From: Pseudocercospora fijiensis CIRAD86
Lineage: Eukaryota; Ascomycota; Dothideomycetes; Mycosphaerellales; Mycosphaerellaceae
Length of the DNA stretch: 64,000 bases
Assembly: GCF_000340215.1 (NCBI RefSeq)
Contig: NW_006921537.1
Span: 833,011-897,010, forward strand
Direction: 5' to 3'
The notes under the pieces are model-generated. The model was not told the DNA's origin, did not search any database, and was given only the letters and a program-made list of their open reading frames with translations. Shown piece by piece: positions 1 to 64,000 of this stretch. How positions within the stretch are numbered: position 1 is the stretch's first letter; each line of letters begins with the position of its first letter. The translations under genes and the position numbers were made by a program.

Positions 1-1217
1 AGGGAACGAAGCCTAAGTCAAGCGAGGATATTAGTACGGAGGTAGTGGATATAGAGCGTGGAGATATAGGTATCGATACGAAGGTTAAATATAGCGAGAG
101 AGGTAGTATCGCGGTATCGCTAGGTAATAGAGTAAGCGTCGCGCAAGCCTATATTATAGTAACGTTAGAGCAAGAAAAGAAGTTAGATACGGCTAAAAAA
201 GGCAGGTGCGGCAAACTTTGAAATATAGCCGGTATATATAGCCGGTATAGTAATAGGCAAAAGCCTCCTTTTAACAAACACTCGGCGTAATAATAGTATC
301 CTACTATAGTATAGATATTCTTTAGTAATTCCCTTACTAGCTACAGTAATCTTATAAATAACCTAGGCCTATTACTAGGAAATATGAGAAATGTTAGGTA
401 GGCTATACTAAACAAGCTAGTTATTTAGTAGGAAAAGGCCTACCACTATCTCTGTATGCCGGCTACGAGTGCCGGCTATCGCTCTAAATTTAACTCCGCC
501 CTATCTCGGAGGCTAAGGTACCGAGCGGAAACCCTATAGCTTATATTTAATCGGTTATCGCGGAGCGCTTATAGGTAAGGTATTAGAAAAGAGTATAAAA
601 AGTATAAGAAGAGTATCCTAGGATATAGGTCGTAAGTAAATAAGAGTCGCACGCCTAGTTATTTATATAGTACGTTACTCTATACGACCTAGAGCCTATA
701 TTATCTCGTACTTCGCTTATAAGACCTCGACTCTACTAGTATACTATCGATCTCTTAAATCTTCCTTAGTCGCTATCTTAATTCTTCTTCGAGTTGCCGG
801 ACTTAGTACGTATCTGTCGCTATATAATAGCGCTACGTATTATAGAGAATCTCTTATTAAAATTTCTCTCTCGTAGGCTTACTATCTGCCTCGTAGTATA
901 GAGGATTAAAGTGCTAATACTAAAGAATCTCTTTATAGTTAGTATATTAGGGCTCCTTAGGACCTTTGTATTTTAGGTCTAAATAGAGACGTATTATAAA
1001 CGTTCTATCGCCCTTTCGCTAACTATCTACTCGGTCGCGATATACGAAGAAACCAATTTAAATATAGCTCGTCTCTATAATAGCCGAGTAAATATAGGGC
1101 GCTAGGTTTCTACTTCGTACCTTATATCTAGGTATAACGCGGGAATAAAACTAGGAGTATAGCCGGTATATATAGCTAGTAAAAGGATGCGAAAATAGGC
1201 CTCCTCCTAGGTTAATC

Positions 1218-1720
1218 TAACGACTAAATACAAAGTCTAACTAATCCGCCACAAACCGACGCCGAATTTCAGCCAGAAGCTATATATCTTTATATTAAAG
1301 AGTACCCCGCTTCGTATAAATAGCAAGGAGGTTATAAAGCTTAAATTCGGTTATAAGAAATGCCTCCGTAGCTTCCTAAAGAGCATTAATCGCCTTAGCC
1401 GTAAATCGTATACTAGACTAAAAATCTAATATGATTTCTCGGACGAGTCGCTAGAAGAGAGTCTTAGGGATTAAAAACTCGGTCCCTCTTTTGTCTTGGA
1501 ATAGCCGGATCTAGCGAAGGGTAATAGTACCTAGTTTAAAGTACTACTTCTTTATTGTCGAGTCCTACCTTATACCCTTTTTTTAATAGAAGAATAACTT
1601 TTCTTTACGATAGTCTTCGTGTGCCTGCTCCTTTTAGCCTTCTCTTATCTATCTAAGGCCTTCTTGTTTTTTTAGTACTGTTTTCCGAGGAACCCCCTTC
1701 CCTTATATATACTACGGAGA
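1218..1720 (-). pseudogene. Decayed histone H3-like gene, left arm
   Basis: Read on the minus strand from about 1720 to 1218, the frame gives a basic tail followed by an unmistakable H3 core: GTITLR at the start of alphaN, then F-stop-RLVREI, AINAL-stop-EATEAFL, and YTKRGT followed by KDI-stop-LL. The three in-frame TAG codons sit exactly on the conserved glutamines of FQRLVREI, ALQEA and KDIQL of histone H3, as expected from CAG-to-TAG RIP. Loop 1 and the alpha2-alpha3 stretch have canonical H3 length; the alphaN-alpha1 segment is about two residues longer. The tail is K/R/S/T-rich but not the canonical H3 tail. The C-terminus appears to run on past the usual H3 end. A canonical genomic H3 is unlikely; a mobile or accessory H3 variant is the best reading. 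Confidence 0.8.
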
Positions 1721-2214
1721 GTCTTACTCTTCCGATATCTCGTTCTCGCTACGGTCTCCCTATACTTAGCTTGCTTTACCCTTGCCCTTTAGGCTCTAAA
1801 GGTATCTTTATATGCGCTTAGACGACGAAGGTATATCGCTAGAACCTAGAAAATTAATAAGCCTATAATCGTAAAGAGATATTCTATAACACTTCCTAGT
1901 AAGGATACGGACTATCCTAATTACGAATCTAACGATAACCGACTAGGACGGTTTAATAGAAGACTATTTAGTCTAGAGTATTAGAAGTATAAATATCTCT
2001 TTACATTTATAGGCTTATTAATTTTTCTAGGTCTTAGCGATATACCTTCGTCGCCCGAACGTATATAAAGATACCTTTAGAACTTAGAATAGAGTACGAG
2101 TAAAGTAAGCTAAGTATAGGAAGACCGTAGCGAGAACGAAATATCGGAAGAGGAATACTATATATAGTATATATAAGGGAAGGGGGCTACTCGGAAAACA
2201 GTACTACGAAATAA

Positions 2215-3365
2215 GAATACTTTAGGTAGATATAAGAAGGATAGAGTAGCTAAAAAGGTAGACAGACGAAGACTATTACGAAGAAAAGCTATTCTTCTAT
2301 AAAAAAGGGTAAAAGGTAGGTTTAGACGATAAAAAAGCGGCGCCTTAGACCGGATACTATTACCCTTCGCGAGATCCGGCTATTCTAAGATAAAAGGTAG
2401 ACCGAGCTTTTAATCTCTATAACTCCCTTCTAGCGACTCGTCTAAGTAATTATATTAGATTTTAAGTCTAGTATATAATTTACGGCTATAGCGATTAGTA
2501 ATCTCTCGAAAGCTACGAAGGTATCCGGGGTTTCGTTAGTTATACTTTATCCCGTAGTCGCGGGGATTTCAACTATATATAGAATCGCACTTTCTTAGTA
2601 GGCTATACGTAAACCTCGATATAATCGTATATTCTAGTCCTATTCGGATATCTAGGTAGGTATAGTAAGGAACCGCGAGTCTAAATATTATATATATAGC
2701 CTTATCCGAGTATATTATAGCTATAGACTTTACTACCGCCGTTTTCTTATATAATCCTTAGCAAGCTAGTCTACCTTATTCTAAGGCGCGTATTCTTCGT
2801 ATTCTTTCTTTCTAGTATACAAAGAGTATAGAAAACTCGGTATAGGGCGTAAAAAGGGCGAAAATATAAAGAGGGTACGTACTAAGCGGTTAACTAAGGT
2901 AGAGAGGGCGGAGAGGGTAGTAGATTACATAATAGATATATAGGCCGATATATAAAGTAATCGATTATATAGTAGACTAGAGTTTTGCTAAGAGGCCGGA
3001 TTAAGGTCCTTAGTCGCAATTTACTAGCTACTAATATAGCGGAAATCTACTGTTTCTCATCTCTTATCGCACTTATATCCAGTTTCCCATTATATTTACT
3101 CTATAATAGTGCTATCGTCGACTTTTACGTATAGCCTACTAAGAAAGTGCGACTTTACGTATAGTTCAAATCCCCGAACGTAGGCGAGGGGTAAAGTAGA
3201 CCAACGCAACCCTAGATATTTCTTATAACCGAGTTTAAGCTTTCTAACCTCCTTACTATCTATACGAAGCGGGTTGCTCTTTAATATAAAAATATATAGC
3301 TTCTAGCTAAGATTGGGCGTCGGTTTATAGCGGATTAATTAGGATTTGTATTTAGCCGCTACATT
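2215..3365 (+). pseudogene. Decayed histone H3-like gene, right arm, split by an insertion
   Basis: The inverted counterpart of the left-arm copy, read on the plus strand. Upstream of 2350 lies a lysine/arginine-rich tail ending in KKRRLRP, directly followed by DTITLREIRLFQ (compare H3 PGTVALREIRRYQ) and a TPF-stop-RLV stretch for PFQRLV. The frame reaches the start of the long alpha2 helix at about 2520, is broken by the 693-bp element at 2524-3216, and resumes at 3217 with ITEFKL, IYTKRVAL and a KNI-stop-LL motif to about 3365. Stops again fall at conserved glutamines. The gene is dead both from RIP and from the insertion. Confidence 0.78.
2524..3216. mobile_element. 693-bp TIR element with TA target duplication
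   Basis: Seen: this segment has no counterpart in the left arm of the palindrome, which defines its borders. It is bounded by TA on both sides (2522-2523 and 3217-3218). Its ends are inverted repeats of about 90 bp: the first ~90 bases (start TCCGGGGTTTCG) match the reverse complement of the last ~90 (start TCTAGGGTTGCG). A shared block near 2590-2620 and 3125-3150 includes TTTCTTAGTAGGCTATACG. TA duplication fits Tc1/mariner-type insertion. No transposase could be read in the ~500-bp interior, so it is a MITE-like, non-autonomous copy. Confidence 0.75.
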
Positions 3366-4639
3366 AACCTAGGACGAGGCACACTTTCGCATCCTTTTAC
3401 TAGCTATATATACCGGCTATACTCCTAGTTTTATTCCCGCGTTATACCTAGATATAAGGTACGAAGTAGAAACCTAGCGCCTTATGTTTACTCGATTATT
3501 ACGGAGACGAGCTATATTTAGACTAGTTTCTTGCCATATCCCGGCTTGCCTTAATAGTATTCGTAGTTTAACTATACTAAGAAGTAGAAGTATATATAAC
3601 TAAAGAAGGGGAGAGATCGTTATACGATCTAGGTATTATCGCTTACCGCTACTCGTATAGCTAGGATAACTAGGGAGGAGATCGATAGCACAAGTTAGTA
3701 GAGTCTAGCGACGACTCTACCTACGAGTCTAACGAAGAAGAACGTATAGCCCGTATAAGAGATTCTAAGATATATAGAAGCCTCGTCCTAAGATACTACC
3801 TCTACCTCCCTACTATACTTACCCGGTCGTATATAATATAGTCTTATAAGCGAAGTACGAGATAATATAGGCTCATAGTCGTTTAGAGTAACGTACTATA
3901 TAAATAACTAGGCGTACTACTATTATTTACTAACGACCTATATCCTAGGATGCTCTTCTCGTATATTTTATATACTTTTTTAATATCTTACTTATAAGCG
4001 CTCCGCGACAACCGAGCAGACATAAGGTACAGGGGTTCCACTCGGTACCTTAGCCTTCGAGATAGGGGGGAGTTAAATCTAGAGGCATAGTCGGCACTCG
4101 GAGCCGGTATATAGAGACGGTAGTAGGCCTATTCCTACTAAATAGCTAACTTATTTAGTATAGCCTACCGTAGTATAGATATTTATTATATTTCCTAGTA
4201 ATAGAGTTAGGTTACTTATAAGATTACTGTAGCTAGTACCTCTAGCCGGGTCTTTATACTAGATAGTTAGACTATATATAGTAGTATTATTACTATTAAA
4301 GTAGTAACTGCGGAAGATATCTAGGTAGAATTTCCTACTAAATTTTACTACCTCTTTTGGAACTATACTAATACTATTTTAGCTATTGTCCTTATAGCTA
4401 TCTACGTGAATCGCGTTACGACTATAGGTAAGGATTTTAAAGCCCTAGATTAGATTCTTAAGGGTTAGAATATCTAAATTCGAGATAGTAGTAGGTAGGA
4501 TAGATATTCTAGTAGGATAGATATTCTTAGTATCCTCTATAAGCGTTTCTATATACAAAATATGCCGCTATTATACGGCGCTATATAGCGCGCGATAAAT
4601 ACTCTCTAAGTATATATATAGTATATTATGCTTTATTAG

Positions 4640-5930
4640 ACGTCCGAAATAAAAGTCTTCGAAAATTCTATTAGTACTAGTCTTAAAAAGGGCTTGCTTT
4701 AAGTTACGTATATATTCCTATACTTGTTAGAAACCGACTAATTCTATAGTTCTAACCTGCTACTCGTATAGTTGCTTAGCAAACTAACTTAAACTAACCT
4801 AGAATTTTGGCTTAGTAAACTAAACCAAACTAACCCGACCTACTATAGGGTATAGCAATGCTAGTACGCTAACCTGCGATAGTATATAATACTATCTTGG
4901 GCCGACTATAGTAAACGTTTATAGTACTGCTTAGGGTTGCCTGGTTGGCGGTAGCTGAATATTTTGGTTATAGTAAAACGTGCTTCTCTAGATACTATCG
5001 ATATGCTACTCGTCTGCGCCGCGGACTATAGTAATAGCACGAGCCTTACTAGCGTCCTAGTCTAATATACTACAATTCGGAAATATAATATAGTCGGCGA
5101 CCTTAGTATTAGCTAGAATTAGATCGTATAGCAGGTATACAAACTAGTCTTCTAGATATATACGATCGAGTAGCAAATCCTTGTTGTTAAACTAACCTGT
5201 AAAATCGAAATAGGCACTAGTAGTAGTGCGATTGCTACCGACTTTAAAGTAGTAGATATAAGTACTATTACCCTTCCCGGCCTACTAGTATAGAAAGCCG
5301 ATTATCTCTAGGTTATAGCCTATACTGTCCTATTTAGTATAGGCGAGCGGGTAGGTAATACCTAGCTAAAGCACCTATATCTATACGATTAGCTATATAT
5401 CTAGCTTGCTACGTTAAAAGTATAGCATAGTATTAGAGCAATTCGATACTAGTTAGAAACATACCTCGCCGACCTTAGTATACTAAACTAAAAAAGCGGG
5501 TTACTAGTAGATCCGTAGACTATACCCGATAGAATAGCACTATTAGCCGGAAAGCGGGTAAGTAGCGTATTATCTCCCGAGTAATACGAGACCCGATACT
5601 AGGCTACGCTAGAGATTAAGATATAGTTTAATATTAGTTAGTCGGTATATAGGCCTATACGGTAGTATATATATAAAAATCAAAATAGGGTAGTATTAAA
5701 CTAGAGTACTACTACTTCTGTACGTTTGTGTGATTCAATATGTATAACGTATTCGATAGAACAGTATATAGGCCTTAGGGCATTATAAGATACGTACTAG
5801 CGCTAGTATATAGCTGACTTAAAAAGAATACCTAAACCTACTTTTTAAAGACTATACCTTTATTCCATTAACAGTAGGGGATAATAACGCCCTACTGCTA
5901 TAGCTAAAGACTAGAGAATAGGTATAGTAC
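4640..5930 (-). pseudogene. Decayed reading frame of unknown type
   Basis: With TAG/TAA read as glutamine, a long coherent minus-strand frame appears, including stretches such as VADYIIFPNCSILD and KARAITIVRGADE between about 5210 and 4990, and GEIC/FYLQ-like segments further upstream. I do not recognise a family. I looked for copia or gypsy integrase, reverse transcriptase and RNase H motifs and found none convincing. The flanking bases 4240-4640 and 5930-6560 are equally RIP-mutated and hold nothing I can identify. It may be another gene of the repeat that carries the H3-like copies, or a separate element. Confidence 0.3.
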
Positions 5931-6569
5931 TAGTAGTAGCATCTGTCCTATATAAAAAACCAGCCTACTAGTAACGCTATAGTATAATATCGATCGGTAT
6001 CTCTATGTCTTTTAGACTAAAACTAGCAGTTATAAAATTCTAGGTATCTATACTAAAAAGGACCTACCCGCTATATACTAGTTTTAATTATTTTGATCTA
6101 GGTAACTTTACTAATATAGCCCCTATTATTTCAAACTTTCTATACTAATTCGTCTAAACTGTAGCTTCTACTACCTATAAATCCTAGTATATATATAATT
6201 ATTGTTAGTTTCTAGCTGTTAGTACTTATTAGTACTAGTATAGCTTATATTATTCTTAGGATATAACCGCTAGCCTTTCGTTATCCCCCTTGTTTTTTAG
6301 TTAAGCTACCTTTGTTAGACTCTAGAAGCCTCGAAAGCAGTTACGATATTGTAAAGGGCGACCTATAGCTATAGCACGGCGCATATAGGAAGTCACGAGT
6401 GCGGAGAAGATTTGGCTGTAGTTAGATTTCAAGTCTAACTATAGCCGGGGCTTTTAACTAGTAGCTAGTTCTATGCTTATACACGTGCCTATATAGGCAA
6501 TGATTATCCTATGTTCATCCTATGCCCGTGCCTATACCTATATCTATACCCTCATCCTGTGAGGATAAC

Positions 6570-7908
6570 GACGTTGTAGTTCTTAGTATAGTTGCAGGTA
6601 TCGGCACTAAGGTTGCAGTCTGTTATAGGCGTTAGTATAGGCATTGCTATAGCTAAAGCTCTAGACTTACTCTTCTTAGCCTTCTTAGCCTAGCAACCTA
6701 GGCAAGGCACTATAGCCTCGGGGAACTCGGTACGGAACTCGCGGTTGGCCTTAATCAGATCAATCTGTATAGGCGTTAGTATAGGCAAAGGTATATACGT
6801 GACTATTTATACCTTGCCGTGCTTGCCGCGCCGGACGACGAAGGGCCTATTTAAGTCAGTATATAACTAGCGGCATAGGCATAGATCGGTATATACACCT
6901 CGCTATCACTCTCAGACTTAGACTTAGACTTAGTCTCTAAGTCTTCGATTGTCTCGGCAGATTTGGCCGGTGCTTTACCCTTAGCCTTGCCCTTACTCGG
7001 TGTACCTAGGGCGTCGGGGCTGTATGCGGATTAGTATAGGCAAAGGTAAGGGTAAAGATATAGCTATACTTAACCTCGTACAGATCCTAGGCATTGTCGA
7101 AGAAATCTAAGGGACACATTAGTAAAAAGCTTTGCCTATAGAGCTGCCTAAACCTACTAATGCACTTTTTTGTCTTAGTCTTAGGCGTATACCGACCACT
7201 ACGGTCCTTCTCCTTAGGCTGCTCGACTTTTCCCTTATACTATATGTACGTTAGTATAGGCAAAGCTCTAGGCAGGGAGCTACGCATACTATAGATAATG
7301 TGTATAGCGAGAGCCGAAGTGTCGCGGCAGATAGTCTATAAGGTGTTAGCTTTAGGCATATATATAGGCAAAGACAGAGTTATACACTATAGAAGCCCTT
7401 CTCTTCGTACAACTCCTTTAGTGTCTCTTCGTCTTCGTCTTTTCTATTATAGTATTAGCAATAACCAGTGATATAGGCATAACACTGCATATACCTATCG
7501 CGATTCTTCTAAGCAGCTAGGAAGCGACCGAAGTTCTTAGATCCTACCGGCATGCGACAAGTTACCTCACCTATATAGGTGCGTACGGCCTCCTAGTTGG
7601 TCTTTAGGCAGATCTATAGGCATTAGTTTAGCCTATTGCATAGGCAGAAGAGAGATTATATACCACGATTTCTATCTTAGGCATGTTGAATAACTCGCCC
7701 TATAAGAGGCGCTTCTTGTATTTACGGTAGGAGCTCTATATAGGCATAAGTATAGGCAGATATATACCCTAGTCTCTATACTTATAGATTGCTCTAGCAG
7801 GGTGTTGTTCTAGGCAACGGTCTTAATGTCTTACGGCATATTAGGAGGTATGTGCAGAGCTATAGGCTTGGGTATAGTAGTATAGGGGAACTCGGTTAGC
7901 TACGACAT
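6570..7908 (-). pseudogene. Decayed intron-rich gene, unknown function
   Basis: On the minus strand, starting near an ATG at 7908 (MSQLTEFPYTTIPK when one stop is read as Q), short exons alternate with about nine tiny introns. Clear introns are 7240-7289 (50 nt, GTATGCGT...CTAAC...ATAG) and 6765-6812 (48 nt, GTATAA...CTAAC...ACAG); others lie near 7736-7782, 7613-7663, 7440-7490, 7339-7391, 7124-7170, 7012-7068 and 6853-6904. Readable exon pieces include TYIGEVTCRMPVGSKNFGRF, DEDEETLKELYEEKGFYS, GTPSKGKAKGKAPAKSAE and IDLIKANREFRTEFPEA, ending near 6570. I do not recognise the family. The frame is less RIP-damaged than its neighbours. The exact exon borders are approximate. Confidence 0.5.
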
Positions 7909-8146
7909 CGAAGTCGCCTTATTAGCTCGTCGCGCATATATATAGGCATATACAAAGGAATAGGGGTAGGGGCTAGGGGTAGATACGTACTAGTAGTATA
8001 TTATAGAAAGAAAGGAAGAGAGTGTGCGCGCAAAGATGCGCGTATAGATATCGCGTAACGCTTAGCGTAATAGAAGATCCTAGCGTAATGAAACTTTCGC
8101 GTACGGGACGCACCCGCTTTAGCGTCTACGGATCCCTACATCGATA

Positions 8147-8155
8147 GTCAACTCC
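8147..8155. repeat. Left 9-bp target-site duplication of the MULE
   Basis: GTCAACTCC directly precedes the left terminal inverted repeat and is repeated exactly at 22573-22581 directly after the right one. A 9-bp duplication is typical of Mutator-like elements. Confidence 0.9.
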
Positions 8156-8200
8156 CCTCGCTACTTCCCCGAGCCCCAGCTACCCGCCCGAGCCCTAGTA
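8156..8200 (+). repeat. MULE left terminal inverted repeat
   Basis: 45 bp beginning CCTCGCTACTTCCCCGAG. It is the reverse complement of 22528-22572 apart from two C-to-T differences in CpA context, both in this copy. Confidence 0.9.
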
Positions 8201-8289
8201 ATACAGTGGATTATAGAATCCGCTATTCCTAACAAAATCGCGTAGGGAAGCGATTTCCGGATCCCCGCAACTACTACCGACCGGGCAAC

Positions 8290-10448
8290 TACTGCTGCTA
8301 GCTATAAAGCCAAAGTTTGTTAGCAAATCAGTAGTATAGCAAAATTCAAGGTGTTGTTAGTTGCTATCTACTCAGGTCCAAGCGGGTTACGACCTGCAGC
8401 CTTGTAACTACGCGAGGCTATATATGCTAGCTTATACTAGTCTCTAGCCTACTAGCTAGCCTGTTGCTGCATATAATACTGCTACTAAGTGAACTAATAG
8501 TACTGCTACTAAGTGAACTGATAGTACTATTGCTGCAGCACCTAGTAATGAAGTGGCCGTCCTATTAGCTATATAAGTAACTATTATTGTTGTTGTTACT
8601 AGTGTTGCTAAGCAGCCTGTCGTTGCTGCTGTTCAAATAACGCCGCCTGCTATCGGCTATATTCAATCTGTTATTGAGTGCGCTGTTCTTTACGCGCTCG
8701 AAGGTTATTAAGCTCTTGCCGTAGAAGGTCTAGCTTAGAAGGAGGTTGTAGTTGTAGTTCAACCGGAAGTAATAGCTCTTAACGTAGATTATAGCACTCG
8801 AAGCTAGAAGGGTAGCAGGTAGAGCTATATAGTCGATTAGCCTTCTAGCAAGGACACTGTTGAGTACGGCATTAGCTCTTTACGCACTTACAGTGCTTAA
8901 TAGTCGTCCGCAACTAAGTAAGCGACACGCTAGGCTCGAGTACGAAGGCCGCTATTCTTAGTATTGTTGTCTTCTGCTTCTTAGCGACTGCTGTCTTATT
9001 TAAGTCGTCTAATTCTCGAACCGTTGCTACACGTTTTGTTGTATATAACGTCGCTCCGCTAGTAAGAGGTTTGCGGTTGCTATAGATTACCTATAGCTCT
9101 CGAATACGGTACGAGTCAAAGAGCCGTACCTTCTTAAAGTCGACAAACTAGTAAGCGTAGAAGTGAGAAGGCAATAGCACTGTACGGCTGCCCTCTGTCT
9201 CTAGAAGCTTTATAATATCGTAAAGGTACGGATAGCTATAGGTCTTAGATAGGTGGTCGTTGCAGCGGCACTATAGACAAGAACACGAGTATGCCGAGTG
9301 CTTAATCTCGTTGCTATCAGCATTAACTGTAGCCTTTAAAAGCGAGTTAGCACGCGAGTATAGAGCCTGTACTTCGAGAAGGCAATAGTCGCTAATAACT
9401 CGAGTTACAGAAGACTAGAATGGACCGATTAAGGCCTTAGAATAGCGCTTTAGGTTGTTAGCGAGTACAGCTCGGCGGCGGTCGTAGCCTTAGTGCTACT
9501 AGTTAAGAAGCGACTCGAAGAGGGTAAAGATATCGTACCGACTGCTATAGTTTAACTACTCCTTAATCCGACCGTAGGTTGCCTCGACTCGTAACGTTGT
9601 TTTATAGCTAAAGTGCATTACTTAGTTAGTCTAGCAGTAGACAATCTTCTCCTTATAATACTACTAGTTATTGTTCAAATAGGACTTGAACTGTAGAAAC
9701 ACGTTATCTAGCTTATAAGCCTTGTCGTTGAATTCTTCCTCGGACTGACTCTAGACTATATAAGTAAACAGCTTTATAAACTGAGTAGTCCTTAGACTAT
9801 CAGTCTACGAGCTATCGTTAGCCTTTACCTATACAAAGTCGCCTCGTTCTTTGCGTACTCGAGTTAATATGTCTTATTGTAGGTGCTAGTCGTAGACGAT
9901 ATTCTTAGACTCTAGATACACCTCGTTAATCGCTGATATAAGAGCCGCTTTACGGTCAGTGCTAAAGACAATAGGTAGTAGATAACTATACTTCTCGAAG
10001 CCATTCCGGATTGACTACAATAGCTATATAAAGGCCGCCTTATTAGGCTTCGGTTTGACAAGGCTAACACCGAGTTCAATCGTGTTATTTATCGGTCTAG
10101 CGGCGACAATATCCAGCAACTCGAGGTTATATAAATTGGTGCTGTAAGTCGTATCTAAACAGATAATATGTAGCGTGTCCTTATAGGCAGAGAGCGACCG
10201 TAGATAGAGGGCAACCATTAACCGAATTGCACCATTCTTAGGATTAGTTGTTATCTCGTAGAAGATTGAATTCTCGTCTAGTAGCTTAACTATTCTCTCG
10301 GCCTAGTTTAACTCTCTTCGAGCGACAGTATTGCGGTTGAAAGCAATATTATAGACGTCGTGTAGCTTCAGAATGACTCCCTAGCCTCGGAAATAGGCTA
10401 CAAGGGTATCGTTAGAGGCTAGAAGGCCTTACTTAGTCTAGCGAAGCG
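8290..10448 (-). pseudogene. MULE transposase, catalytic and SWIM half (decayed)
   Basis: Read on the minus strand with TAG as Q, the frame begins with a helix-turn-helix-like segment (LRQTKQGLLASNDTL, ~10440-10390) leading to DVYNIAFNRN. The MULE domain follows: IICLDTTYSTNLYNLELLDI (~10170-10110) carries the first catalytic Asp, and FSTDRKAALISAINEVY with YDWHLQ (~9950-9870) carries the second. A SWIM zinc-finger pattern CSCxxCRCxxH lies near 9300-9255. The C-terminus is Q/N-rich and fades by about 8290. It is the downstream part of one gene whose 5' half lies at 21450-22334; the 11-kb insertion separates them. RIP stops make it a pseudogene. Confidence 0.85.
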
Positions 10449-10481
10449 GCGAGTGCGAAAGAACAGTCTAGACTCTACGAG
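10449..10481 (+). repeat. Terminal inverted repeat of the nested element, 3' side
   Basis: 33 bp starting GCGAGTGCGAAAGAACAGT, matching the reverse complement of 21418-21449 with one indel and two mismatches. It marks the junction with the catalytic half of the MULE gene. Confidence 0.75.
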
Positions 10482-10486
10482 CTAAG

Positions 10487-10620
10487 AACTCATGCTAAGT
10501 AAGCTTGTTAGAAGCAAGCTATTGGTACCCTCTATACAACTCATGCTAAAGGGGCTTGTTAAAAGCAAGCCGTTGGTACCCTCTATGCAACTTATGCTAA
10601 AAGGGCTTATCAATAAGCGT
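10487..10620. repeat. 51-bp tandem repeat, about 2.6 copies
   Basis: Units start near 10488, 10540 and 10591, each with ACTCATGCTAA, a GCTTGTTARAAGCAAGC inverted repeat and GGTACCCTCTATRCAA. They lie between the terminal repeat and the hairpin of the nested element, so they form part of its 3' terminal region. The small internal palindrome could form a stem in each unit. Confidence 0.75.
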
Positions 10621-10648
10621 TGAACTATCTGCATATTCGCTAAGAGCG

Positions 10649-10686
10649 ATCGCGACCGTAAGCGGCAAGCCGCTTACAATCGCGAT
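10649..10686. repeat. Hairpin with 18-bp stems near the Helitron-like 3' end
   Basis: Stems 10649-10666 and 10669-10686 pair around an AA loop. The two mismatches are adjacent CC/TT differences of RIP type, so the original stem was probably perfect. Helitrons carry a GC-rich hairpin shortly before the 3' terminus, and this lies just beyond the C-terminal end of the Rep-helicase frame, on the expected side. No CTRR follows it within 15 bases on the minus strand. Confidence 0.7.
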
Positions 10687-10829
10687 TTATGCTTATAGCT
10701 CTATAGCAGCTGGCTTAAGTGAATATTAAGGGAGCTATAGTTCAGATGCTGTAACGTCGGAATTGCGCTACTTCTCGTCCCTAGTTTGTAACTACTAAAG
10801 GCCCTTAATTATGCTGCTATTCTACAAAT

Positions 10830-13800
10830 TATTCAACTCTCATCTATAGCATCGTCTTCTTCCGCATCATTACCCTCAATTTGATTATTATCACCCTCTA
10901 GCTAATTATCGTTACCTATTATCGCTAGCTATTCGCGAGTCTCTTATTTAGTACGCTGTCTAGCTAGTTGATCTGCTTCGTAAATTTAACGAAGAGTCTT
11001 AGCATTAACCTCTTTATCCTATATCTGTATATCTTTATGCTGCTAATCTTCTATTACGTCTTCTTAGGTCTTCTATATGCCTTCTACTATATCCGTGCTA
11101 TTAAGGAGACCTTCCTATTGCTGCTACTATAGCTAATTGCGAGCTGCAGCGGCGAAGAACTCAGCATTAGTTATAATATATCTACGCTAACCTTAAGCAG
11201 GTGCGGGCAAATGCTCGAGACGAAGCCGTATAACTATACGCCGCGACGGGCGTATATGATTAGTGCGGGAGAGAACAGGCCAAAGAGCATCAAAAGCGTC
11301 GTTAACGTCGCCGCTAATATAGGCAACCTTAAAGACATTAGCAAAGCTGAATATAAGATTAGACTCTCGTATAGTCTCGCCCGGGCGGATAAGACTAAGG
11401 ATGTTGCGCTTAATGAATTATACATCGGCGAGTAGTATGTCGATAGAAGACTCTAGGTCGGGATCTACGACCGGAGGGATAGTGTCCTAGGCAGTAGTCG
11501 GCTCGGCATACTAATTGTTCTATATATTAACTAAAGCTTCGCTAAGCAACATGCTTACGGTATAGTGCTTAGGTAGCTTTAGGTCGGTATGCTTGTTAAC
11601 GATGTAAAGCTGAATAGACCTAGCGCGGCGAGCCTGCTATGCAGATGCTACATTAGCAAGGCTACGTCGTAGAGCAATCGACTTAGTATATACCTCTCGT
11701 TGCTTGAGTGCTTCAACCTAAGCAATAGCTGCCGCAGTCTCGCGCTACTCTCGGATGCTGTCCTATTTAGCCTAACGTAACCGCTGCTCTTCTAAGAGAC
11801 GTTGTCGCTCCTTATGCTGTTAACGTATTTCATTAAGACGGCGCTAATTAATTGTAGCTACCTAGTCGGGTAGAGCGGGTATAGAAGAGAGGATGTGTCC
11901 GATAGGAATCATACGCTAAGGGCGACGCCGAATGTAGTCTATATAGCGGGCGACTACGCTGTTATAAACCTTGCCTTTGAAGCGATTGTAGAAGGTAAAA
12001 GTCTCCTCAAACATTACATCGTCGGGCGAGCGAACCCGCGATACGGCAACGTATACAAGGCTAGGCGTAAAGTCCTTCTTCGAGATATCTATAACTACTA
12101 TCGGGAGTATTATACCCTGAGATTTATAGACTATAATAGCATATACGATCGTGAGCGGAAATTAGCGTCTAGAGTATCGTACGCCCTAACTCTGCTACTA
12201 CTCTCGCTTTATAGGAACGATAGGCACGACATTCCCTAGTAAGCCGAGTACGCTATCTAGGTCGAATTCTTAGTTTAGTAATAGTCCCGTATAGCCTTCG
12301 ACCTCGACGAGAAAAGTAAGAGGAAGTGTGTTCTTAATGTGCCTAGCCTAAGTAGCAGGATCGTCGACATCCCCCTCCTATAGCTGCATTAGAGACTAAA
12401 CAATGTCTTTTATAGTACCTAGGCTGCCGTTAACGAGTCCGCCTTAAACCTAGAGATTCTACGTAACTATAACACGAGCGCTAACACATATAGGGAGCTT
12501 AGCATAAAGGGCACTACCTGCCTTATATAATGCTTTATAGGCGTCCTTTCTAATATGCTCTACGTTGAGGACTACGATCGGATTCTTATACGACTTTATC
12601 TTCTAGTAATTGTACTAATTGACCTGCTTCTTATAGGCGTAAAGGCGAATCGCATCCTTGAATCGCTCCTTCTTACGACGAGAGAGGTTGGATTCAGTTC
12701 GATCGACTAAAGTCTACTAATACTCGACACGCATGCCTCTAGGTGCGGTTCGAAGGCCTTAGAGTGCTTCCTTAAAAGCTAATAAGCGAGCATCAGTACC
12801 TTGCTATCGCTGAATTTGAGACAGCTAAATAGTCTTATCGAACTAATGCTAAAGAGATCGACTGAGAGTAGTTTCTAGGGTCTCTCGCGGTATTAGCTTG
12901 CCGAATAGTAGCTTTCCTCTAATTAGTAGCAGCTAGTGGAAGTCGCCGTACAAGATGATCGTTCTACCGCTAAAGGGCTTGTCTTTATCGACAGGGCTAG
13001 TCTAACGGAGGCGCTAGTCGATCCAGTACAGCGTAGTAAGATCCATTATTAACTTCTCGTCGATAACAATATACGTAAACGTGTATATTGCTTCTTAAAA
13101 GTCAGTAAGTGCTTAACCATCTAGAGGAACATACGTTTGTATATTCAGTAGGAGTTTGAAGGCCTAATAGAGCGTAGTTCCATTAATACTATTAGTAGCA
13201 GCACTAGTAGGCGCAACTCGCAGGATTGGGTTGCTAACGTTAAGCGGGTCTTGTTAACTATCGGCAATTTGTTGCTAGAGGTATTAAGTAGACAGCCGCT
13301 CTAGTTCCGATAATAGGAGGTTAATAACAAAAGACTTCCCGACACCTGCCTACCTATCGATATTGAGAAGCATTAGCGCTAGCATACCTTCCCTAAAGAG
13401 CACTAAATAGTAATGATTGTATATAGTGTCGAACTATAAACGCTGCTCCGGTACTAAGGCGTGAATTAGCTGCTAAGCATTAGGCTTAATCCTAACACGC
13501 TAATCGGTGCCTATAGTACCTCGCTTAGTCTTTTAATAGTCTGCTAGTACCGCATTAGCCGAGAGAGAGTACTTGCTAATGTACTGTATCTAATCGTACT
13601 CTACGTCGACCTCTCGCTGCCTAAGATTAGCTAGAGAGGCATCGGTCTTAGCAGGAGCACGGTTAGGCAGCGCAGCAGCTAGTAGCTCGCCTTTAGGTTG
13701 CTCAACTTTAGGGTTATATACTTCGTCTTAGAACAGATCAGGTAATAGTACTAGAAGGTTAACGCCTATATAGTCGCGGGGATAATAATGATTCGGATAA

Positions 13801-16800
13801 TCCAGGCAGTATTAGTAGGCCTCTAACCACTTATTAAATTGCTAGCGGTTTGGATCATTATCAAATGTATATAGCAATATAGGATACTGCCTACTGAATT
13901 CGTAATAGAGGACGATCTTGTTCCGACACTAGTCTTCGTAAGTGCTATCCTAGCCATTAGGGATAGCACTATACTTTAGATACTAATTCATTACCCGTAG
14001 CTTCGCTCGTAGACGCTTCTTTATCTTATTCTCGTCCCACTTAGTTACGAATTAGAACAGAGTAAGTCTAGGATTGTTAGGAAGGTTAGTAGTGTCCTAG
14101 TTGCGGTCGAAGCGAGTAATGTATTTCTACAATAGCGACTTGCCGTATAGAACGATTTCGTCTTGTACCCGATCGTATCGACGAACACGCGGTTAGTTAT
14201 TAGGAAGTCGACAATCGAAGCCTTATACCTTACGGCTACCCTAAGCAAGAGGCAGCTTAAGAAGGAGATGCATCTCCTCCTACGTAGAAATATCTCGCTC
14301 ACCGATAAGCTTGTTTAACATCTTAGCTACGAATTGTACTATTAGGCGATTGGAGGTAACCTTTAGCGCTACCTTTCGGCCAATTTCGAGAAGGCTCTCG
14401 CTGCGCTTCTCCTACTTTGTATAGTACTTGCTAAGGTAGTTGATTATAGTGCCTTTATCGGTATAGACTGCTATATCGTTATTAGCAAGCTATGCTATCT
14501 AAACAGTACGATTGTAGTTGTTTATACGATTATCGTTTCGAGCGCTATTAAACATATAGTGCCGCGGATTGTAGTCTTTCGTAACATATGCAGCCTAGTA
14601 GATAGCTCGCGGGAAATGGAACCGACAGCTACGAGTATTGGTTATATTGTTCATCCGATTGCAGTACTTATACCTACACGTATACCGCTATACACGGTTG
14701 AGATTCAACATAAGCTAGTGTTAGCTGTTCTATAACCGATCGTATAGCATTTAAAGGATGTTTAGCTTACTAGGCTGAATGCCAGTTCGTCTAGGCTAAG
14801 GGTTGTTAGCAGAGATATAACGACCCTAGAACTTAGCAAGGCGCTAACGTTGGCTCTCGGTGTCGGACATAACAGGAGGCGGAAGCTTCTAAGAGATATT
14901 GTTCCCGTCGTTATCCTGTACTTTAACATTATGCTACTAAAGCTAAACAATACTATAGTTGTAAGATAAGCCTCGCGACTGGAACTCAAAGCGGTTCTAG
15001 AAGTCTTCTACTCCGAATTTCTTCCTAAGCAGGTCTATAATGAAAGTATAGCGCCTATAGAAGTGGTATGCCGCTATAGCTGGATTCTCTCGTACGTTGT
15101 CCCGACTAATCTTAAGGCGCTGAAACTCGTTGCCCTCGGGCATAACCGGCATATAGCGCTAAAGGCTAGGCTAATAATTATCGGCAGCACTATAGGTTAA
15201 GAATAGCTAAGGAGTACCGATCGCTTTAACGTAATTCTCTAATTCATTAGTCTTACCGATCTAGAAGGCTCGAGTACTACGTAGAGAGTTACTACTACGC
15301 GTAATTATTAAGAGAAGCTTGCGAGATTGCTCGTTATTAGACGTAAGGGCAGCTCGTATGTCGTCTACGGCAATCTCCTCGTATTCCGGATTCTGCTAAA
15401 CAATGTAGTCCGCTTTTAATATAGTCTAACGTCTTAGTAGAGTGTTTAGAGCGACATGTCTCTATCGAGCGTGTTATGCAAATCGAGCACTAGATAGGTA
15501 TAGACTAGTGCTATCATCCCATTTCAGCATATACTCAAGGTAGTCGTTATATCCGAGACCGCGCTAACGGGCATTAGTATAGTCTGCCTTGCCCTAAGGA
15601 TAGCATGTCGGAAATGCACCTGCTAGTAAGCGATGCTTATTGTTGAACTCACTTAATAGCACAGAGTTAAATTCTAGCAGATTAAGCTACGTTTGTTCGT
15701 CTCTAGAGGCGTCGAGCTAAGCTTGTCGCATTCGACGCTCCGCTTCTACTCGTTGCCGCTACTCGGTCTATTTACTAATAATAGCCTAGATAGCATCTCG
15801 CTAGTTCTATAGCATATACGCCTAAGGTAAAGCTAATTCTACGGGATAGTCTGCGAAAGTCTATTCTTCCTCCGTAGTACTAGGCTTAGCATTACTATGT
15901 TGCGTATAAGCCTAAGATTGTACAAGACCGGCTTGTCTAGCAGCTTCTTAAGAGACTAACGGCGGGCCTTCATCTTCTTCGTAGGTCTCGATGTGCATAA
16001 AGTCTATAACAGATTCACCGTCCTAGCTATCCGGAAGCTATAATATACGTTGCTTATCCTATTCGATATCTATATACTTAGGATTGTTGTCCTTAAGGTG
16101 CTTCAACTAAGTACGTACTACCTACTGTCGTACTTTGAAGTCTCGGACAAAGATTCTCTTTATAACCTCATCCGACTAAGCTAGACGTAGGACTACAGTC
16201 TCTAGGTGTTAAGGCAGAAGAGGTAGCTGCTTCTAAACCTTTGCTGTGTCTCGTAGAAAGTTGATAACGTTGTTCTTGTACCGCTACTATGCGCCCTTAA
16301 TTAACCGCATTTCTACGTATATATAGTGCTTAGCAATAAGCAGCTCTTCGACTATAGTGAGTTAAGGCAACCATTCGCTAGTCTCCGGATTAGTTAGCTA
16401 TAGTCTAGGATCTATACAGTTCTTATCGGACATCAAATCGGGCGATCTAATAGGCTTAGTATTGTCGCGAGTGGCTCGACAACGATAACAGATCTTATAG
16501 GTTAGGGACTTAGGATTGTTGTCTAAATCTATATTAAACTAACGCTCCTTGTAGCCTCTACTATCGCCGTTGTTAAGCTCTAGATTCTAGCAGTACTCTA
16601 TCTTCTTATTATCTAAGTCTTCGTAAAACTCCTTAACCAAACGGTAGTTAAGCTTATCTAGAGCAGGCGAGTCGTTAAGGTTAGAAGGATCGCCTAAAGC
16701 AGGGTCCTAGCTATAGAGAAAGTGCTTAATGCGATCGGAGTCTTGAGTAGTCTGCTTAGTACGCTCAGTAGGACCAGCACGTGCCTAACGTTGTCGTGGA

Positions 16801-18430
16801 ATATCAGGACGTAGCGGTGGCTTAATGTAATGTAGGAGGCAGCAGAACTTAAACTCGCGGCGAACCTCGTCGTCTCCTTTAGGTGCGAGAAATTAGAACC
16901 GCTCCTCTTCGTGCTTGCCTATCTAACACTACTTCATTATAGCTATATCATCAAGCTTATAACCTTCTATATAGTAGTAGTAGAAGTTGGGCTGCTCGTA
17001 TAAGCGAGAGATCTTACGCGGAATAAGACAAATCTCGTAGTAGAAGAACTCGCGTATATCTAGGCGACTATTATTAGGAGGACCGATTAGTGCGAAACCG
17101 AACTCTTAAGATGGCAGAGGTGCGTTACTGCTATAGTTATCGCTTAGGAGCTGTTCGATAGTAGGCATAGGCTGTATAGCCTTACTAGCGCGAGTAGCGA
17201 CACGATTAGCGCGCTCGATCTACGTCTATATACGACGGGCAGCTACAGTCGCCGCATCGTCGCTACTGTGCTAACTACGAGCACGTACATCTCTAGGGTT
17301 ACCTAATAAGGATGTTAGCGGAGCTTGCGAAGGACGTAGCGGCGGCGGCGTTAAAGATTGAAATGTATCTAGCTAAGGAGGCATCTTCTTAATAGGATCT
17401 CTAGTACGCTAAAGAGCGACATTAATGTTGCTACTAGCAGATAATAGTGGGTTTAGAACAGTAGGACCAAGCGACAATGTAGGAGCCGGAGACGACTAAA
17501 TAATAATTAGCGATCGTACGGGAGCAGGTATCGACACTGCTTTTATAGGTCGACTACGCTTCGTTAGCGTAGGCTAAGGCTAAGAAGTAGTATCATCCAG
17601 CTTGCGCTTCTTTAAGGAAGAAGCCTTAGCCTTACGAGCACGATACTTGTCGCATATCTTAAGTGTCTTAGTCGGATACTTCGGGTTTATAAAGCACGCG
17701 ATAGGCTTACGCTTACTACAGTTAGGGTTAGTGCAGACCTAAGTATCGCTATCGTAGTCGCTGCCAACTTCGCTCAGATTATTATCCTCTTCTTCTTTAG
17801 GATTAGGGCGGTTAGTAGGCAAGTTCTTCTTCGGCGGTCCGCTAGGTAGATTACCTCCTAGCGCTCTAGCCGCTGCTTGTCCGTACCAATAACTAAATTG
17901 CTAACCGACCTGCGCTATGTATGTATACATAGGGGTATTCTACTAGATAATAGCCTAAATCTCTGCTATTAGGTTGATATAGCGACGGTTCTCGCTAGCG
18001 TATAGAGCTAGTTCGAGGTCCTTTATAATCCGGTATTTGAGTCGTATAAGATGTACATACTTAGCCGTGTCGAAGGCGTTCTTTCTATGCTCGTAGTCGT
18101 AGGCGCTATGCGTCGAATCTTCTTCTATCGCATCTTCAAGTTGCAGCTCGAGGTCGCGGATAGTAGGCTTAATCTTCTTCGTAAACATTCGCTCGAGTCG
18201 GCGGCCGGTGCTACGGCAGGGCGTGCGACGATAGACCTAAGCCTAGTCCTAGAAGGTATAGGGCTCGATCGTAGCTAGGCTCTTATAGGTAGAAGGTACG
18301 GCAAGAGTATAGGAGGTGCTCGAGGCATCGCAAATCGCGAGCTTCGATTGCACCGCTATAATGCTGCTGTCTCTTAGTTGGTCGTATAGGTTGCTAAGTA
18401 TTTAGTGTTCGGATTAACTAGAATGTGTGT
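10830..18430 (-). pseudogene. Helitron-type Rep-helicase (HUH Rep + PIF1), decayed
   Basis: A minus-strand frame of roughly 2500 codons stays coherent from about 18430 to 10830 if TAG/TAA are read as Q/W. N-terminus: a helical region (18188-17955), then a Cys motif (CTNPNCSKR, ~17740). A region like the DUF6570-type domain (EELLIAKH, VINFL) lies at ~16450-16000. The Helitron_like_N part includes LENYVKAIGTP and FLTYSAADN (~15250-15190) and the HUH site at ~14985-14950, which now reads YNY where HxH is expected. The Rep tyrosine motif YLSKYYTK is at ~14445-14420. The PIF1 helicase has Walker A AGVGKS (~13350-13330), IDEK (~13068), LYGDFHQL, YKSQG (~12120) and AVSRVRS (~12048-12020). A coiled-coil tail ends in an acidic stretch. 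Such proteins drive rolling-circle transposition. Dead by RIP. Confidence 0.85.
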
Positions 18431-18654
18431 ATTTGTGTATGTAGGTAGGTATATTAAGGTTCCGCGGCAAGACACGAAGAGAAGTGGAAGTCGTAAAGGA
18501 GGCGTCTATTTATAGTGCCGCTTAGTTAGAAGCCTACGCCCGAATAGGAATAGAGTGCGGCTTCTTATATGTAACAGAATTCACTAGTACGGACCTTTGT
18601 CTTTATTTACAATGTATGTGTCAACTACTGTCTCTACTAACCTACCTTTAGAAG

Positions 18655-18815
18655 CGCTAGCGCTTAGAGGGAGGGGGGATAGTCGTTCCTCTTAAACCCC
18701 CTATTCCCTTACCGCGCGGAGTGCTCCTTCTTTAACGTTAGTACTTAGAGGGAGGGGGGATAGTCGTTCCTCCTAAACCCCCCGTTCCCTTACCGTACGG
18801 AATGTCCCTATCGTA
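18655..18815. repeat. Two diverged tandem units related to the 86-bp array
   Basis: Two units of about 81 bp (starts near 18660 and 18742) share GATAGTCGTTCCTC and a GGGGGG...CCCCC inverted pair with the array at 19921-20320. The rest of 18430-19920 is RIP-mutated sequence upstream of the Rep-helicase frame with no gene that I can recognise. Confidence 0.7.
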
Positions 18816-19920
18816 TCGATACCTACAATACTCGATGCCTAAGGTCTCCTCGTTATCGTATTAAGCACTTTTGTTAGCGTTGTTTTTATAGAAATGTGCC
18901 TAATCGACTTAACTCGTTCGATTAACGTTAACATTAAAGAACCTAGGTGTTGAGACATATTAGCCTACTAACTTATTAGAAGTCTTAATGTTGCTTCTAG
19001 TACGTAGATTGAACGCTCAATCTGTAGCATTGTCTAAACCTTACCTCGCTACCTACCTACGTGCCTTTTACGCTTCTAACTGCGCTACTACAACGCTAGT
19101 AACGATAATGCTATATTAGTATATAAGAATTGCAGCCCTACGTCCAATCACAATACGAGCGCGTTCTTGTCTACTATAATAGGCGAACGTAAGGAGTATT
19201 TACAGCTCTACTCCCGCTTTGAGTGATATAACCCCCGAGTTCTTCCGCATTGTTTACTTATAAATTAGAGCAAGCCTTTAATAATTGCATACAGACTACT
19301 CGGTCTTCTAAACTAAGCTAGGGTACAGCATTGTCGTAATTTTCAGCAGGTTTCTCAAACCGCCGTAAGACGCGCTATCCGGGTTCTTAGTTACCCTCTA
19401 AACTAACTATATAGGGAATTGTCGGTACTATATTGTCGAGCTTCTTCGGAAGTCTTATTAGGTTAGGCAGCCTTTAAGTGTCAGGTTTAGCAGCCTTCGA
19501 TTGTCTAAAAAACGCAGTTCGTCTAGTTTCTATAGGTTAAGGCGATTATAAGTCGAGTAGTAAGGTTCGCCTTACTTAAAGGGTTAATGCTTAGGAATCG
19601 TATTTGTCCGCAGTGTAGGCCCCGCGTAGCTTCCGCTCTATAGTTTTGCTCTAGTAATGTTCTTCACATTCTTTTTGAACTCGGTTAGTGCTATATACGC
19701 TAGCAACATCTTTTGCTAGGCAGCGGCATCGGTGGAGGGTGCGACGTGAAAAGCAGGATGCGGTAGCGTGCTATTACGGCGGAATACTAAACGGTACGGA
19801 TTGCTCGGCTCGTTATCGTGTTAATCACTTTTGTTAGCGTGCTTTTGCTAGAAATGCGCTTAATCGATTCAATTCTACTATCTACTATAAGCGCTAGTAG
19901 TACCTACAAACCTCTCTAAC

Positions 19921-20320
19921 GTTGCCGCTTAGAGGCTAGGGGGATAGTCGTTCCTCCTAAACCCCCTATAGCCTTACCGCTTTAGTATCTACATTCTTTT
20001 GCTAACGTTGCCGCTTAGAGGCTAGGGGGATAGTCGTTCCTCCTAAACCCCCTATAGCCTTACCGCTTTAGTATCTATATCCTTTTGCTAACGTTGCCGC
20101 TTAGAGGCTAGGGGGATAGTCGTTCCTCCTAAACCCCCTATAGCCTTACCGCTTTAGTATCTACATCCTTTTGCTAACGTTGCCGCTTAGAGGCTAGGGG
20201 GATAGTCGTTCCTCCTAAACCCTCTATAGCCTTACCGCTTTAGTATCTACATCCTTTTACTAACGTTGCCGCTTAGGGTAGGGGGATAGTCGTTCCTCCT
20301 AAACCCCTATACCTACCGCG
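19921..20320. repeat. 86-bp tandem array, five units
   Basis: Units begin at 19921, 20007, 20093, 20179 and 20265, an exact 86-bp period; the last is shortened. Each unit begins GTTGCCGCTTAGAGG and holds AGGGGGATAGTCGTTCCTCC followed by TAAACCCCCT, so the G-run and C-run can pair into a hairpin. The array lies 5' of the Rep-helicase gene inside the nested element. The units are more alike than expected for independent decay. A GC-rich cluster (20340-20400, GCGGAAGGCGG / GCGGACGGCGG) follows it. Confidence 0.9.
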
Positions 20321-20489
20321 CGGAGTACTCCTTTTTGTATTAGTCCTCCGGATAGGCTCCTACGCGGAAGGCGGTCCTACGCGGACGGCGGTTGCTCCCT
20401 ACGGGAGGGCAGGTGTTGTATAGTACTATTGTCCTTCTATAGCGCTCTTGCTCTTACTCTTACTAGAGGCATCGAAGCATCGGAGTTAG

Positions 20490-21250
20490 AGGGGCAGAGA
20501 CTAGTCTCTTTATCCGGATGTTTAGGTCTAGTTATGTCGGTCTAATTGTTTAGGTCTAGTAACGCTAGAGTGCGTATTAAGAAGCCGATATCGTTCGTAG
20601 AGGGTTTAAGGTAGCTCGGCGAATAGTGGATGTATATACTATTATCGTCTAAGATCTAGGCGGCACGGCTCTCTAGCTATAGTCTGCCTATCTTCTAATC
20701 CTATACGCGCTTCTATAGTCGAGAACGAAGGTCGATAGTAGGTGCGTTGTCGACAGCCTAAGCACTTGTCTTGCTTATACCGAATTAATAGTATCGCATA
20801 TCTATAATCTTGCTCCCGTCGTACCCGCGGATTAGCTGCGACTATATAGAAGTTAATATGTCGAGTCCTAATAGCTCTTAAATTACAGACTATAAGTATT
20901 CTTTAGATAACATTGCTTAGAGCCAGTTTCCCTAGATCCTAACATTTTTACTTATCGTTAGCATCGATGTATCTTATATAAGACCCGTAAGTCGGAGATG
21001 CCGAGACGCCTTCGAAATTCGTCCTAATCTTAGCTACGAAGTGGTTTCGTACAAAGAACAATAGAGATTCTTGCTCTAAGGGAGGTCGTACGTCTACGCG
21101 TCGTATATACGGCGTTAGATAGTTAGAATAGTACTCGTAGTTCGGTAGTCTGCGAAAGTCGCGTTCGTAATTAAGGGCAGGGTCGTTACTGTTATAGAAG
21201 TAGTTGTTGTAGAAGTAGTTGTTATTATAAAAGTCGGTAGGTATAGGTAA
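20490..21250 (-). pseudogene. Second decayed gene of the nested element, unknown
   Basis: On the minus strand a coherent piece runs from about 21250 to 20950 (NDPALNYERDFRRLPNYEYY, then PPLEQESLLFFVRNHFVAKI, ending near RYIDAND). A second coherent piece in another frame runs from ~20940 to 20490 (KIIDMRYYQFGISKTSAQAV, YIHYSPSYLKPSTNDIGFLI). A small intron at about 20950 or an indel would join them. I do not recognise the protein. It sits upstream of the Rep-helicase, inside the same element, so it may be an accessory or captured gene. Confidence 0.4.
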
Positions 21251-21417
21251 AGTAAGCGGCCTAAGGCTTTATATACGTAATAACTTCTTGAATTTTGACT
21301 AATAAGAAGCGCTCCTAGACTTTGTATAGCGTCGTATCTTCCTTACTAACCCCCTTCCGCTGCTTACCTAACACACACATAACGCTATGTAATACACAAT
21401 ACAGTATACAGGTTAGA

Positions 21418-21449
21418 CTCGGAGAGTCTAACTGTTCTTTCGCACTCGC
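21418..21449 (-). repeat. Terminal inverted repeat of the nested element, 5' side
   Basis: 32 bp, the inverted partner of 10449-10481. It abuts the end of the DNA-binding half of the MULE transposase gene at about 21450. Confidence 0.75.
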
Positions 21450-22334
21450 TTCTAGAAATTTAGACGTATAGCTACGCATTCTCGTCGCAAGCTCCTCGAA
21501 TGCTCCGCCTCCCGCCTAAATTTCTTCTAGCTTCGCTAGAATAATCTTCGAGGTTAGCATTCGTAACTGCTATAATCGCTCTAGTTGCTTAAGGAATTGC
21601 TAAGACCTCGTACGGACACGCACATTAGTTAATAAGACAACGTCGTTAGGTCTATAGTTATACTAGCAATGTATATCTTTAGAAGAGTAGCGAATACACT
21701 ACTTACTATCCGGCGTGCGAGGGTCGATAGCAATAGCGTAGAAATAGAATTTACAGCTAATCTTCTTTGTCTTCTTCTTCGCCTTATTAGTCGTTGTCTA
21801 GGTACGTTTATTAGGCTCACTAAAGCAGCCGTAGACGTAGAGATAGCGGTATTTGATACCATCCTTATTCTTCTTAGGTTTCTACTCTTTGAACTCGAAT
21901 CTAGTGTCTACACTAAACGACTAAATATAGCGTACGAGCGCATTCTTCGAAGGAAACGACGACTAGCGAGGCAATAGCCTACGAGGGCGCTTAATCGTTA
22001 TAAACTCGTGCTTTTAAGGTCGCGGCGATACTGATCGATATTCTAGCAGATTAACACGCTCGCGCGGCAGCGATAGCGACAGTAAGCGCGAGCGGCCTCG
22101 AATACGTATCTCCGAGACAAATTGAACCTCTTCCTACGACTTAACAACCACCGCCGAGAGCGCGCCTTCTATACCTTCTACCTCTATTTCTACCTCCTTC
22201 TGCGACTCAACAACTACCGCCGAGAGCGCGCCTTCTACACCTTCTACTACCGCCGCCGCCGCCGCCGCCGCGCCGTTACCGCCGCCGGCGATAACTTTAT
22301 CGAGAAACTCGTCGTAGGATAGAGATTCAGCCAT
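21450..22334 (-). pseudogene. MULE transposase, FAR1-type DNA-binding half (decayed)
   Basis: Starts with MAESLSYDEFLDKVIAGG at 22334. A poly-alanine run and two repeats of a VEGALSAVVV unit follow. A FAR1/WRKY-GCM1-like zinc domain lies at about 21905-21660: KPKKNKDGIKYRYLYVYGC, then KKISCKFYF and CIRYSSKDIHC, ending in YNY where the family has HNH. That fits RIP of two histidine codons (CAC/CAT to TAC/TAT). A helical stretch rich in Leu/Gln ends at KFLE at the junction. In the family this domain binds the transposon ends and precedes the catalytic domain, which here lies 11 kb away at 10448. Several in-frame TAG/TAA codons inactivate it. Confidence 0.8.
22132..22285. repeat. Duplicated 66-bp unit and GCC microsatellite in the MULE gene
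   Basis: The plus strand has two copies of a unit (near 22140 and 22208) containing CCGCCGAGAGCGCGCCTTCT, followed by a run of CCG/GCC trinucleotides (22244-22275) that encodes poly-Ala on the minus strand. Confidence 0.8.
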
Positions 22335-22527
22335 TTTCGGTAGTTACTAGGTAATCTGCTGCAAAAGGGGGAAGAAATGCGAACTTTAGGTCTACGGTGG
22401 AATTCGAGGCGCGAATTCGAGGCGCGACCTCCGCGCCTGTTAACAACACTATCCAAGAACGGATATAATATATAATAGGTGGAAACAGCACGTAATCTAA
22501 TTCAGGACGATTCTACATTGGTATATC

Positions 22528-22572
22528 TACTGGGGCTCGGGCGGGTAGCTGGGGCTCGGGGAAGTGGCGAGG
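22528..22572 (-). repeat. MULE right terminal inverted repeat
   Basis: 45 bp ending GAAGTGGCGAGG. It keeps the two CpA (TpG) sites lost in the left copy and so is closer to the original sequence. Confidence 0.9.
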
Positions 22573-22581
22573 GTCAACTCC
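22573..22581. repeat. Right 9-bp target-site duplication of the MULE
   Basis: GTCAACTCC, identical to 8147-8155. RIP mutation stops here: the sequence to the right is ordinary gene DNA. Confidence 0.9.
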
Positions 22582-22651
22582 GCGTTTAGCGTGGTCAAGC
22601 GCACTTGTCTCACGCGTGAAGCGTCAGCATCCTTGTCCGCGCTGCGGAACC

Positions 22652-24808
22652 ATGACAGCTCGGCATACGCATGCCAGCACTTGCATCCGCCCAGCACTTC
22701 CCAACAAGGACACGCTCGACGTCGCGCGGCTGACAGGCACTCTCGGTCACAATGGCGTCGCCGAGCTGCCGCCGGGCTCTCCAAAGTCCAACAAAAATGC
22801 GTCGCTCAATGCCAGCCTTGCCCGTTACCCACAGAGTGTGCAGGGAACGAGTGACAGCTTCGGGCACTCGGTATCTCTCCCTCAGTCAGACGACTCGGCA
22901 GTTTCGTCTGACATAGACGACGCCATTGAGAACTATGACCAGCTCCAACTCGATCCCGACACCTTGATCCTCAATACCAGACGCAGCCTCGACGAAGCCT
23001 ACCGACCTAGCAATTCCAAGATGGAAGGGAAAGAGCAGAACGGCGAGCAGGAAGAATCTGCGTCAGAAGCAAAGCGCGGCCATAAGAAACGCAATAGCAT
23101 TCAGATCAGACTGGCGCGGACAGATAGGAAAGGAAAGTACATTCTCACCGCCGATGATCCTGAAATCAAAGCAATCTTAAGAAAGGGCATTGAGAGGGAA
23201 GCGGAGGAGGCAGAGGGCAAGATCAAGAAGCCGCCGCGCATCAACTTTCGCGACCTCGTCTTCACACGTCGATTCACCACATTCGATCGGCAGAATCCCG
23301 CGAGTGCCGACAGTCCCTTCTTTGGCTTCTTCACGCTATTCTGGATATGCATGTTCCTCATCTTCTTTCAAGTCGCCCTGCGAAACTGGCGCGACTATGG
23401 CAGCTGGCTGGGCGGCAATCAAATCATGAGGATGATGTTCACAAGAGATGTATTCTTGCTAGGCGTCACAGATGGAGTCATGTGGATCGCGACCTTTGAA
23501 GGATACTTCTTCCAGAAACTCGTCAGCCGTGGATATATCAGCTGGGGCAGAAGTGGCTGGGTCGTTCAAAATATCTGGCAGATGGCATATCTGGGATCGG
23601 TGATTGGATGGGCACATTTTCGGCAATGGCCATGGACGCATACCATCTTTGTCGTCCTCCATGGACTTGTCTTTCTGATGAAGCAACACAGCTATGCTTT
23701 CTACAACGGCTATCTGTCCGGCGTGTACAGGCGGAAACGTCTGCTGGAGCAAAAGCTGAAGGATTTGGAGAATCTAGAGCCGCTACTCTCTCCGCCCACC
23801 AGCCCGACTTCACCCCGCGAGTCCTTTATCGAAGTCTCTTCCAGTGTCGATCTCAGTCCAAAGACCGATGATATGAAGAGGCGACGTCCTTCGACCGGAC
23901 CGCGAACATCCACCAATTTCAAGAAAGAGCACTCTCTCGTTGCAAGCGTTGCCGCGGCGATTGAGTCAGGCCAATCTCTCACTGCCGACCAAATGTCGAC
24001 CATGTCCGACATTGTCAAGCACGAGATCTCTGATCTTGAGAAAGAGCTTCGCGGCAAGAGCGACAGCAATGCCAAGGCTTACCCGAACAATCTCACACTC
24101 GGCAATTACATCGAATATACCTGCTTCCCCACCCTAGTCTACGAGCTCGACTATCCCCGTCAAGAGAGGACTAACTGGTGGTATGTTTTGGAGAAGTCCG
24201 TTGCCACCTTCGGCGTTCTCTGCGTCATGCAAGTCATCTCGCAAGGCTTCATCTACCCCCTCGTCCGGCGCAGTCTCGACATGAAGGAGACGAATATGCC
24301 TCTCGAGGACCGATGGCGAGAATTTCCTTTCATTGTCAGCGACATGCTATTTCCCATGCTCATCGAACAGCTACTTACCTGGTACGTGATCTGGGAATGT
24401 ATCCTCAACGTCCTCGCCGAAGTCACTCGATTCGCCGATCGAGGCTTCTACGGCGACTGGTGGAACAGCGTCACGTGGGACCAGTATGCTCGAGACTGGA
24501 ATCGACCAGTCCACAACTTCTTGCTGCGACACGTTTACCACAGCAGTATCTCCACCTTCCACCTCAGCCGGAAGGCGGCCACATTTGTGACATTTCTCCT
24601 CTCGGCCTTGGTGCACGAAATGTGCATGGCTCTGATCTTTAGCAAAGTCCGAGGCTATCTCTTCTGGATGCAACTCCTGCAAATGCCTTTGGTGGCATTT
24701 AGCAGGAGTAAGTTCATGAAGGGGAGAACGGTGCTTGGGAATGCCATTTTTTGGACCGGACTTTTCATTGGGCCGGCCTTACTCACAAGTCTATATCTAG
24801 TCATCTAG
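22652..24808 (+). CDS. ARE2: Sterol O-acyltransferase (ACAT/ARE family)
   Basis: A 718-residue MBOAT-family enzyme that esterifies ergosterol and precursors with fatty acyl-CoA in the endoplasmic reticulum for storage in lipid droplets. The first in-frame ATG is 22652; the open frame extends a little upstream without another ATG. The N-terminal ~220 residues are polar and disordered, then several membrane segments follow. Near the C-terminus the family signature FYGDWWN is followed by the segment around RPVHNFLLRHVY, and the catalytic histidine lies in SALVHEMCMAL, 63 residues before the end. The frame has no intron. The MULE right end lies 79 bp upstream, so the promoter is displaced by 14.4 kb of mutated DNA; a cryptic or proximal promoter would have to serve. 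ARE1 and ARE2 paralogues cannot be told apart here. Confidence 0.9.
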   Translation: MTARHTHASTCIRPALPNKDTLDVARLTGTLGHNGVAELPPGSPKSNKNASLNASLARYPQSVQGTSDSFGHSVSLPQSDDSAVSSDIDDAIENYDQLQLDPDTLILNTRRSLDEAYRPSNSKMEGKEQNGEQEESASEAKRGHKKRNSIQIRLARTDRKGKYILTADDPEIKAILRKGIEREAEEAEGKIKKPPRINFRDLVFTRRFTTFDRQNPASADSPFFGFFTLFWICMFLIFFQVALRNWRDYGSWLGGNQIMRMMFTRDVFLLGVTDGVMWIATFEGYFFQKLVSRGYISWGRSGWVVQNIWQMAYLGSVIGWAHFRQWPWTHTIFVVLHGLVFLMKQHSYAFYNGYLSGVYRRKRLLEQKLKDLENLEPLLSPPTSPTSPRESFIEVSSSVDLSPKTDDMKRRRPSTGPRTSTNFKKEHSLVASVAAAIESGQSLTADQMSTMSDIVKHEISDLEKELRGKSDSNAKAYPNNLTLGNYIEYTCFPTLVYELDYPRQERTNWWYVLEKSVATFGVLCVMQVISQGFIYPLVRRSLDMKETNMPLEDRWREFPFIVSDMLFPMLIEQLLTWYVIWECILNVLAEVTRFADRGFYGDWWNSVTWDQYARDWNRPVHNFLLRHVYHSSISTFHLSRKAATFVTFLLSALVHEMCMALIFSKVRGYLFWMQLLQMPLVAFSRSKFMKGRTVLGNAIFWTGLFIGPALLTSLYLVI

Positions 24809-25483
24809 AAGGCATGTCTTGTGAGTGGAAATCTGGTGTTCTGAGATTTGTATAGCTAGGGCATAGATTGTACTTTATTATTGATTTATGAATTATGAAA
24901 TTACTTGAACGAAAACGTCAGCTACAGGTACTGGCAACTCTGCAGTCAGTCGAAAACTAGCATTAGCGAGCACTTTGTATGACCGGTTTCTGACCGCTTC
25001 TCGCCAATCACGTTGCATTCGAATTCAAGTCGCTAATAGGTCTTTGATGTTCTTGTTCTTGAACCGCCCGACACTCTTCGCTGATCAGAAACTGGGAGAA
25101 GCACTGGTTATACTTATATAGGAAAAGGCCGTCTTTCCCAAACCAAGACTTGCTTCCAAATTCCATCAGCGTCTTTGACTCGGACGAACTTGATCGAGCA
25201 AAGATATCATCCTTCTCAACCCGCAAGAAATTCGCACGGATCTACCTACCTACGATCACGATCATTCACTCGAGGGAGCAACTTGAGAACCCACTCAGTC
25301 CTCACGCTAAAGAAGCCAGGGTCTGATTGGAGACAGCCTCCAGCATGAATCTTCGAGCACCTCGGTCATGATATGGTACGTTTCACGCTGGCGGAAGAAC
25401 TCTTTGTGAGATGGAGGGTCGATGGAGTCCCAGAAATGTGCCCGATGTGAACCCAGCAATTCTGTCAGAGACGAGGTGGTAAT
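24809..25483. other. Convergent intergenic region
   Basis: 675 bp between the 3' ends of the acyltransferase (+) and the putative zinc-binding gene (-). An AT-rich stretch at 24860-24900 may hold polyadenylation signals. I see no gene; the short frames here lack support. Confidence 0.6.
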
Positions 25484-26462
25484 TCAGTCTCTCCATCTCA
25501 CCGCCCAATTCCCTTTTGCAAAGGACGGCTCGACCACCATACCTGCCATCAGTGCCTCTGCCCTCCTGATCTCCGTGGTCCCCTCGTCAATATCTTCATC
25601 GGCGTGCTTGCCCTTCGATTTGCTCTTTGCTGGTCTCTTTCCATTAGTCGCGCGTTTCGGGACGTCGACTCCAAAAATGATGATTCGCCTCGCTGCCCGC
25701 CTCACCATCTCTCGCTCCTCAGCTCTCTTAGCGCCTTCTCTTCGTTTCTGAAGATCGTCGGGAGTTTCTTCGATCTTCTCATGCCTGCCTCTTTCGCCAC
25801 CTCCCGCAGCAAAGTTGATCTCGGATTCTTCTTGAGGAGGACGTATGCGGACGCCACCATCGACTGAAGCTACAGAAGATATTGAAGGTATTGAGCCGAC
25901 GCTCTCCTCGCCGACTGAAAGATGGTCGTGCTTATCTTCTCGCTGGGTAGAGATGTCGTCCTCGGTTTCAGACTCCATGTCTACGCTTTTCCATTCGCCG
26001 TTTTTGAGAGGAATAGCTCTAGATTTGCGATTCTTCCGTCTACCATACACTTTCTCCGCATCAAATCTGCTCCCAAAAATGACTTCTTCGATCTCATCCA
26101 TGGTCACGATCAGTCGAGGATCCCCTTTGACAACTTTAGTCTTGGCGGCCGTCTGCTCGATTCCAGATCCGGCTTCATCGTTGAGCATAGACGCTATGGT
26201 CGATTCTATTCTTCGATCAAGTGCTCCTGGTTTCCGGGATCGGCATCGATCTGAACAGTATTTGATCTCGTTCGAGGTCTTCTTGGTGGCTTTCTTGGAA
26301 TCTTCGACCATTAGCGATGTTGAGATTGTGGGACATTTTGGACACGATACTCATGACTCTGCCACATGTCCGACAGTAGGGCACATCTTCATTGCTCAGA
26401 TATAATGGTGCTGGTACTTTTGAGTTGGCCGATGGTCGGCTCCACGAATCCATCCACGACAT
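25484..26462 (-). CDS. Fungal putative zinc-binding protein with split Cys motif
   Basis: Two exons on the minus strand: 26462-26351 and 26289-25484, giving 305 residues; the 61-nt intron 26350-26290 has GTATCG, a GCTAAT branch and AAAG. The first exon carries VPYCRTCGRV and the second KYCSDRCRSRKPG, so two CxxC/CxxxC pairs form a likely zinc site across the intron. The rest is highly charged and disordered (acidic, then K/R-rich). The short spacing also allows an acceptor at 26302, which would add four residues. The start MSWMDSW is the first plausible Met; a second Met follows three codons later. I know this arrangement only as a conserved ascomycete protein without assigned function; a nuclear or RNA-related role would be a guess. 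Confidence 0.7.
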
Positions 26463-27117
26463 GACTGAGAAGGATCGCGTTCGTACGAAATTGAGGTCTA
26501 GATAAGCTTGTCGTGTGCTCTGGATTTGAAAGACTTGTCGCAGGGATTTGCGCAGGGTGAGAAGCATGAGTTCGTCTCGATGTCTCTACACAAGGTGAAG
26601 TGCAATCTTCGAAGATGCACAATATTTTGATGAGACTGACGTCATGACTCGTGCTTCAGAAGACCCTCTCTTCGTTTTGTAAAGAAACGATATGTGGTCA
26701 TGTAGCTCATACCACTTCTCAGTGAGCATCGATGCGAGTAGCAATCACATGCTCGCCGCGTTCAGCAAAGAACTTTTCGTATCTCGGAGTGCCTCTCCGG
26801 CGCCATAGAAGGTGAAGAGCCATCCGTAGCCGTTTTCAAAGGGCAGAAAGACCCCAAGTGCCCTTCACGGGATGTTAAGAGTGTCCTTTGTACTGCTCAG
26901 CGTTGTTCGAGGGTCCTGCAATGCAAAAGTAATACCACGTCCAGGTGTTAGATGTCCAAGTGAAAATGCTGTCACCAGCTATCGGCGTTGTATGCTTCGC
27001 GGGAAGGACTGTCTGCTGCACTGAAGCGATCTTCACCTCCACCAGGATAGGCCAAGACCTCCATACTCCATTCAGAGCCCGTACCTGCGGCCTACAGCAG
27101 GAGTCGAGCCGACATTG
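26463..27117. other. Intergenic region
   Basis: 655 bp between the 5' end of the putative zinc-binding gene and the 3' end of the regulator gene. It should contain the promoter of the former. No further gene or repeat seen. Confidence 0.55.
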
Positions 27118-28686
27118 CTATGCAAGACTGAGATTGGAACTCCGTGGCGCAACGTAGTGTTCCCAGTCATTCGTCGGGAAAGTCGGAACGTCTTCCACAG
27201 CTTCGTCGCGAGCTTGCCAGATTTCCGTAATCACTTGTCTTGCCTTGCTGACATTCGTGACGCTAGAAATCGCTAGGCAGTCAAGAGCACGCAGGACAAA
27301 AGCTCTTCCCACGATGATATCCGAACCGTTTTCTGTGGCATAGTCGTCATTCGTAGGATCAAGTTCTGCCGCAGCAACAAACAGCGGCCATAGGAGACCT
27401 GCGCCGAGGCTCTGCTCGACGAACCACTTGACCAAGAGCAAGATCTGAGCAACTAAACGACGAACCAGATTCATATTCGGCAAAGCATCATTAAGCGCGC
27501 AATGAATGACGACTGAGGCGGCCAGATACTTCACGTCAGCAGATTTCTGCAAGTTTGTGTCGTTTGCGTCTGGCACAATTTGCTCGAGACGTTCTAGCTG
27601 CGCCTCCAAGCCTGCAGCTCTGGCTTGAAATTCGAAGGCTGTCAAGTCCCTCTTTTGCCTGCTCAATTCGGTTGCTTGACATATGACCGCCACCAATGCC
27701 GGGCTACATCCAAGCCAAGCATCCACTCGAGCGTCGGATGCGTCCCAATATGTGTTGTCAAAAATTGGTTCCTCGCCGCAGGCAGTTCTGCCAATGACGT
27801 CTTGAAATGCAAAGAAGGAATCCGTGAATCGGAGAAGACCTTGTTCGACTTGATTGGCACTGATGAGCCTTCGCCTGGTCCGAGCTATCTCACGTGCGCC
27901 TTTTAAGTGAATGACCCATTGTTTGTCGCATTTGTTGACAATTTCGTACAAGCAGAGCATCATTGTAACGATGTGAATATCAGGATCCGTGGCAAGCTCA
28001 TACTCGGTCATATTGGCCAAGCGGTGTCGCAGGGAGTGTATTGCTCTTGCTTCCAATTGCGCGGCAGAAGCTGCCCAAGTTTTGTTTATCGACGAGCCGT
28101 GACATGCCGCCAGAGCAAGAATGGCGTCTAGTACTGCAGATGAAGCAGTCGGCAGCGATGGTATTATAAGCGTCACGAAAGGCGACCGAGCATGTCGACT
28201 CAGGGTCGTGAGAGGACAAAGATTCTGCACGTAGTATGATAGAACGGACGCGTCTACAGTGACCGCGGCATTTGGGAACGTCGAGAATGGTCGTTCTAGG
28301 TCCAGATTGAGATGATGCTGTTCTTTCAAGAAGCTCGTCGATCCGATCATCGAGCCGGTGTCGCGGTCCACAGTATGAGAGATGAAGTTGTATGCCTGTA
28401 TAAGCGGATATTGAACCCATGTCTTGTTGCCACGGCTTGAGGCTCTATCTGCAGATGTTCTGTGTTTCCTCCACACGCCCTCCCGGCCGAAGGCCAAGTT
28501 TTGTGACTTGTAATCCGCTTGCCATTTGAGCTGAACTTGACGCATACACTGGAAGCCCTTCCGGCTGCAATTGGCACATGTTGGTCTTGCCTGGTCGCAT
28601 CGGATGCGTCGCCTTCGGCAGGTCATACAGCCATCGCGAGTCCGATGGTGACGCTCAGAAGTGTCGTTTGCCTTTCGGCGAGGCAT
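27118..28686 (-). CDS. Zn2Cys6 (Gal4-type) transcription factor
   Basis: 522 residues from the ATG at 28686. An open frame continues upstream to 28746 but only from a GTG. The binuclear zinc cluster spans residues 20-47 with the exact pattern C-x2-C-x6-C-x6-C-x2-C-x6-C (CMTC...CDQARPTC...CSRKGFQC), preceded and followed by basic residues. The remainder is helical and resembles the fungal-specific regulatory domain (Fungal_trans_2 type). No intron is needed. Gene and flavoenzyme at 32617 are divergent and were neighbours before a hAT transposon entered the region between them; its end lies 88 bp upstream of the ATG. Such divergent regulator-enzyme pairs are often linked in function, but the target is not shown by the sequence. 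Confidence 0.85.
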   Translation of the reverse strand: MPRRKANDTSERHHRTRDGCMTCRRRRIRCDQARPTCANCSRKGFQCMRQVQLKWQADYKSQNLAFGREGVWRKHRTSADRASSRGNKTWVQYPLIQAYNFISHTVDRDTGSMIGSTSFLKEQHHLNLDLERPFSTFPNAAVTVDASVLSYYVQNLCPLTTLSRHARSPFVTLIIPSLPTASSAVLDAILALAACHGSSINKTWAASAAQLEARAIHSLRHRLANMTEYELATDPDIHIVTMMLCLYEIVNKCDKQWVIHLKGAREIARTRRRLISANQVEQGLLRFTDSFFAFQDVIGRTACGEEPIFDNTYWDASDARVDAWLGCSPALVAVICQATELSRQKRDLTAFEFQARAAGLEAQLERLEQIVPDANDTNLQKSADVKYLAASVVIHCALNDALPNMNLVRRLVAQILLLVKWFVEQSLGAGLLWPLFVAAAELDPTNDDYATENGSDIIVGRAFVLRALDCLAISSVTNVSKARQVITEIWQARDEAVEDVPTFPTNDWEHYVAPRSSNLSLA

Positions 28687-28766
28687 TCTCGGCCAGCATT
28701 GAGCATGCCGAAGGGGTGCTCGCAGGCTTTGGCAGCATCTGTGCACGTTGTTGTTATCGTGGTAGT

Positions 28767-28774
28767 GTGTGAAG
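28767..28774. repeat. Left 8-bp target-site duplication of the hAT
   Basis: GTGTGAAG, repeated exactly at 32457-32464. An 8-bp duplication is the hallmark of hAT insertion. Confidence 0.85.
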
Positions 28775-28999
28775 CATAGAAGTTGATTACTGAGTACTCA
28801 GTAGTCAGCGGCCATAATCATAATCATAGTCAATAATAAGTGAATAATCAGTAGTTATAGTCACATAATCATATAATCAGCGGCCGTGGTGAGGCTCAGG
28901 GTTAAGAAGGAGGTAGATTTATAGGCCGCTGTCGCTGTTAGTAGCGCCTAAGACCGAGTATAAGACTAGCAATATTCCTTCTTCTTCTACCTCTTCTAG

Positions 29000-31330
29000 C
29001 ACGGCTAATTCTAATAGCACCTTAGCAACCCCTGTTCTTATCTAGTTCTTCGAGCACTCGTTTATGCGAATATAGTCACTACTTATACGTGCACGGTCCT
29101 ATCTAGCGGTGCGGCGGCTTATACTAAAGGTCCTCTCGGACTCAGCGGATATAGTAAAGGCTAACAATATATTAATAGCTAATTGCTATAACGCTAGATC
29201 GCAGGTCTTCCGCTATTGAACCTACTAGTCGATAGGACTTATTATAACTAGCTTCTCGAGGCCAACTAGTAGTAGTGCTATTAGACTAGTATAGATAAAG
29301 GCTTCGAAGGGGTCCTTATTAGTAGCAACTAGGTTAGTTTGAGACTCAATTTACTAGCGCTCGAGGTCCGATAGTCCTTTAAAGGAGCGCTATAGCGTGA
29401 CTAGTAGTTAACGGCTATTTCCGAAGCGTGTCTTATAGTCCTTCTAAAGCGCTATAGACTGTAATAAGGTAGTGTCTATATCTACCGCGGAGCGGCCTCT
29501 AAGCTAGGCAAGTCGTCGGCTTAGATATAGCAGTACTATAGTAACGTAGAGAGGGCTCTTTTAGTTAAGGACGTAGTACTTGTCGAATAGCGTCCTTGCT
29601 ATATTGATAGACCTAATAAGGACCGTCCGGTAAGTATTCTCGCTAGCTAAGCGTATAAAGTAGCTTCTTAGGTATTCTATAGACTCTTGATATATATCGA
29701 ATATAATAGCGTAGCCTTAAAGCCGAAGAGTAACCTCTTTGAATAGATTAAGAAACCTCCTTATATAAGCAAGAACCTTCTAGTCGTCGTCGGCTAGGCT
29801 AAACTTACGTAGGTGCGGCATTCTATCGAAGAAGGTGTTCAAGATTGGCCTAGTTTGAATAGCCTCTTCTATTATTAGAAGCCAGCTATTCTAGCGCGTT
29901 TTACCGGGGATCTTTAGTACTATATGTGGCAGTTATGGCTAGGCCTTACAGACCTCTTAGAAGATATTGTTATTGTCGTTCTTCCGTAGAAGCTTAGCGA
30001 GTGCGAATAGCCGTTATAATAGTCCTTGTTTAACGAAGCACTCTACGTCTATATCTAGCCACCTCGATATAGAGATATTGTCGCTGTCGTTGCTAAGCAC
30101 TGTTTAATTAAATTCCTTACTCTTAGCGGCCTCTGCGTCCTTAGCAAACATAAAGGCTATAGTTATACGGTTGAGGATGTAACTAATATAGCGGAGCCGA
30201 CGGTTCTTCTAGTACGAGTAGCCTTATAAGTCTATAAAGCGCTCAATAGCTATACTAAGTGTATTGTTGTTAGAGCCGCTGTCAGTCGTTATCTAGCTAA
30301 GTTTGCTAGCTATCTCGAAGGTTAAGAAGCAAGGTAGGACAGTCTTAGTAAGGAAGTCACTAGTATAAGAGCTAGGTGGAAGTTATAGCAAATCTAGTAG
30401 TATTTGGACTAGCCGGCCCTACGTGTTGATATACTAGCAATTGATAGCTTAGAAGAACTTATAGCTATACTAAGACTTCTACGTATTAGTATAGAAGTGA
30501 AGGCAACTAAGCGCTACTAATAGTGCTTATTTGACTACTGCTCGCTAGCTCTCAAAGTTATATAGAACACGAGGAAACAGTGAAGTATAGCTTTTAAGAA
30601 GGACTCCTTCTACGTATAGATTGACTGTTAGTATAAGGTCCTTGAATTCCTTCGTAACTAGCGCAGTATAGGCGATACTATTAGCTGTTATAAAGCGAGC
30701 GAGGGCGTATCTGAATTTGTCCTTATCCGCGGTACCTTTAAGTATGTTTATAGTCTTGTCCGACTTAATAGAGCCTTGCTTCTTCTATAGTACTAAGAGG
30801 TCAATCTTCGTCTGCTTTTAATAAGTGCCTTCGAGCTTCCGCTTCTTAATACCGATAAATATAAAGTGCTTCTTAGCTAGGTACTAAGGCGCGTTACTAG
30901 AATTAGACGCGTACCGATTAGGGTCGTTATCGTCGTAGTGTATATAGTAGAATACCTTATACCTACCTCTATCGACCTTTAAAGGCTCTCTATCTTTTAG
31001 TGCTCTCGTATACGCCTATAACGCCGGATCTAGCTAGTTTCTACCTCTTCTACGTTTCCTTAACTCGGCGACCGTAGGCGTAGGTATCGACTGTACTATA
31101 TTCGGTATATTCGAGGACTGCGAAGTAGATAGCCGTATAGAATTAGAAGCTTAGAGGAACAAGGTATCCTCGTCTGGTGTTAGAGACGGAGGTTTATTAG
31201 CTTCGGAGCTTAGAATGTCGCTTAGATCGCTCGAATCTTTATAGAATAGTATCCGGTCTAGTAGGTCGCTTTCCCGTTTCGATAATTAGGTATTTATATA
31301 ATTTTCCAGCACTTTCTGAGTTAGTTTATG
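29000..31330 (-). pseudogene. hAT transposase (decayed)
   Basis: Read on the minus strand with TAG as Q. The N-terminal part near 31000-30880 (RYKVFYYIHYDDNDPNRYA) is where a BED-type zinc finger would lie, but I cannot make out its residues. The RNase-H-like core contains ITTDSGSNNNTLSIAIERF (~30292-30235), matching the hAT SDxASNN motif. The C-terminal dimerisation region contains ISAESERTFS (~29160-29130), the hAT signature SAxxERxFS. Numerous RIP stops make it non-functional. Confidence 0.82.
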
Positions 31331-31479
31331 CTTCTTACGGAGGTTGTCTCGTATATCGAAGGTATTGTTGTCTTAAATTAAATAATGAATATCAAACTTT
31401 GAGTTTGCTAGCGTACGGCTAAGCCGTACGGACCTTGCCGTCCGAGCTAAGCGACGCTTTCCGATTAGGCTTAGCTAGA

Positions 31480-32160
31480 CCCTAAGGCTGATATAACGCA
31501 ATCTTTATAGGCGCGACAGTAAGCTCGAATACCATTCTACGACTAATTCTATACTTAAACAACAACAATAACCTTACTGCCGCACCTAGCAACCTTAGCA
31601 CCCTCGCTATCGATTAGACGGTATAGTACCTTATCGATACGAGCCTTAAAGTATACCTATCGCAGCGGACACTACGATTTTAGCCCGAGAAAGCACTCCT
31701 CCGAGTATATATACCTCCTTCTAAATTTGAGATAACGACGAGAACCTAGCGGCAATATAGGCTTGCCTTTGCGGTCTATGCCTTCTTATACCTTCTAAAG
31801 GCTATCAGCTATACGCTCTTAATAGCTAGCAGCCCTTTTAATAATCTTATTAGTATAGCGAAGGCTCTTTGTTGTCTTCCTCGTAACCCTCCGATACGGC
31901 AACTATAAGCCCTCCTTTTTAGCCCCTCTAATATACTGCTCGAAGTCCTTCTACGCTACTTTATCGATAAAGGACAGTATGCCGGCCTATTAGAAGTAGA
32001 GCTAAGCAGGGGTAACAAATTAGTCGGTTTAGCTAAGAGTCGGATAGGTAACTAGCGTGTCCTTTAGCAATAACTATAGGTGATAGCTCTATATTGCTAA
32101 GAAGGCCGTAGTCAATAGGTCGGAAGTCTATATTAGCGATAATAACAACTCTTCTTCTTA
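31480..32160 (-). pseudogene. Unidentified decayed frame in the hAT right part
   Basis: A minus-strand frame that is coherent when stops are read as Q, with segments such as SNIELSPIVIAKGHASYLSD, GKPILPLGSRRYLKFRRRYI and SEECFLGLKSQCPLRQVYFK. It lies upstream of the transposase, within the hAT borders. I do not recognise it. It could be a helper ORF or captured host sequence. Confidence 0.35.
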
Positions 32161-32456
32161 AGAAGACACTAGTAACTTAGTAACCTATCAAAATTAGCGA
32201 CTTCCTATGCCTATATTCTATATACCTACCTCTCGATAAAAGTCGCCTATTGTAGTATATTATTGTCTACAGAAACAGGTAGAAACTAGTGCAAATTTGA
32301 TACCTACTGTAGGTGTAACATACACCCTAGTATTGCCTAAGAACAGCCGACTGATTGCTGATTATAATCACTAGTCACTCACTCAGTAATCATAATCGTA
32401 GTCACATATAATTACAGTAACTAGTGATTATCAGTAATCAATAATCAACAACTATG

Positions 32457-32464
32457 GTGTGAAG
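32457..32464. repeat. Right 8-bp target-site duplication of the hAT
   Basis: GTGTGAAG, identical to 28767-28774. Confidence 0.85.
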
Positions 32465-32616
32465 TCGGTGAAGGTCCAGGCGAAAACCATGCCGATGCAT
32501 GTGGGGTACTTTCATATCCCTGCAAGCCAGATCTTCGGACTCGGACACCACTGTTCAAGTGTATGCATTTCAATTCCAAGACACATCGTAGTTCAGTATC
32601 GAGCTGAAATTCTATC

Positions 32617-33942
32617 ATGTCTTCAGCAAAAGACCTCAAATCTTCTTCAATCGTGATCGTTGGCGCGGGTACCTGGGGTTCTAGTACAGCATTACATCTT
32701 GCGAGGAGAGGCTACAAACATGTGACAGTGCTTGATCCATATGCCTTTCCATCTGCAATCTCAGCAGGGAATGATGTCAACAAAATCAAAGGCTGGCAGG
32801 ACACAGAGTCATCCGACGGGGGAGATGATGAGTCCTTCGTCCGCACCACAGTCTCTGCTGAAGCCACTGCGGCATGGGAGAACGATCCAGTGTTCGTTCC
32901 TTACTACCATGAAACCGGATACGTAATTGCTGCCAGTCAGCCTAAGCATATCAAGGAGCTGTATGACGACGAGAGACCAACACCGGAGCGAGGATTTGTG
33001 GAACTGAATACCGCTGAGGACTTTAGAAAGACAATGCCGGAAGGTGTACTGACTGGCGATTTTCCCAATTGGAGAGGTTGGTGGAAGAAGGATGGTGCTG
33101 GTTGGGTACATGCTAGGAAGGCCATGGAGTCTGCTCTTCACGAAGCTCAGAGACTTGGTGTCAAAGTCGTGGCAGGCAGCCCGCATGGCGCCGTAACGTC
33201 CCTAGTCGTGGAAAATGGAGATGTGCGTGGAGCCTTGACAAAAGATGGCACGAAGCATTATGCTGACCGCACAATTCTCTGCGCTGGCGCCAACGCTCCC
33301 CAGTTGATCGACATGAAAGACCAGCTCCGACCAACCGCATGGACTCTCGCACACATCAAGATGTCTGATGAGGAGACCAGACTTTACAAAGATCTGCCGG
33401 TCATGTTCAACGTCGAGAGGGGCTTCTTCATGGAACCAGATGAAGACAATCATGAGCTCAAAATCTGCGACGAGCATCCTGGATATTGCAATTGGTTGAC
33501 GAAAGATCATCGTGTCTCTACGCCGTTCGCAAGACACCAGATCCCGCTGAGATCCGAGGAGGGCGTCCGATTGCTTTTGCGGGAGTGCATGCCACATCTA
33601 GCAGAGCGTCCATTCAGCTTTGCTAGAATCTGCTGGTGTGCGGATACTCCTAATAGAGACTTCCTGATCACAGCGCATCCGGAGTTCCCGAGTCTGACGC
33701 TGGGTGTAGGAGGATCTGGCCATGGCTATAAGCATATACCAATAATAGGTCGATACATTGCGGACTGCCTCGAAGGAAAATTAGATGAGCGCATGAAGAG
33801 AGTCTGGAGATGGCGGCCAGAGACAGCAATCGGTAGGGACTGGGAAAATGTCCAGGGTCGGATGGGAGGCAGCTATGAGGTACTCGACTTCGCCGATATT
33901 CCAGAGGACCAGTGGACCAAGATAGGAGAATCTGGTCCATGA
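32617..33942 (+). CDS. FAD-dependent amine oxidase, fructosyl amino acid oxidase-like
   Basis: 441 residues, no intron, ATG at 32617. The N-terminal Rossmann motif VIVGAGTWGSSTALHLARRG (residues 13-32) binds FAD. SAGNDVNKI (49-57), the segment RICWCADTPNRDFLI (337-351) and GVGGSGHGYKH (363-373) fit the fructosyl amine oxidase / sarcosine oxidase group. Cys339 aligns with the cysteine that holds FAD covalently in this family, and Lys372 with a substrate-site residue. These enzymes oxidise N-substituted amino acids such as Amadori products, giving H2O2; the true substrate is unknown. No C-terminal SKL-type peroxisomal signal is present (it ends ESGP). The original upstream region shared with the Zn2Cys6 gene is interrupted by the hAT, 161 bp before this ATG. 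Confidence 0.85.
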   Translation: MSSAKDLKSSSIVIVGAGTWGSSTALHLARRGYKHVTVLDPYAFPSAISAGNDVNKIKGWQDTESSDGGDDESFVRTTVSAEATAAWENDPVFVPYYHETGYVIAASQPKHIKELYDDERPTPERGFVELNTAEDFRKTMPEGVLTGDFPNWRGWWKKDGAGWVHARKAMESALHEAQRLGVKVVAGSPHGAVTSLVVENGDVRGALTKDGTKHYADRTILCAGANAPQLIDMKDQLRPTAWTLAHIKMSDEETRLYKDLPVMFNVERGFFMEPDEDNHELKICDEHPGYCNWLTKDHRVSTPFARHQIPLRSEEGVRLLLRECMPHLAERPFSFARICWCADTPNRDFLITAHPEFPSLTLGVGGSGHGYKHIPIIGRYIADCLEGKLDERMKRVWRWRPETAIGRDWENVQGRMGGSYEVLDFADIPEDQWTKIGESGP

Positions 33943-34569
33943 TTATAGTGGTTGATAATAGCGGCCCTTCAGTGCTACGGAGGTCCATCTAACCTTTGAC
34001 TTTCGATCGAGTGGCGAGGAGGAAATGTTGATAGAATATTCAAGAGAGTAGCGAGTAGGGAGTACTTCCATTCGAGAAGTTCAACACCCTACCACCCTCT
34101 GAATGACCATCGACCGTCCTCGCCAGCATCCCGATGCGTAGCTTGCCCTAAAAACATCATCGTAGTGCTTGCTATGGCCATTGTGACTGCCGGTATACAT
34201 GATCCTGGGAACCCGTATCAGCTTATGCCGTTCTCCTTGGAAAGACTCATATATGATGGGACGGGCGATGTATGGACAGTGCAAATCAATAGAGAGGAGG
34301 CTGGAAAGAACAGACTTGGAGCTAGCTGGAGCTTAGCTTATTCCGGCTACATCAGCAATTACTCAGCATCTGGATGCACTTGTCGACGCGTTTCGAAAAT
34401 CCACATCATACTCCTACACTCAGCGACTCCCGCCCCATTCACCTATATCGCAACCTGACCTGGTATGCTGCGACGCATCGTCGAAAGAGCGCGCTCACGC
34501 ACCCGTGAAGTGAGCAATGAAGGATGTAAGGTAGGTCGATGATATATACCCCTTACGCTCTCTAGAAGC
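33943..34569. other. Intergenic region
   Basis: 627 bp between the oxidase and the first recognisable piece of the reductase pseudogene. No gene seen; sequence is not RIP-mutated. Confidence 0.5.
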
Positions 34570-36426
34570 CCGTGCGAGCACCCAAAGACGCAGAACTCGC
34601 TCAAGGCTGGCGCAACATCACACATGAAGAGCTTGCTCATACTGTAAATGGCATGGCGAGATGGGTGGGAAGAGTCTTTGGTGTTGGTCAGAGGAGCACG
34701 GATACTGCTGCATACATCGGCGTCAACGATACACGTTATGCGTTCGCTGGATACATGCCTCTTCTGCCCTCTACGCGGGGAGGGCCAAGCAAACCTCTTC
34801 ACAAACACGAAATGCAGTTACTTGCTCTATGGTGAAAGCATGGACTCGCAGGTGGAGACCATCAAGAAAGCTGTGCCTGGTCTTCGCGCAGTGCAGATAC
34901 CGGCCTTCGATTAGCTTGTGGAACAAGGCTTGAAACCTGGCTCGCCATACCTGGTGCTTATGCCAACAAGCCAGACGATCGGGTGGTCATTCTTCACACT
35001 TCTGGAAGCACAGGTGTACCAAAACCGATGAGCTTGGGGTGCTCAGCAAGGGGATAGATCTTGCTTCAATGAAAGAGTGAATACGCAAAGCTTTCGAGGC
35101 CAAAGGGCTGGAGATTCCGGACGATCCACCTGACCATGCCGACATTTCAATTATGGAATGGACTCACCACAAGTAGTGGCGTTTTCCTCTACACTCAACC
35201 ACGCAGCGGGGAGCAACGCATCGCCGCGTGTATTCTCAGCAATCCTGCAATCGCTGGACTTGCTAGCTACCTTGCAGGTGGCGAGAACGACGCTAAACAG
35301 CCTAGTCGGGAGGATGTGACGGATCATATGGTTCAGAAGCATACACAAGATCCGTCGTCGAAGCAAGTTAGAGGCACTTTCCAGATGCCGCAGTTGCACA
35401 CAGTCATTGTGACTGGCTCAACGGCATCTCTTGGCAACCACATATTGCAGGAATTACTCGGCGATTCTTCTGTCGCCCACATCTACTGCTTGAATCGATC
35501 GGCAGATGCAGTGTCACGGCAAGAAAAGAGCTTTGAAGCTCGCGGCACCAAGGCAGACTTCTCGAAAGCCATGTTCTTGGCCGCAAACTTTTTGGACAAG
35601 AGCGATTTGGTCTGGACTTAGATGTTTACAACGAGCCACTACAGGCTATCGGCATCTTCATCCACAATATGTGGGCTGTCGACTTCAACAAGACTTTGCA
35701 AACCTGTGAAGCTGTGCATGTAGCAGGGACAAGAATAGTGGCCGAGTTCAGCTTACAGTCCAACAAGTGCAACGCCCAGATTGCATGCATCTCTTCTATC
35801 GCGAGCGTTGGGAGCTGATTTGCTACACACCAGCAAGACACAGCGGTACCGGAACGCATTGCTGACGGTCATTCGGTGGCACTGCCCCAAGGTTACAGCG
35901 AGTCCAAGCACGTAACCGCCATGATTCTTGCCGTGTCTGCCGAGAAGAAACGGTGGCTGCCAAGTATCGTTATTTCTTCCAAGGCTTTCGGCATACTACC
36001 TAAGAATCTGACAGTCAAGATGCATATGGATCTCGCTGCGAAGATCGTAGTAGATATCGCCGAAGCAAGGTCGAAGCAGTCTGAGAAGCTCGCCATTATT
36101 ACGCATCTGGTGAATCCAGAACAGTGAGTTGGACTTCGCTCGTGCCGAATGAATGGCTTGGGTTGACCCCGTTCCTCGTCGCCAAGAAACCAAGAAAACC
36201 AGAGGAAATTGAGAAGAAACCCGGTCTCAAGATCGTTGACTTTTACGAAGCCCTTACCCCCAACGCCGACCAGCCATACCCAGAAATCGAGCCGAACAGT
36301 GGCGGACATGAGCCAATCGAGTCAACATTGAGTGCATTGATGGAGATGGAGAAATGGCTGAAAGTGTTAGGCGGGTGTTCGGCCTCTCAGCCAGAATCGG
36401 AAAACGACCTTTTCGGTCTCACATAG
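34570..36426 (+). pseudogene. Adenylate-forming reductase (A-T-R) pseudogene
   Basis: Fragments in different plus frames follow the order of an NRPS-like adenylation-thiolation-reductase enzyme. 34570-34800 has RNITHEELAHTVN and DTAAYIGVNDTRYA. 34977-35030 has DRVVILHTSGSTGVPKP, the AMP-binding P-loop. After that most of the A domain is missing. 35220-35390 carries the end of the carrier region (LASYLAGG, DHMVQKHTQDPSS). 35395-35600 starts the reductase domain with VIVTGSTASLGNHILQELL and HIYCLNRS. 35628-36120 gives VDFNKTLQ, CISSIASVG, QGYSESKHV and a frameshift; the tail ends at 36426. The carrier serine is not visible. Damage is deletions, frameshifts and stops, not RIP. Active relatives reduce carboxylic acids bound as thioesters. 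Confidence 0.8.
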
Positions 36427-37038
36427 CAACAAGCGCCCTATCCTTTTCGGGTATTCTATTCCCAGCCTGACTACCCAGCATGTGCACAGAGCATATCGCA
36501 ATCCGACCCCAAAAGGTCCTCAGACCAGACTCCCATGTGTTGTCAAGGATGCCTGCTCGTCTCAAACTCTACTCCCACGGACCTGGTTTCCATCAAGAGC
36601 CGCAATTCAACGGATGGCATAAGCAGTCGTGTTCCCGAATGAAATTCAGACACCATGTCGCGGAAACCCACCATTGAGGTCTCCGTACAGTACAACTACA
36701 ACGACATCCCAAGCCCTTTATTATTAAATTGCAACACCATCAGATAACGCTTATGCACACTTCCTACCAGGTACAAGAGAGTTTGTTGCTATTCACGGCA
36801 GTACCGGAGAAGTTTGACCAGGCTGAATGCGTCAAAGACAGGTTGTTTAACTTCAATGATCCTCAAGGTGTAGGCGTGGCCGGCAGTTATAATAAAAAGA
36901 ATGCCCGATCAACGATCCCCAGAACTGAGGATCCGAAGCTTTCCATTACTACACGTTCTTCATACCGGAGTCCAGACTTCCATTTTATTCCCTATCATCA
37001 TCACTTCATCCTCCGACACACCTACCAGCACAACAATC
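36427..37038. other. Intergenic region with promoter of the secreted-protein gene
   Basis: 612 bp. TATAATAAAAAG at 36887-36898 lies about 145 bp before the ATG at 37039 and could be a core-promoter element. No other gene seen. Confidence 0.4.
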
Positions 37039-37755
37039 ATGTTCGGACTCACCTTCGCAGCCCTCAGCCTTCTAGGCCTGAGCGCCGTCGTCTCAGCCTC
37101 ACCCACCGACCCACCAGCGACTCCAGATCCAGTCATCTGTCCCTTCGACGGCACCGTAGGCCCCAACCTCCTCCTGGCCAACGTAACGTAAGTCGAAGCC
37201 CCCCACTCCCATCCCTCAAAAACCTACTCCTAACACCTTCTTCTTCCACCACCTCCAGCCTCCCCGACGGCCACTTCGAAATCAACGCCTGGATCTACGG
37301 CCTCAACTGGTGCTCCCACGCCAACCTAATCAGCAAAGCCAACAACGACATCTGCGACCTGCCCCCGACCGGACAAGGCACGGCCTTCGAATACCTGCAC
37401 GCCCCGCTCTTCACGAAATTCGGCCGACCGGTGCCGGGCTGCTACGCGAACTTCGACGTTTTGTTTGAGAAGTGTAGCATCACGGAGACGGGGTCGAGGA
37501 CGGATTACGGGGGTGTGGTGGCCACGTTCAAGAGTAAGGATGGGAAGAGTCGGTATACGTATCAGTGTGTGCAGGATAGTGAGTATCATGGGTGTGTGTA
37601 TGATGGGCAGGTGAGTCCGGTGAGTGAGGCGAAGTATGAGGCGTTTTTGACGGTGAGTCCCAATTTCATCAACCAGTGTTGGTTTTGTTTGTGGAAGGAT
37701 TTTTTTTGTGCTGACTTGTTTTGACCTATAGTGTGGTATTGCGGCTGAGCCATGA
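37039..37755 (+). CDS. Small secreted cysteine-containing protein
   Basis: Three exons: 37039-37187, 37259-37652 and 37732-37755, giving 188 residues. Intron 1 (71 nt) has GTAAGT, CTAAC and CAG; intron 2 (79 nt) has GTGAGT, GCTGAC and TATAG. The splice phases join in frame and end in CGIAAEP. The N-terminus MFGLTFAALSLLGLSAVVSA is a clear signal peptide with cleavage likely after VSA. The mature part has eight cysteines (PVIC, NWC, DIC, GCY, EKC, YQC, HGC, TCG), enough for four disulphides, and no transmembrane or anchor signal. I do not recognise a family; a cell-wall or effector-type extracellular protein is an inference from size, secretion and cysteines. Without intron 2 splicing the frame would end in FCADLF at 37724. 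Confidence 0.8.
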
Positions 37756-38077
37756 TGAATTTTATCATGAACACTACTACACTACACTACGTCTGGAGGA
37801 AAGAAGATCGAGAAGTGTGTTGTTGAATTGAGATTTCCATTCCTTACGATAAGAGCGTGCTGTATACCAAAACAATAACAAAACAAAAATCCTAGTAGGA
37901 TGGATGACAAAACGAAAATGGTATCGCAAAACAAAGCAAAGCAAAGCAATTAAAACCCCAGCCCCAATTCAGATTCGCGCACAGCCAAAGGATAAATAAA
38001 GCATTCCCGACCGAGAAATTTCTGAAGCATCATCCATACCCCCTCCCCCCCCCCTTCCTCACCACCCAGCCATCCTC
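37756..38077. other. Convergent 3' intergenic region
   Basis: 322 bp between two converging genes. It contains AT-rich runs (37860-37950) likely to serve as polyadenylation regions and a cytosine run at 38041-38057. No gene seen. Confidence 0.5.
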
Positions 38078-39138
38078 CTAAGACGCAACCGCCGCACCCT
38101 CACCCTTCTCCCGCTGCAACTCCTCCTGCTCCGCCCGCTCCAAAGCCTCACTCCTCTGCGCATCCGTCAGCGTCTCCGTCAGCGGAAGCGCATGAGTAGG
38201 AATGCTCGTAACAGCAGCCATAGCATTCGGCCCCAACTGCGACGCCGAGGTGTGAATTTTCTCGACCGAAGGCTTCCACGCTCTAAGAGAAGCCTCGGCA
38301 TCATTCAAAACCTCTCTGGCCGCCTCGGCGTGCGTGAAAGGCTGCTGCTCGTCGCCGGGGACGATGGGAGTGTCGTCGAGCATGCTGATGAGCCTTCGAG
38401 CGTGTTGGGCGAGGATGAGTTGTTTTTCGGCGCGCTCGATGATGGCGGCTGTGTGCAGGTCGTAGGCTTCTTTGAATTTTTGGCGGGTGATGTTGCTGAG
38501 TTGGGCGTCGGCGACGAGGCTTTGGGCTTCGGCGCGGACGAGTTCTTGTTCCAGCGTGACGAGTTTCGTGGATTCTGGTTCTTTGTATTTCAGTTTTTGG
38601 ATTTCGTCTTGGATCTGTTCAATGAATGGCACGTGTCAGTTGCAGTCACGACTTCGTGCTGGCGTTGTTGATGTGATTCACCTTTTGCTTCTGGTTTCTC
38701 GTCGGTTGCACGCTGGCTTCAGTGTTTCTGATCTGCTTCAACACTCCTCTGCTGTCCTCGAGGTTCTGTGCGAACAGATCTTCTTGCTCTGCGATCTCTG
38801 CCAACAATACACCGAGCTTGTCACTGATGTCACTAACAGCCTCGTCGTTGGTATCCTCGCCCCACTCGCTCAACTGGCTTGCTATACTCTGGCATTCTTT
38901 ACCAGCCTGTTCGTATGCATTGATTGCGTGGTTCTCGGTCTTGATCAGAAGGCGCAGCTTCTTGGACAATTCCGGGCCGCCGATGTTGGCACGGAGCGAG
39001 GACATGGCAAAGCGATGCCTGGGCGTGGAGTCGGTGCTCTTCTTGGAGCGTATGGAGGAGTGTCGTCCAATCCTGACGCTTTGTTAGCATGTGAAACAGC
39101 TCGCATCCAGGTCGTTTGCATGCTGCGGTCGCCTACAT
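38078..39138 (-). CDS. Eisosome BAR-domain protein, PilB/Pil1-like
   Basis: Coding parts 39072-38682 and 38614-38078, with a 67-nt intron (38681-38615; GTGAAT, CTGAC, ACAG). The conserved Pil1/Lsp1 BAR domain is unmistakable: ENHAINAYE, LSEWGE, SDISDKLGVLLAEI, FAQNLEDSRGVLKQIRN, ASVQPTRN, LKYKEPESTKLVTLEQELVR and LSNITRQKFKEAYD. These proteins form half-tubes under plasma-membrane furrows (eisosomes / MCC); the sequence resembles the PilB branch. The first in-exon ATG is 39005 (286 residues), but the frame stays open upstream with a basic serine-rich tail (RSKKSTDSTPRHRFA) typical of the family, to a good acceptor (GCTAAC...CAG) at 39073. An intron 39136-39073 would splice AT (39138-39137) to G (39072), making a split ATG and 309 residues; this is tentative. 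Confidence 0.85.
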
Positions 39139-40955
39139 GGTTGCTGTTTGACGGTATCCGTTTGACGTGAGAAGGTCTACACAATCAGATTTGATCGATC
39201 AAATTGTCAAGCAAGTGAGGGAGATGATCACAATAGAGCATGTTCTTGCAAGCTAGGAGTGTTCGGAGGGACTTCAATGACCTCATAGGAAAGCGCGTCA
39301 TCAAGCTTGAAAGAGCGTTCACATGGCACGTTCTAGTGCAGCCACAATGAGTCGGCCAATGCCCAAGACCGGAAGAATCATGCGGCAACAGGCACACGAA
39401 TGATACAAAGGCGCAGCTATGCACAAATATGTGTGGACGGGATCTACCGACTGGTTGTTCATCCTCCAGACGATGCATATGCATGCATATAGCTCAATAT
39501 AGCGATGATCAGAACATGGCGACGTGCGCCGGAACGATTGATTCTCGCTGTAGATAGAGGAAACTGTCGTCACGGCGTCTCTACGCATTGCGCCATCCCA
39601 TGCTCCCATCATTCATTGCTTCCGAGACCAAACCCACACACGCCATCTCACCGAGACGGATTCGGCGCGACAAATGAGAGGAAACGACGCGATTGAGCCG
39701 AGTTGCGCTTCCATGACAAGCCACCGAGGATCGCAGCGCGACACCTCCAGCAAATCGTCCTCGTCGTCATCTCCGTGCAGTATCGTTCCCACGATCGACG
39801 CGCTCGCTCATCGAATATAACTCCGACTCGTCTTCCTATACACCTCCGTACTACTTCTGGGACGACTATGAATGCTGCTGCGGTAGCTGACACGCTCGAC
39901 AGGAATGACGCTCGTGCGTCGATAGTATGTTCCCGAACTCCTTCTTCCACCACGATAATTGCTGACGGGTCGCGGTGGCAGGTCTTTCGCCACGTAGTCG
40001 CGCCTGGGAGAAGTGACGAGACACATGTTTGGCGATAGGGACTGGTATCGCTGGGTTATAGAGATTGGGTAGTAGGTAAGGTTGCGTGCAGCCGGTATAT
40101 CGTTCGGCGGACGGCGGACGGCGGACGGCGGATGTGGTCGGGGTCGAGCTGACAGATGAGCGAGGCGTTGGCCGAATGTTGGAGAAGACAGATAAGTTAT
40201 AGGCTGTATGGCGCGACGACCAGCTGGCTTGTCAAACCTGATGCCGGATAGCCTCGCACGAGTGTCGCAGAGTGCTGTCGCAACGTGCTCTTATCAAGCT
40301 GCTCGAGAGTATGGTGTGACGCGCGCCAACCTACAGCAGGCAGGGGACTCATGATTAGTATGCCATCGATACCTATATCAGCGATGGATCGAGAGGCCGC
40401 AGAGGCCGCCGGAAGCTATTGTAGGGGCTGCGCCGGTCGCAAGCCTGTGATCTTGCTTTGGATGTCACCCTGGGTTGCCTGGGCTGGCCGACAGCTGAAC
40501 AGAGATGATGCCAGACGGGCAGCTTCCGACATCCGAATCATCGCTTCGCGTCTAGCCATCCTGGTTGCAGATAGAGTGCGGTGATCGATAACGATCGACA
40601 TCGGTAATAAGAAATGATTGGGAAGATGGTGTGTATAATGGGATCAGGATTCAGGGCGTGCCGAAGTTCAACAGCCTGATGACGGTGCCAAGCTGGCTCT
40701 CAGCCCCCTTCACTCCCTCGTTGGAAGACCTATAGACATTCGAAGCGAGCGCAGGCTATCAAAGCCTCACGCACAGTGGTGGAACAGGTAAGCAGCACCA
40801 CTAAGAGTATACTTGATATGAAACATCCAAAATTATGCTCATGCAACTATGTACGTCTGTGTACGTCTGTGTACTCTGTATCCATACCCACATCTCTCGC
40901 AAGCCCCATAAAATGCTGCCAAAACCTATCATCCCTCCCCCGAACGCCTCGCTGA
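39139..40955. other. 1.8-kb intergenic region
   Basis: Lies between the 5' end of the eisosome gene and the 3' end of the giant gene. It holds a short tandem repeat at 40105-40133. None of the short frames here (for example 39648-39953 or 40285-40584) has homology that I recognise or fungal gene signals, so I call no gene. Confidence 0.5.
40105..40133. repeat. CGGCGGA heptamer repeat, four copies
   Basis: Four exact head-to-tail copies of CGGCGGA in the intergenic region. Confidence 0.85.
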
Positions 40956-43900
40956 TCAAAAGCCAACACTACCCGGAGCGTCGCTAAGCAGACTGCGGTT
41001 GCTCTGTCTGCTCTTGGTACTTCGAATAGGATCATCGATTTCCATAGCACCACTCATGACCCTAACGACTTTCTTGCCTTTACCATTGTCATTCTGAACC
41101 AGCACTTGTGCGGGGCAGACCACAATCTCCTCCTCACCTTCACCCACGTCATCACCTTTTTTGACGACGAGTGGGAAAAGGACAACTTTGACGACCGCGT
41201 GTTGGGCGGCAAGCTCCTCGTTGGAGCTGAAGAAACCTGAGCGCTCGTTCATGAGCGAGGCATTGAAATAGACCTTGCGTACCAGGTCTCCATTGGTGTC
41301 GTACTCGGGCTGCAGAGGCGGCAGCATGATGTACTCTGCTCGTTGTGTGCGCATCTCGATGGAAAGGTCGACGGCAATGCGTAGAACCTTGAGCAGGGAT
41401 GCTAGCAATTGACTTCGAGATGCAGAAGGTGGAGGCAGAAGTCTGCATAACACTTCGAAGACCTCGTTGGCCACTGCTTCCGTGTCAAGGGAGCACTGAT
41501 CTTCAAATTGCGGACGCTTTGCAAGCAGCGTGAGCGTTGTGGCACGCCAGTGTGCGACAGCACGGGGCGGTCCGACTTCAGACAGGAGCTTCTCCAGGGT
41601 CTTCAGCTTCTGTCGCTGCTCTCGGTCCATGCCAAAGAGGTAGCGCGTGAAAACATACTCCCAGACCATGGTCATGACCACAGACATGAAGACGTCTCGA
41701 CGGCGCACACGATCGCCAAGAAGCTTGTCGACATCTGAGCCATCGAGGATGGCATTATCCAGGCGTGCTTCAATCTTGTCGTCGTGGAGGTCGGTGGACA
41801 AGCGGCAGACACGGTTGTCCGACATCTTGGAGAAGCGCAATACCCATTGCTGAACGTGTTGGCACAGCTTCTGGCAAGCGCCATCAAAGTAGTCCTCGTC
41901 GCGCTGGACCAGGAAGTCGCTGGATTTCGAAGCCTGGATCTGGAGCTGTAGAGCGCGGATTTGTTCGGCAGCAATGTCGAGCTGTTCACGCAATCTCAGG
42001 ATCTCGGCGTTCTTGTCGGCAAGAGCATTCGCAATCTCGGCTTCGACAATGTCGCGCATGCCAGACGTGATTCTACCGTGTTCTGCGCGCATGTGTTCAA
42101 GGTGCTTCGCCGTCGACTGCCATTGCTCGTGTGCTTGAGAGTGCTCGGCCTGCAGAGTGGCGTAGCGACGATTGGTGTCGTCGACCAGGTTCCTGTTCGC
42201 TTCGGTGAGACCAGCGTTCATGTCCGTCAATCTCTGCAGCTCTTCCTGCATGGGCTGCAGCATGGCCTTGATCTGGTTGATCTCGGCATCTTTGGCTCGA
42301 AGCTGCAGATCACGTGCATTGAGCATTTCTTGCAGGGACTGGCCATTACGGAGAGCTCCACTGTGCAGTGCTCCGGCCTCCGCTTCTCTCGCCTCGTGGA
42401 GAGCGCGATTCTCTGCGACAAGTTGGTCGAGACGGGACTCCAGCTCGGTGATGTGCATGCTCTGTCGCTTGCGAACACTCGGCGGTCGTGTAGGCGACAC
42501 TTGCGCCTGCTGCTGTGCATCGCCATACCCTTGCTGCAGGGAGTCAGCGTCGATGCCGTCACGTGCGTGCATCGTGCAACCTACGAAAACATCGTCGTTC
42601 ATGTCGACGGCGCGCGAGGCGCTGCCCGCAATCTCATCGTCGTTCAGCGGTGGTGTGGGCGGGGCCACGAAGGGAATTGTTTGGGGTGACGACCGGGCGC
42701 TAACGGCTGATCCCGCGTCGCTGAGACCCCGCCGGCTTGCTGCCGCTGCCCGCAGATCACCCGACAAGCTGATTCGCCGGAGCGATGGGGTGGAACTGCG
42801 ATTGCTGTGGTGGCTGTTGCGGCTGTGCGACCGCAGCTCTTGTGGCGATTTGAAATGTCCGCCGCTCACATTCGACCGGTTGCTCGTGACGCTTGGCGAG
42901 CGTGGATCTGGTGGCATGGTCCGTGCTTGCGAAGCATGCCGTCGATCAAGATGGACCGTCTCGTGCTCCTCGTCAACAGCGGGCCAAGAGAGCCGGTTGT
43001 ACACTTCATCTGACGTCGACAGCGGATTGCTTGTCGACCGGGTGCTGCCTCCAGAGGGGATGCTGACTGAAGGGCGGATGTTGGGCGACAACGCTCGCTC
43101 CTCTTCACGCATCTTTTGCCGCGTTTCCGTACGCTTGATGGCTTTGACGTGTTCAGCACCGCCGACCTCATTGCTGGCCTTGCTCCGCTTTCGAGCGTGC
43201 TGCCTTTCCTCTGGAATTGGGTCCAATGGTGTTCTTGGACTCGTCGGAGAGAAGGCTGATCCATCGTTCGCCCCGTCTGTTCTCGGAACGGGACTTGCTT
43301 CCGACCCTCTCGAGCATGCCCGCGCTCTCGACTGAGTACCATGTTCAGAAGTATGCGTTGGCGTTCGAGCATCTGCCGCTTCTGCGAGAATGTCAGGTGG
43401 TGATTGAAAGAGATATGACGTGCGGTTCTTACTCGTCGGGAGAAGCGGCGTCTCCGCGCTTGGCGTACGTGCGTGCGCTTCGAGTGCATTCTTGTCAGAC
43501 GGACCACATCTTTTCTCTGGTGTGTGAATATTCCACTGTTTCTCGGGGCTTGATGGCGTAGAGATGCGAAGTGGCTCGAGAGACCGACGCTGACGCAAAC
43601 TATCGAAAGAAGAGCTGGTATGGAGGATTTCTGGAATCTCGCCGCTCGAACGTTCGGTCTGCTGTGATGCTCGCTTGCCTTCTTGGTAGCCGCTGTCTCG
43701 AATTGGTTGATGCTGCTTATCATCTTGAAGCGCAGCGAAAGACCAGCTTGGCTCATCAGCCGGCACACATCGACTGGCCTTGCCCGCTTCTGACTGTTTC
43801 TTGTCCAAAGCTGACGCAATAGCTGCACCAGTAGAGATGGCCGCCACTCCTGCGGCCGCCTTGTACAGAGCAGACGCATGGTCCTTTGAGCCTGTATCGG

Positions 43901-46900
43901 ACAGACGACGTTCATGCTCTTGAGGCGGCGTGCGAGGGACCTCAACAGGCAAATGCTGAGAGACTTCAGAGGTATGGAGTAGAGCTCGTGATTGACTACC
44001 AGAGCTTGATCTCCTGGCTTGCTGACTTGCCTCTTCTCCAGAAGGAATCGACGGCGCTCGGCGTTTAACTCTTTGCAGACCAGGGAACACGCTAGAGACA
44101 ATGCTCTTTGAATTTGTTGGACTGGTCGTGGCATCAGCCGACTCCGGAGGTGCCGACGTTGGTCGCGCTGCCTTCTCCAATACAGGCGGCAATGGCTGCG
44201 GTGGTCTTTCGTCCTTGGTCGTAGCTCGAGAAAGACCGGTCTCGCTATCAGAGACCACTGTAGAGCGTTCGATATCGTCCATTGCGCTTTCCGGATGATC
44301 AGAGAGCACTCCTGCTTGCCCGGCAGCCTTGAGCTTTCTTTGCTGACGTTTCTTCTTCTTATACTCGCGGTATGCCTTGTCGCCGGCATCGATGTCTAGC
44401 TCTTCCTGAACCAGCCAACCATGCTCAGATTTCTGGTTGTCGGTGCTTGGTTCGGCAGGAGCCTGCAAGTCTTTCTCGGTTGTCTGAGCTGCTTGTACAT
44501 CTGGCAGGTCCTCCTGTGGCGCAGACGCCTGCCACCACTCTGTCCCACTGGCAGATTCATTCTTAGCTTTCTTGCCCTTCTTTCGCTTGGACGTAGCGAA
44601 GGCGATCTCAGGCTGATCGTTGTCGATATCAGCAGAAGAAGTATTGTTGCTAGCCATGGCCTTCTCGATGAGGCCCGGATCAAAACCAGCACCACCAAGA
44701 CTTTTGTTGATAATATCGTTGACATCGTCGGCTGCAGGCTTATCCTCGAGATTGGACGAAGAAATAGCTGGCGACGCCTCGCCAGACAGATCTCTCGATT
44801 CGCTGCTCTTCTTGTTCTTCTTGCGCTTACTCGTCGTCGTCGTCGTCGAGATGACTTCTTCTGGATCAGCTTCAGCTTGACCGGTAGGTGAGGCTCTGCG
44901 ATGGAAGACGGGATCATTGATGACCATGTCAGGGTCGAAGCCGCTGTCCGCTAGACCGGCAGCCACCGTGGCAGCAAAATCTATGTCTTGACTGGAGCCT
45001 TGATCTGGGCTAGGCCTCGTAGGCTCGACTGATTCACTTGACGGCTTCAGGTCCACATCTAAGTCCTTAGATTGCTCCGCTGCACCAGTCTGTTCTTGTT
45101 GCCCGGCGCTGTCGGTAAGCATCGACTTATCCTCTACTCCATCGGATGGCATAAGTTCCTTGTCCTCGACAACAGCTGGTGTAGAAGCACCACTCTTCTT
45201 AGCCTTCTTCTTATCTTTCTTTGACTTCTTCGTAGAAAATCCAGCCCACTCGTCTTCTTCCGCTGGCTTCTCGACCAAACCAGCGGCAGCAGTAGCCCCT
45301 GCCACAGCAGCAGCCCCCAATCCTGCAGTCTTATTGCTGATCTCCGCTTCTGGAGGCACCTCGGAAGGCTCAGTAGACTCGTTCCAAGAATCACTCATTG
45401 ATGCCCCAGCCTTTTTGGCTTTCTTCTTGTCTTTCTTGCTCTTCTTAGTAGTGAAGGCGAATTCTTCTGGAGCCTCTTCAGGCACGGCTGAGGGCGAGTT
45501 AACATCCGCAATCGGTTCGCGAGGTTGATCTGTGGCTGGAGGGAGTCGATCAAGGTCCATCGGCTCTCTGATTGTCTCTTCCTGCTCTGTCGAAGTAGGA
45601 AGGTCTTCTTCTTTCTTCTCCGAGACTGGAACATCATTTTCGACCTCTGCAGTGTTGGACACTGACACTTCTTCTCCGCCAATGGCAGGCTCGTTCGCGT
45701 TCTCTTCGACAGGAGTAGACTGTTCGGCATTAGGCTCGTCAAGAGCTAGCTGCTTGGACTTCTTGCCCGTCTTGCCCTTCTTCTTGCCAGATACTGATGT
45801 GGACCATTCATCGACTTCAGCAGTTTGATGCTCAGCTTCGGGGTTCTCCTCTACTGAAGGGGTAGCAGCCGGCTCAATTCTTTCGGCATCGATGGTAGAA
45901 GGCAGTGCTGGCGTCTCTGACTGCTCGGCTTCTGCTGCAGCAAGGTCAATTGCTTGCTTGTTCTTCTTGGCCTTGTTCTTCTGCTTCTTGCTGCTTGTGG
46001 GCTCCCACCAGCTGTCGGCACCGTCGTTTGCATGGCCAGGATTGGCAGAAAAGTCAGGTATGGCTGCAGTGTCGCGGGTCTGCTCAGCGGCGACATCGTG
46101 TTGAGTCAGGTCGATTTGATCAGCGTCGTGCTCAAGCCGCTGTCCAGCCATTTCTGTCTCCCTCGATGCGTCTTCCTGTGGTACGCTGGCCTCTTGTTCG
46201 AGTGATCGTTCAATAGGCTTCTCGGCAGTAGCACCCCCAGCTTCAGCCTCAACTTTCGACTCTGTGTTTTCGACATCCATGCTTTTGTCTTCAGGCGCTT
46301 GCACCTCGGCCTCCGCCATGTCGATCTTCCCATCATCTTGATCAGCCTCGATGGTCTCCGACAGCGGCGTTGCTGTGCCGGAAGCAGATTTCTTGCCCTT
46401 CTTGCCCTTTTTCTTTTTGGATGTCATGAATCCAGAAAAGTCATCTGCTTCCAATGGGGGAGGTTCGGCTCTCTGAGGAGTAGCGGTTTCGATCGGGGTG
46501 TCGTTCATGTCAGCTTCACGAAGTTCTGGTTGGGGCTGCTCCAGCGCATCAAAGCCCGACGTTTTGCCTTTCTTTCCCTTCTTGTTCTTCTTGGAAGTCG
46601 GCATTGCCCGGATGTCTTCCGTCTCGGCCGCTGCAGGCTCCTCAGAGGGCTTGTCATTCTCGTCAACCTGCTTGATGGGCTCTTCGACGAAACCAGAAGC
46701 TTGCTCCTCGAGTGATGGTGTAGCAGGCTCTGCCGGACCAGGCGACTCTGATGCGCCTGCGTCAGGCTCAAAGTCCTGGGATTTCTGGCCTTTCTTGCCT
46801 TTCTTGCCCTTCTTCTTCTTCGAGCTCGACGCCCAAGAGAATTCATCTGCTGGCTCGTTCTGAGCTATCGTAGGTTCCGCCTGATGCTCTGCCGCTAGAA

Positions 46901-49900
46901 CAGGAGTTGCGTCGTCAATTACACGAGGCGAGGCTTCTTCGTTGGCAACATCTCGCTCCAAGATGGCTTCAGTCTCAGCGGACTTTGTGTCTTCGGCCGA
47001 TGGTAGATCAGCTACAGACTGCTGCCGACTCCTTTTGCCCTTTTTGCCTTTCTTCTTAGAAGAGGTCCATGCGAATTCTTCTTCTGGTTCTGCATCGTGA
47101 GCATTCTTATCAACATCGAAGGCGTCAGCAGCAACTGCTGGCGCACTGCTTTCTGGACCGGACTGTGGAAGATTTACAGTCGGATTCGTTGGCAAAGCTT
47201 CCTCGGTCGAAATCGAGGGCTCAGGAACGTCGGCAGTCTGATTCTCAGCCATTGCGGTGGAGATGGTCTGCTCCTCAGCTGGCATATTGCGATCAAACTC
47301 GGTCATCGCGACAGGCTCTTCAGTAGCCTGCGGGGTCTGTGTGCCGGACTTCTTGCCTTTCTTTCCTTTTTTGCCCTTCTTGGTTGGCGCAGACCATGTG
47401 AATTCGTCTGCCTCCTCGGCAGTTGTTGGCAGTTGCTCCGTACCAGCAGTCAGCTCATCTGCATTACGCTGGGTGCCTTCAAGAGGTTGCTCCTGTACAC
47501 GTTCTGCATCATCGATCGACTTCTGCTCTTCAGGGTCATCAGCAGGAGTGCTGTTTTGTTCGGGCGGTGCATCATGAGCATCCGGGATTGGATTGTCCTG
47601 AGAATCTTCGACATGGCCTGGATTCGTGGCATCCAGCTTTGTGCTCTCCAGCGCATGCTCAACCTCAGCTTCGGGTAATTGCTCGGTGCTAGGAGGCTCC
47701 AGAGCCGATGTTTCGGTCTTCTCCTGGTGCTGGGTCTGTTCTGGTCGCTCAATTGGCGATGGGTGCTGATCGTCAAGGAGCGCCGTCTCCGAAGCTGGTT
47801 CTGCAGCAACCGATTCCTCAACCACAGGCGTCTGCGCACCAGACTTCTTCGCGCCTTTCTTCCCTTTCTTGCCCTTCTTCTTAGAAAACCCAGTCCAGTC
47901 AGCAGAAGCTCGAGGCGAAGCTTCACCAAAAGCATCCATATCCTCAGTAGCGCGCTCAGGCTCGAACTCAAGGCCGCGATCTGCAATCGGCGTCTCGCGC
48001 TGGTCATTTGACAAAGTGCCATGAAGCTCACCACTCTCGTTGGCGATGCCAAAGACATCATCGACGAGGTTGCTGTCGTGTCTCTCATGGCTTGGCCGTG
48101 TAGCTGAAGGGTCAGCCGCCTCCATCTCATCTGCCCAGGATTGTTTGATAGGCTCAGAGGGTTCATCGACCGACACAACGTTAGTCACAGCGCCATCCTC
48201 GACAGCACTTATTTCCGCTGCTTCATGGAAAGTATCCGGGGCTTGGGTGTCGTTGAACTCCTCCGCATCATGGAAGGAGTCGTCGTGGAAAGACTCATCG
48301 GGTGACTCTGGTGGAAGAGGGACCCCTGCAGCCTGCTCAATTAGCTCAGAGCTAGATTGTGCTGCCACAGGCGTATCTTCGACCTCTGGTTCGGGTTCGG
48401 GCTCCCAGGGAGACTGCTTCTTCTTCTCTTTCTTGTCCTTCTTACTTTGTTTGCGAGAGAGAGCAGGCTTGTTGGCATCATCAGTACTATCAACGCCACG
48501 GGAGTCTTCGGTCTGAATGACAGTATTGAGAGCCTTTGGCGGCACAGTCAAGTCAGCTTCGTTGCGTGTTGGCTCGTCTCCAGGGAGAGACGATTCGTTT
48601 TGAACATCTGGCTCTGGTTGCGTTTCCCACTCGAACGCAGAGGACTTCTTTCTCTTCTTGTCCTTCTTACTTTGCTTTCGGGTAAGAGCTGGCTTCTCCT
48701 CGACTTTGGTTTTCTCAATGATTTCAGTAGGAGGCTCATCGGTCGTCGATGTATCTGCCGGCTCGGCTGAAGATTGTAAAACAGTGTTCAAAGCTTCTTG
48801 CGGAATGATGACATCTTCTTCTTTGCTTGTGGAGGCCTCTGCTGGTTCCTGAAGACCAGTGTCATTTTCGATTGTGATGGCTGCCTCGGTCTGCGAGTCA
48901 GTCTCTGTGTCCGGGTCCCAAGCCAGACTCTTCCTCTTCTTCTTGTCTTTCTTGCTCTGTTTCTTGGGCAGCGTGGGTTGAAAGTCATGATCGATCTTCT
49001 CGGTCTCAGCTTTCGAGTCGACGGGTGGAGGGGAATGAGAAGTGTCTTGCTGCAGAACAGTGTTCAATGCTTCTGAAGGAATAACGATATCGTCGCCAGC
49101 CGGATGAGCTCCTTCGTCAGCCTTGGCAAAGTCGCGAGATTCGGTTTCCGATGGTGTTGGTTCTGACTCTGGCTCTGGCTCCCAAGCTGATGCTTTCTTT
49201 TTCTTCTTATCCTTCTTGCTCTGCTTACGTGTTAATGTTGGCTTGAAGTCGTCATTTACATTTTCCTCGAGGGATGGCTGCTCAGCCACTTGGCCGGCAT
49301 CTGCAGTATCTTGACCTGAGGCAGACTGAAGCACCGTGTTGAGACTTTCTGGCGGAATAACCAACTCGCCACCTTTGGCTGTCTCAGCCTTCTCGTGAAC
49401 ATCGTCTGGAGCGCACTGATTCAAGACAGTATTCAGAGCCTCTGTTGGTATCACAGGCTTATCATGCCTCTCGGCTGATGCTTCACCAGATTCTTCTTGC
49501 TTGTCTGATTCAAGTACCGTGGAATCTGGCTCCGGATCCCGGGCGAGTGCCGACTTCTTCTTTTTCTTGTCCTTCTTGCTCTGCTTTCTTGACAAAGCCG
49601 GCTTCTCTTCGACATGAACCTCATCGATAGCGTCAGTCGTAGGTTCAGGAGTAATGGCTTCGATGTCGGACACCTCAGGAATGGCCTGGTGCTGTTCGAC
49701 TTCAGTACCCTTTCCAGTTTCGGCAACGATCTCCTCCTGAGCATCAGGTTCCGGCTCAGCAGTCTCTGATACTGGTTCAAATTCGTCCCAAGTTGCAGCT
49801 TTAGATTTCTTCTTATCCTTCTTGCTCTTCTTCTTGGACGAGACAGGCGCAAACGACTCGAGAGCGGACTGAGCAGCAGACTCATCTGGCTGGACGATCT

Positions 49901-52900
49901 CGGCGACCGGTGTATGTACGTCTGGAAGCTCATTGACAAGCTCGCGTGGTTCTTCCGCAGGATCTCCCGGGCTCTGCGAATCAGGGACCACGTCTCTATT
50001 CGCATTCGACTCGTCTTCAGCATCCTGTCGGCCGGTCTCTTCGACTGGCGTCTCCTCGTCCCAATCAGCTTTACCTTTCTTGCCCTTCTTCGCTTTCTTC
50101 TTGGACACGATAGGGAAGAAGTCGTCGGCAGCCGGAGCTTCTGATTCAACAGCAGGCGTTTGAGCTTCTCTCGAACTTTCGTCGGCGACTTCGCTGGTCT
50201 CTGGCGCTGGTACGGGCTCTTCAGATTCATGCGGCTCATCACGAGACTCTACTTGCGATGATCCATCTGCAGCCACGGCTACATCATCGGTTGTATCCTG
50301 TTCCGGAACTGAAGACTCATCACGAGACTCCAACACTCCAGCGTCGACACCCTCAGGCTCAGACCAAGTAGGCGGCTTCTTCTTTTTGTCTTTCTTGCCC
50401 TTCTTCCCAGAAGAAGACGAACTCGACCAATCATCAACAGCAGCGGCCGCAGCAACACCAGCAAGCGCTCCCACAGCAAGTCCAGCAGTTGAGGACTCAG
50501 CATGCTCGGCTTCGCTAGGTTCCTCAGACCAAGAAGGTGCAGGCTTTTTCTTCTTGTCCTTCTTGCCTTTCTTCTTGCTTGAAGATGACGACGCCGACCA
50601 CTCCTCAGTCTCGGGCTCGGGTTGCGGAGTTGCCCAAGGAGCGGGTACAGAAGTCGCAGGTGCAGTTCTACCTTCCACGGGACTGTGAACATCGTCGACT
50701 TCTACGTCGTGCGAGCGGAGTCCATCAACATCATGCACACTACCGAGCCTTGGCTTGCTGGCGGCGCGATCCATGGACGTCTGAAAAGCTTCTGCTTGCG
50801 AGTCACCCCAAGTGTTGTCATGCGCGATCTGACTGAAGTCTGAAAGTCCGAAATTGAATTGCGAGGCAGACTCTTCTCGAGGCGCCTCGGTCTCGTTCGC
50901 GGGCGTTTGCGTACCACTTCCGTCCGCGGGAGAGTCCTCGACGGCAGTCTGCGGCTCATCTTCGAAGATTGTGGAAGCTCTCTGCTTCTTCTTGGCCTTC
51001 TTTGATTGTTTCCTCGTAAGCTGTGGAGCAGGTGCGACCTCCACTGTAGCCTCAGGCGCTGCCACGACAGTACGCTCGTCAATGACCAGAGGCGCAGGTT
51101 CTGATTTGGCCTCTGGAATCTTGTAGGCAGTAGCAGGACGCTCGTCTTCGGCATCAGCCGGTTCGTCTCGCTGGAGAAGAGGCATCGCAGCCTCCCCTTC
51201 CTCAATCGAACCCTCTTCCTTTGCATGCTCAACCTCAAAGGATTGCTCCGTGCCTTCTTCAGACTTCAATCTTGGCAAGACTGGCATGGTGTGAGCAGCC
51301 GCAGAGGCGAAGTAGCCACCATCTTGCGGACGCTGCTCCTCCGGATTCAACTCCGCCCGGCGCTCCGCATCCGGAGAGGCCTGTTGTACATTAATGACCG
51401 GTATAGTGTGAGCAGCTGCACTGGCAAAAAAGTGGCCATCGCCTTCTTCAGCATGCCTTTCATCGCTCAAGAATCGATCAAGAGCATTCTTGGGATGTGC
51501 AGACTCAGAGACTTCTGTTGGAGCCGGTTGACCGCGCTCCCTGCTGACAGTTCCTTCTTCGGCGTGCGATTCAGCATCGAAGAAATCCTCGGTATCTTGT
51601 CGCTCAAGCTCGCGTTCGGGCTCGTCAGCAGGAGCTTCAGTGTCCAGGATCTGCTTCTTGGACTTCTCTCCCTCCTTCTTTGAACCCTTACCAGACGCTT
51701 CGGGCGTTTCTGCTGGTTCGGTAGGAGTTGGCTCTGCCAGAGGTGCAGGCAGAGGATACTCATGCTTCGGGCCAACAGGGTCAAGATCGTGCACTTGTTC
51801 CGAAGATTGGCTGTCGAGCTTTTGCTTTCCATAAACAGCAGCTGTGCCAAGCATGGCAGCTGCAGCCAAAGCTTTAGCCTTGCTAGGAGATGTTGATCGA
51901 TTCCTCTCCTTCGAAAATGACGGGTCCTGCCGTGATGCTTCCTTTTCTTCCTGCTGCTCATGCATCTTCTCATCCTGAACGTAATCGTCCCAAGTAAAGA
52001 ATTGCGGCTGTTGCTTCTCACGCTTCTCCGCAGTCGGCGTAGTGGAAGACGCTGTCCAAGGTATTGCAGTCAGGGGGAAATGTGTAGCTTTCGGTGTGGT
52101 CTCATCCTCACTCTGATAAGATGCAGCGCCAATTCCAGCTAGATCTAAAGCTGGCAGGTTTCTATGAGACGCAGACGGACTGTCCCACTCCTCCGCCGCA
52201 GACTGAAACCCGTCATCGCTTCCGTGCACACTGCTAGCTCGACTTGATGGCTTGCTTGAAGGCAAACTGGGTAGGCCTTCTTCGACTTCAGGCGTCTGGC
52301 GATTACGCTCGACCAGATACAGTGGCATGACACCTTTGAATTCGGATGAGTGCGGCCTACTCTGTCGGGACTTGGCTGAGGAAGGAGTTGTTGGCGATCC
52401 TGCAGTTAGCGGCGCAGCAGGAGAAGGAGAGCTGAAGCTCTTCGCTCTCTCCGTGGCGGAAGTACGGTCTGCCGAGCCAGGCGTAGTCGGCGCGTGTCCG
52501 AATGGAAACCTTAAAGGTACAGCGGTACTGCTCACAGGCCTCTGAAGACTGGCAGGTCTCTCAGCAGACAAGCTCGCATCGCTAAGCTCAACCTCACGCG
52601 CCTTCGCAGGCGTCTCTGGCTCAACAACGCCTGCAACAGCACTGTTGTGAGCCTCGTCATATCTCTGATCATGCTCGGCAGACCTCGCGATGTCGTCTGC
52701 ATGATACTTGTCATCTGAAGACTTGCTGCTGAGTGCATCAGCAAGGAGGCTAGCACCTACGACAGCGCCTCCAACAAGCACAGCATCTTTCACCATTGAC
52801 CCGCGCCCAGATTCAGCCTCGAGCGGTCTGCCTTCCCTCCGCTCAACAGCCGAATCTGGACTCACCGGGCGACTAGCGGGTAGAGGCGGCAGTCCCTCTA

Positions 52901-55900
52901 CCCGATTCCCTAAAAAAGACTGATCGCGAGAATCTCGTCCAAGCTCATCAGCAGTGCTTCTCCTGCTGTGATGACGGTGTCCGCTTTCGCTCGCAGCGTC
53001 TCTGCTTTCTCCATCATCGTCAGTACGGCGGCGATGGTGGTGACGATGTCCAGACTCTGAAATCGCTGAGCGAGACTCATCTCGATCCTCATGGGTGCTG
53101 CGGCGTTTTCTCTCGTGGCTGTCCTTATCGTCATCGCGATCTCCCGCAGAACGGTGACGGCGATGAGACTCTGACTTAACAGATCGGGTATCATCGTCGT
53201 CGTCGCCGTACTCAGAGTCCCGATGCTTCTTCTTACGTCTTCTTCGATCATCGTGTTCATCATCCCTGTCCTTGCTGTCACGTGTGGACGATCTGCTGAG
53301 AGGTGCACCGTCTCGATCCTTGTCTTTGCTAGATGAAGAAGTGCCGTCAAAGGACTTGGTTCGGCCAAAGAGTCCTCCAAAAAGACCCTTCTTCTCCTTC
53401 TTGACTGATGGGGATTCCTCTCTTTCTCGGCGTGAGCGGCTCGAGGTCACTGATGCAGTGTCCTCGTCATCGTGCTTGGAACGACGTTTCTCATCCTTAT
53501 CACGCCGCGAACGGCTTGACATGACAGATCGCGTGTCATCATCATCGTCTTCGTGCTTGGAACGTCTCTTTCGCCGCTTCGCCTCTTCTCCAGGATAGGC
53601 AGGCTCGCTTGCAGCAACACTTTGCGTTTCGTACGCATAGTCAGGCTGATCATAACCAGAAGCATAATCACTGCCGCGTCTAGACTCTTCACGTCTCGAC
53701 CTCCTCCTCTCAGCAGCAGATTCGGAGACGACGGAGCGCGCATCGTCAGGAGAAGTGCTCTTCTGGCTTCCACTCAGCTTGCGCTCAATGTCAGCAGAGG
53801 CTTTATCCGAGCGTGGTTCCCGTTTCTCTTCAGGAGACCTCGGAACAGCACCTTCGCGTTCTTGTGGCTTGTCATCGCTTGAGCGGTAAGCTGATGTGTT
53901 GGCCTGAGGCTTCGGCTCATTCCACGCCTGAGAAAGTGGCGGCTTCGAAGTGTCAATGACAGTCACTGGCTCAGATCGCGAAGCATCGCTTTTAGCGTCC
54001 TTGTTGGAAGTCGGGAAGCCATAATCGTTATTGTAGGACTCCGGCTCAGCGGTCACCTTGGCAGAAGTATAGTCGTCCCAAGCGACTTCAGATCTCAATG
54101 GCGAGGAGACCTCAGGCTGATTTGCCAAGCTGGATCGCTTGCTTTTCTTCTTGTTCTTCTTCGAGGTCGGCGCACTCCACTCCCACGGATCAGCTTCCTG
54201 TGAAGTTGAAGACTCTTGGACGCCAGCCGAAGTCTGCTCCTCCTTGGCTTGAACTTGGGACGGCTCGTCAATGGACGCTTTGCGCGGCGGCGACTCGGAT
54301 TCGTCCCATCCGCCAGGCATGCGAATCGGCTCTTTCTCAATCACGCCCGAGAGAGGAGGCTTCGTAGTATCCACTGGCTCGGCTTCAGGCTTCTGGTCTC
54401 TCGGGTCGTCGAAGGTTGACTCGCCAAGCTTTGACTTGCGCTTCTTCTTCTTGTCCTTCTTGCTGCTCGAGCCACTAGGTGACTCCGAGGCGCTGTCATT
54501 CGAGACATTGAGAGCGGTAGCTGCCGCAGCGATTCCTCCTGCAGCGAGAATGCCGTCCGCCAGGTCAGCAAATGACGATCCCGATTTCTTGCCCTTCGCA
54601 TCTCGAGACTGTTCAGTATCAGTATCTGCGAGAGTTGACTTGTCATCTTTCGGTCCAGAAGCCTCGGCGACAATATCAGCAAAGCCTTGCTTCTTTGCTT
54701 CCTTTTCGCGCTTCTTCTTCTCTTTCTTGGACAGAGCAGGGAAGTATTCGTCCGCGGCCTCTTTCTTTGGCGTTGAAGCCTCACTATCTTCGAGCGTTTG
54801 GACTCGCTCCAGTTCTGCCGGTGACTCAGGTTCAGCAAAGACTTCGATCGCAAGATCAGCAAAGCTGAGGCCAGGACCAGACTTCTTCTTCTTCTTCTTG
54901 TCTTTCTTGCTGGGCGGTGGAGGGGGAAAGTACTCTCCTTCAATGCCACCAGGAGATCCCACGACCTCTTCATCAAGAGTCTGAACACGCTCAAGCTCAG
55001 GGGGAGTTGGAATTCCGCTGTAGAAGGATTCGAAGTCACCTGATTTCTTAGCAGCCTCTTCACGCTTCTTCTTTTCCTTTTTGCTGAGAGGTGGCTCCCA
55101 AGCAGGCTCTTCCGATGTACGTGGAACATCACGCTCTGCACCTGAAACTGCATCTGTCTCCTTCATTGACTTTGGAGTAGGTCTGTAGATGTCCGCCTCC
55201 TCATCGTCCCAGGTACCAGGCACCCTCTTCTCTTCGGCAGGAGTATCGTCACTGATCTCCATCTCCTCAACAAAGCCGCGGCTAAAAGGCGCACCTTCTG
55301 TTCCAGGAGACGGCATCTGGAAGCGGCTGCCTACATCAGAGACCGACTCATAGAATGGCTGCTGGTAGAACGCAGCGTCCCCGAGCCCTGCCCTGGAGAA
55401 TTTTGTTTCAGCTTCTGGAGTGCGTTCTATTTCTTCCACGCCTTCTTCCTCATCAGCAGGCGTCTCGGTGTTGTAAGTGTCTTTGCCAAAATCATTGTTA
55501 TCGTAGGTATAATCTCTTGACTTTCTTCCACTTGGCTCCTCGACAATGACCTCATGCAATGCCTTACCGGCGACACCAGCGACACCAGCGACCTTTGCTG
55601 CGTCCGGCGATGTTATGTAGCTTTCGCGCTCCTGGTAACTGTCAGGAGTCTGTACATCGTAGGTATGATATTTGTCCTCTCCCCACGAGATACTTCTGCT
55701 GCGTTCAGACTTGCCAGAAGATTTCGTACTCGTTGAGCCCTCCTCGTCGGGATCAGCATCTTTCGACAACGACGAGGGAGGCAATGGACCAGGTCTTCGG
55801 CGCCGCTTGTCCTGTTCTTCCGGAGGCGGAGTAGGTGCCATCACATTCAATCGAGGAACGCCGAAGGGAGCGCTCTTGCTTCTGGCTCGAGTGCCTTTCG

Positions 55901-58900
55901 AAACGAACTCATCAAAGTGTGGGCCCTTTGGCCAAGCCTGGTCTTGCGGGAAGTAGTAGTGAGCATCGTCATTTCGAGCATGGTACACAGCAACGTCAGC
56001 ATCCGGATAAGGGTTGCTTTCTGTGTAGCCAGCTTTGGTGCCAAGGTCTGCAGGTCTGAAGAAATTTGCGTACGCATCATGCTCGAAGTACGGCGAAGTC
56101 GATCGCTCACGACTGGCGACAACTTTTTCGGCCGCTTTTCGTGCAAGCTCCTCACGTCGTACACCTTGCTGCTTCCGCTTGAAGTAGTCGGGATCATAGA
56201 TATCGTCATCCATGAGTGGCTCCCCTGAATGCTCGTTCATGGGCTTGATCTCGGCAGCAGCATAGCCATCACGGAGCTCGACGTTAGCTCGTTCGCCATA
56301 CTTCTCCTTCGCCGCTCGTTCAAGCTCATCTTCAGTCCCAGATCGATGACTTCGGCGCCTTGACTTTGGACTGTCAGAGCTGTCGCGGCGTTTCTCGTGT
56401 TCTCTGCCAGCCATGACTGCACCAACAGTTGCAGCAGCTGCAGCACCAGCTAGTGGTGCCGCCCACGAGGATGCGCTGGGTCGCTTCTGCTCTGGCCCAT
56501 AGCCCTGCCGGCTAGCACTCTGCCACTCGCTTGCATAGCGCTCGGCCTCCCATTGCTTTCGCTCTTCGTCTTGACGGCGAGCCTCATCAGCGAGTCTTGT
56601 TTGTTCTCTGGCGTAGTTTTCCTCTCGCTCTCGTCTTTGCCTCTCGAGCTCAGCTTGAGCACGTTCAGCCTCTTCTCGAGCCTTTCTCTGCTTCTCGAGT
56701 TCTTGACGGGCAACCTCAGCAGCTGCAGCTCGATCTCTTGCTTCTTTCTCAAGACGTTCGATCTCCCACTGCCGCTCTCGGTCCTGGCGAGCTTTCTCTT
56801 CGGCAATCTGCCTTTGCTTCTCAGCTTCTTGTCGTGCTCGTTCAGCTTCTTCTTCGCGAAGCTTGGCGAGTTTCACCTCCGCAGCTTGGCGGTTTTCATC
56901 CTCTCGCTGCTGTCGGATCTCTTCTTGTCGAGACTCTCGAGCGGCACGTTCGGCTTCTTCCTTGACAGCTCGAGCGCGATCAGATCGTCTACGTTCGTCA
57001 TCCGCTGCCCTTTGTTCTTCTTTCCGACGCTCTCGATTTTCTTTGCGCTGTTGCTCCGAGGTCAGGCCAAAGCTGACGCGGCTGTTAGGATCCTTCGACC
57101 TGCGACCTGAAGCGCCGGATGCTGCAGAGCCATTGAGTGCTGACGCGCCGGCAATGATAGCGCCTGCAGCGAGAGCACCTCCGCCGATGGCAGCAGCATC
57201 CTTCATCCAGGTCGATTGTACAGGACTGGACTGCGTACGACGAGGCATGCCAGGGCGTGCATCTTCGGGAGATGATGTCGCTGTATAGCCGAGATCTGCG
57301 CCCGGCTTTGTGAAGGCCGGCTGCGTGGGTGTCACAGGCTGCGGCTGCGCGATGGGTCCTTGCGCTGGGCGGTAGATTGGCGCCTCCGCATCGAACGCGC
57401 CAGGCATGGGATGTCGAGGAGTGCCCGCGTCAGAATTGATAGGCTGCGGATCGACATACTGCAGTGGTAGAGAGCTACCACTTGTACTGCTTCTGTTATC
57501 AGCAGTGGGTAGCGGTCGGCCAGTGTCATCGATGTACACGCTTTGCTGCGGTTGAACAGGCTCTGATGTATCAAATGCTGCGCCAGAAGCACCGGCAGTC
57601 AGTCCAGCAGCAATAGGTCCACTCAATGAGCCCTGAGAGCCGGTGGGCCGCCATGATTGAGGAGATGATGAGCGTCTGATCTTTCGACCATTCTTGTCCT
57701 TGCCGCCCCATCGCCAACCCCAAGCACCGAGTCCGCCATCATTGGAGGAAGCAACGCTCTCTAGGCTTTGGCGAGAGGATAAACGTCGATCACCATAATC
57801 GCCAAAAGCAAGCCCACCATCCACACTTGACGCATCATCGACATCGGATTGAAGCTCGTCCTCCCAGTCTGGATCAGAGGACCCAGGCGAGCCATGCCGA
57901 TGACCGGGCACATGCGTGCGAACCTGTCGTTTGGCGCCAAGTTCTGGTCTGCTGCCACGTTTGGAAATCCTGTGTCCTTTCTGTGCGGCAGCGAGAGCAG
58001 CAGCTGTGGCACCAATGCCAGCAACTGTCGCAGCAAGATGATCGTCGCTCTTCCTACGCCCAGCTCGACCTTTCGAGGAGCGAGTAGAAGACTTGCGACG
58101 CAGACTGGCCCTGCTACCTTTTCGGCTGAGGTAAGGATCGCCGAATGCCAGTTCGGAGTTCGAAGATGATGAAGATCCGTTGCTGAATGTAAAGAAACCA
58201 CGATTCTTCTTCTTCTCGTGTGAGCCTCGTCGCTGTCTGCTAGAGGGCGAGAAAAAGTTTCCAAAGATTCCACCTTGGTCTTTGGGACTGCCTGAACGAT
58301 CATACCGGGTTGGAGAGTATGCAGAAGATCTCCGTCTTCTCTCACGAGAGCTTGACCTTGACCTGCGACCCGCGTGAGCTGCCAACCCAGCAGCACCCAA
58401 AGCGGCGCCGGCAGCGGCAGCAGTACCCAGTCCAAAGCCAACAGACGACTTGCGAGTAGCAGAACGTGATCGCGAACGTGATCTCACAAGGCGTCTCCTT
58501 TCTACTGTGCCATCCTTCTTGCGGACTGTGACATATTCGCCTTCAGGCCTTAGCACGCCATGGGTAGATTGCCGCCTCTGCTCTCTTGAGCTACTGCGGC
58601 TTCGTCTCCGCAGCGCCGAGCTCTCTCGGTGACCAGATTTGACAGAATAAGTGTCGTCGAAGTTCTTGCGATCGTGGAAAAGGGCCGCCGATGCAGTTGC
58701 GGCTCCAGCAGCAGCCAGTCCAGCTCCCATCATGCCAATCCCAGAAGCTCGCTCATCTCGTCTCCTCTTGCTTGATTCGGAAGCATAATATCTGTTGTCC
58801 TTGTCGATGCGCTCCGAACTTCGCTTGCGGCCCAGACGATCGTAAGATGCCCTTCGTCGCAGCGACTCGAAGGAGTCCTTCCGCTTGTGATAATGATGAA

Positions 58901-60761
58901 CTCGTGGGGCGTCCCAAGCAGAAGTCCTGGGATCGAAACAATGTTTGCAGACGCCGATGTACTCGGTGTACATCTCCATCTTGGCAGTGTCCTCTGGACT
59001 TGCAATGAGATTGAGAATGCCATCTTTCAGCCTGGTCATAGGACCCTTGTGCTCGTGAAAATGATGCTGCTGCTGCATCATGCCGCCGCTGCCTCCTGGT
59101 GGACCATAATATCCTCCACCAGCGAAGCCGGGCGGTTGCGGGGATCGCGGTGGTCCGTGTCCGAAGTCTCCGGATCCAAAGTTCGCCGTGTTCGAATCGT
59201 GCCGGCTGTGTTGGTGTTGATTTGCAGCGTAACCAGCAGCCGCTGCGCCGGCACCTGCTGCTGCGTAAAGTGGTACGTTAGCGTTGGTAGATTGCCTACC
59301 TGAATATGTGCCTGTTGTGTTAAAATCTGCGTGTGTGCCGTACGCGCTGGTAGCTCCTGCTTGAGAGTCGCTGCCACTGGCGTTCATGCTCGTCGAGGTC
59401 GCGTAGACGCCGGTCGTGCCTGCCTGAGTTGTGCTTCCGTATGGATTGGTTGGCGGGGGTGGAGCAGCGTAATACGTGCTGGCGTCTGCGCTGTGCCGGC
59501 CCGGTCTGCTCGAGCTGGGTTTGATGGTCGGCGGGTAATCACTGTGGGTGCTTTGGGGGCGGAAAGGTGAAGGTGAAGATGCCGGCTGCTCAGACTGTGA
59601 ATGCGGATGTGAGGACGACGGCGTTCCCAACGCACTCACACCCGCGGCAGGCGCCAGACCGGCTGCTGCAACCTTTCCGGCCGATGAATTTCGTGATGGC
59701 GTGGGCTTCGGGTGCGATGCGCTGGAGGGCGCCGAAGCAGATTGCTTGCTGGGTCGTGATGGCTTGGCAGGCTGTGGGGTTGAGAAGACCGGGCTCACGG
59801 TGCCGGTGTAGAAGTCGGCTGCAGCCCCGTTTCCAGTATCGGCGACAGGATGCGCTTCAGCCGATGCAGCGTGCAAGTGAGCGTCGGGGTTGACAAGCAT
59901 GTTTGGTGTGCTCGCGCGTACGCCCGGCTGGAAGCGTACAGACTCGCCCTGATCGAGATAATATTCGGCCGCGTGTCCAAAGCTCTCTGCTCGATCGAGT
60001 CCGGGGTGTTGCATCTCTCCGCTATATCCAGACGCATCTTGGCCTTGGCCTGGAAACTGATTGTTCGGCACAGAAGCTGGCAATGCGCCTGACATGACAT
60101 AGTCTCCCTCTCCCGCCGCACCCATCACAGCTCCAGCATACTGCCCCGGAAACTGCTCAAAGCTGCCCATGTCTGGGATTGCGCGCGAGCCTTCACGCAC
60201 CACCTCTGCTTCTGGTCGCCGCGCCTTCTTCTCCTTTTCGGACGTCGAGCTCCGCGTCTTCTTCTTCTGCTCTCGTCGTTCGCGCGAACTGCTGCGCTTG
60301 GCCTCCTTCTCCTTCCCGCTACTCTTGTGCCTCTTCTCGCGCTCGTCACTGGAACCGCGCTTCTTCCTGCTCGAGCTCTTCCTGCTCTTGCCATCCTCCT
60401 CATCCTCCCATTCCTCGTCGTCATCATTTGGCAGCATGCGCAAAGCACTCTCGGTCAAAGGTCGCGCCTGGGAGTAGCCGTCACCCACGCGCGACGACGG
60501 CGCAGTGCCATACATCGAACTCGCTGGCGTGGCATACACACTTCCGCCTGCCGTACTGCTATTCTCATATCTGCTTGATCTCTTGCGATCGCGGTCATCG
60601 TCGCGTCTGTTCGCTGACGAGACCACACTCTCATTATCGCCGCGAGTGCTTCGGGAGCTCTTCTTTCGTCTCTCGCCAGACACACTTCCTGCCTCGCTGC
60701 GTCCAGCTTCACTCCTGCTCCCACCCTTCTCACTCCGTCCCGTGAAGGCGGCTTTCCACAT
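40956..60761 (-). CDS. lah: Leashin-like giant protein (involucrin repeat protein)
   Basis: One uninterrupted frame of 6601 codons from ATG 60761 to 40956. N-terminal ~600 residues are Ser/Lys/Arg-rich, then a Gly/Gln-rich part and a conserved block IGVCKHCFDPRTSAWDAP (~600). A charged coiled coil spans ~1237-1410. The long middle is disordered, built of about 28 Lys-rich motifs of the type SKKKGKKGKK or SRKQSKKDKKKKK, usually after an acidic-aromatic stretch, with 14-15 Ala/Gly-rich hydrophobic patches between. A second coiled coil (~6100-6280) starts at MHITELESRLDQLVAEN and leads to a folded C-terminal domain (~6280-6600). This layout matches fungal leashin/LAH, often annotated involucrin repeat protein, which tethers Woronin bodies near septal pores. 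N. crassa makes two proteins from its locus, so internal promoters or splicing are possible here. Overlapping antisense frames are composition shadows. Confidence 0.85.
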   Translation of the reverse strand: MWKAAFTGRSEKGGSRSEAGRSEAGSVSGERRKKSSRSTRGDNESVVSSANRRDDDRDRKRSSRYENSSTAGGSVYATPASSMYGTAPSSRVGDGYSQARPLTESALRMLPNDDDEEWEDEEDGKSRKSSSRKKRGSSDEREKRHKSSGKEKEAKRSSSRERREQKKKTRSSTSEKEKKARRPEAEVVREGSRAIPDMGSFEQFPGQYAGAVMGAAGEGDYVMSGALPASVPNNQFPGQGQDASGYSGEMQHPGLDRAESFGHAAEYYLDQGESVRFQPGVRASTPNMLVNPDAHLHAASAEAHPVADTGNGAAADFYTGTVSPVFSTPQPAKPSRPSKQSASAPSSASHPKPTPSRNSSAGKVAAAGLAPAAGVSALGTPSSSHPHSQSEQPASSPSPFRPQSTHSDYPPTIKPSSSRPGRHSADASTYYAAPPPPTNPYGSTTQAGTTGVYATSTSMNASGSDSQAGATSAYGTHADFNTTGTYSGRQSTNANVPLYAAAGAGAAAAGYAANQHQHSRHDSNTANFGSGDFGHGPPRSPQPPGFAGGGYYGPPGGSGGMMQQQHHFHEHKGPMTRLKDGILNLIASPEDTAKMEMYTEYIGVCKHCFDPRTSAWDAPRVHHYHKRKDSFESLRRRASYDRLGRKRSSERIDKDNRYYASESSKRRRDERASGIGMMGAGLAAAGAATASAALFHDRKNFDDTYSVKSGHRESSALRRRSRSSSREQRRQSTHGVLRPEGEYVTVRKKDGTVERRRLVRSRSRSRSATRKSSVGFGLGTAAAAGAALGAAGLAAHAGRRSRSSSRERRRRSSAYSPTRYDRSGSPKDQGGIFGNFFSPSSRQRRGSHEKKKNRGFFTFSNGSSSSSNSELAFGDPYLSRKGSRASLRRKSSTRSSKGRAGRRKSDDHLAATVAGIGATAAALAAAQKGHRISKRGSRPELGAKRQVRTHVPGHRHGSPGSSDPDWEDELQSDVDDASSVDGGLAFGDYGDRRLSSRQSLESVASSNDGGLGAWGWRWGGKDKNGRKIRRSSSPQSWRPTGSQGSLSGPIAAGLTAGASGAAFDTSEPVQPQQSVYIDDTGRPLPTADNRSSTSGSSLPLQYVDPQPINSDAGTPRHPMPGAFDAEAPIYRPAQGPIAQPQPVTPTQPAFTKPGADLGYTATSSPEDARPGMPRRTQSSPVQSTWMKDAAAIGGGALAAGAIIAGASALNGSAASGASGRRSKDPNSRVSFGLTSEQQRKENRERRKEEQRAADDERRRSDRARAVKEEAERAARESRQEEIRQQREDENRQAAEVKLAKLREEEAERARQEAEKQRQIAEEKARQDRERQWEIERLEKEARDRAAAAEVARQELEKQRKAREEAERAQAELERQRREREENYAREQTRLADEARRQDEERKQWEAERYASEWQSASRQGYGPEQKRPSASSWAAPLAGAAAAATVGAVMAGREHEKRRDSSDSPKSRRRSHRSGTEDELERAAKEKYGERANVELRDGYAAAEIKPMNEHSGEPLMDDDIYDPDYFKRKQQGVRREELARKAAEKVVASRERSTSPYFEHDAYANFFRPADLGTKAGYTESNPYPDADVAVYHARNDDAHYYFPQDQAWPKGPHFDEFVSKGTRARSKSAPFGVPRLNVMAPTPPPEEQDKRRRRPGPLPPSSLSKDADPDEEGSTSTKSSGKSERSRSISWGEDKYHTYDVQTPDSYQERESYITSPDAAKVAGVAGVAGKALHEVIVEEPSGRKSRDYTYDNNDFGKDTYNTETPADEEEGVEEIERTPEAETKFSRAGLGDAAFYQQPFYESVSDVGSRFQMPSPGTEGAPFSRGFVEEMEISDDTPAEEKRVPGTWDDEEADIYRPTPKSMKETDAVSGAERDVPRTSEEPAWEPPLSKKEKKKREEAAKKSGDFESFYSGIPTPPELERVQTLDEEVVGSPGGIEGEYFPPPPPSKKDKKKKKKSGPGLSFADLAIEVFAEPESPAELERVQTLEDSEASTPKKEAADEYFPALSKKEKKKREKEAKKQGFADIVAEASGPKDDKSTLADTDTEQSRDAKGKKSGSSFADLADGILAAGGIAAAATALNVSNDSASESPSGSSSKKDKKKKRKSKLGESTFDDPRDQKPEAEPVDTTKPPLSGVIEKEPIRMPGGWDESESPPRKASIDEPSQVQAKEEQTSAGVQESSTSQEADPWEWSAPTSKKNKKKSKRSSLANQPEVSSPLRSEVAWDDYTSAKVTAEPESYNNDYGFPTSNKDAKSDASRSEPVTVIDTSKPPLSQAWNEPKPQANTSAYRSSDDKPQEREGAVPRSPEEKREPRSDKASADIERKLSGSQKSTSPDDARSVVSESAAERRRSRREESRRGSDYASGYDQPDYAYETQSVAASEPAYPGEEAKRRKRRSKHEDDDDDTRSVMSSRSRRDKDEKRRSKHDDEDTASVTSSRSRREREESPSVKKEKKGLFGGLFGRTKSFDGTSSSSKDKDRDGAPLSRSSTRDSKDRDDEHDDRRRRKKKHRDSEYGDDDDDTRSVKSESHRRHRSAGDRDDDKDSHERKRRSTHEDRDESRSAISESGHRHHHRRRTDDDGESRDAASESGHRHHSRRSTADELGRDSRDQSFLGNRVEGLPPLPASRPVSPDSAVERREGRPLEAESGRGSMVKDAVLVGGAVVGASLLADALSSKSSDDKYHADDIARSAEHDQRYDEAHNSAVAGVVEPETPAKAREVELSDASLSAERPASLQRPVSSTAVPLRFPFGHAPTTPGSADRTSATERAKSFSSPSPAAPLTAGSPTTPSSAKSRQSRPHSSEFKGVMPLYLVERNRQTPEVEEGLPSLPSSKPSSRASSVHGSDDGFQSAAEEWDSPSASHRNLPALDLAGIGAASYQSEDETTPKATHFPLTAIPWTASSTTPTAEKREKQQPQFFTWDDYVQDEKMHEQQEEKEASRQDPSFSKERNRSTSPSKAKALAAAAMLGTAAVYGKQKLDSQSSEQVHDLDPVGPKHEYPLPAPLAEPTPTEPAETPEASGKGSKKEGEKSKKQILDTEAPADEPERELERQDTEDFFDAESHAEEGTVSRERGQPAPTEVSESAHPKNALDRFLSDERHAEEGDGHFFASAAAHTIPVINVQQASPDAERRAELNPEEQRPQDGGYFASAAAHTMPVLPRLKSEEGTEQSFEVEHAKEEGSIEEGEAAMPLLQRDEPADAEDERPATAYKIPEAKSEPAPLVIDERTVVAAPEATVEVAPAPQLTRKQSKKAKKKQRASTIFEDEPQTAVEDSPADGSGTQTPANETEAPREESASQFNFGLSDFSQIAHDNTWGDSQAEAFQTSMDRAASKPRLGSVHDVDGLRSHDVEVDDVHSPVEGRTAPATSVPAPWATPQPEPETEEWSASSSSSKKKGKKDKKKKPAPSWSEEPSEAEHAESSTAGLAVGALAGVAAAAAVDDWSSSSSSGKKGKKDKKKKPPTWSEPEGVDAGVLESRDESSVPEQDTTDDVAVAADGSSQVESRDEPHESEEPVPAPETSEVADESSREAQTPAVESEAPAADDFFPIVSKKKAKKGKKGKADWDEETPVEETGRQDAEDESNANRDVVPDSQSPGDPAEEPRELVNELPDVHTPVAEIVQPDESAAQSALESFAPVSSKKKSKKDKKKSKAATWDEFEPVSETAEPEPDAQEEIVAETGKGTEVEQHQAIPEVSDIEAITPEPTTDAIDEVHVEEKPALSRKQSKKDKKKKKSALARDPEPDSTVLESDKQEESGEASAERHDKPVIPTEALNTVLNQCAPDDVHEKAETAKGGELVIPPESLNTVLQSASGQDTADAGQVAEQPSLEENVNDDFKPTLTRKQSKKDKKKKKASAWEPEPESEPTPSETESRDFAKADEGAHPAGDDIVIPSEALNTVLQQDTSHSPPPVDSKAETEKIDHDFQPTLPKKQSKKDKKKRKSLAWDPDTETDSQTEAAITIENDTGLQEPAEASTSKEEDVIIPQEALNTVLQSSAEPADTSTTDEPPTEIIEKTKVEEKPALTRKQSKKDKKRKKSSAFEWETQPEPDVQNESSLPGDEPTRNEADLTVPPKALNTVIQTEDSRGVDSTDDANKPALSRKQSKKDKKEKKKQSPWEPEPEPEVEDTPVAAQSSSELIEQAAGVPLPPESPDESFHDDSFHDAEEFNDTQAPDTFHEAAEISAVEDGAVTNVVSVDEPSEPIKQSWADEMEAADPSATRPSHERHDSNLVDDVFGIANESGELHGTLSNDQRETPIADRGLEFEPERATEDMDAFGEASPRASADWTGFSKKKGKKGKKGAKKSGAQTPVVEESVAAEPASETALLDDQHPSPIERPEQTQHQEKTETSALEPPSTEQLPEAEVEHALESTKLDATNPGHVEDSQDNPIPDAHDAPPEQNSTPADDPEEQKSIDDAERVQEQPLEGTQRNADELTAGTEQLPTTAEEADEFTWSAPTKKGKKGKKGKKSGTQTPQATEEPVAMTEFDRNMPAEEQTISTAMAENQTADVPEPSISTEEALPTNPTVNLPQSGPESSAPAVAADAFDVDKNAHDAEPEEEFAWTSSKKKGKKGKRSRQQSVADLPSAEDTKSAETEAILERDVANEEASPRVIDDATPVLAAEHQAEPTIAQNEPADEFSWASSSKKKKGKKGKKGQKSQDFEPDAGASESPGPAEPATPSLEEQASGFVEEPIKQVDENDKPSEEPAAAETEDIRAMPTSKKNKKGKKGKTSGFDALEQPQPELREADMNDTPIETATPQRAEPPPLEADDFSGFMTSKKKKGKKGKKSASGTATPLSETIEADQDDGKIDMAEAEVQAPEDKSMDVENTESKVEAEAGGATAEKPIERSLEQEASVPQEDASRETEMAGQRLEHDADQIDLTQHDVAAEQTRDTAAIPDFSANPGHANDGADSWWEPTSSKKQKNKAKKNKQAIDLAAAEAEQSETPALPSTIDAERIEPAATPSVEENPEAEHQTAEVDEWSTSVSGKKKGKTGKKSKQLALDEPNAEQSTPVEENANEPAIGGEEVSVSNTAEVENDVPVSEKKEEDLPTSTEQEETIREPMDLDRLPPATDQPREPIADVNSPSAVPEEAPEEFAFTTKKSKKDKKKAKKAGASMSDSWNESTEPSEVPPEAEISNKTAGLGAAAVAGATAAAGLVEKPAEEDEWAGFSTKKSKKDKKKAKKSGASTPAVVEDKELMPSDGVEDKSMLTDSAGQQEQTGAAEQSKDLDVDLKPSSESVEPTRPSPDQGSSQDIDFAATVAAGLADSGFDPDMVINDPVFHRRASPTGQAEADPEEVISTTTTTSKRKKNKKSSESRDLSGEASPAISSSNLEDKPAADDVNDIINKSLGGAGFDPGLIEKAMASNNTSSADIDNDQPEIAFATSKRKKGKKAKNESASGTEWWQASAPQEDLPDVQAAQTTEKDLQAPAEPSTDNQKSEHGWLVQEELDIDAGDKAYREYKKKKRQQRKLKAAGQAGVLSDHPESAMDDIERSTVVSDSETGLSRATTKDERPPQPLPPVLEKAARPTSAPPESADATTSPTNSKSIVSSVFPGLQRVKRRAPSIPSGEEASQQARRSSSGSQSRALLHTSEVSQHLPVEVPRTPPQEHERRLSDTGSKDHASALYKAAAGVAAISTGAAIASALDKKQSEAGKASRCVPADEPSWSFAALQDDKQHQPIRDSGYQEGKRASQQTERSSGEIPEILHTSSSFDSLRQRRSLEPLRISTPSSPEKQWNIHTPEKRCGPSDKNALEAHARTPSAETPLLPTSKNRTSYLFQSPPDILAEAADARTPTHTSEHGTQSRARACSRGSEASPVPRTDGANDGSAFSPTSPRTPLDPIPEERQHARKRSKASNEVGGAEHVKAIKRTETRQKMREEERALSPNIRPSVSIPSGGSTRSTSNPLSTSDEVYNRLSWPAVDEEHETVHLDRRHASQARTMPPDPRSPSVTSNRSNVSGGHFKSPQELRSHSRNSHHSNRSSTPSLRRISLSGDLRAAAASRRGLSDAGSAVSARSSPQTIPFVAPPTPPLNDDEIAGSASRAVDMNDDVFVGCTMHARDGIDADSLQQGYGDAQQQAQVSPTRPPSVRKRQSMHITELESRLDQLVAENRALHEAREAEAGALHSGALRNGQSLQEMLNARDLQLRAKDAEINQIKAMLQPMQEELQRLTDMNAGLTEANRNLVDDTNRRYATLQAEHSQAHEQWQSTAKHLEHMRAEHGRITSGMRDIVEAEIANALADKNAEILRLREQLDIAAEQIRALQLQIQASKSSDFLVQRDEDYFDGACQKLCQHVQQWVLRFSKMSDNRVCRLSTDLHDDKIEARLDNAILDGSDVDKLLGDRVRRRDVFMSVVMTMVWEYVFTRYLFGMDREQRQKLKTLEKLLSEVGPPRAVAHWRATTLTLLAKRPQFEDQCSLDTEAVANEVFEVLCRLLPPPSASRSQLLASLLKVLRIAVDLSIEMRTQRAEYIMLPPLQPEYDTNGDLVRKVYFNASLMNERSGFFSSNEELAAQHAVVKVVLFPLVVKKGDDVGEGEEEIVVCPAQVLVQNDNGKGKKVVRVMSGAMEIDDPIRSTKSRQSNRSLLSDAPGSVGF
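48505..49470 (-). repeat. Five P-x-ALNTVLQ protein repeats within the giant gene
   Basis: The minus-strand frame repeats a motif of the form [IV]xxP-x-[ES/EA]-LNTV[LI] five times: VIPTEALNTVL (~49460-49425), VIPPESLNTVL (~49366-49333), VIPSEALNTVL (~49088-49055), IIPQEALNTVL (~48812-48777) and TVPPKALNTVI (~48545-48513). The last four are spaced 265-281 bp apart and alternate with RKQSKKDKKKKK motifs, so they belong to a ~90-residue repeat unit. Confidence 0.85.
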
Positions 60762-62201
60762 TGTAGCTTTGTGGGCGAGAGCTTAATTGCTCCCTGGACA
60801 GTTTCTGTCGAAGTGATATAGTCGCGCGCGCGATTATTTTCTCAGTCGCACTATCTAGTAGACGCTGGCGCGCATTCGTGGTCGTCGTCGGGTCGTAGCA
60901 CAGCGTTCGCTAGCTGTGTCTCGTCGTTGTGGTCGCGCAGTAGAGAAATGGATCGCAGTTGTGGCATGTAATTCACTTTCGATGAACAAGACGACCAGCA
61001 CGAATGCAGGTCATCACCGCCGCTCCCGTCGAAGCTCCCTCATCTCAAAACGCAACTACAATTCGTCCTTCGCGGGCCAGTGTACAGCACACACTGCAGC
61101 ACATGCAGCTAAAGCTCGGCAAACCAGCCTGTGGAAGCGCAGCAAAAGCGTGCCAAGCGGTGGCAGGGAAACGCAAGATCGAACTCTAAATGCTCGGACC
61201 CAAACCTCAGCTGGCTTCGATATGCGTCACCTGGAACAGTCATGAATCATCTCCAAGGCAGCATGAAAATGTACGTGAGCTTCGCAAAATGCCTACAGTG
61301 CCTACCATTTGGGCAGCAACGCCGGTGACATGCTTGACGTCGATGGCATCATGGCAGGGAGGTGCGGAGCCCAACGACCTTAATACACCCCTGCTCTGCT
61401 CTATCCCGACGACACTGTAAGAAATCGGAGCTGTCACTGTCAGGAGTCACAGAAACAGAGCACGAGCATAATCGAAGACCGCGTCACGCCAGCAGAAAGG
61501 TATCGTAACGTTCGAGACATCGATCTGTCGCTGTCAAACGAGATGAAGTCTCCATCCGCCTCAATATCCCGCCCGCCTACAGCTTCACATACTCCTCCGA
61601 AATCAAATACCTCCCACAAGCACAAGGAGGCGTAATGCACTTGAAATACCTCCTCCCAGCTTCCGTCAGCTCCGGTTGATGCGCAATGATTTAGGTGAGA
61701 AGAATGATCCGAGGATGACTAGATGAACCGCACTTGTAAAGACCGACATGGCGTGACCTGAATTAAGACCAATTGAATGATGGCAAATTCCAGCTTGCCT
61801 GCCGGTGCATGGAAAAGGCAAGTGAGGCGGTCCCTGATGGAGCTTGCGACAGCGAGTCCCTAAACACAAAGACTGCAGTAACCTATTATCGCCCTCAACG
61901 CGACATAAAACTAGGTACAGGACAAAACCTATTCCTCCCTATCTTCCTCCGTCGCACCCTCTACCAACACCATCACCAACGCCAAAGAAACTCCACGCTA
62001 AAGCCATGCCCAGAAATGCATGCAGGACACACTCTATTCTCATTCTCATAATTCATCCAAAACTGAAAAAAAGACATTACTCATAGCGATTCATGCGGTG
62101 GTGTCCCTCCTTCCCAAATGCCCAAACCTCCCACCCGCTTCGATGTTCTCCCATTCACTATCGATCTGTGGTTCACTACGAGTCGCCAGAATGCGCTCAT
62201 A
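60762..62201. other. 1.4-kb intergenic region
   Basis: Contains the promoter of the giant gene (right of 60761) and the 3' flank of the glycosyltransferase gene (left of 62202). Short frames such as 61004-61420 lack recognisable homology. An A-rich stretch with CTGAAAAAAAG near 62062-62075 may belong to the 3' end of the glycosyltransferase transcript. Confidence 0.5.
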
Positions 62202-64000
62202 CTACGAGCGCCCTGCACCTCGCATGACCATCTGTCCGAGGCTCATCTGTCGGGAATGTCCAGCGCTCTTACGTTTCTGGTCTTGTGGTGGAGGACCCTG
62301 TGCTGTTGTGAGCTCCGATGCAAGCATAATCTCATCTCGCACCATCTCAGCATCTTCCTGCTCTTTCTCGACAAACGTCCAATTCTCTTCCGTTAAGTCG
62401 TCATCTTCGTCCTCAGTCGGGCCATCCGTGCTGTTCCTCTGAGGATGCTTCTTGATCAAACTCTTTGCGTACTCGAGATCACGATAGATGGCATGGATAG
62501 CAGTCTTGACGCCATCCTCGCTGCGGATCTGCTCTCCAATGACCCTAGCTTTGTTGCACATGCGGGCGTCATGTGTGGCGATCCAAAGCGCTTTTCCAAG
62601 CTGGTTTGCGGTGACCTTTTTCAAGTGCATGCCCACGCCAAGATCTTCAACACGGTTTGCGAAGAAAAACTGGTCCCCGAAGAAAGGCTTTATGATTGTC
62701 GGGACACCAGCTCTCAGTGACGCTCCAGTCGTACCAGCGCCGCCGTGATGAACGACTGCGTCGACTTGTCTGAACAGCCAGTCGTGAGGTGCTGCATCGA
62801 TCTTGTAGATACAATCCGGAATTTCTGGCTCGGGTGCATACTTATTCCTATCGAAGCGGTCAGACCAGCCTTTGGAGAGGATGCAGCGTAAATCAGCTTT
62901 GAGGACGGCATCAACGACCTGCTGCATAAGTTGTCTAGAATCGGACACGGTGACGGAGCCGAAGCCTATGTAGACGAGTTTCTGACCGTCCTCACGAGCC
63001 TTCTGAATAAATGCTGCAAGCTCTGTAGGCGGAGTCCAGTCCGTGCCTTCGTCGAGGAACCAATATCCGGTGACTTTGATCCAGTCGCTGAAATCGAGAG
63101 GTGGAGTGACCACGCTTGGCGAGAAGTTGTAGAGGAACGGCACCTTGTTCTGCTGCAGTTTGTCATAGCTGGTAGGAGGTAGTCCAAGGGTCTTGCGGCG
63201 CCACGGATTGACCTGAAACTGCTGCGTTTGCCAGAAGATATTGTCGAAGAGAGTATAGGTCATGTAGTTGTACGCTCCGCCCATCTTAGAATTTGATACA
63301 GCAAACGCGTGCGGATACGTTCTGGTCCTAGTCCAAGGCATACTAAAAGCTCGGAAGTATGGGATTTGCAGCGCTTCCGCGATGTGGATGCCAGCCATAG
63401 CCGAGGGACTCTCTATGAGCAGATCAGAGTTCTGGCAGGCATCCCAGGCAGACTGAAGCAGGTCGTCCAGCCAACCCCGGAACTTGGTGTTAACTTCATA
63501 GAGAAATGATGGCGTAAACATGCCTAGCTCTACGCAAATCCTCATTAACTCGCCTGGATCTCCTCCGACTTCTGCAAATTCGATGCCATGCCTCTCAATC
63601 CAGTCTTTGAAAGTTGCGTGTGTCGCAATGCGCGGCTTATGGCCTTCAGCAAGAAAGCCTTTGCACAATGCAATGTATGGCTGGACGTCGCCACGTGAGC
63701 CAATCGTCAGGCATGTGATGCGCAACGACTTTTTCGGCTTCAAGGCGGCCGTAGAAGCAGACGGGTCATCATAGAGGATTGGAGACATCGCCGATCGAAG
63801 CTCGTCTGTAAAGTCATGGTCAGCACTGCTTGTCCTGGCATCACGCAACAATTCGTTTTCGGCAGCGGCATCTTCAGCATCTTGTTGCTCCTCCTGAGTC
63901 AGCAGCGTAGATTGGGCGGCAGTTTCCAGGGATTCCAGGTTCTTGAGCACGGTCACTACGCAGTCGTCCCGGAGGCCATTTGAAGGGAAGTCGAAGAAAA
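62202..64000 (-). CDS. UDP-glucose:sterol glucosyltransferase-like (partial, 5' end missing)
   Basis: The minus-strand frame runs from the right window edge to the stop at 62202; the frame is still open at base 64000 (reading [17 protein letters not shown]), so the start lies outside. The family start of the GT28-type N-domain is [20 protein letters not shown], followed by [19 protein letters not shown] and [12 protein letters not shown]. The C-domain holds [11 protein letters not shown] and the UDP-sugar binding motif [20 protein letters not shown] with KPFFGDQFF. The enzyme transfers glucose to the 3-hydroxyl of sterols. Whether it is the Atg26 type with GRAM/PH domains or a short paralogue depends on the missing N-terminus. 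The C-terminal ~100 residues are acidic and low complexity. No intron is evident in this part. Confidence 0.88.

Follow-up and report, generated by a model that had tools for sequence, protein, structure and literature searches.

Two unlike, RIP-mutated copies of a histone H3-bearing hAT element, very probably joined head to head, in Pseudocercospora fijiensis

An inverted repeat with an H3-like frame in each arm

The window, by which we mean the whole 64,000-nucleotide stretch of DNA analyzed, corresponds to C6:833011-897010 of the 73.9-Mb, 30-contig assembly of Pseudocercospora fijiensis CIRAD86. An earlier note, made from the sequence alone, described an inverted repeat of ~3.9 kb at 335..4238, and we recover it as eight arm pairs of 47–329 nt that are 81–90% complementary; seven of them link the two arms within 335–4238 and one (2561–2619/3118–3176) lies inside a nested insert. 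The note had also suggested looking for conserved element ends beyond this interval, and the paired stretch is wider, about 21–4854, with an outer TIR on the right. Alignment to the full-length element described below places hAT sequence at 21–1883 (minus strand) and 1911–4854 (plus strand). Window base 1 is directly preceded by N only, so the repeat begins beside an assembly gap. In the following list H3-hAT is the hAT element that carries H3-like genes, H3-A and H3-B are its two H3 genes, and a composite is the head-to-head pair of arms.

21..1883, minus strand: left arm, derived from the right half of one H3-hAT copy (1865 aligned columns, 89.8% to the full-length copy)
1265..1573, minus strand: left-arm H3-A frame, interrupted by in-frame stops (Pfam Histone 61.1 bits, E 1.6e-16)
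1884..1910, no strand: arm junction, where neither arm aligns to the element
1911..4854, plus strand: right arm, an older H3-hAT copy represented by its right half and ending in a TIR (from the alignment and the TIR)
2272..2517, plus strand: 5' part of the H3-A frame of the right arm (Pfam Histone 24.3 bits, below the cut-off of 26.4 bits; E 4e-05)
2524..3216, no strand: insert of about 693 bp, nested in the right arm, with inverted ends and TA on each side (ends read in the sequence)
4318..4691, plus strand: H3-B remnant, the 3' part and downstream sequence (78.8% to the full-length copy)
4835..4854, minus strand: outer TIR of the right arm, which matches the TIR in the full-length copy apart from some changes
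4855..8155, no strand: flank common to the composite copies and part of a larger repeat unit (two copies followed to 8155)
22591..22613, plus strand: end of the larger repeat unit (14 genome places, at most two mismatches)

The left arm covers element positions from about 7515 to 5662 and is truncated by the edge of the window and the gap ahead of it. The right arm contains the nested insert and two internal deletions and aligns in four blocks (1911–2524, 3218–4238, 4318–4691, and 4675–4855); its H3-A frame picks up again past the insert, at about 3219–3340. The insert, which we take to be a Tc1/mariner-like MITE, has 45 genome matches, 11 of which are full length at 96–100%, and all 11 lie in composites.

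Most of what the earlier note read in the arms holds. Each contains an H3-like frame read outward, the left on the minus strand and the right on the plus strand (scored with stops as X). The stops of the left arm do fall on three H3 glutamines (F*RLVREI, AL*EA, and KDI*L), and the right copy, for which a KKRRLRP motif had been noted, reads KKRRLRPDTITLREIRLF*. The attribution to RIP is likewise supported: within 1–4000, CA and TG occur at 0.19 and 0.17 of expectation, the repeat is depleted in CpA/TpG and enriched in TpA as a RIP target should be, and strong RIP marks extend from the window start to about 22.6 kb. The ratio (CA+TG)/(AC+GT) is 0.26 and 0.16 in the two arms and 0.31 in the full-length copy, as compared with 1.36 at the host H3 locus. 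The arms have been damaged by more than RIP, given that the tail region changes reading frame in both.

The full-length element and its published counterpart

Both arms align within the right half of an element of 9.5 kb, a full-length copy of which occupies C4:2992717-3002247 (9531 bp). This copy has the short TIR (19/20 bases) and the 8-bp TSD (8/8, GTTACGAG on either side) of a hAT element and holds two H3 genes, H3-A at 5899–6282 and H3-B at about 7640–8230. Pfam scans of stretches of this one RIPped copy revealed no transposase domain, and no homologue was found for the frame upstream of H3-A. Whole-genome searches located 21 DUF659 and 47 hAT-dimer places, for which no tie to the element was established; none of the DUF659 places matched when compared by eye with the 150 scored H3 places. 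Phage and plasmid collections gave no match. Our hAT label relies on the TIR, the TSD, and the published description of the element (PMC6710886).

A transposon carrying histone H3 is spread over hundreds of sites in this genome. A search with PF00125 returned 772 candidates, and 148 of the 150 that were scored carry in-frame stops; the stop-free ones are the host H3 on C6 and a CENP-A-like exon at C5:606604. Of 30 loci fetched from among the 150, 28 align to the repeat, which is more than chance would give. Three loci (L042, L049, and L055) form a second subfamily, B, that is 73% alike to the common subfamily, A, over the H3-A frame and about 79% alike in the DNA upstream of it.

The element is almost certainly the one that Dhillon et al. 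(2019; PMC6710886) described in P. fijiensis. That paper counts 784 H3-like copies, carried by 471 hAT elements of about 9.5 kb with a 20-bp TIR and an 8-bp TSD, and places the original H3 on scaffold 6; size, TIR, TSD, two H3-like genes (the second with a 16-residue insertion), RIP stops, and a host H3 on scaffold or contig 6 are the same here. The two accounts differ in that a hAT transposase domain, which our Pfam scans did not find, is reported there in 277 of the 471 elements, more than the DUF659 and hAT-dimer places located here. A mobile element that spreads an H3 variant, which the earlier note took to be new, had thus already been described, both in P. fijiensis and by Manning et al. 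(2013; PMC3538342), whose H3L-hAT elements of Pyrenophora tritici-repentis likewise carry an H3-like gene between the TIRs of a hAT; these occur in 5.6- and 2.3-kb forms, are mostly intact, and have ESTs. PMC6710886 states that the hAT elements of the two fungi share no sequence similarity. Our data bear out, base by base, a striking published example in which a transposon amplified a housekeeping gene and RIP destroyed the copies. They extend it with three testable additions absent from as much of the text of PMC6710886 as we consulted: an apparent intron in H3-B, protein-level constraint on H3-A, and a repeat containing an Argonaute next to the composites.

The two histone genes: divergence, a probable intron, and constraint

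The stop-free core positions of the full-length copy agree with host H3 at 46 of 76 for H3-A and 53 of 74 for H3-B, and the two genes agree with each other at 42 of 73. Membership of the H3 fold is supported by profile comparison, in which one copy (L048) scores 98 bits against solved H3 chains. As the earlier note had inferred from the arms, H3-A is no simple copy of the core histone: it has a different basic tail plus an extension in place of the ARTKQTARKS tail, and two residues are added to its alphaN-alpha1 link. The N-terminal extension is retained in both subfamilies. H3-A is thus the strongly diverged gene, with an N-terminal extension, and H3-B is nearer host H3 and apparently contains an intron.

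A divergent H3-family core is shared by H3-A and CENP-A (CenH3), and many CENP-A proteins occur among the distant matches. However, H3-A does not have the longer loop 1 of CENP-A and, among solved structures, matches H3 and H3.3 chains best, on which grounds we rule out an identity with CENP-A. One search for relatives of H3-A gave 13 proteins among 97 candidates. Of 7990 candidates scored in a profile search, 364 proteins reached E ≤ 1e-8, and the top match among the best 120 of these 364 is a double H3 of a chytrid. No intact hAT-borne relative of H3-A was recognized among the 19 sequences (13 plus 6) inspected, the other relatives being known from table rows alone, which cannot reveal a hAT-borne H3.

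All seven aligned copies of H3-B (six composites plus the full-length copy) have a stretch interrupting the codons that precede T-V-A-L-R; it opens with GTAAGT, contains TTACTAAT shortly before its end, and closes with TTTAG. Omitting this stretch restores the host reading, and its site lies three bases from host intron 2. We infer from these signals that the stretch is a spliced intron. Such an intron matters for the route by which H3 was captured: PMC6710886 concludes that a transcript or retrocopy was taken up, whereas an intron in H3-B argues against a transcript origin of this gene. No such stretch interrupts H3-A at the same site, in agreement with that paper.

Constraint was examined using only those differences that RIP could not have produced, permuted 3000 times within codon position and base. 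The differences between H3-A and host H3 are far more conservative than permuted ones in subfamily A (25 copies; BLOSUM 300 vs. 217 ± 14) and in subfamily B (3 copies; 321 vs. 234 ± 15), and in neither was any of the 3000 permutations as conservative. The same permutation applied to the single full-length copy gave 0/3000 for H3-A and for H3-B alike. This pattern indicates that H3-A diverged from host H3 under protein-level constraint, with selection acting in a host gene or in the element.

Selection in the element would mean that, before RIP, the transposon put H3-A to use as an H3 variant, perhaps in packaging its DNA or blunting silencing. The permutation results are in keeping with such a use, as are the retention of the H3-A frame and its extension in two subfamilies, the net indels between subfamilies, which are multiples of three inside the frame and mostly not in the flanks, and the ESTs that exist for the H3-like gene of the P. 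tritici-repentis elements (PMC3538342). However, selection may predate capture and have acted in a host gene. The comparison of subfamilies A and B, which addresses the time after capture, is not significant overall (P 0.20 with codon position kept, 0.04 with free permutation); its 10 core transversions comprise 4 synonymous and 6 nonsynonymous changes, and stop counts in H3-A give no support (P 0.77 and 0.36). There were few indel events, and of the three in-frame changes, two arise by adding up neighboring gaps in pairwise alignments. We consider use by the transposon unlikely and favor the reading that H3 is cargo, which matches the conclusion of PMC6710886. Equally doubtful in our estimation is the broader idea that this hAT lineage owned its histones, in the sense that H3-A with its own tail functioned until RIP and that, together with the Argonaute described below, two silencing-related genes became mobile. 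Recruitment of H3 by transposons for their own use would be a new kind of counter-silencing, and the present data fall short of it.

Origin of the head-to-head pair and its place in a larger repeat

The earlier note offered two accounts of the inverted repeat, a repeat element with an H3 variant as cargo or a single H3 gene copied head to head and then silenced. The first stands insofar as an element carries a RIPped H3 variant; the second is contradicted by transversions. Arm against arm, these number 156 in 1560 sites (10.0%), and given that RIP does not make transversions, the arms are two hAT copies of different age. Against a copy of the common subfamily there are 34 in 1595 sites (2.1%) for the left arm and 175 in 1642 (10.7%) for the right, which marks the right arm as the older copy. 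We are thus confident that the feature consists of two unlike, RIP-killed copies of the published H3-hAT, set head to head. The words palindrom and head-to-head are absent from the main text of PMC6710886 by term search.

We find the composite at 11 sites, distributed over six contigs, inside a larger repeat and with RIP marks in common. Nine of the composites are 97.7–99.8% alike over 3.9 kb, from which it would follow that the composite multiplied after RIP. Its 8-bp flanks differ from each other and thus form no TSD, and movement of the composite as one hAT unit is rejected. We posit that the element would have spread through hAT transposition, that RIP would then have mutated the copies, that two insertions of opposite orientation may have met with loss of their left halves, and that the composite would later have been copied as a passenger.

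The break points of the two arms are 81 bp apart in the element, which two independent insertions do not explain and which would suit a true palindrome made from one copy through fold-back or template switching at a break. The 10.0% of transversions between the arms lead us to reject this origin, as do the sites at which an arm departs from subfamily A while B is unchanged (81 in the right arm alone, 8 in the left arm alone, and 5 in both), and we regard it as very improbable. Still less credible is that the arms are an assembly artefact at the gap, a concern raised in the earlier note and by the N directly ahead of window base 1, since 1.9 kb separate the junction from the gap and the centre recurs at 11 sites on six contigs.

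On one side of the composite, the larger unit has an end that occurs at 14 places. Among these 14 unit ends, eight lie 5.07–5.10 kb from the centre insert of a composite, two share a contig with a composite at distances of 22.7 and 43.4 kb, and three are remote from every composite. The window's own unit end is 19.5 kb from the centre insert because a nested 14.4-kb insert displaces it. This RIPped insert (8156–22572) has inverted ends of about 32 bp (31/32 alike), is bordered by GTCAACTCC on either side, and is presumably Mutator-like, judged by its target size. At 22591–22613 and the 13 other places, CA and TG are kept amid RIPped surroundings. A Pfam scan of 4855–8155 returned nothing at E ≤ 0.1.

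On the side opposite the unit end, 8 of the 11 composites are adjoined by a RIPped Argonaute (Piwi 52.2 bits, ArgoL1 35.8 bits); as to the other three, the window copy stops at the gap, the long arm of L034 is truncated, and one was not read for Argonaute. A literature search confined to listings found no report of Argonaute-bearing repeats in this fungus. A RIPped Argonaute with Piwi and ArgoL1 lies by the long arm of L033 (L074, C7:1077400-1079400). The 201 bases adjoining the Argonaute have 44 matches from 68 candidates, indicating an Argonaute-bearing repeat family, and 58 of the 64 Piwi places in the genome have in-frame stops. Elsewhere in the window, 38000–57000 has a long, strongly negative AT skew that reaches -0.345 per kb.
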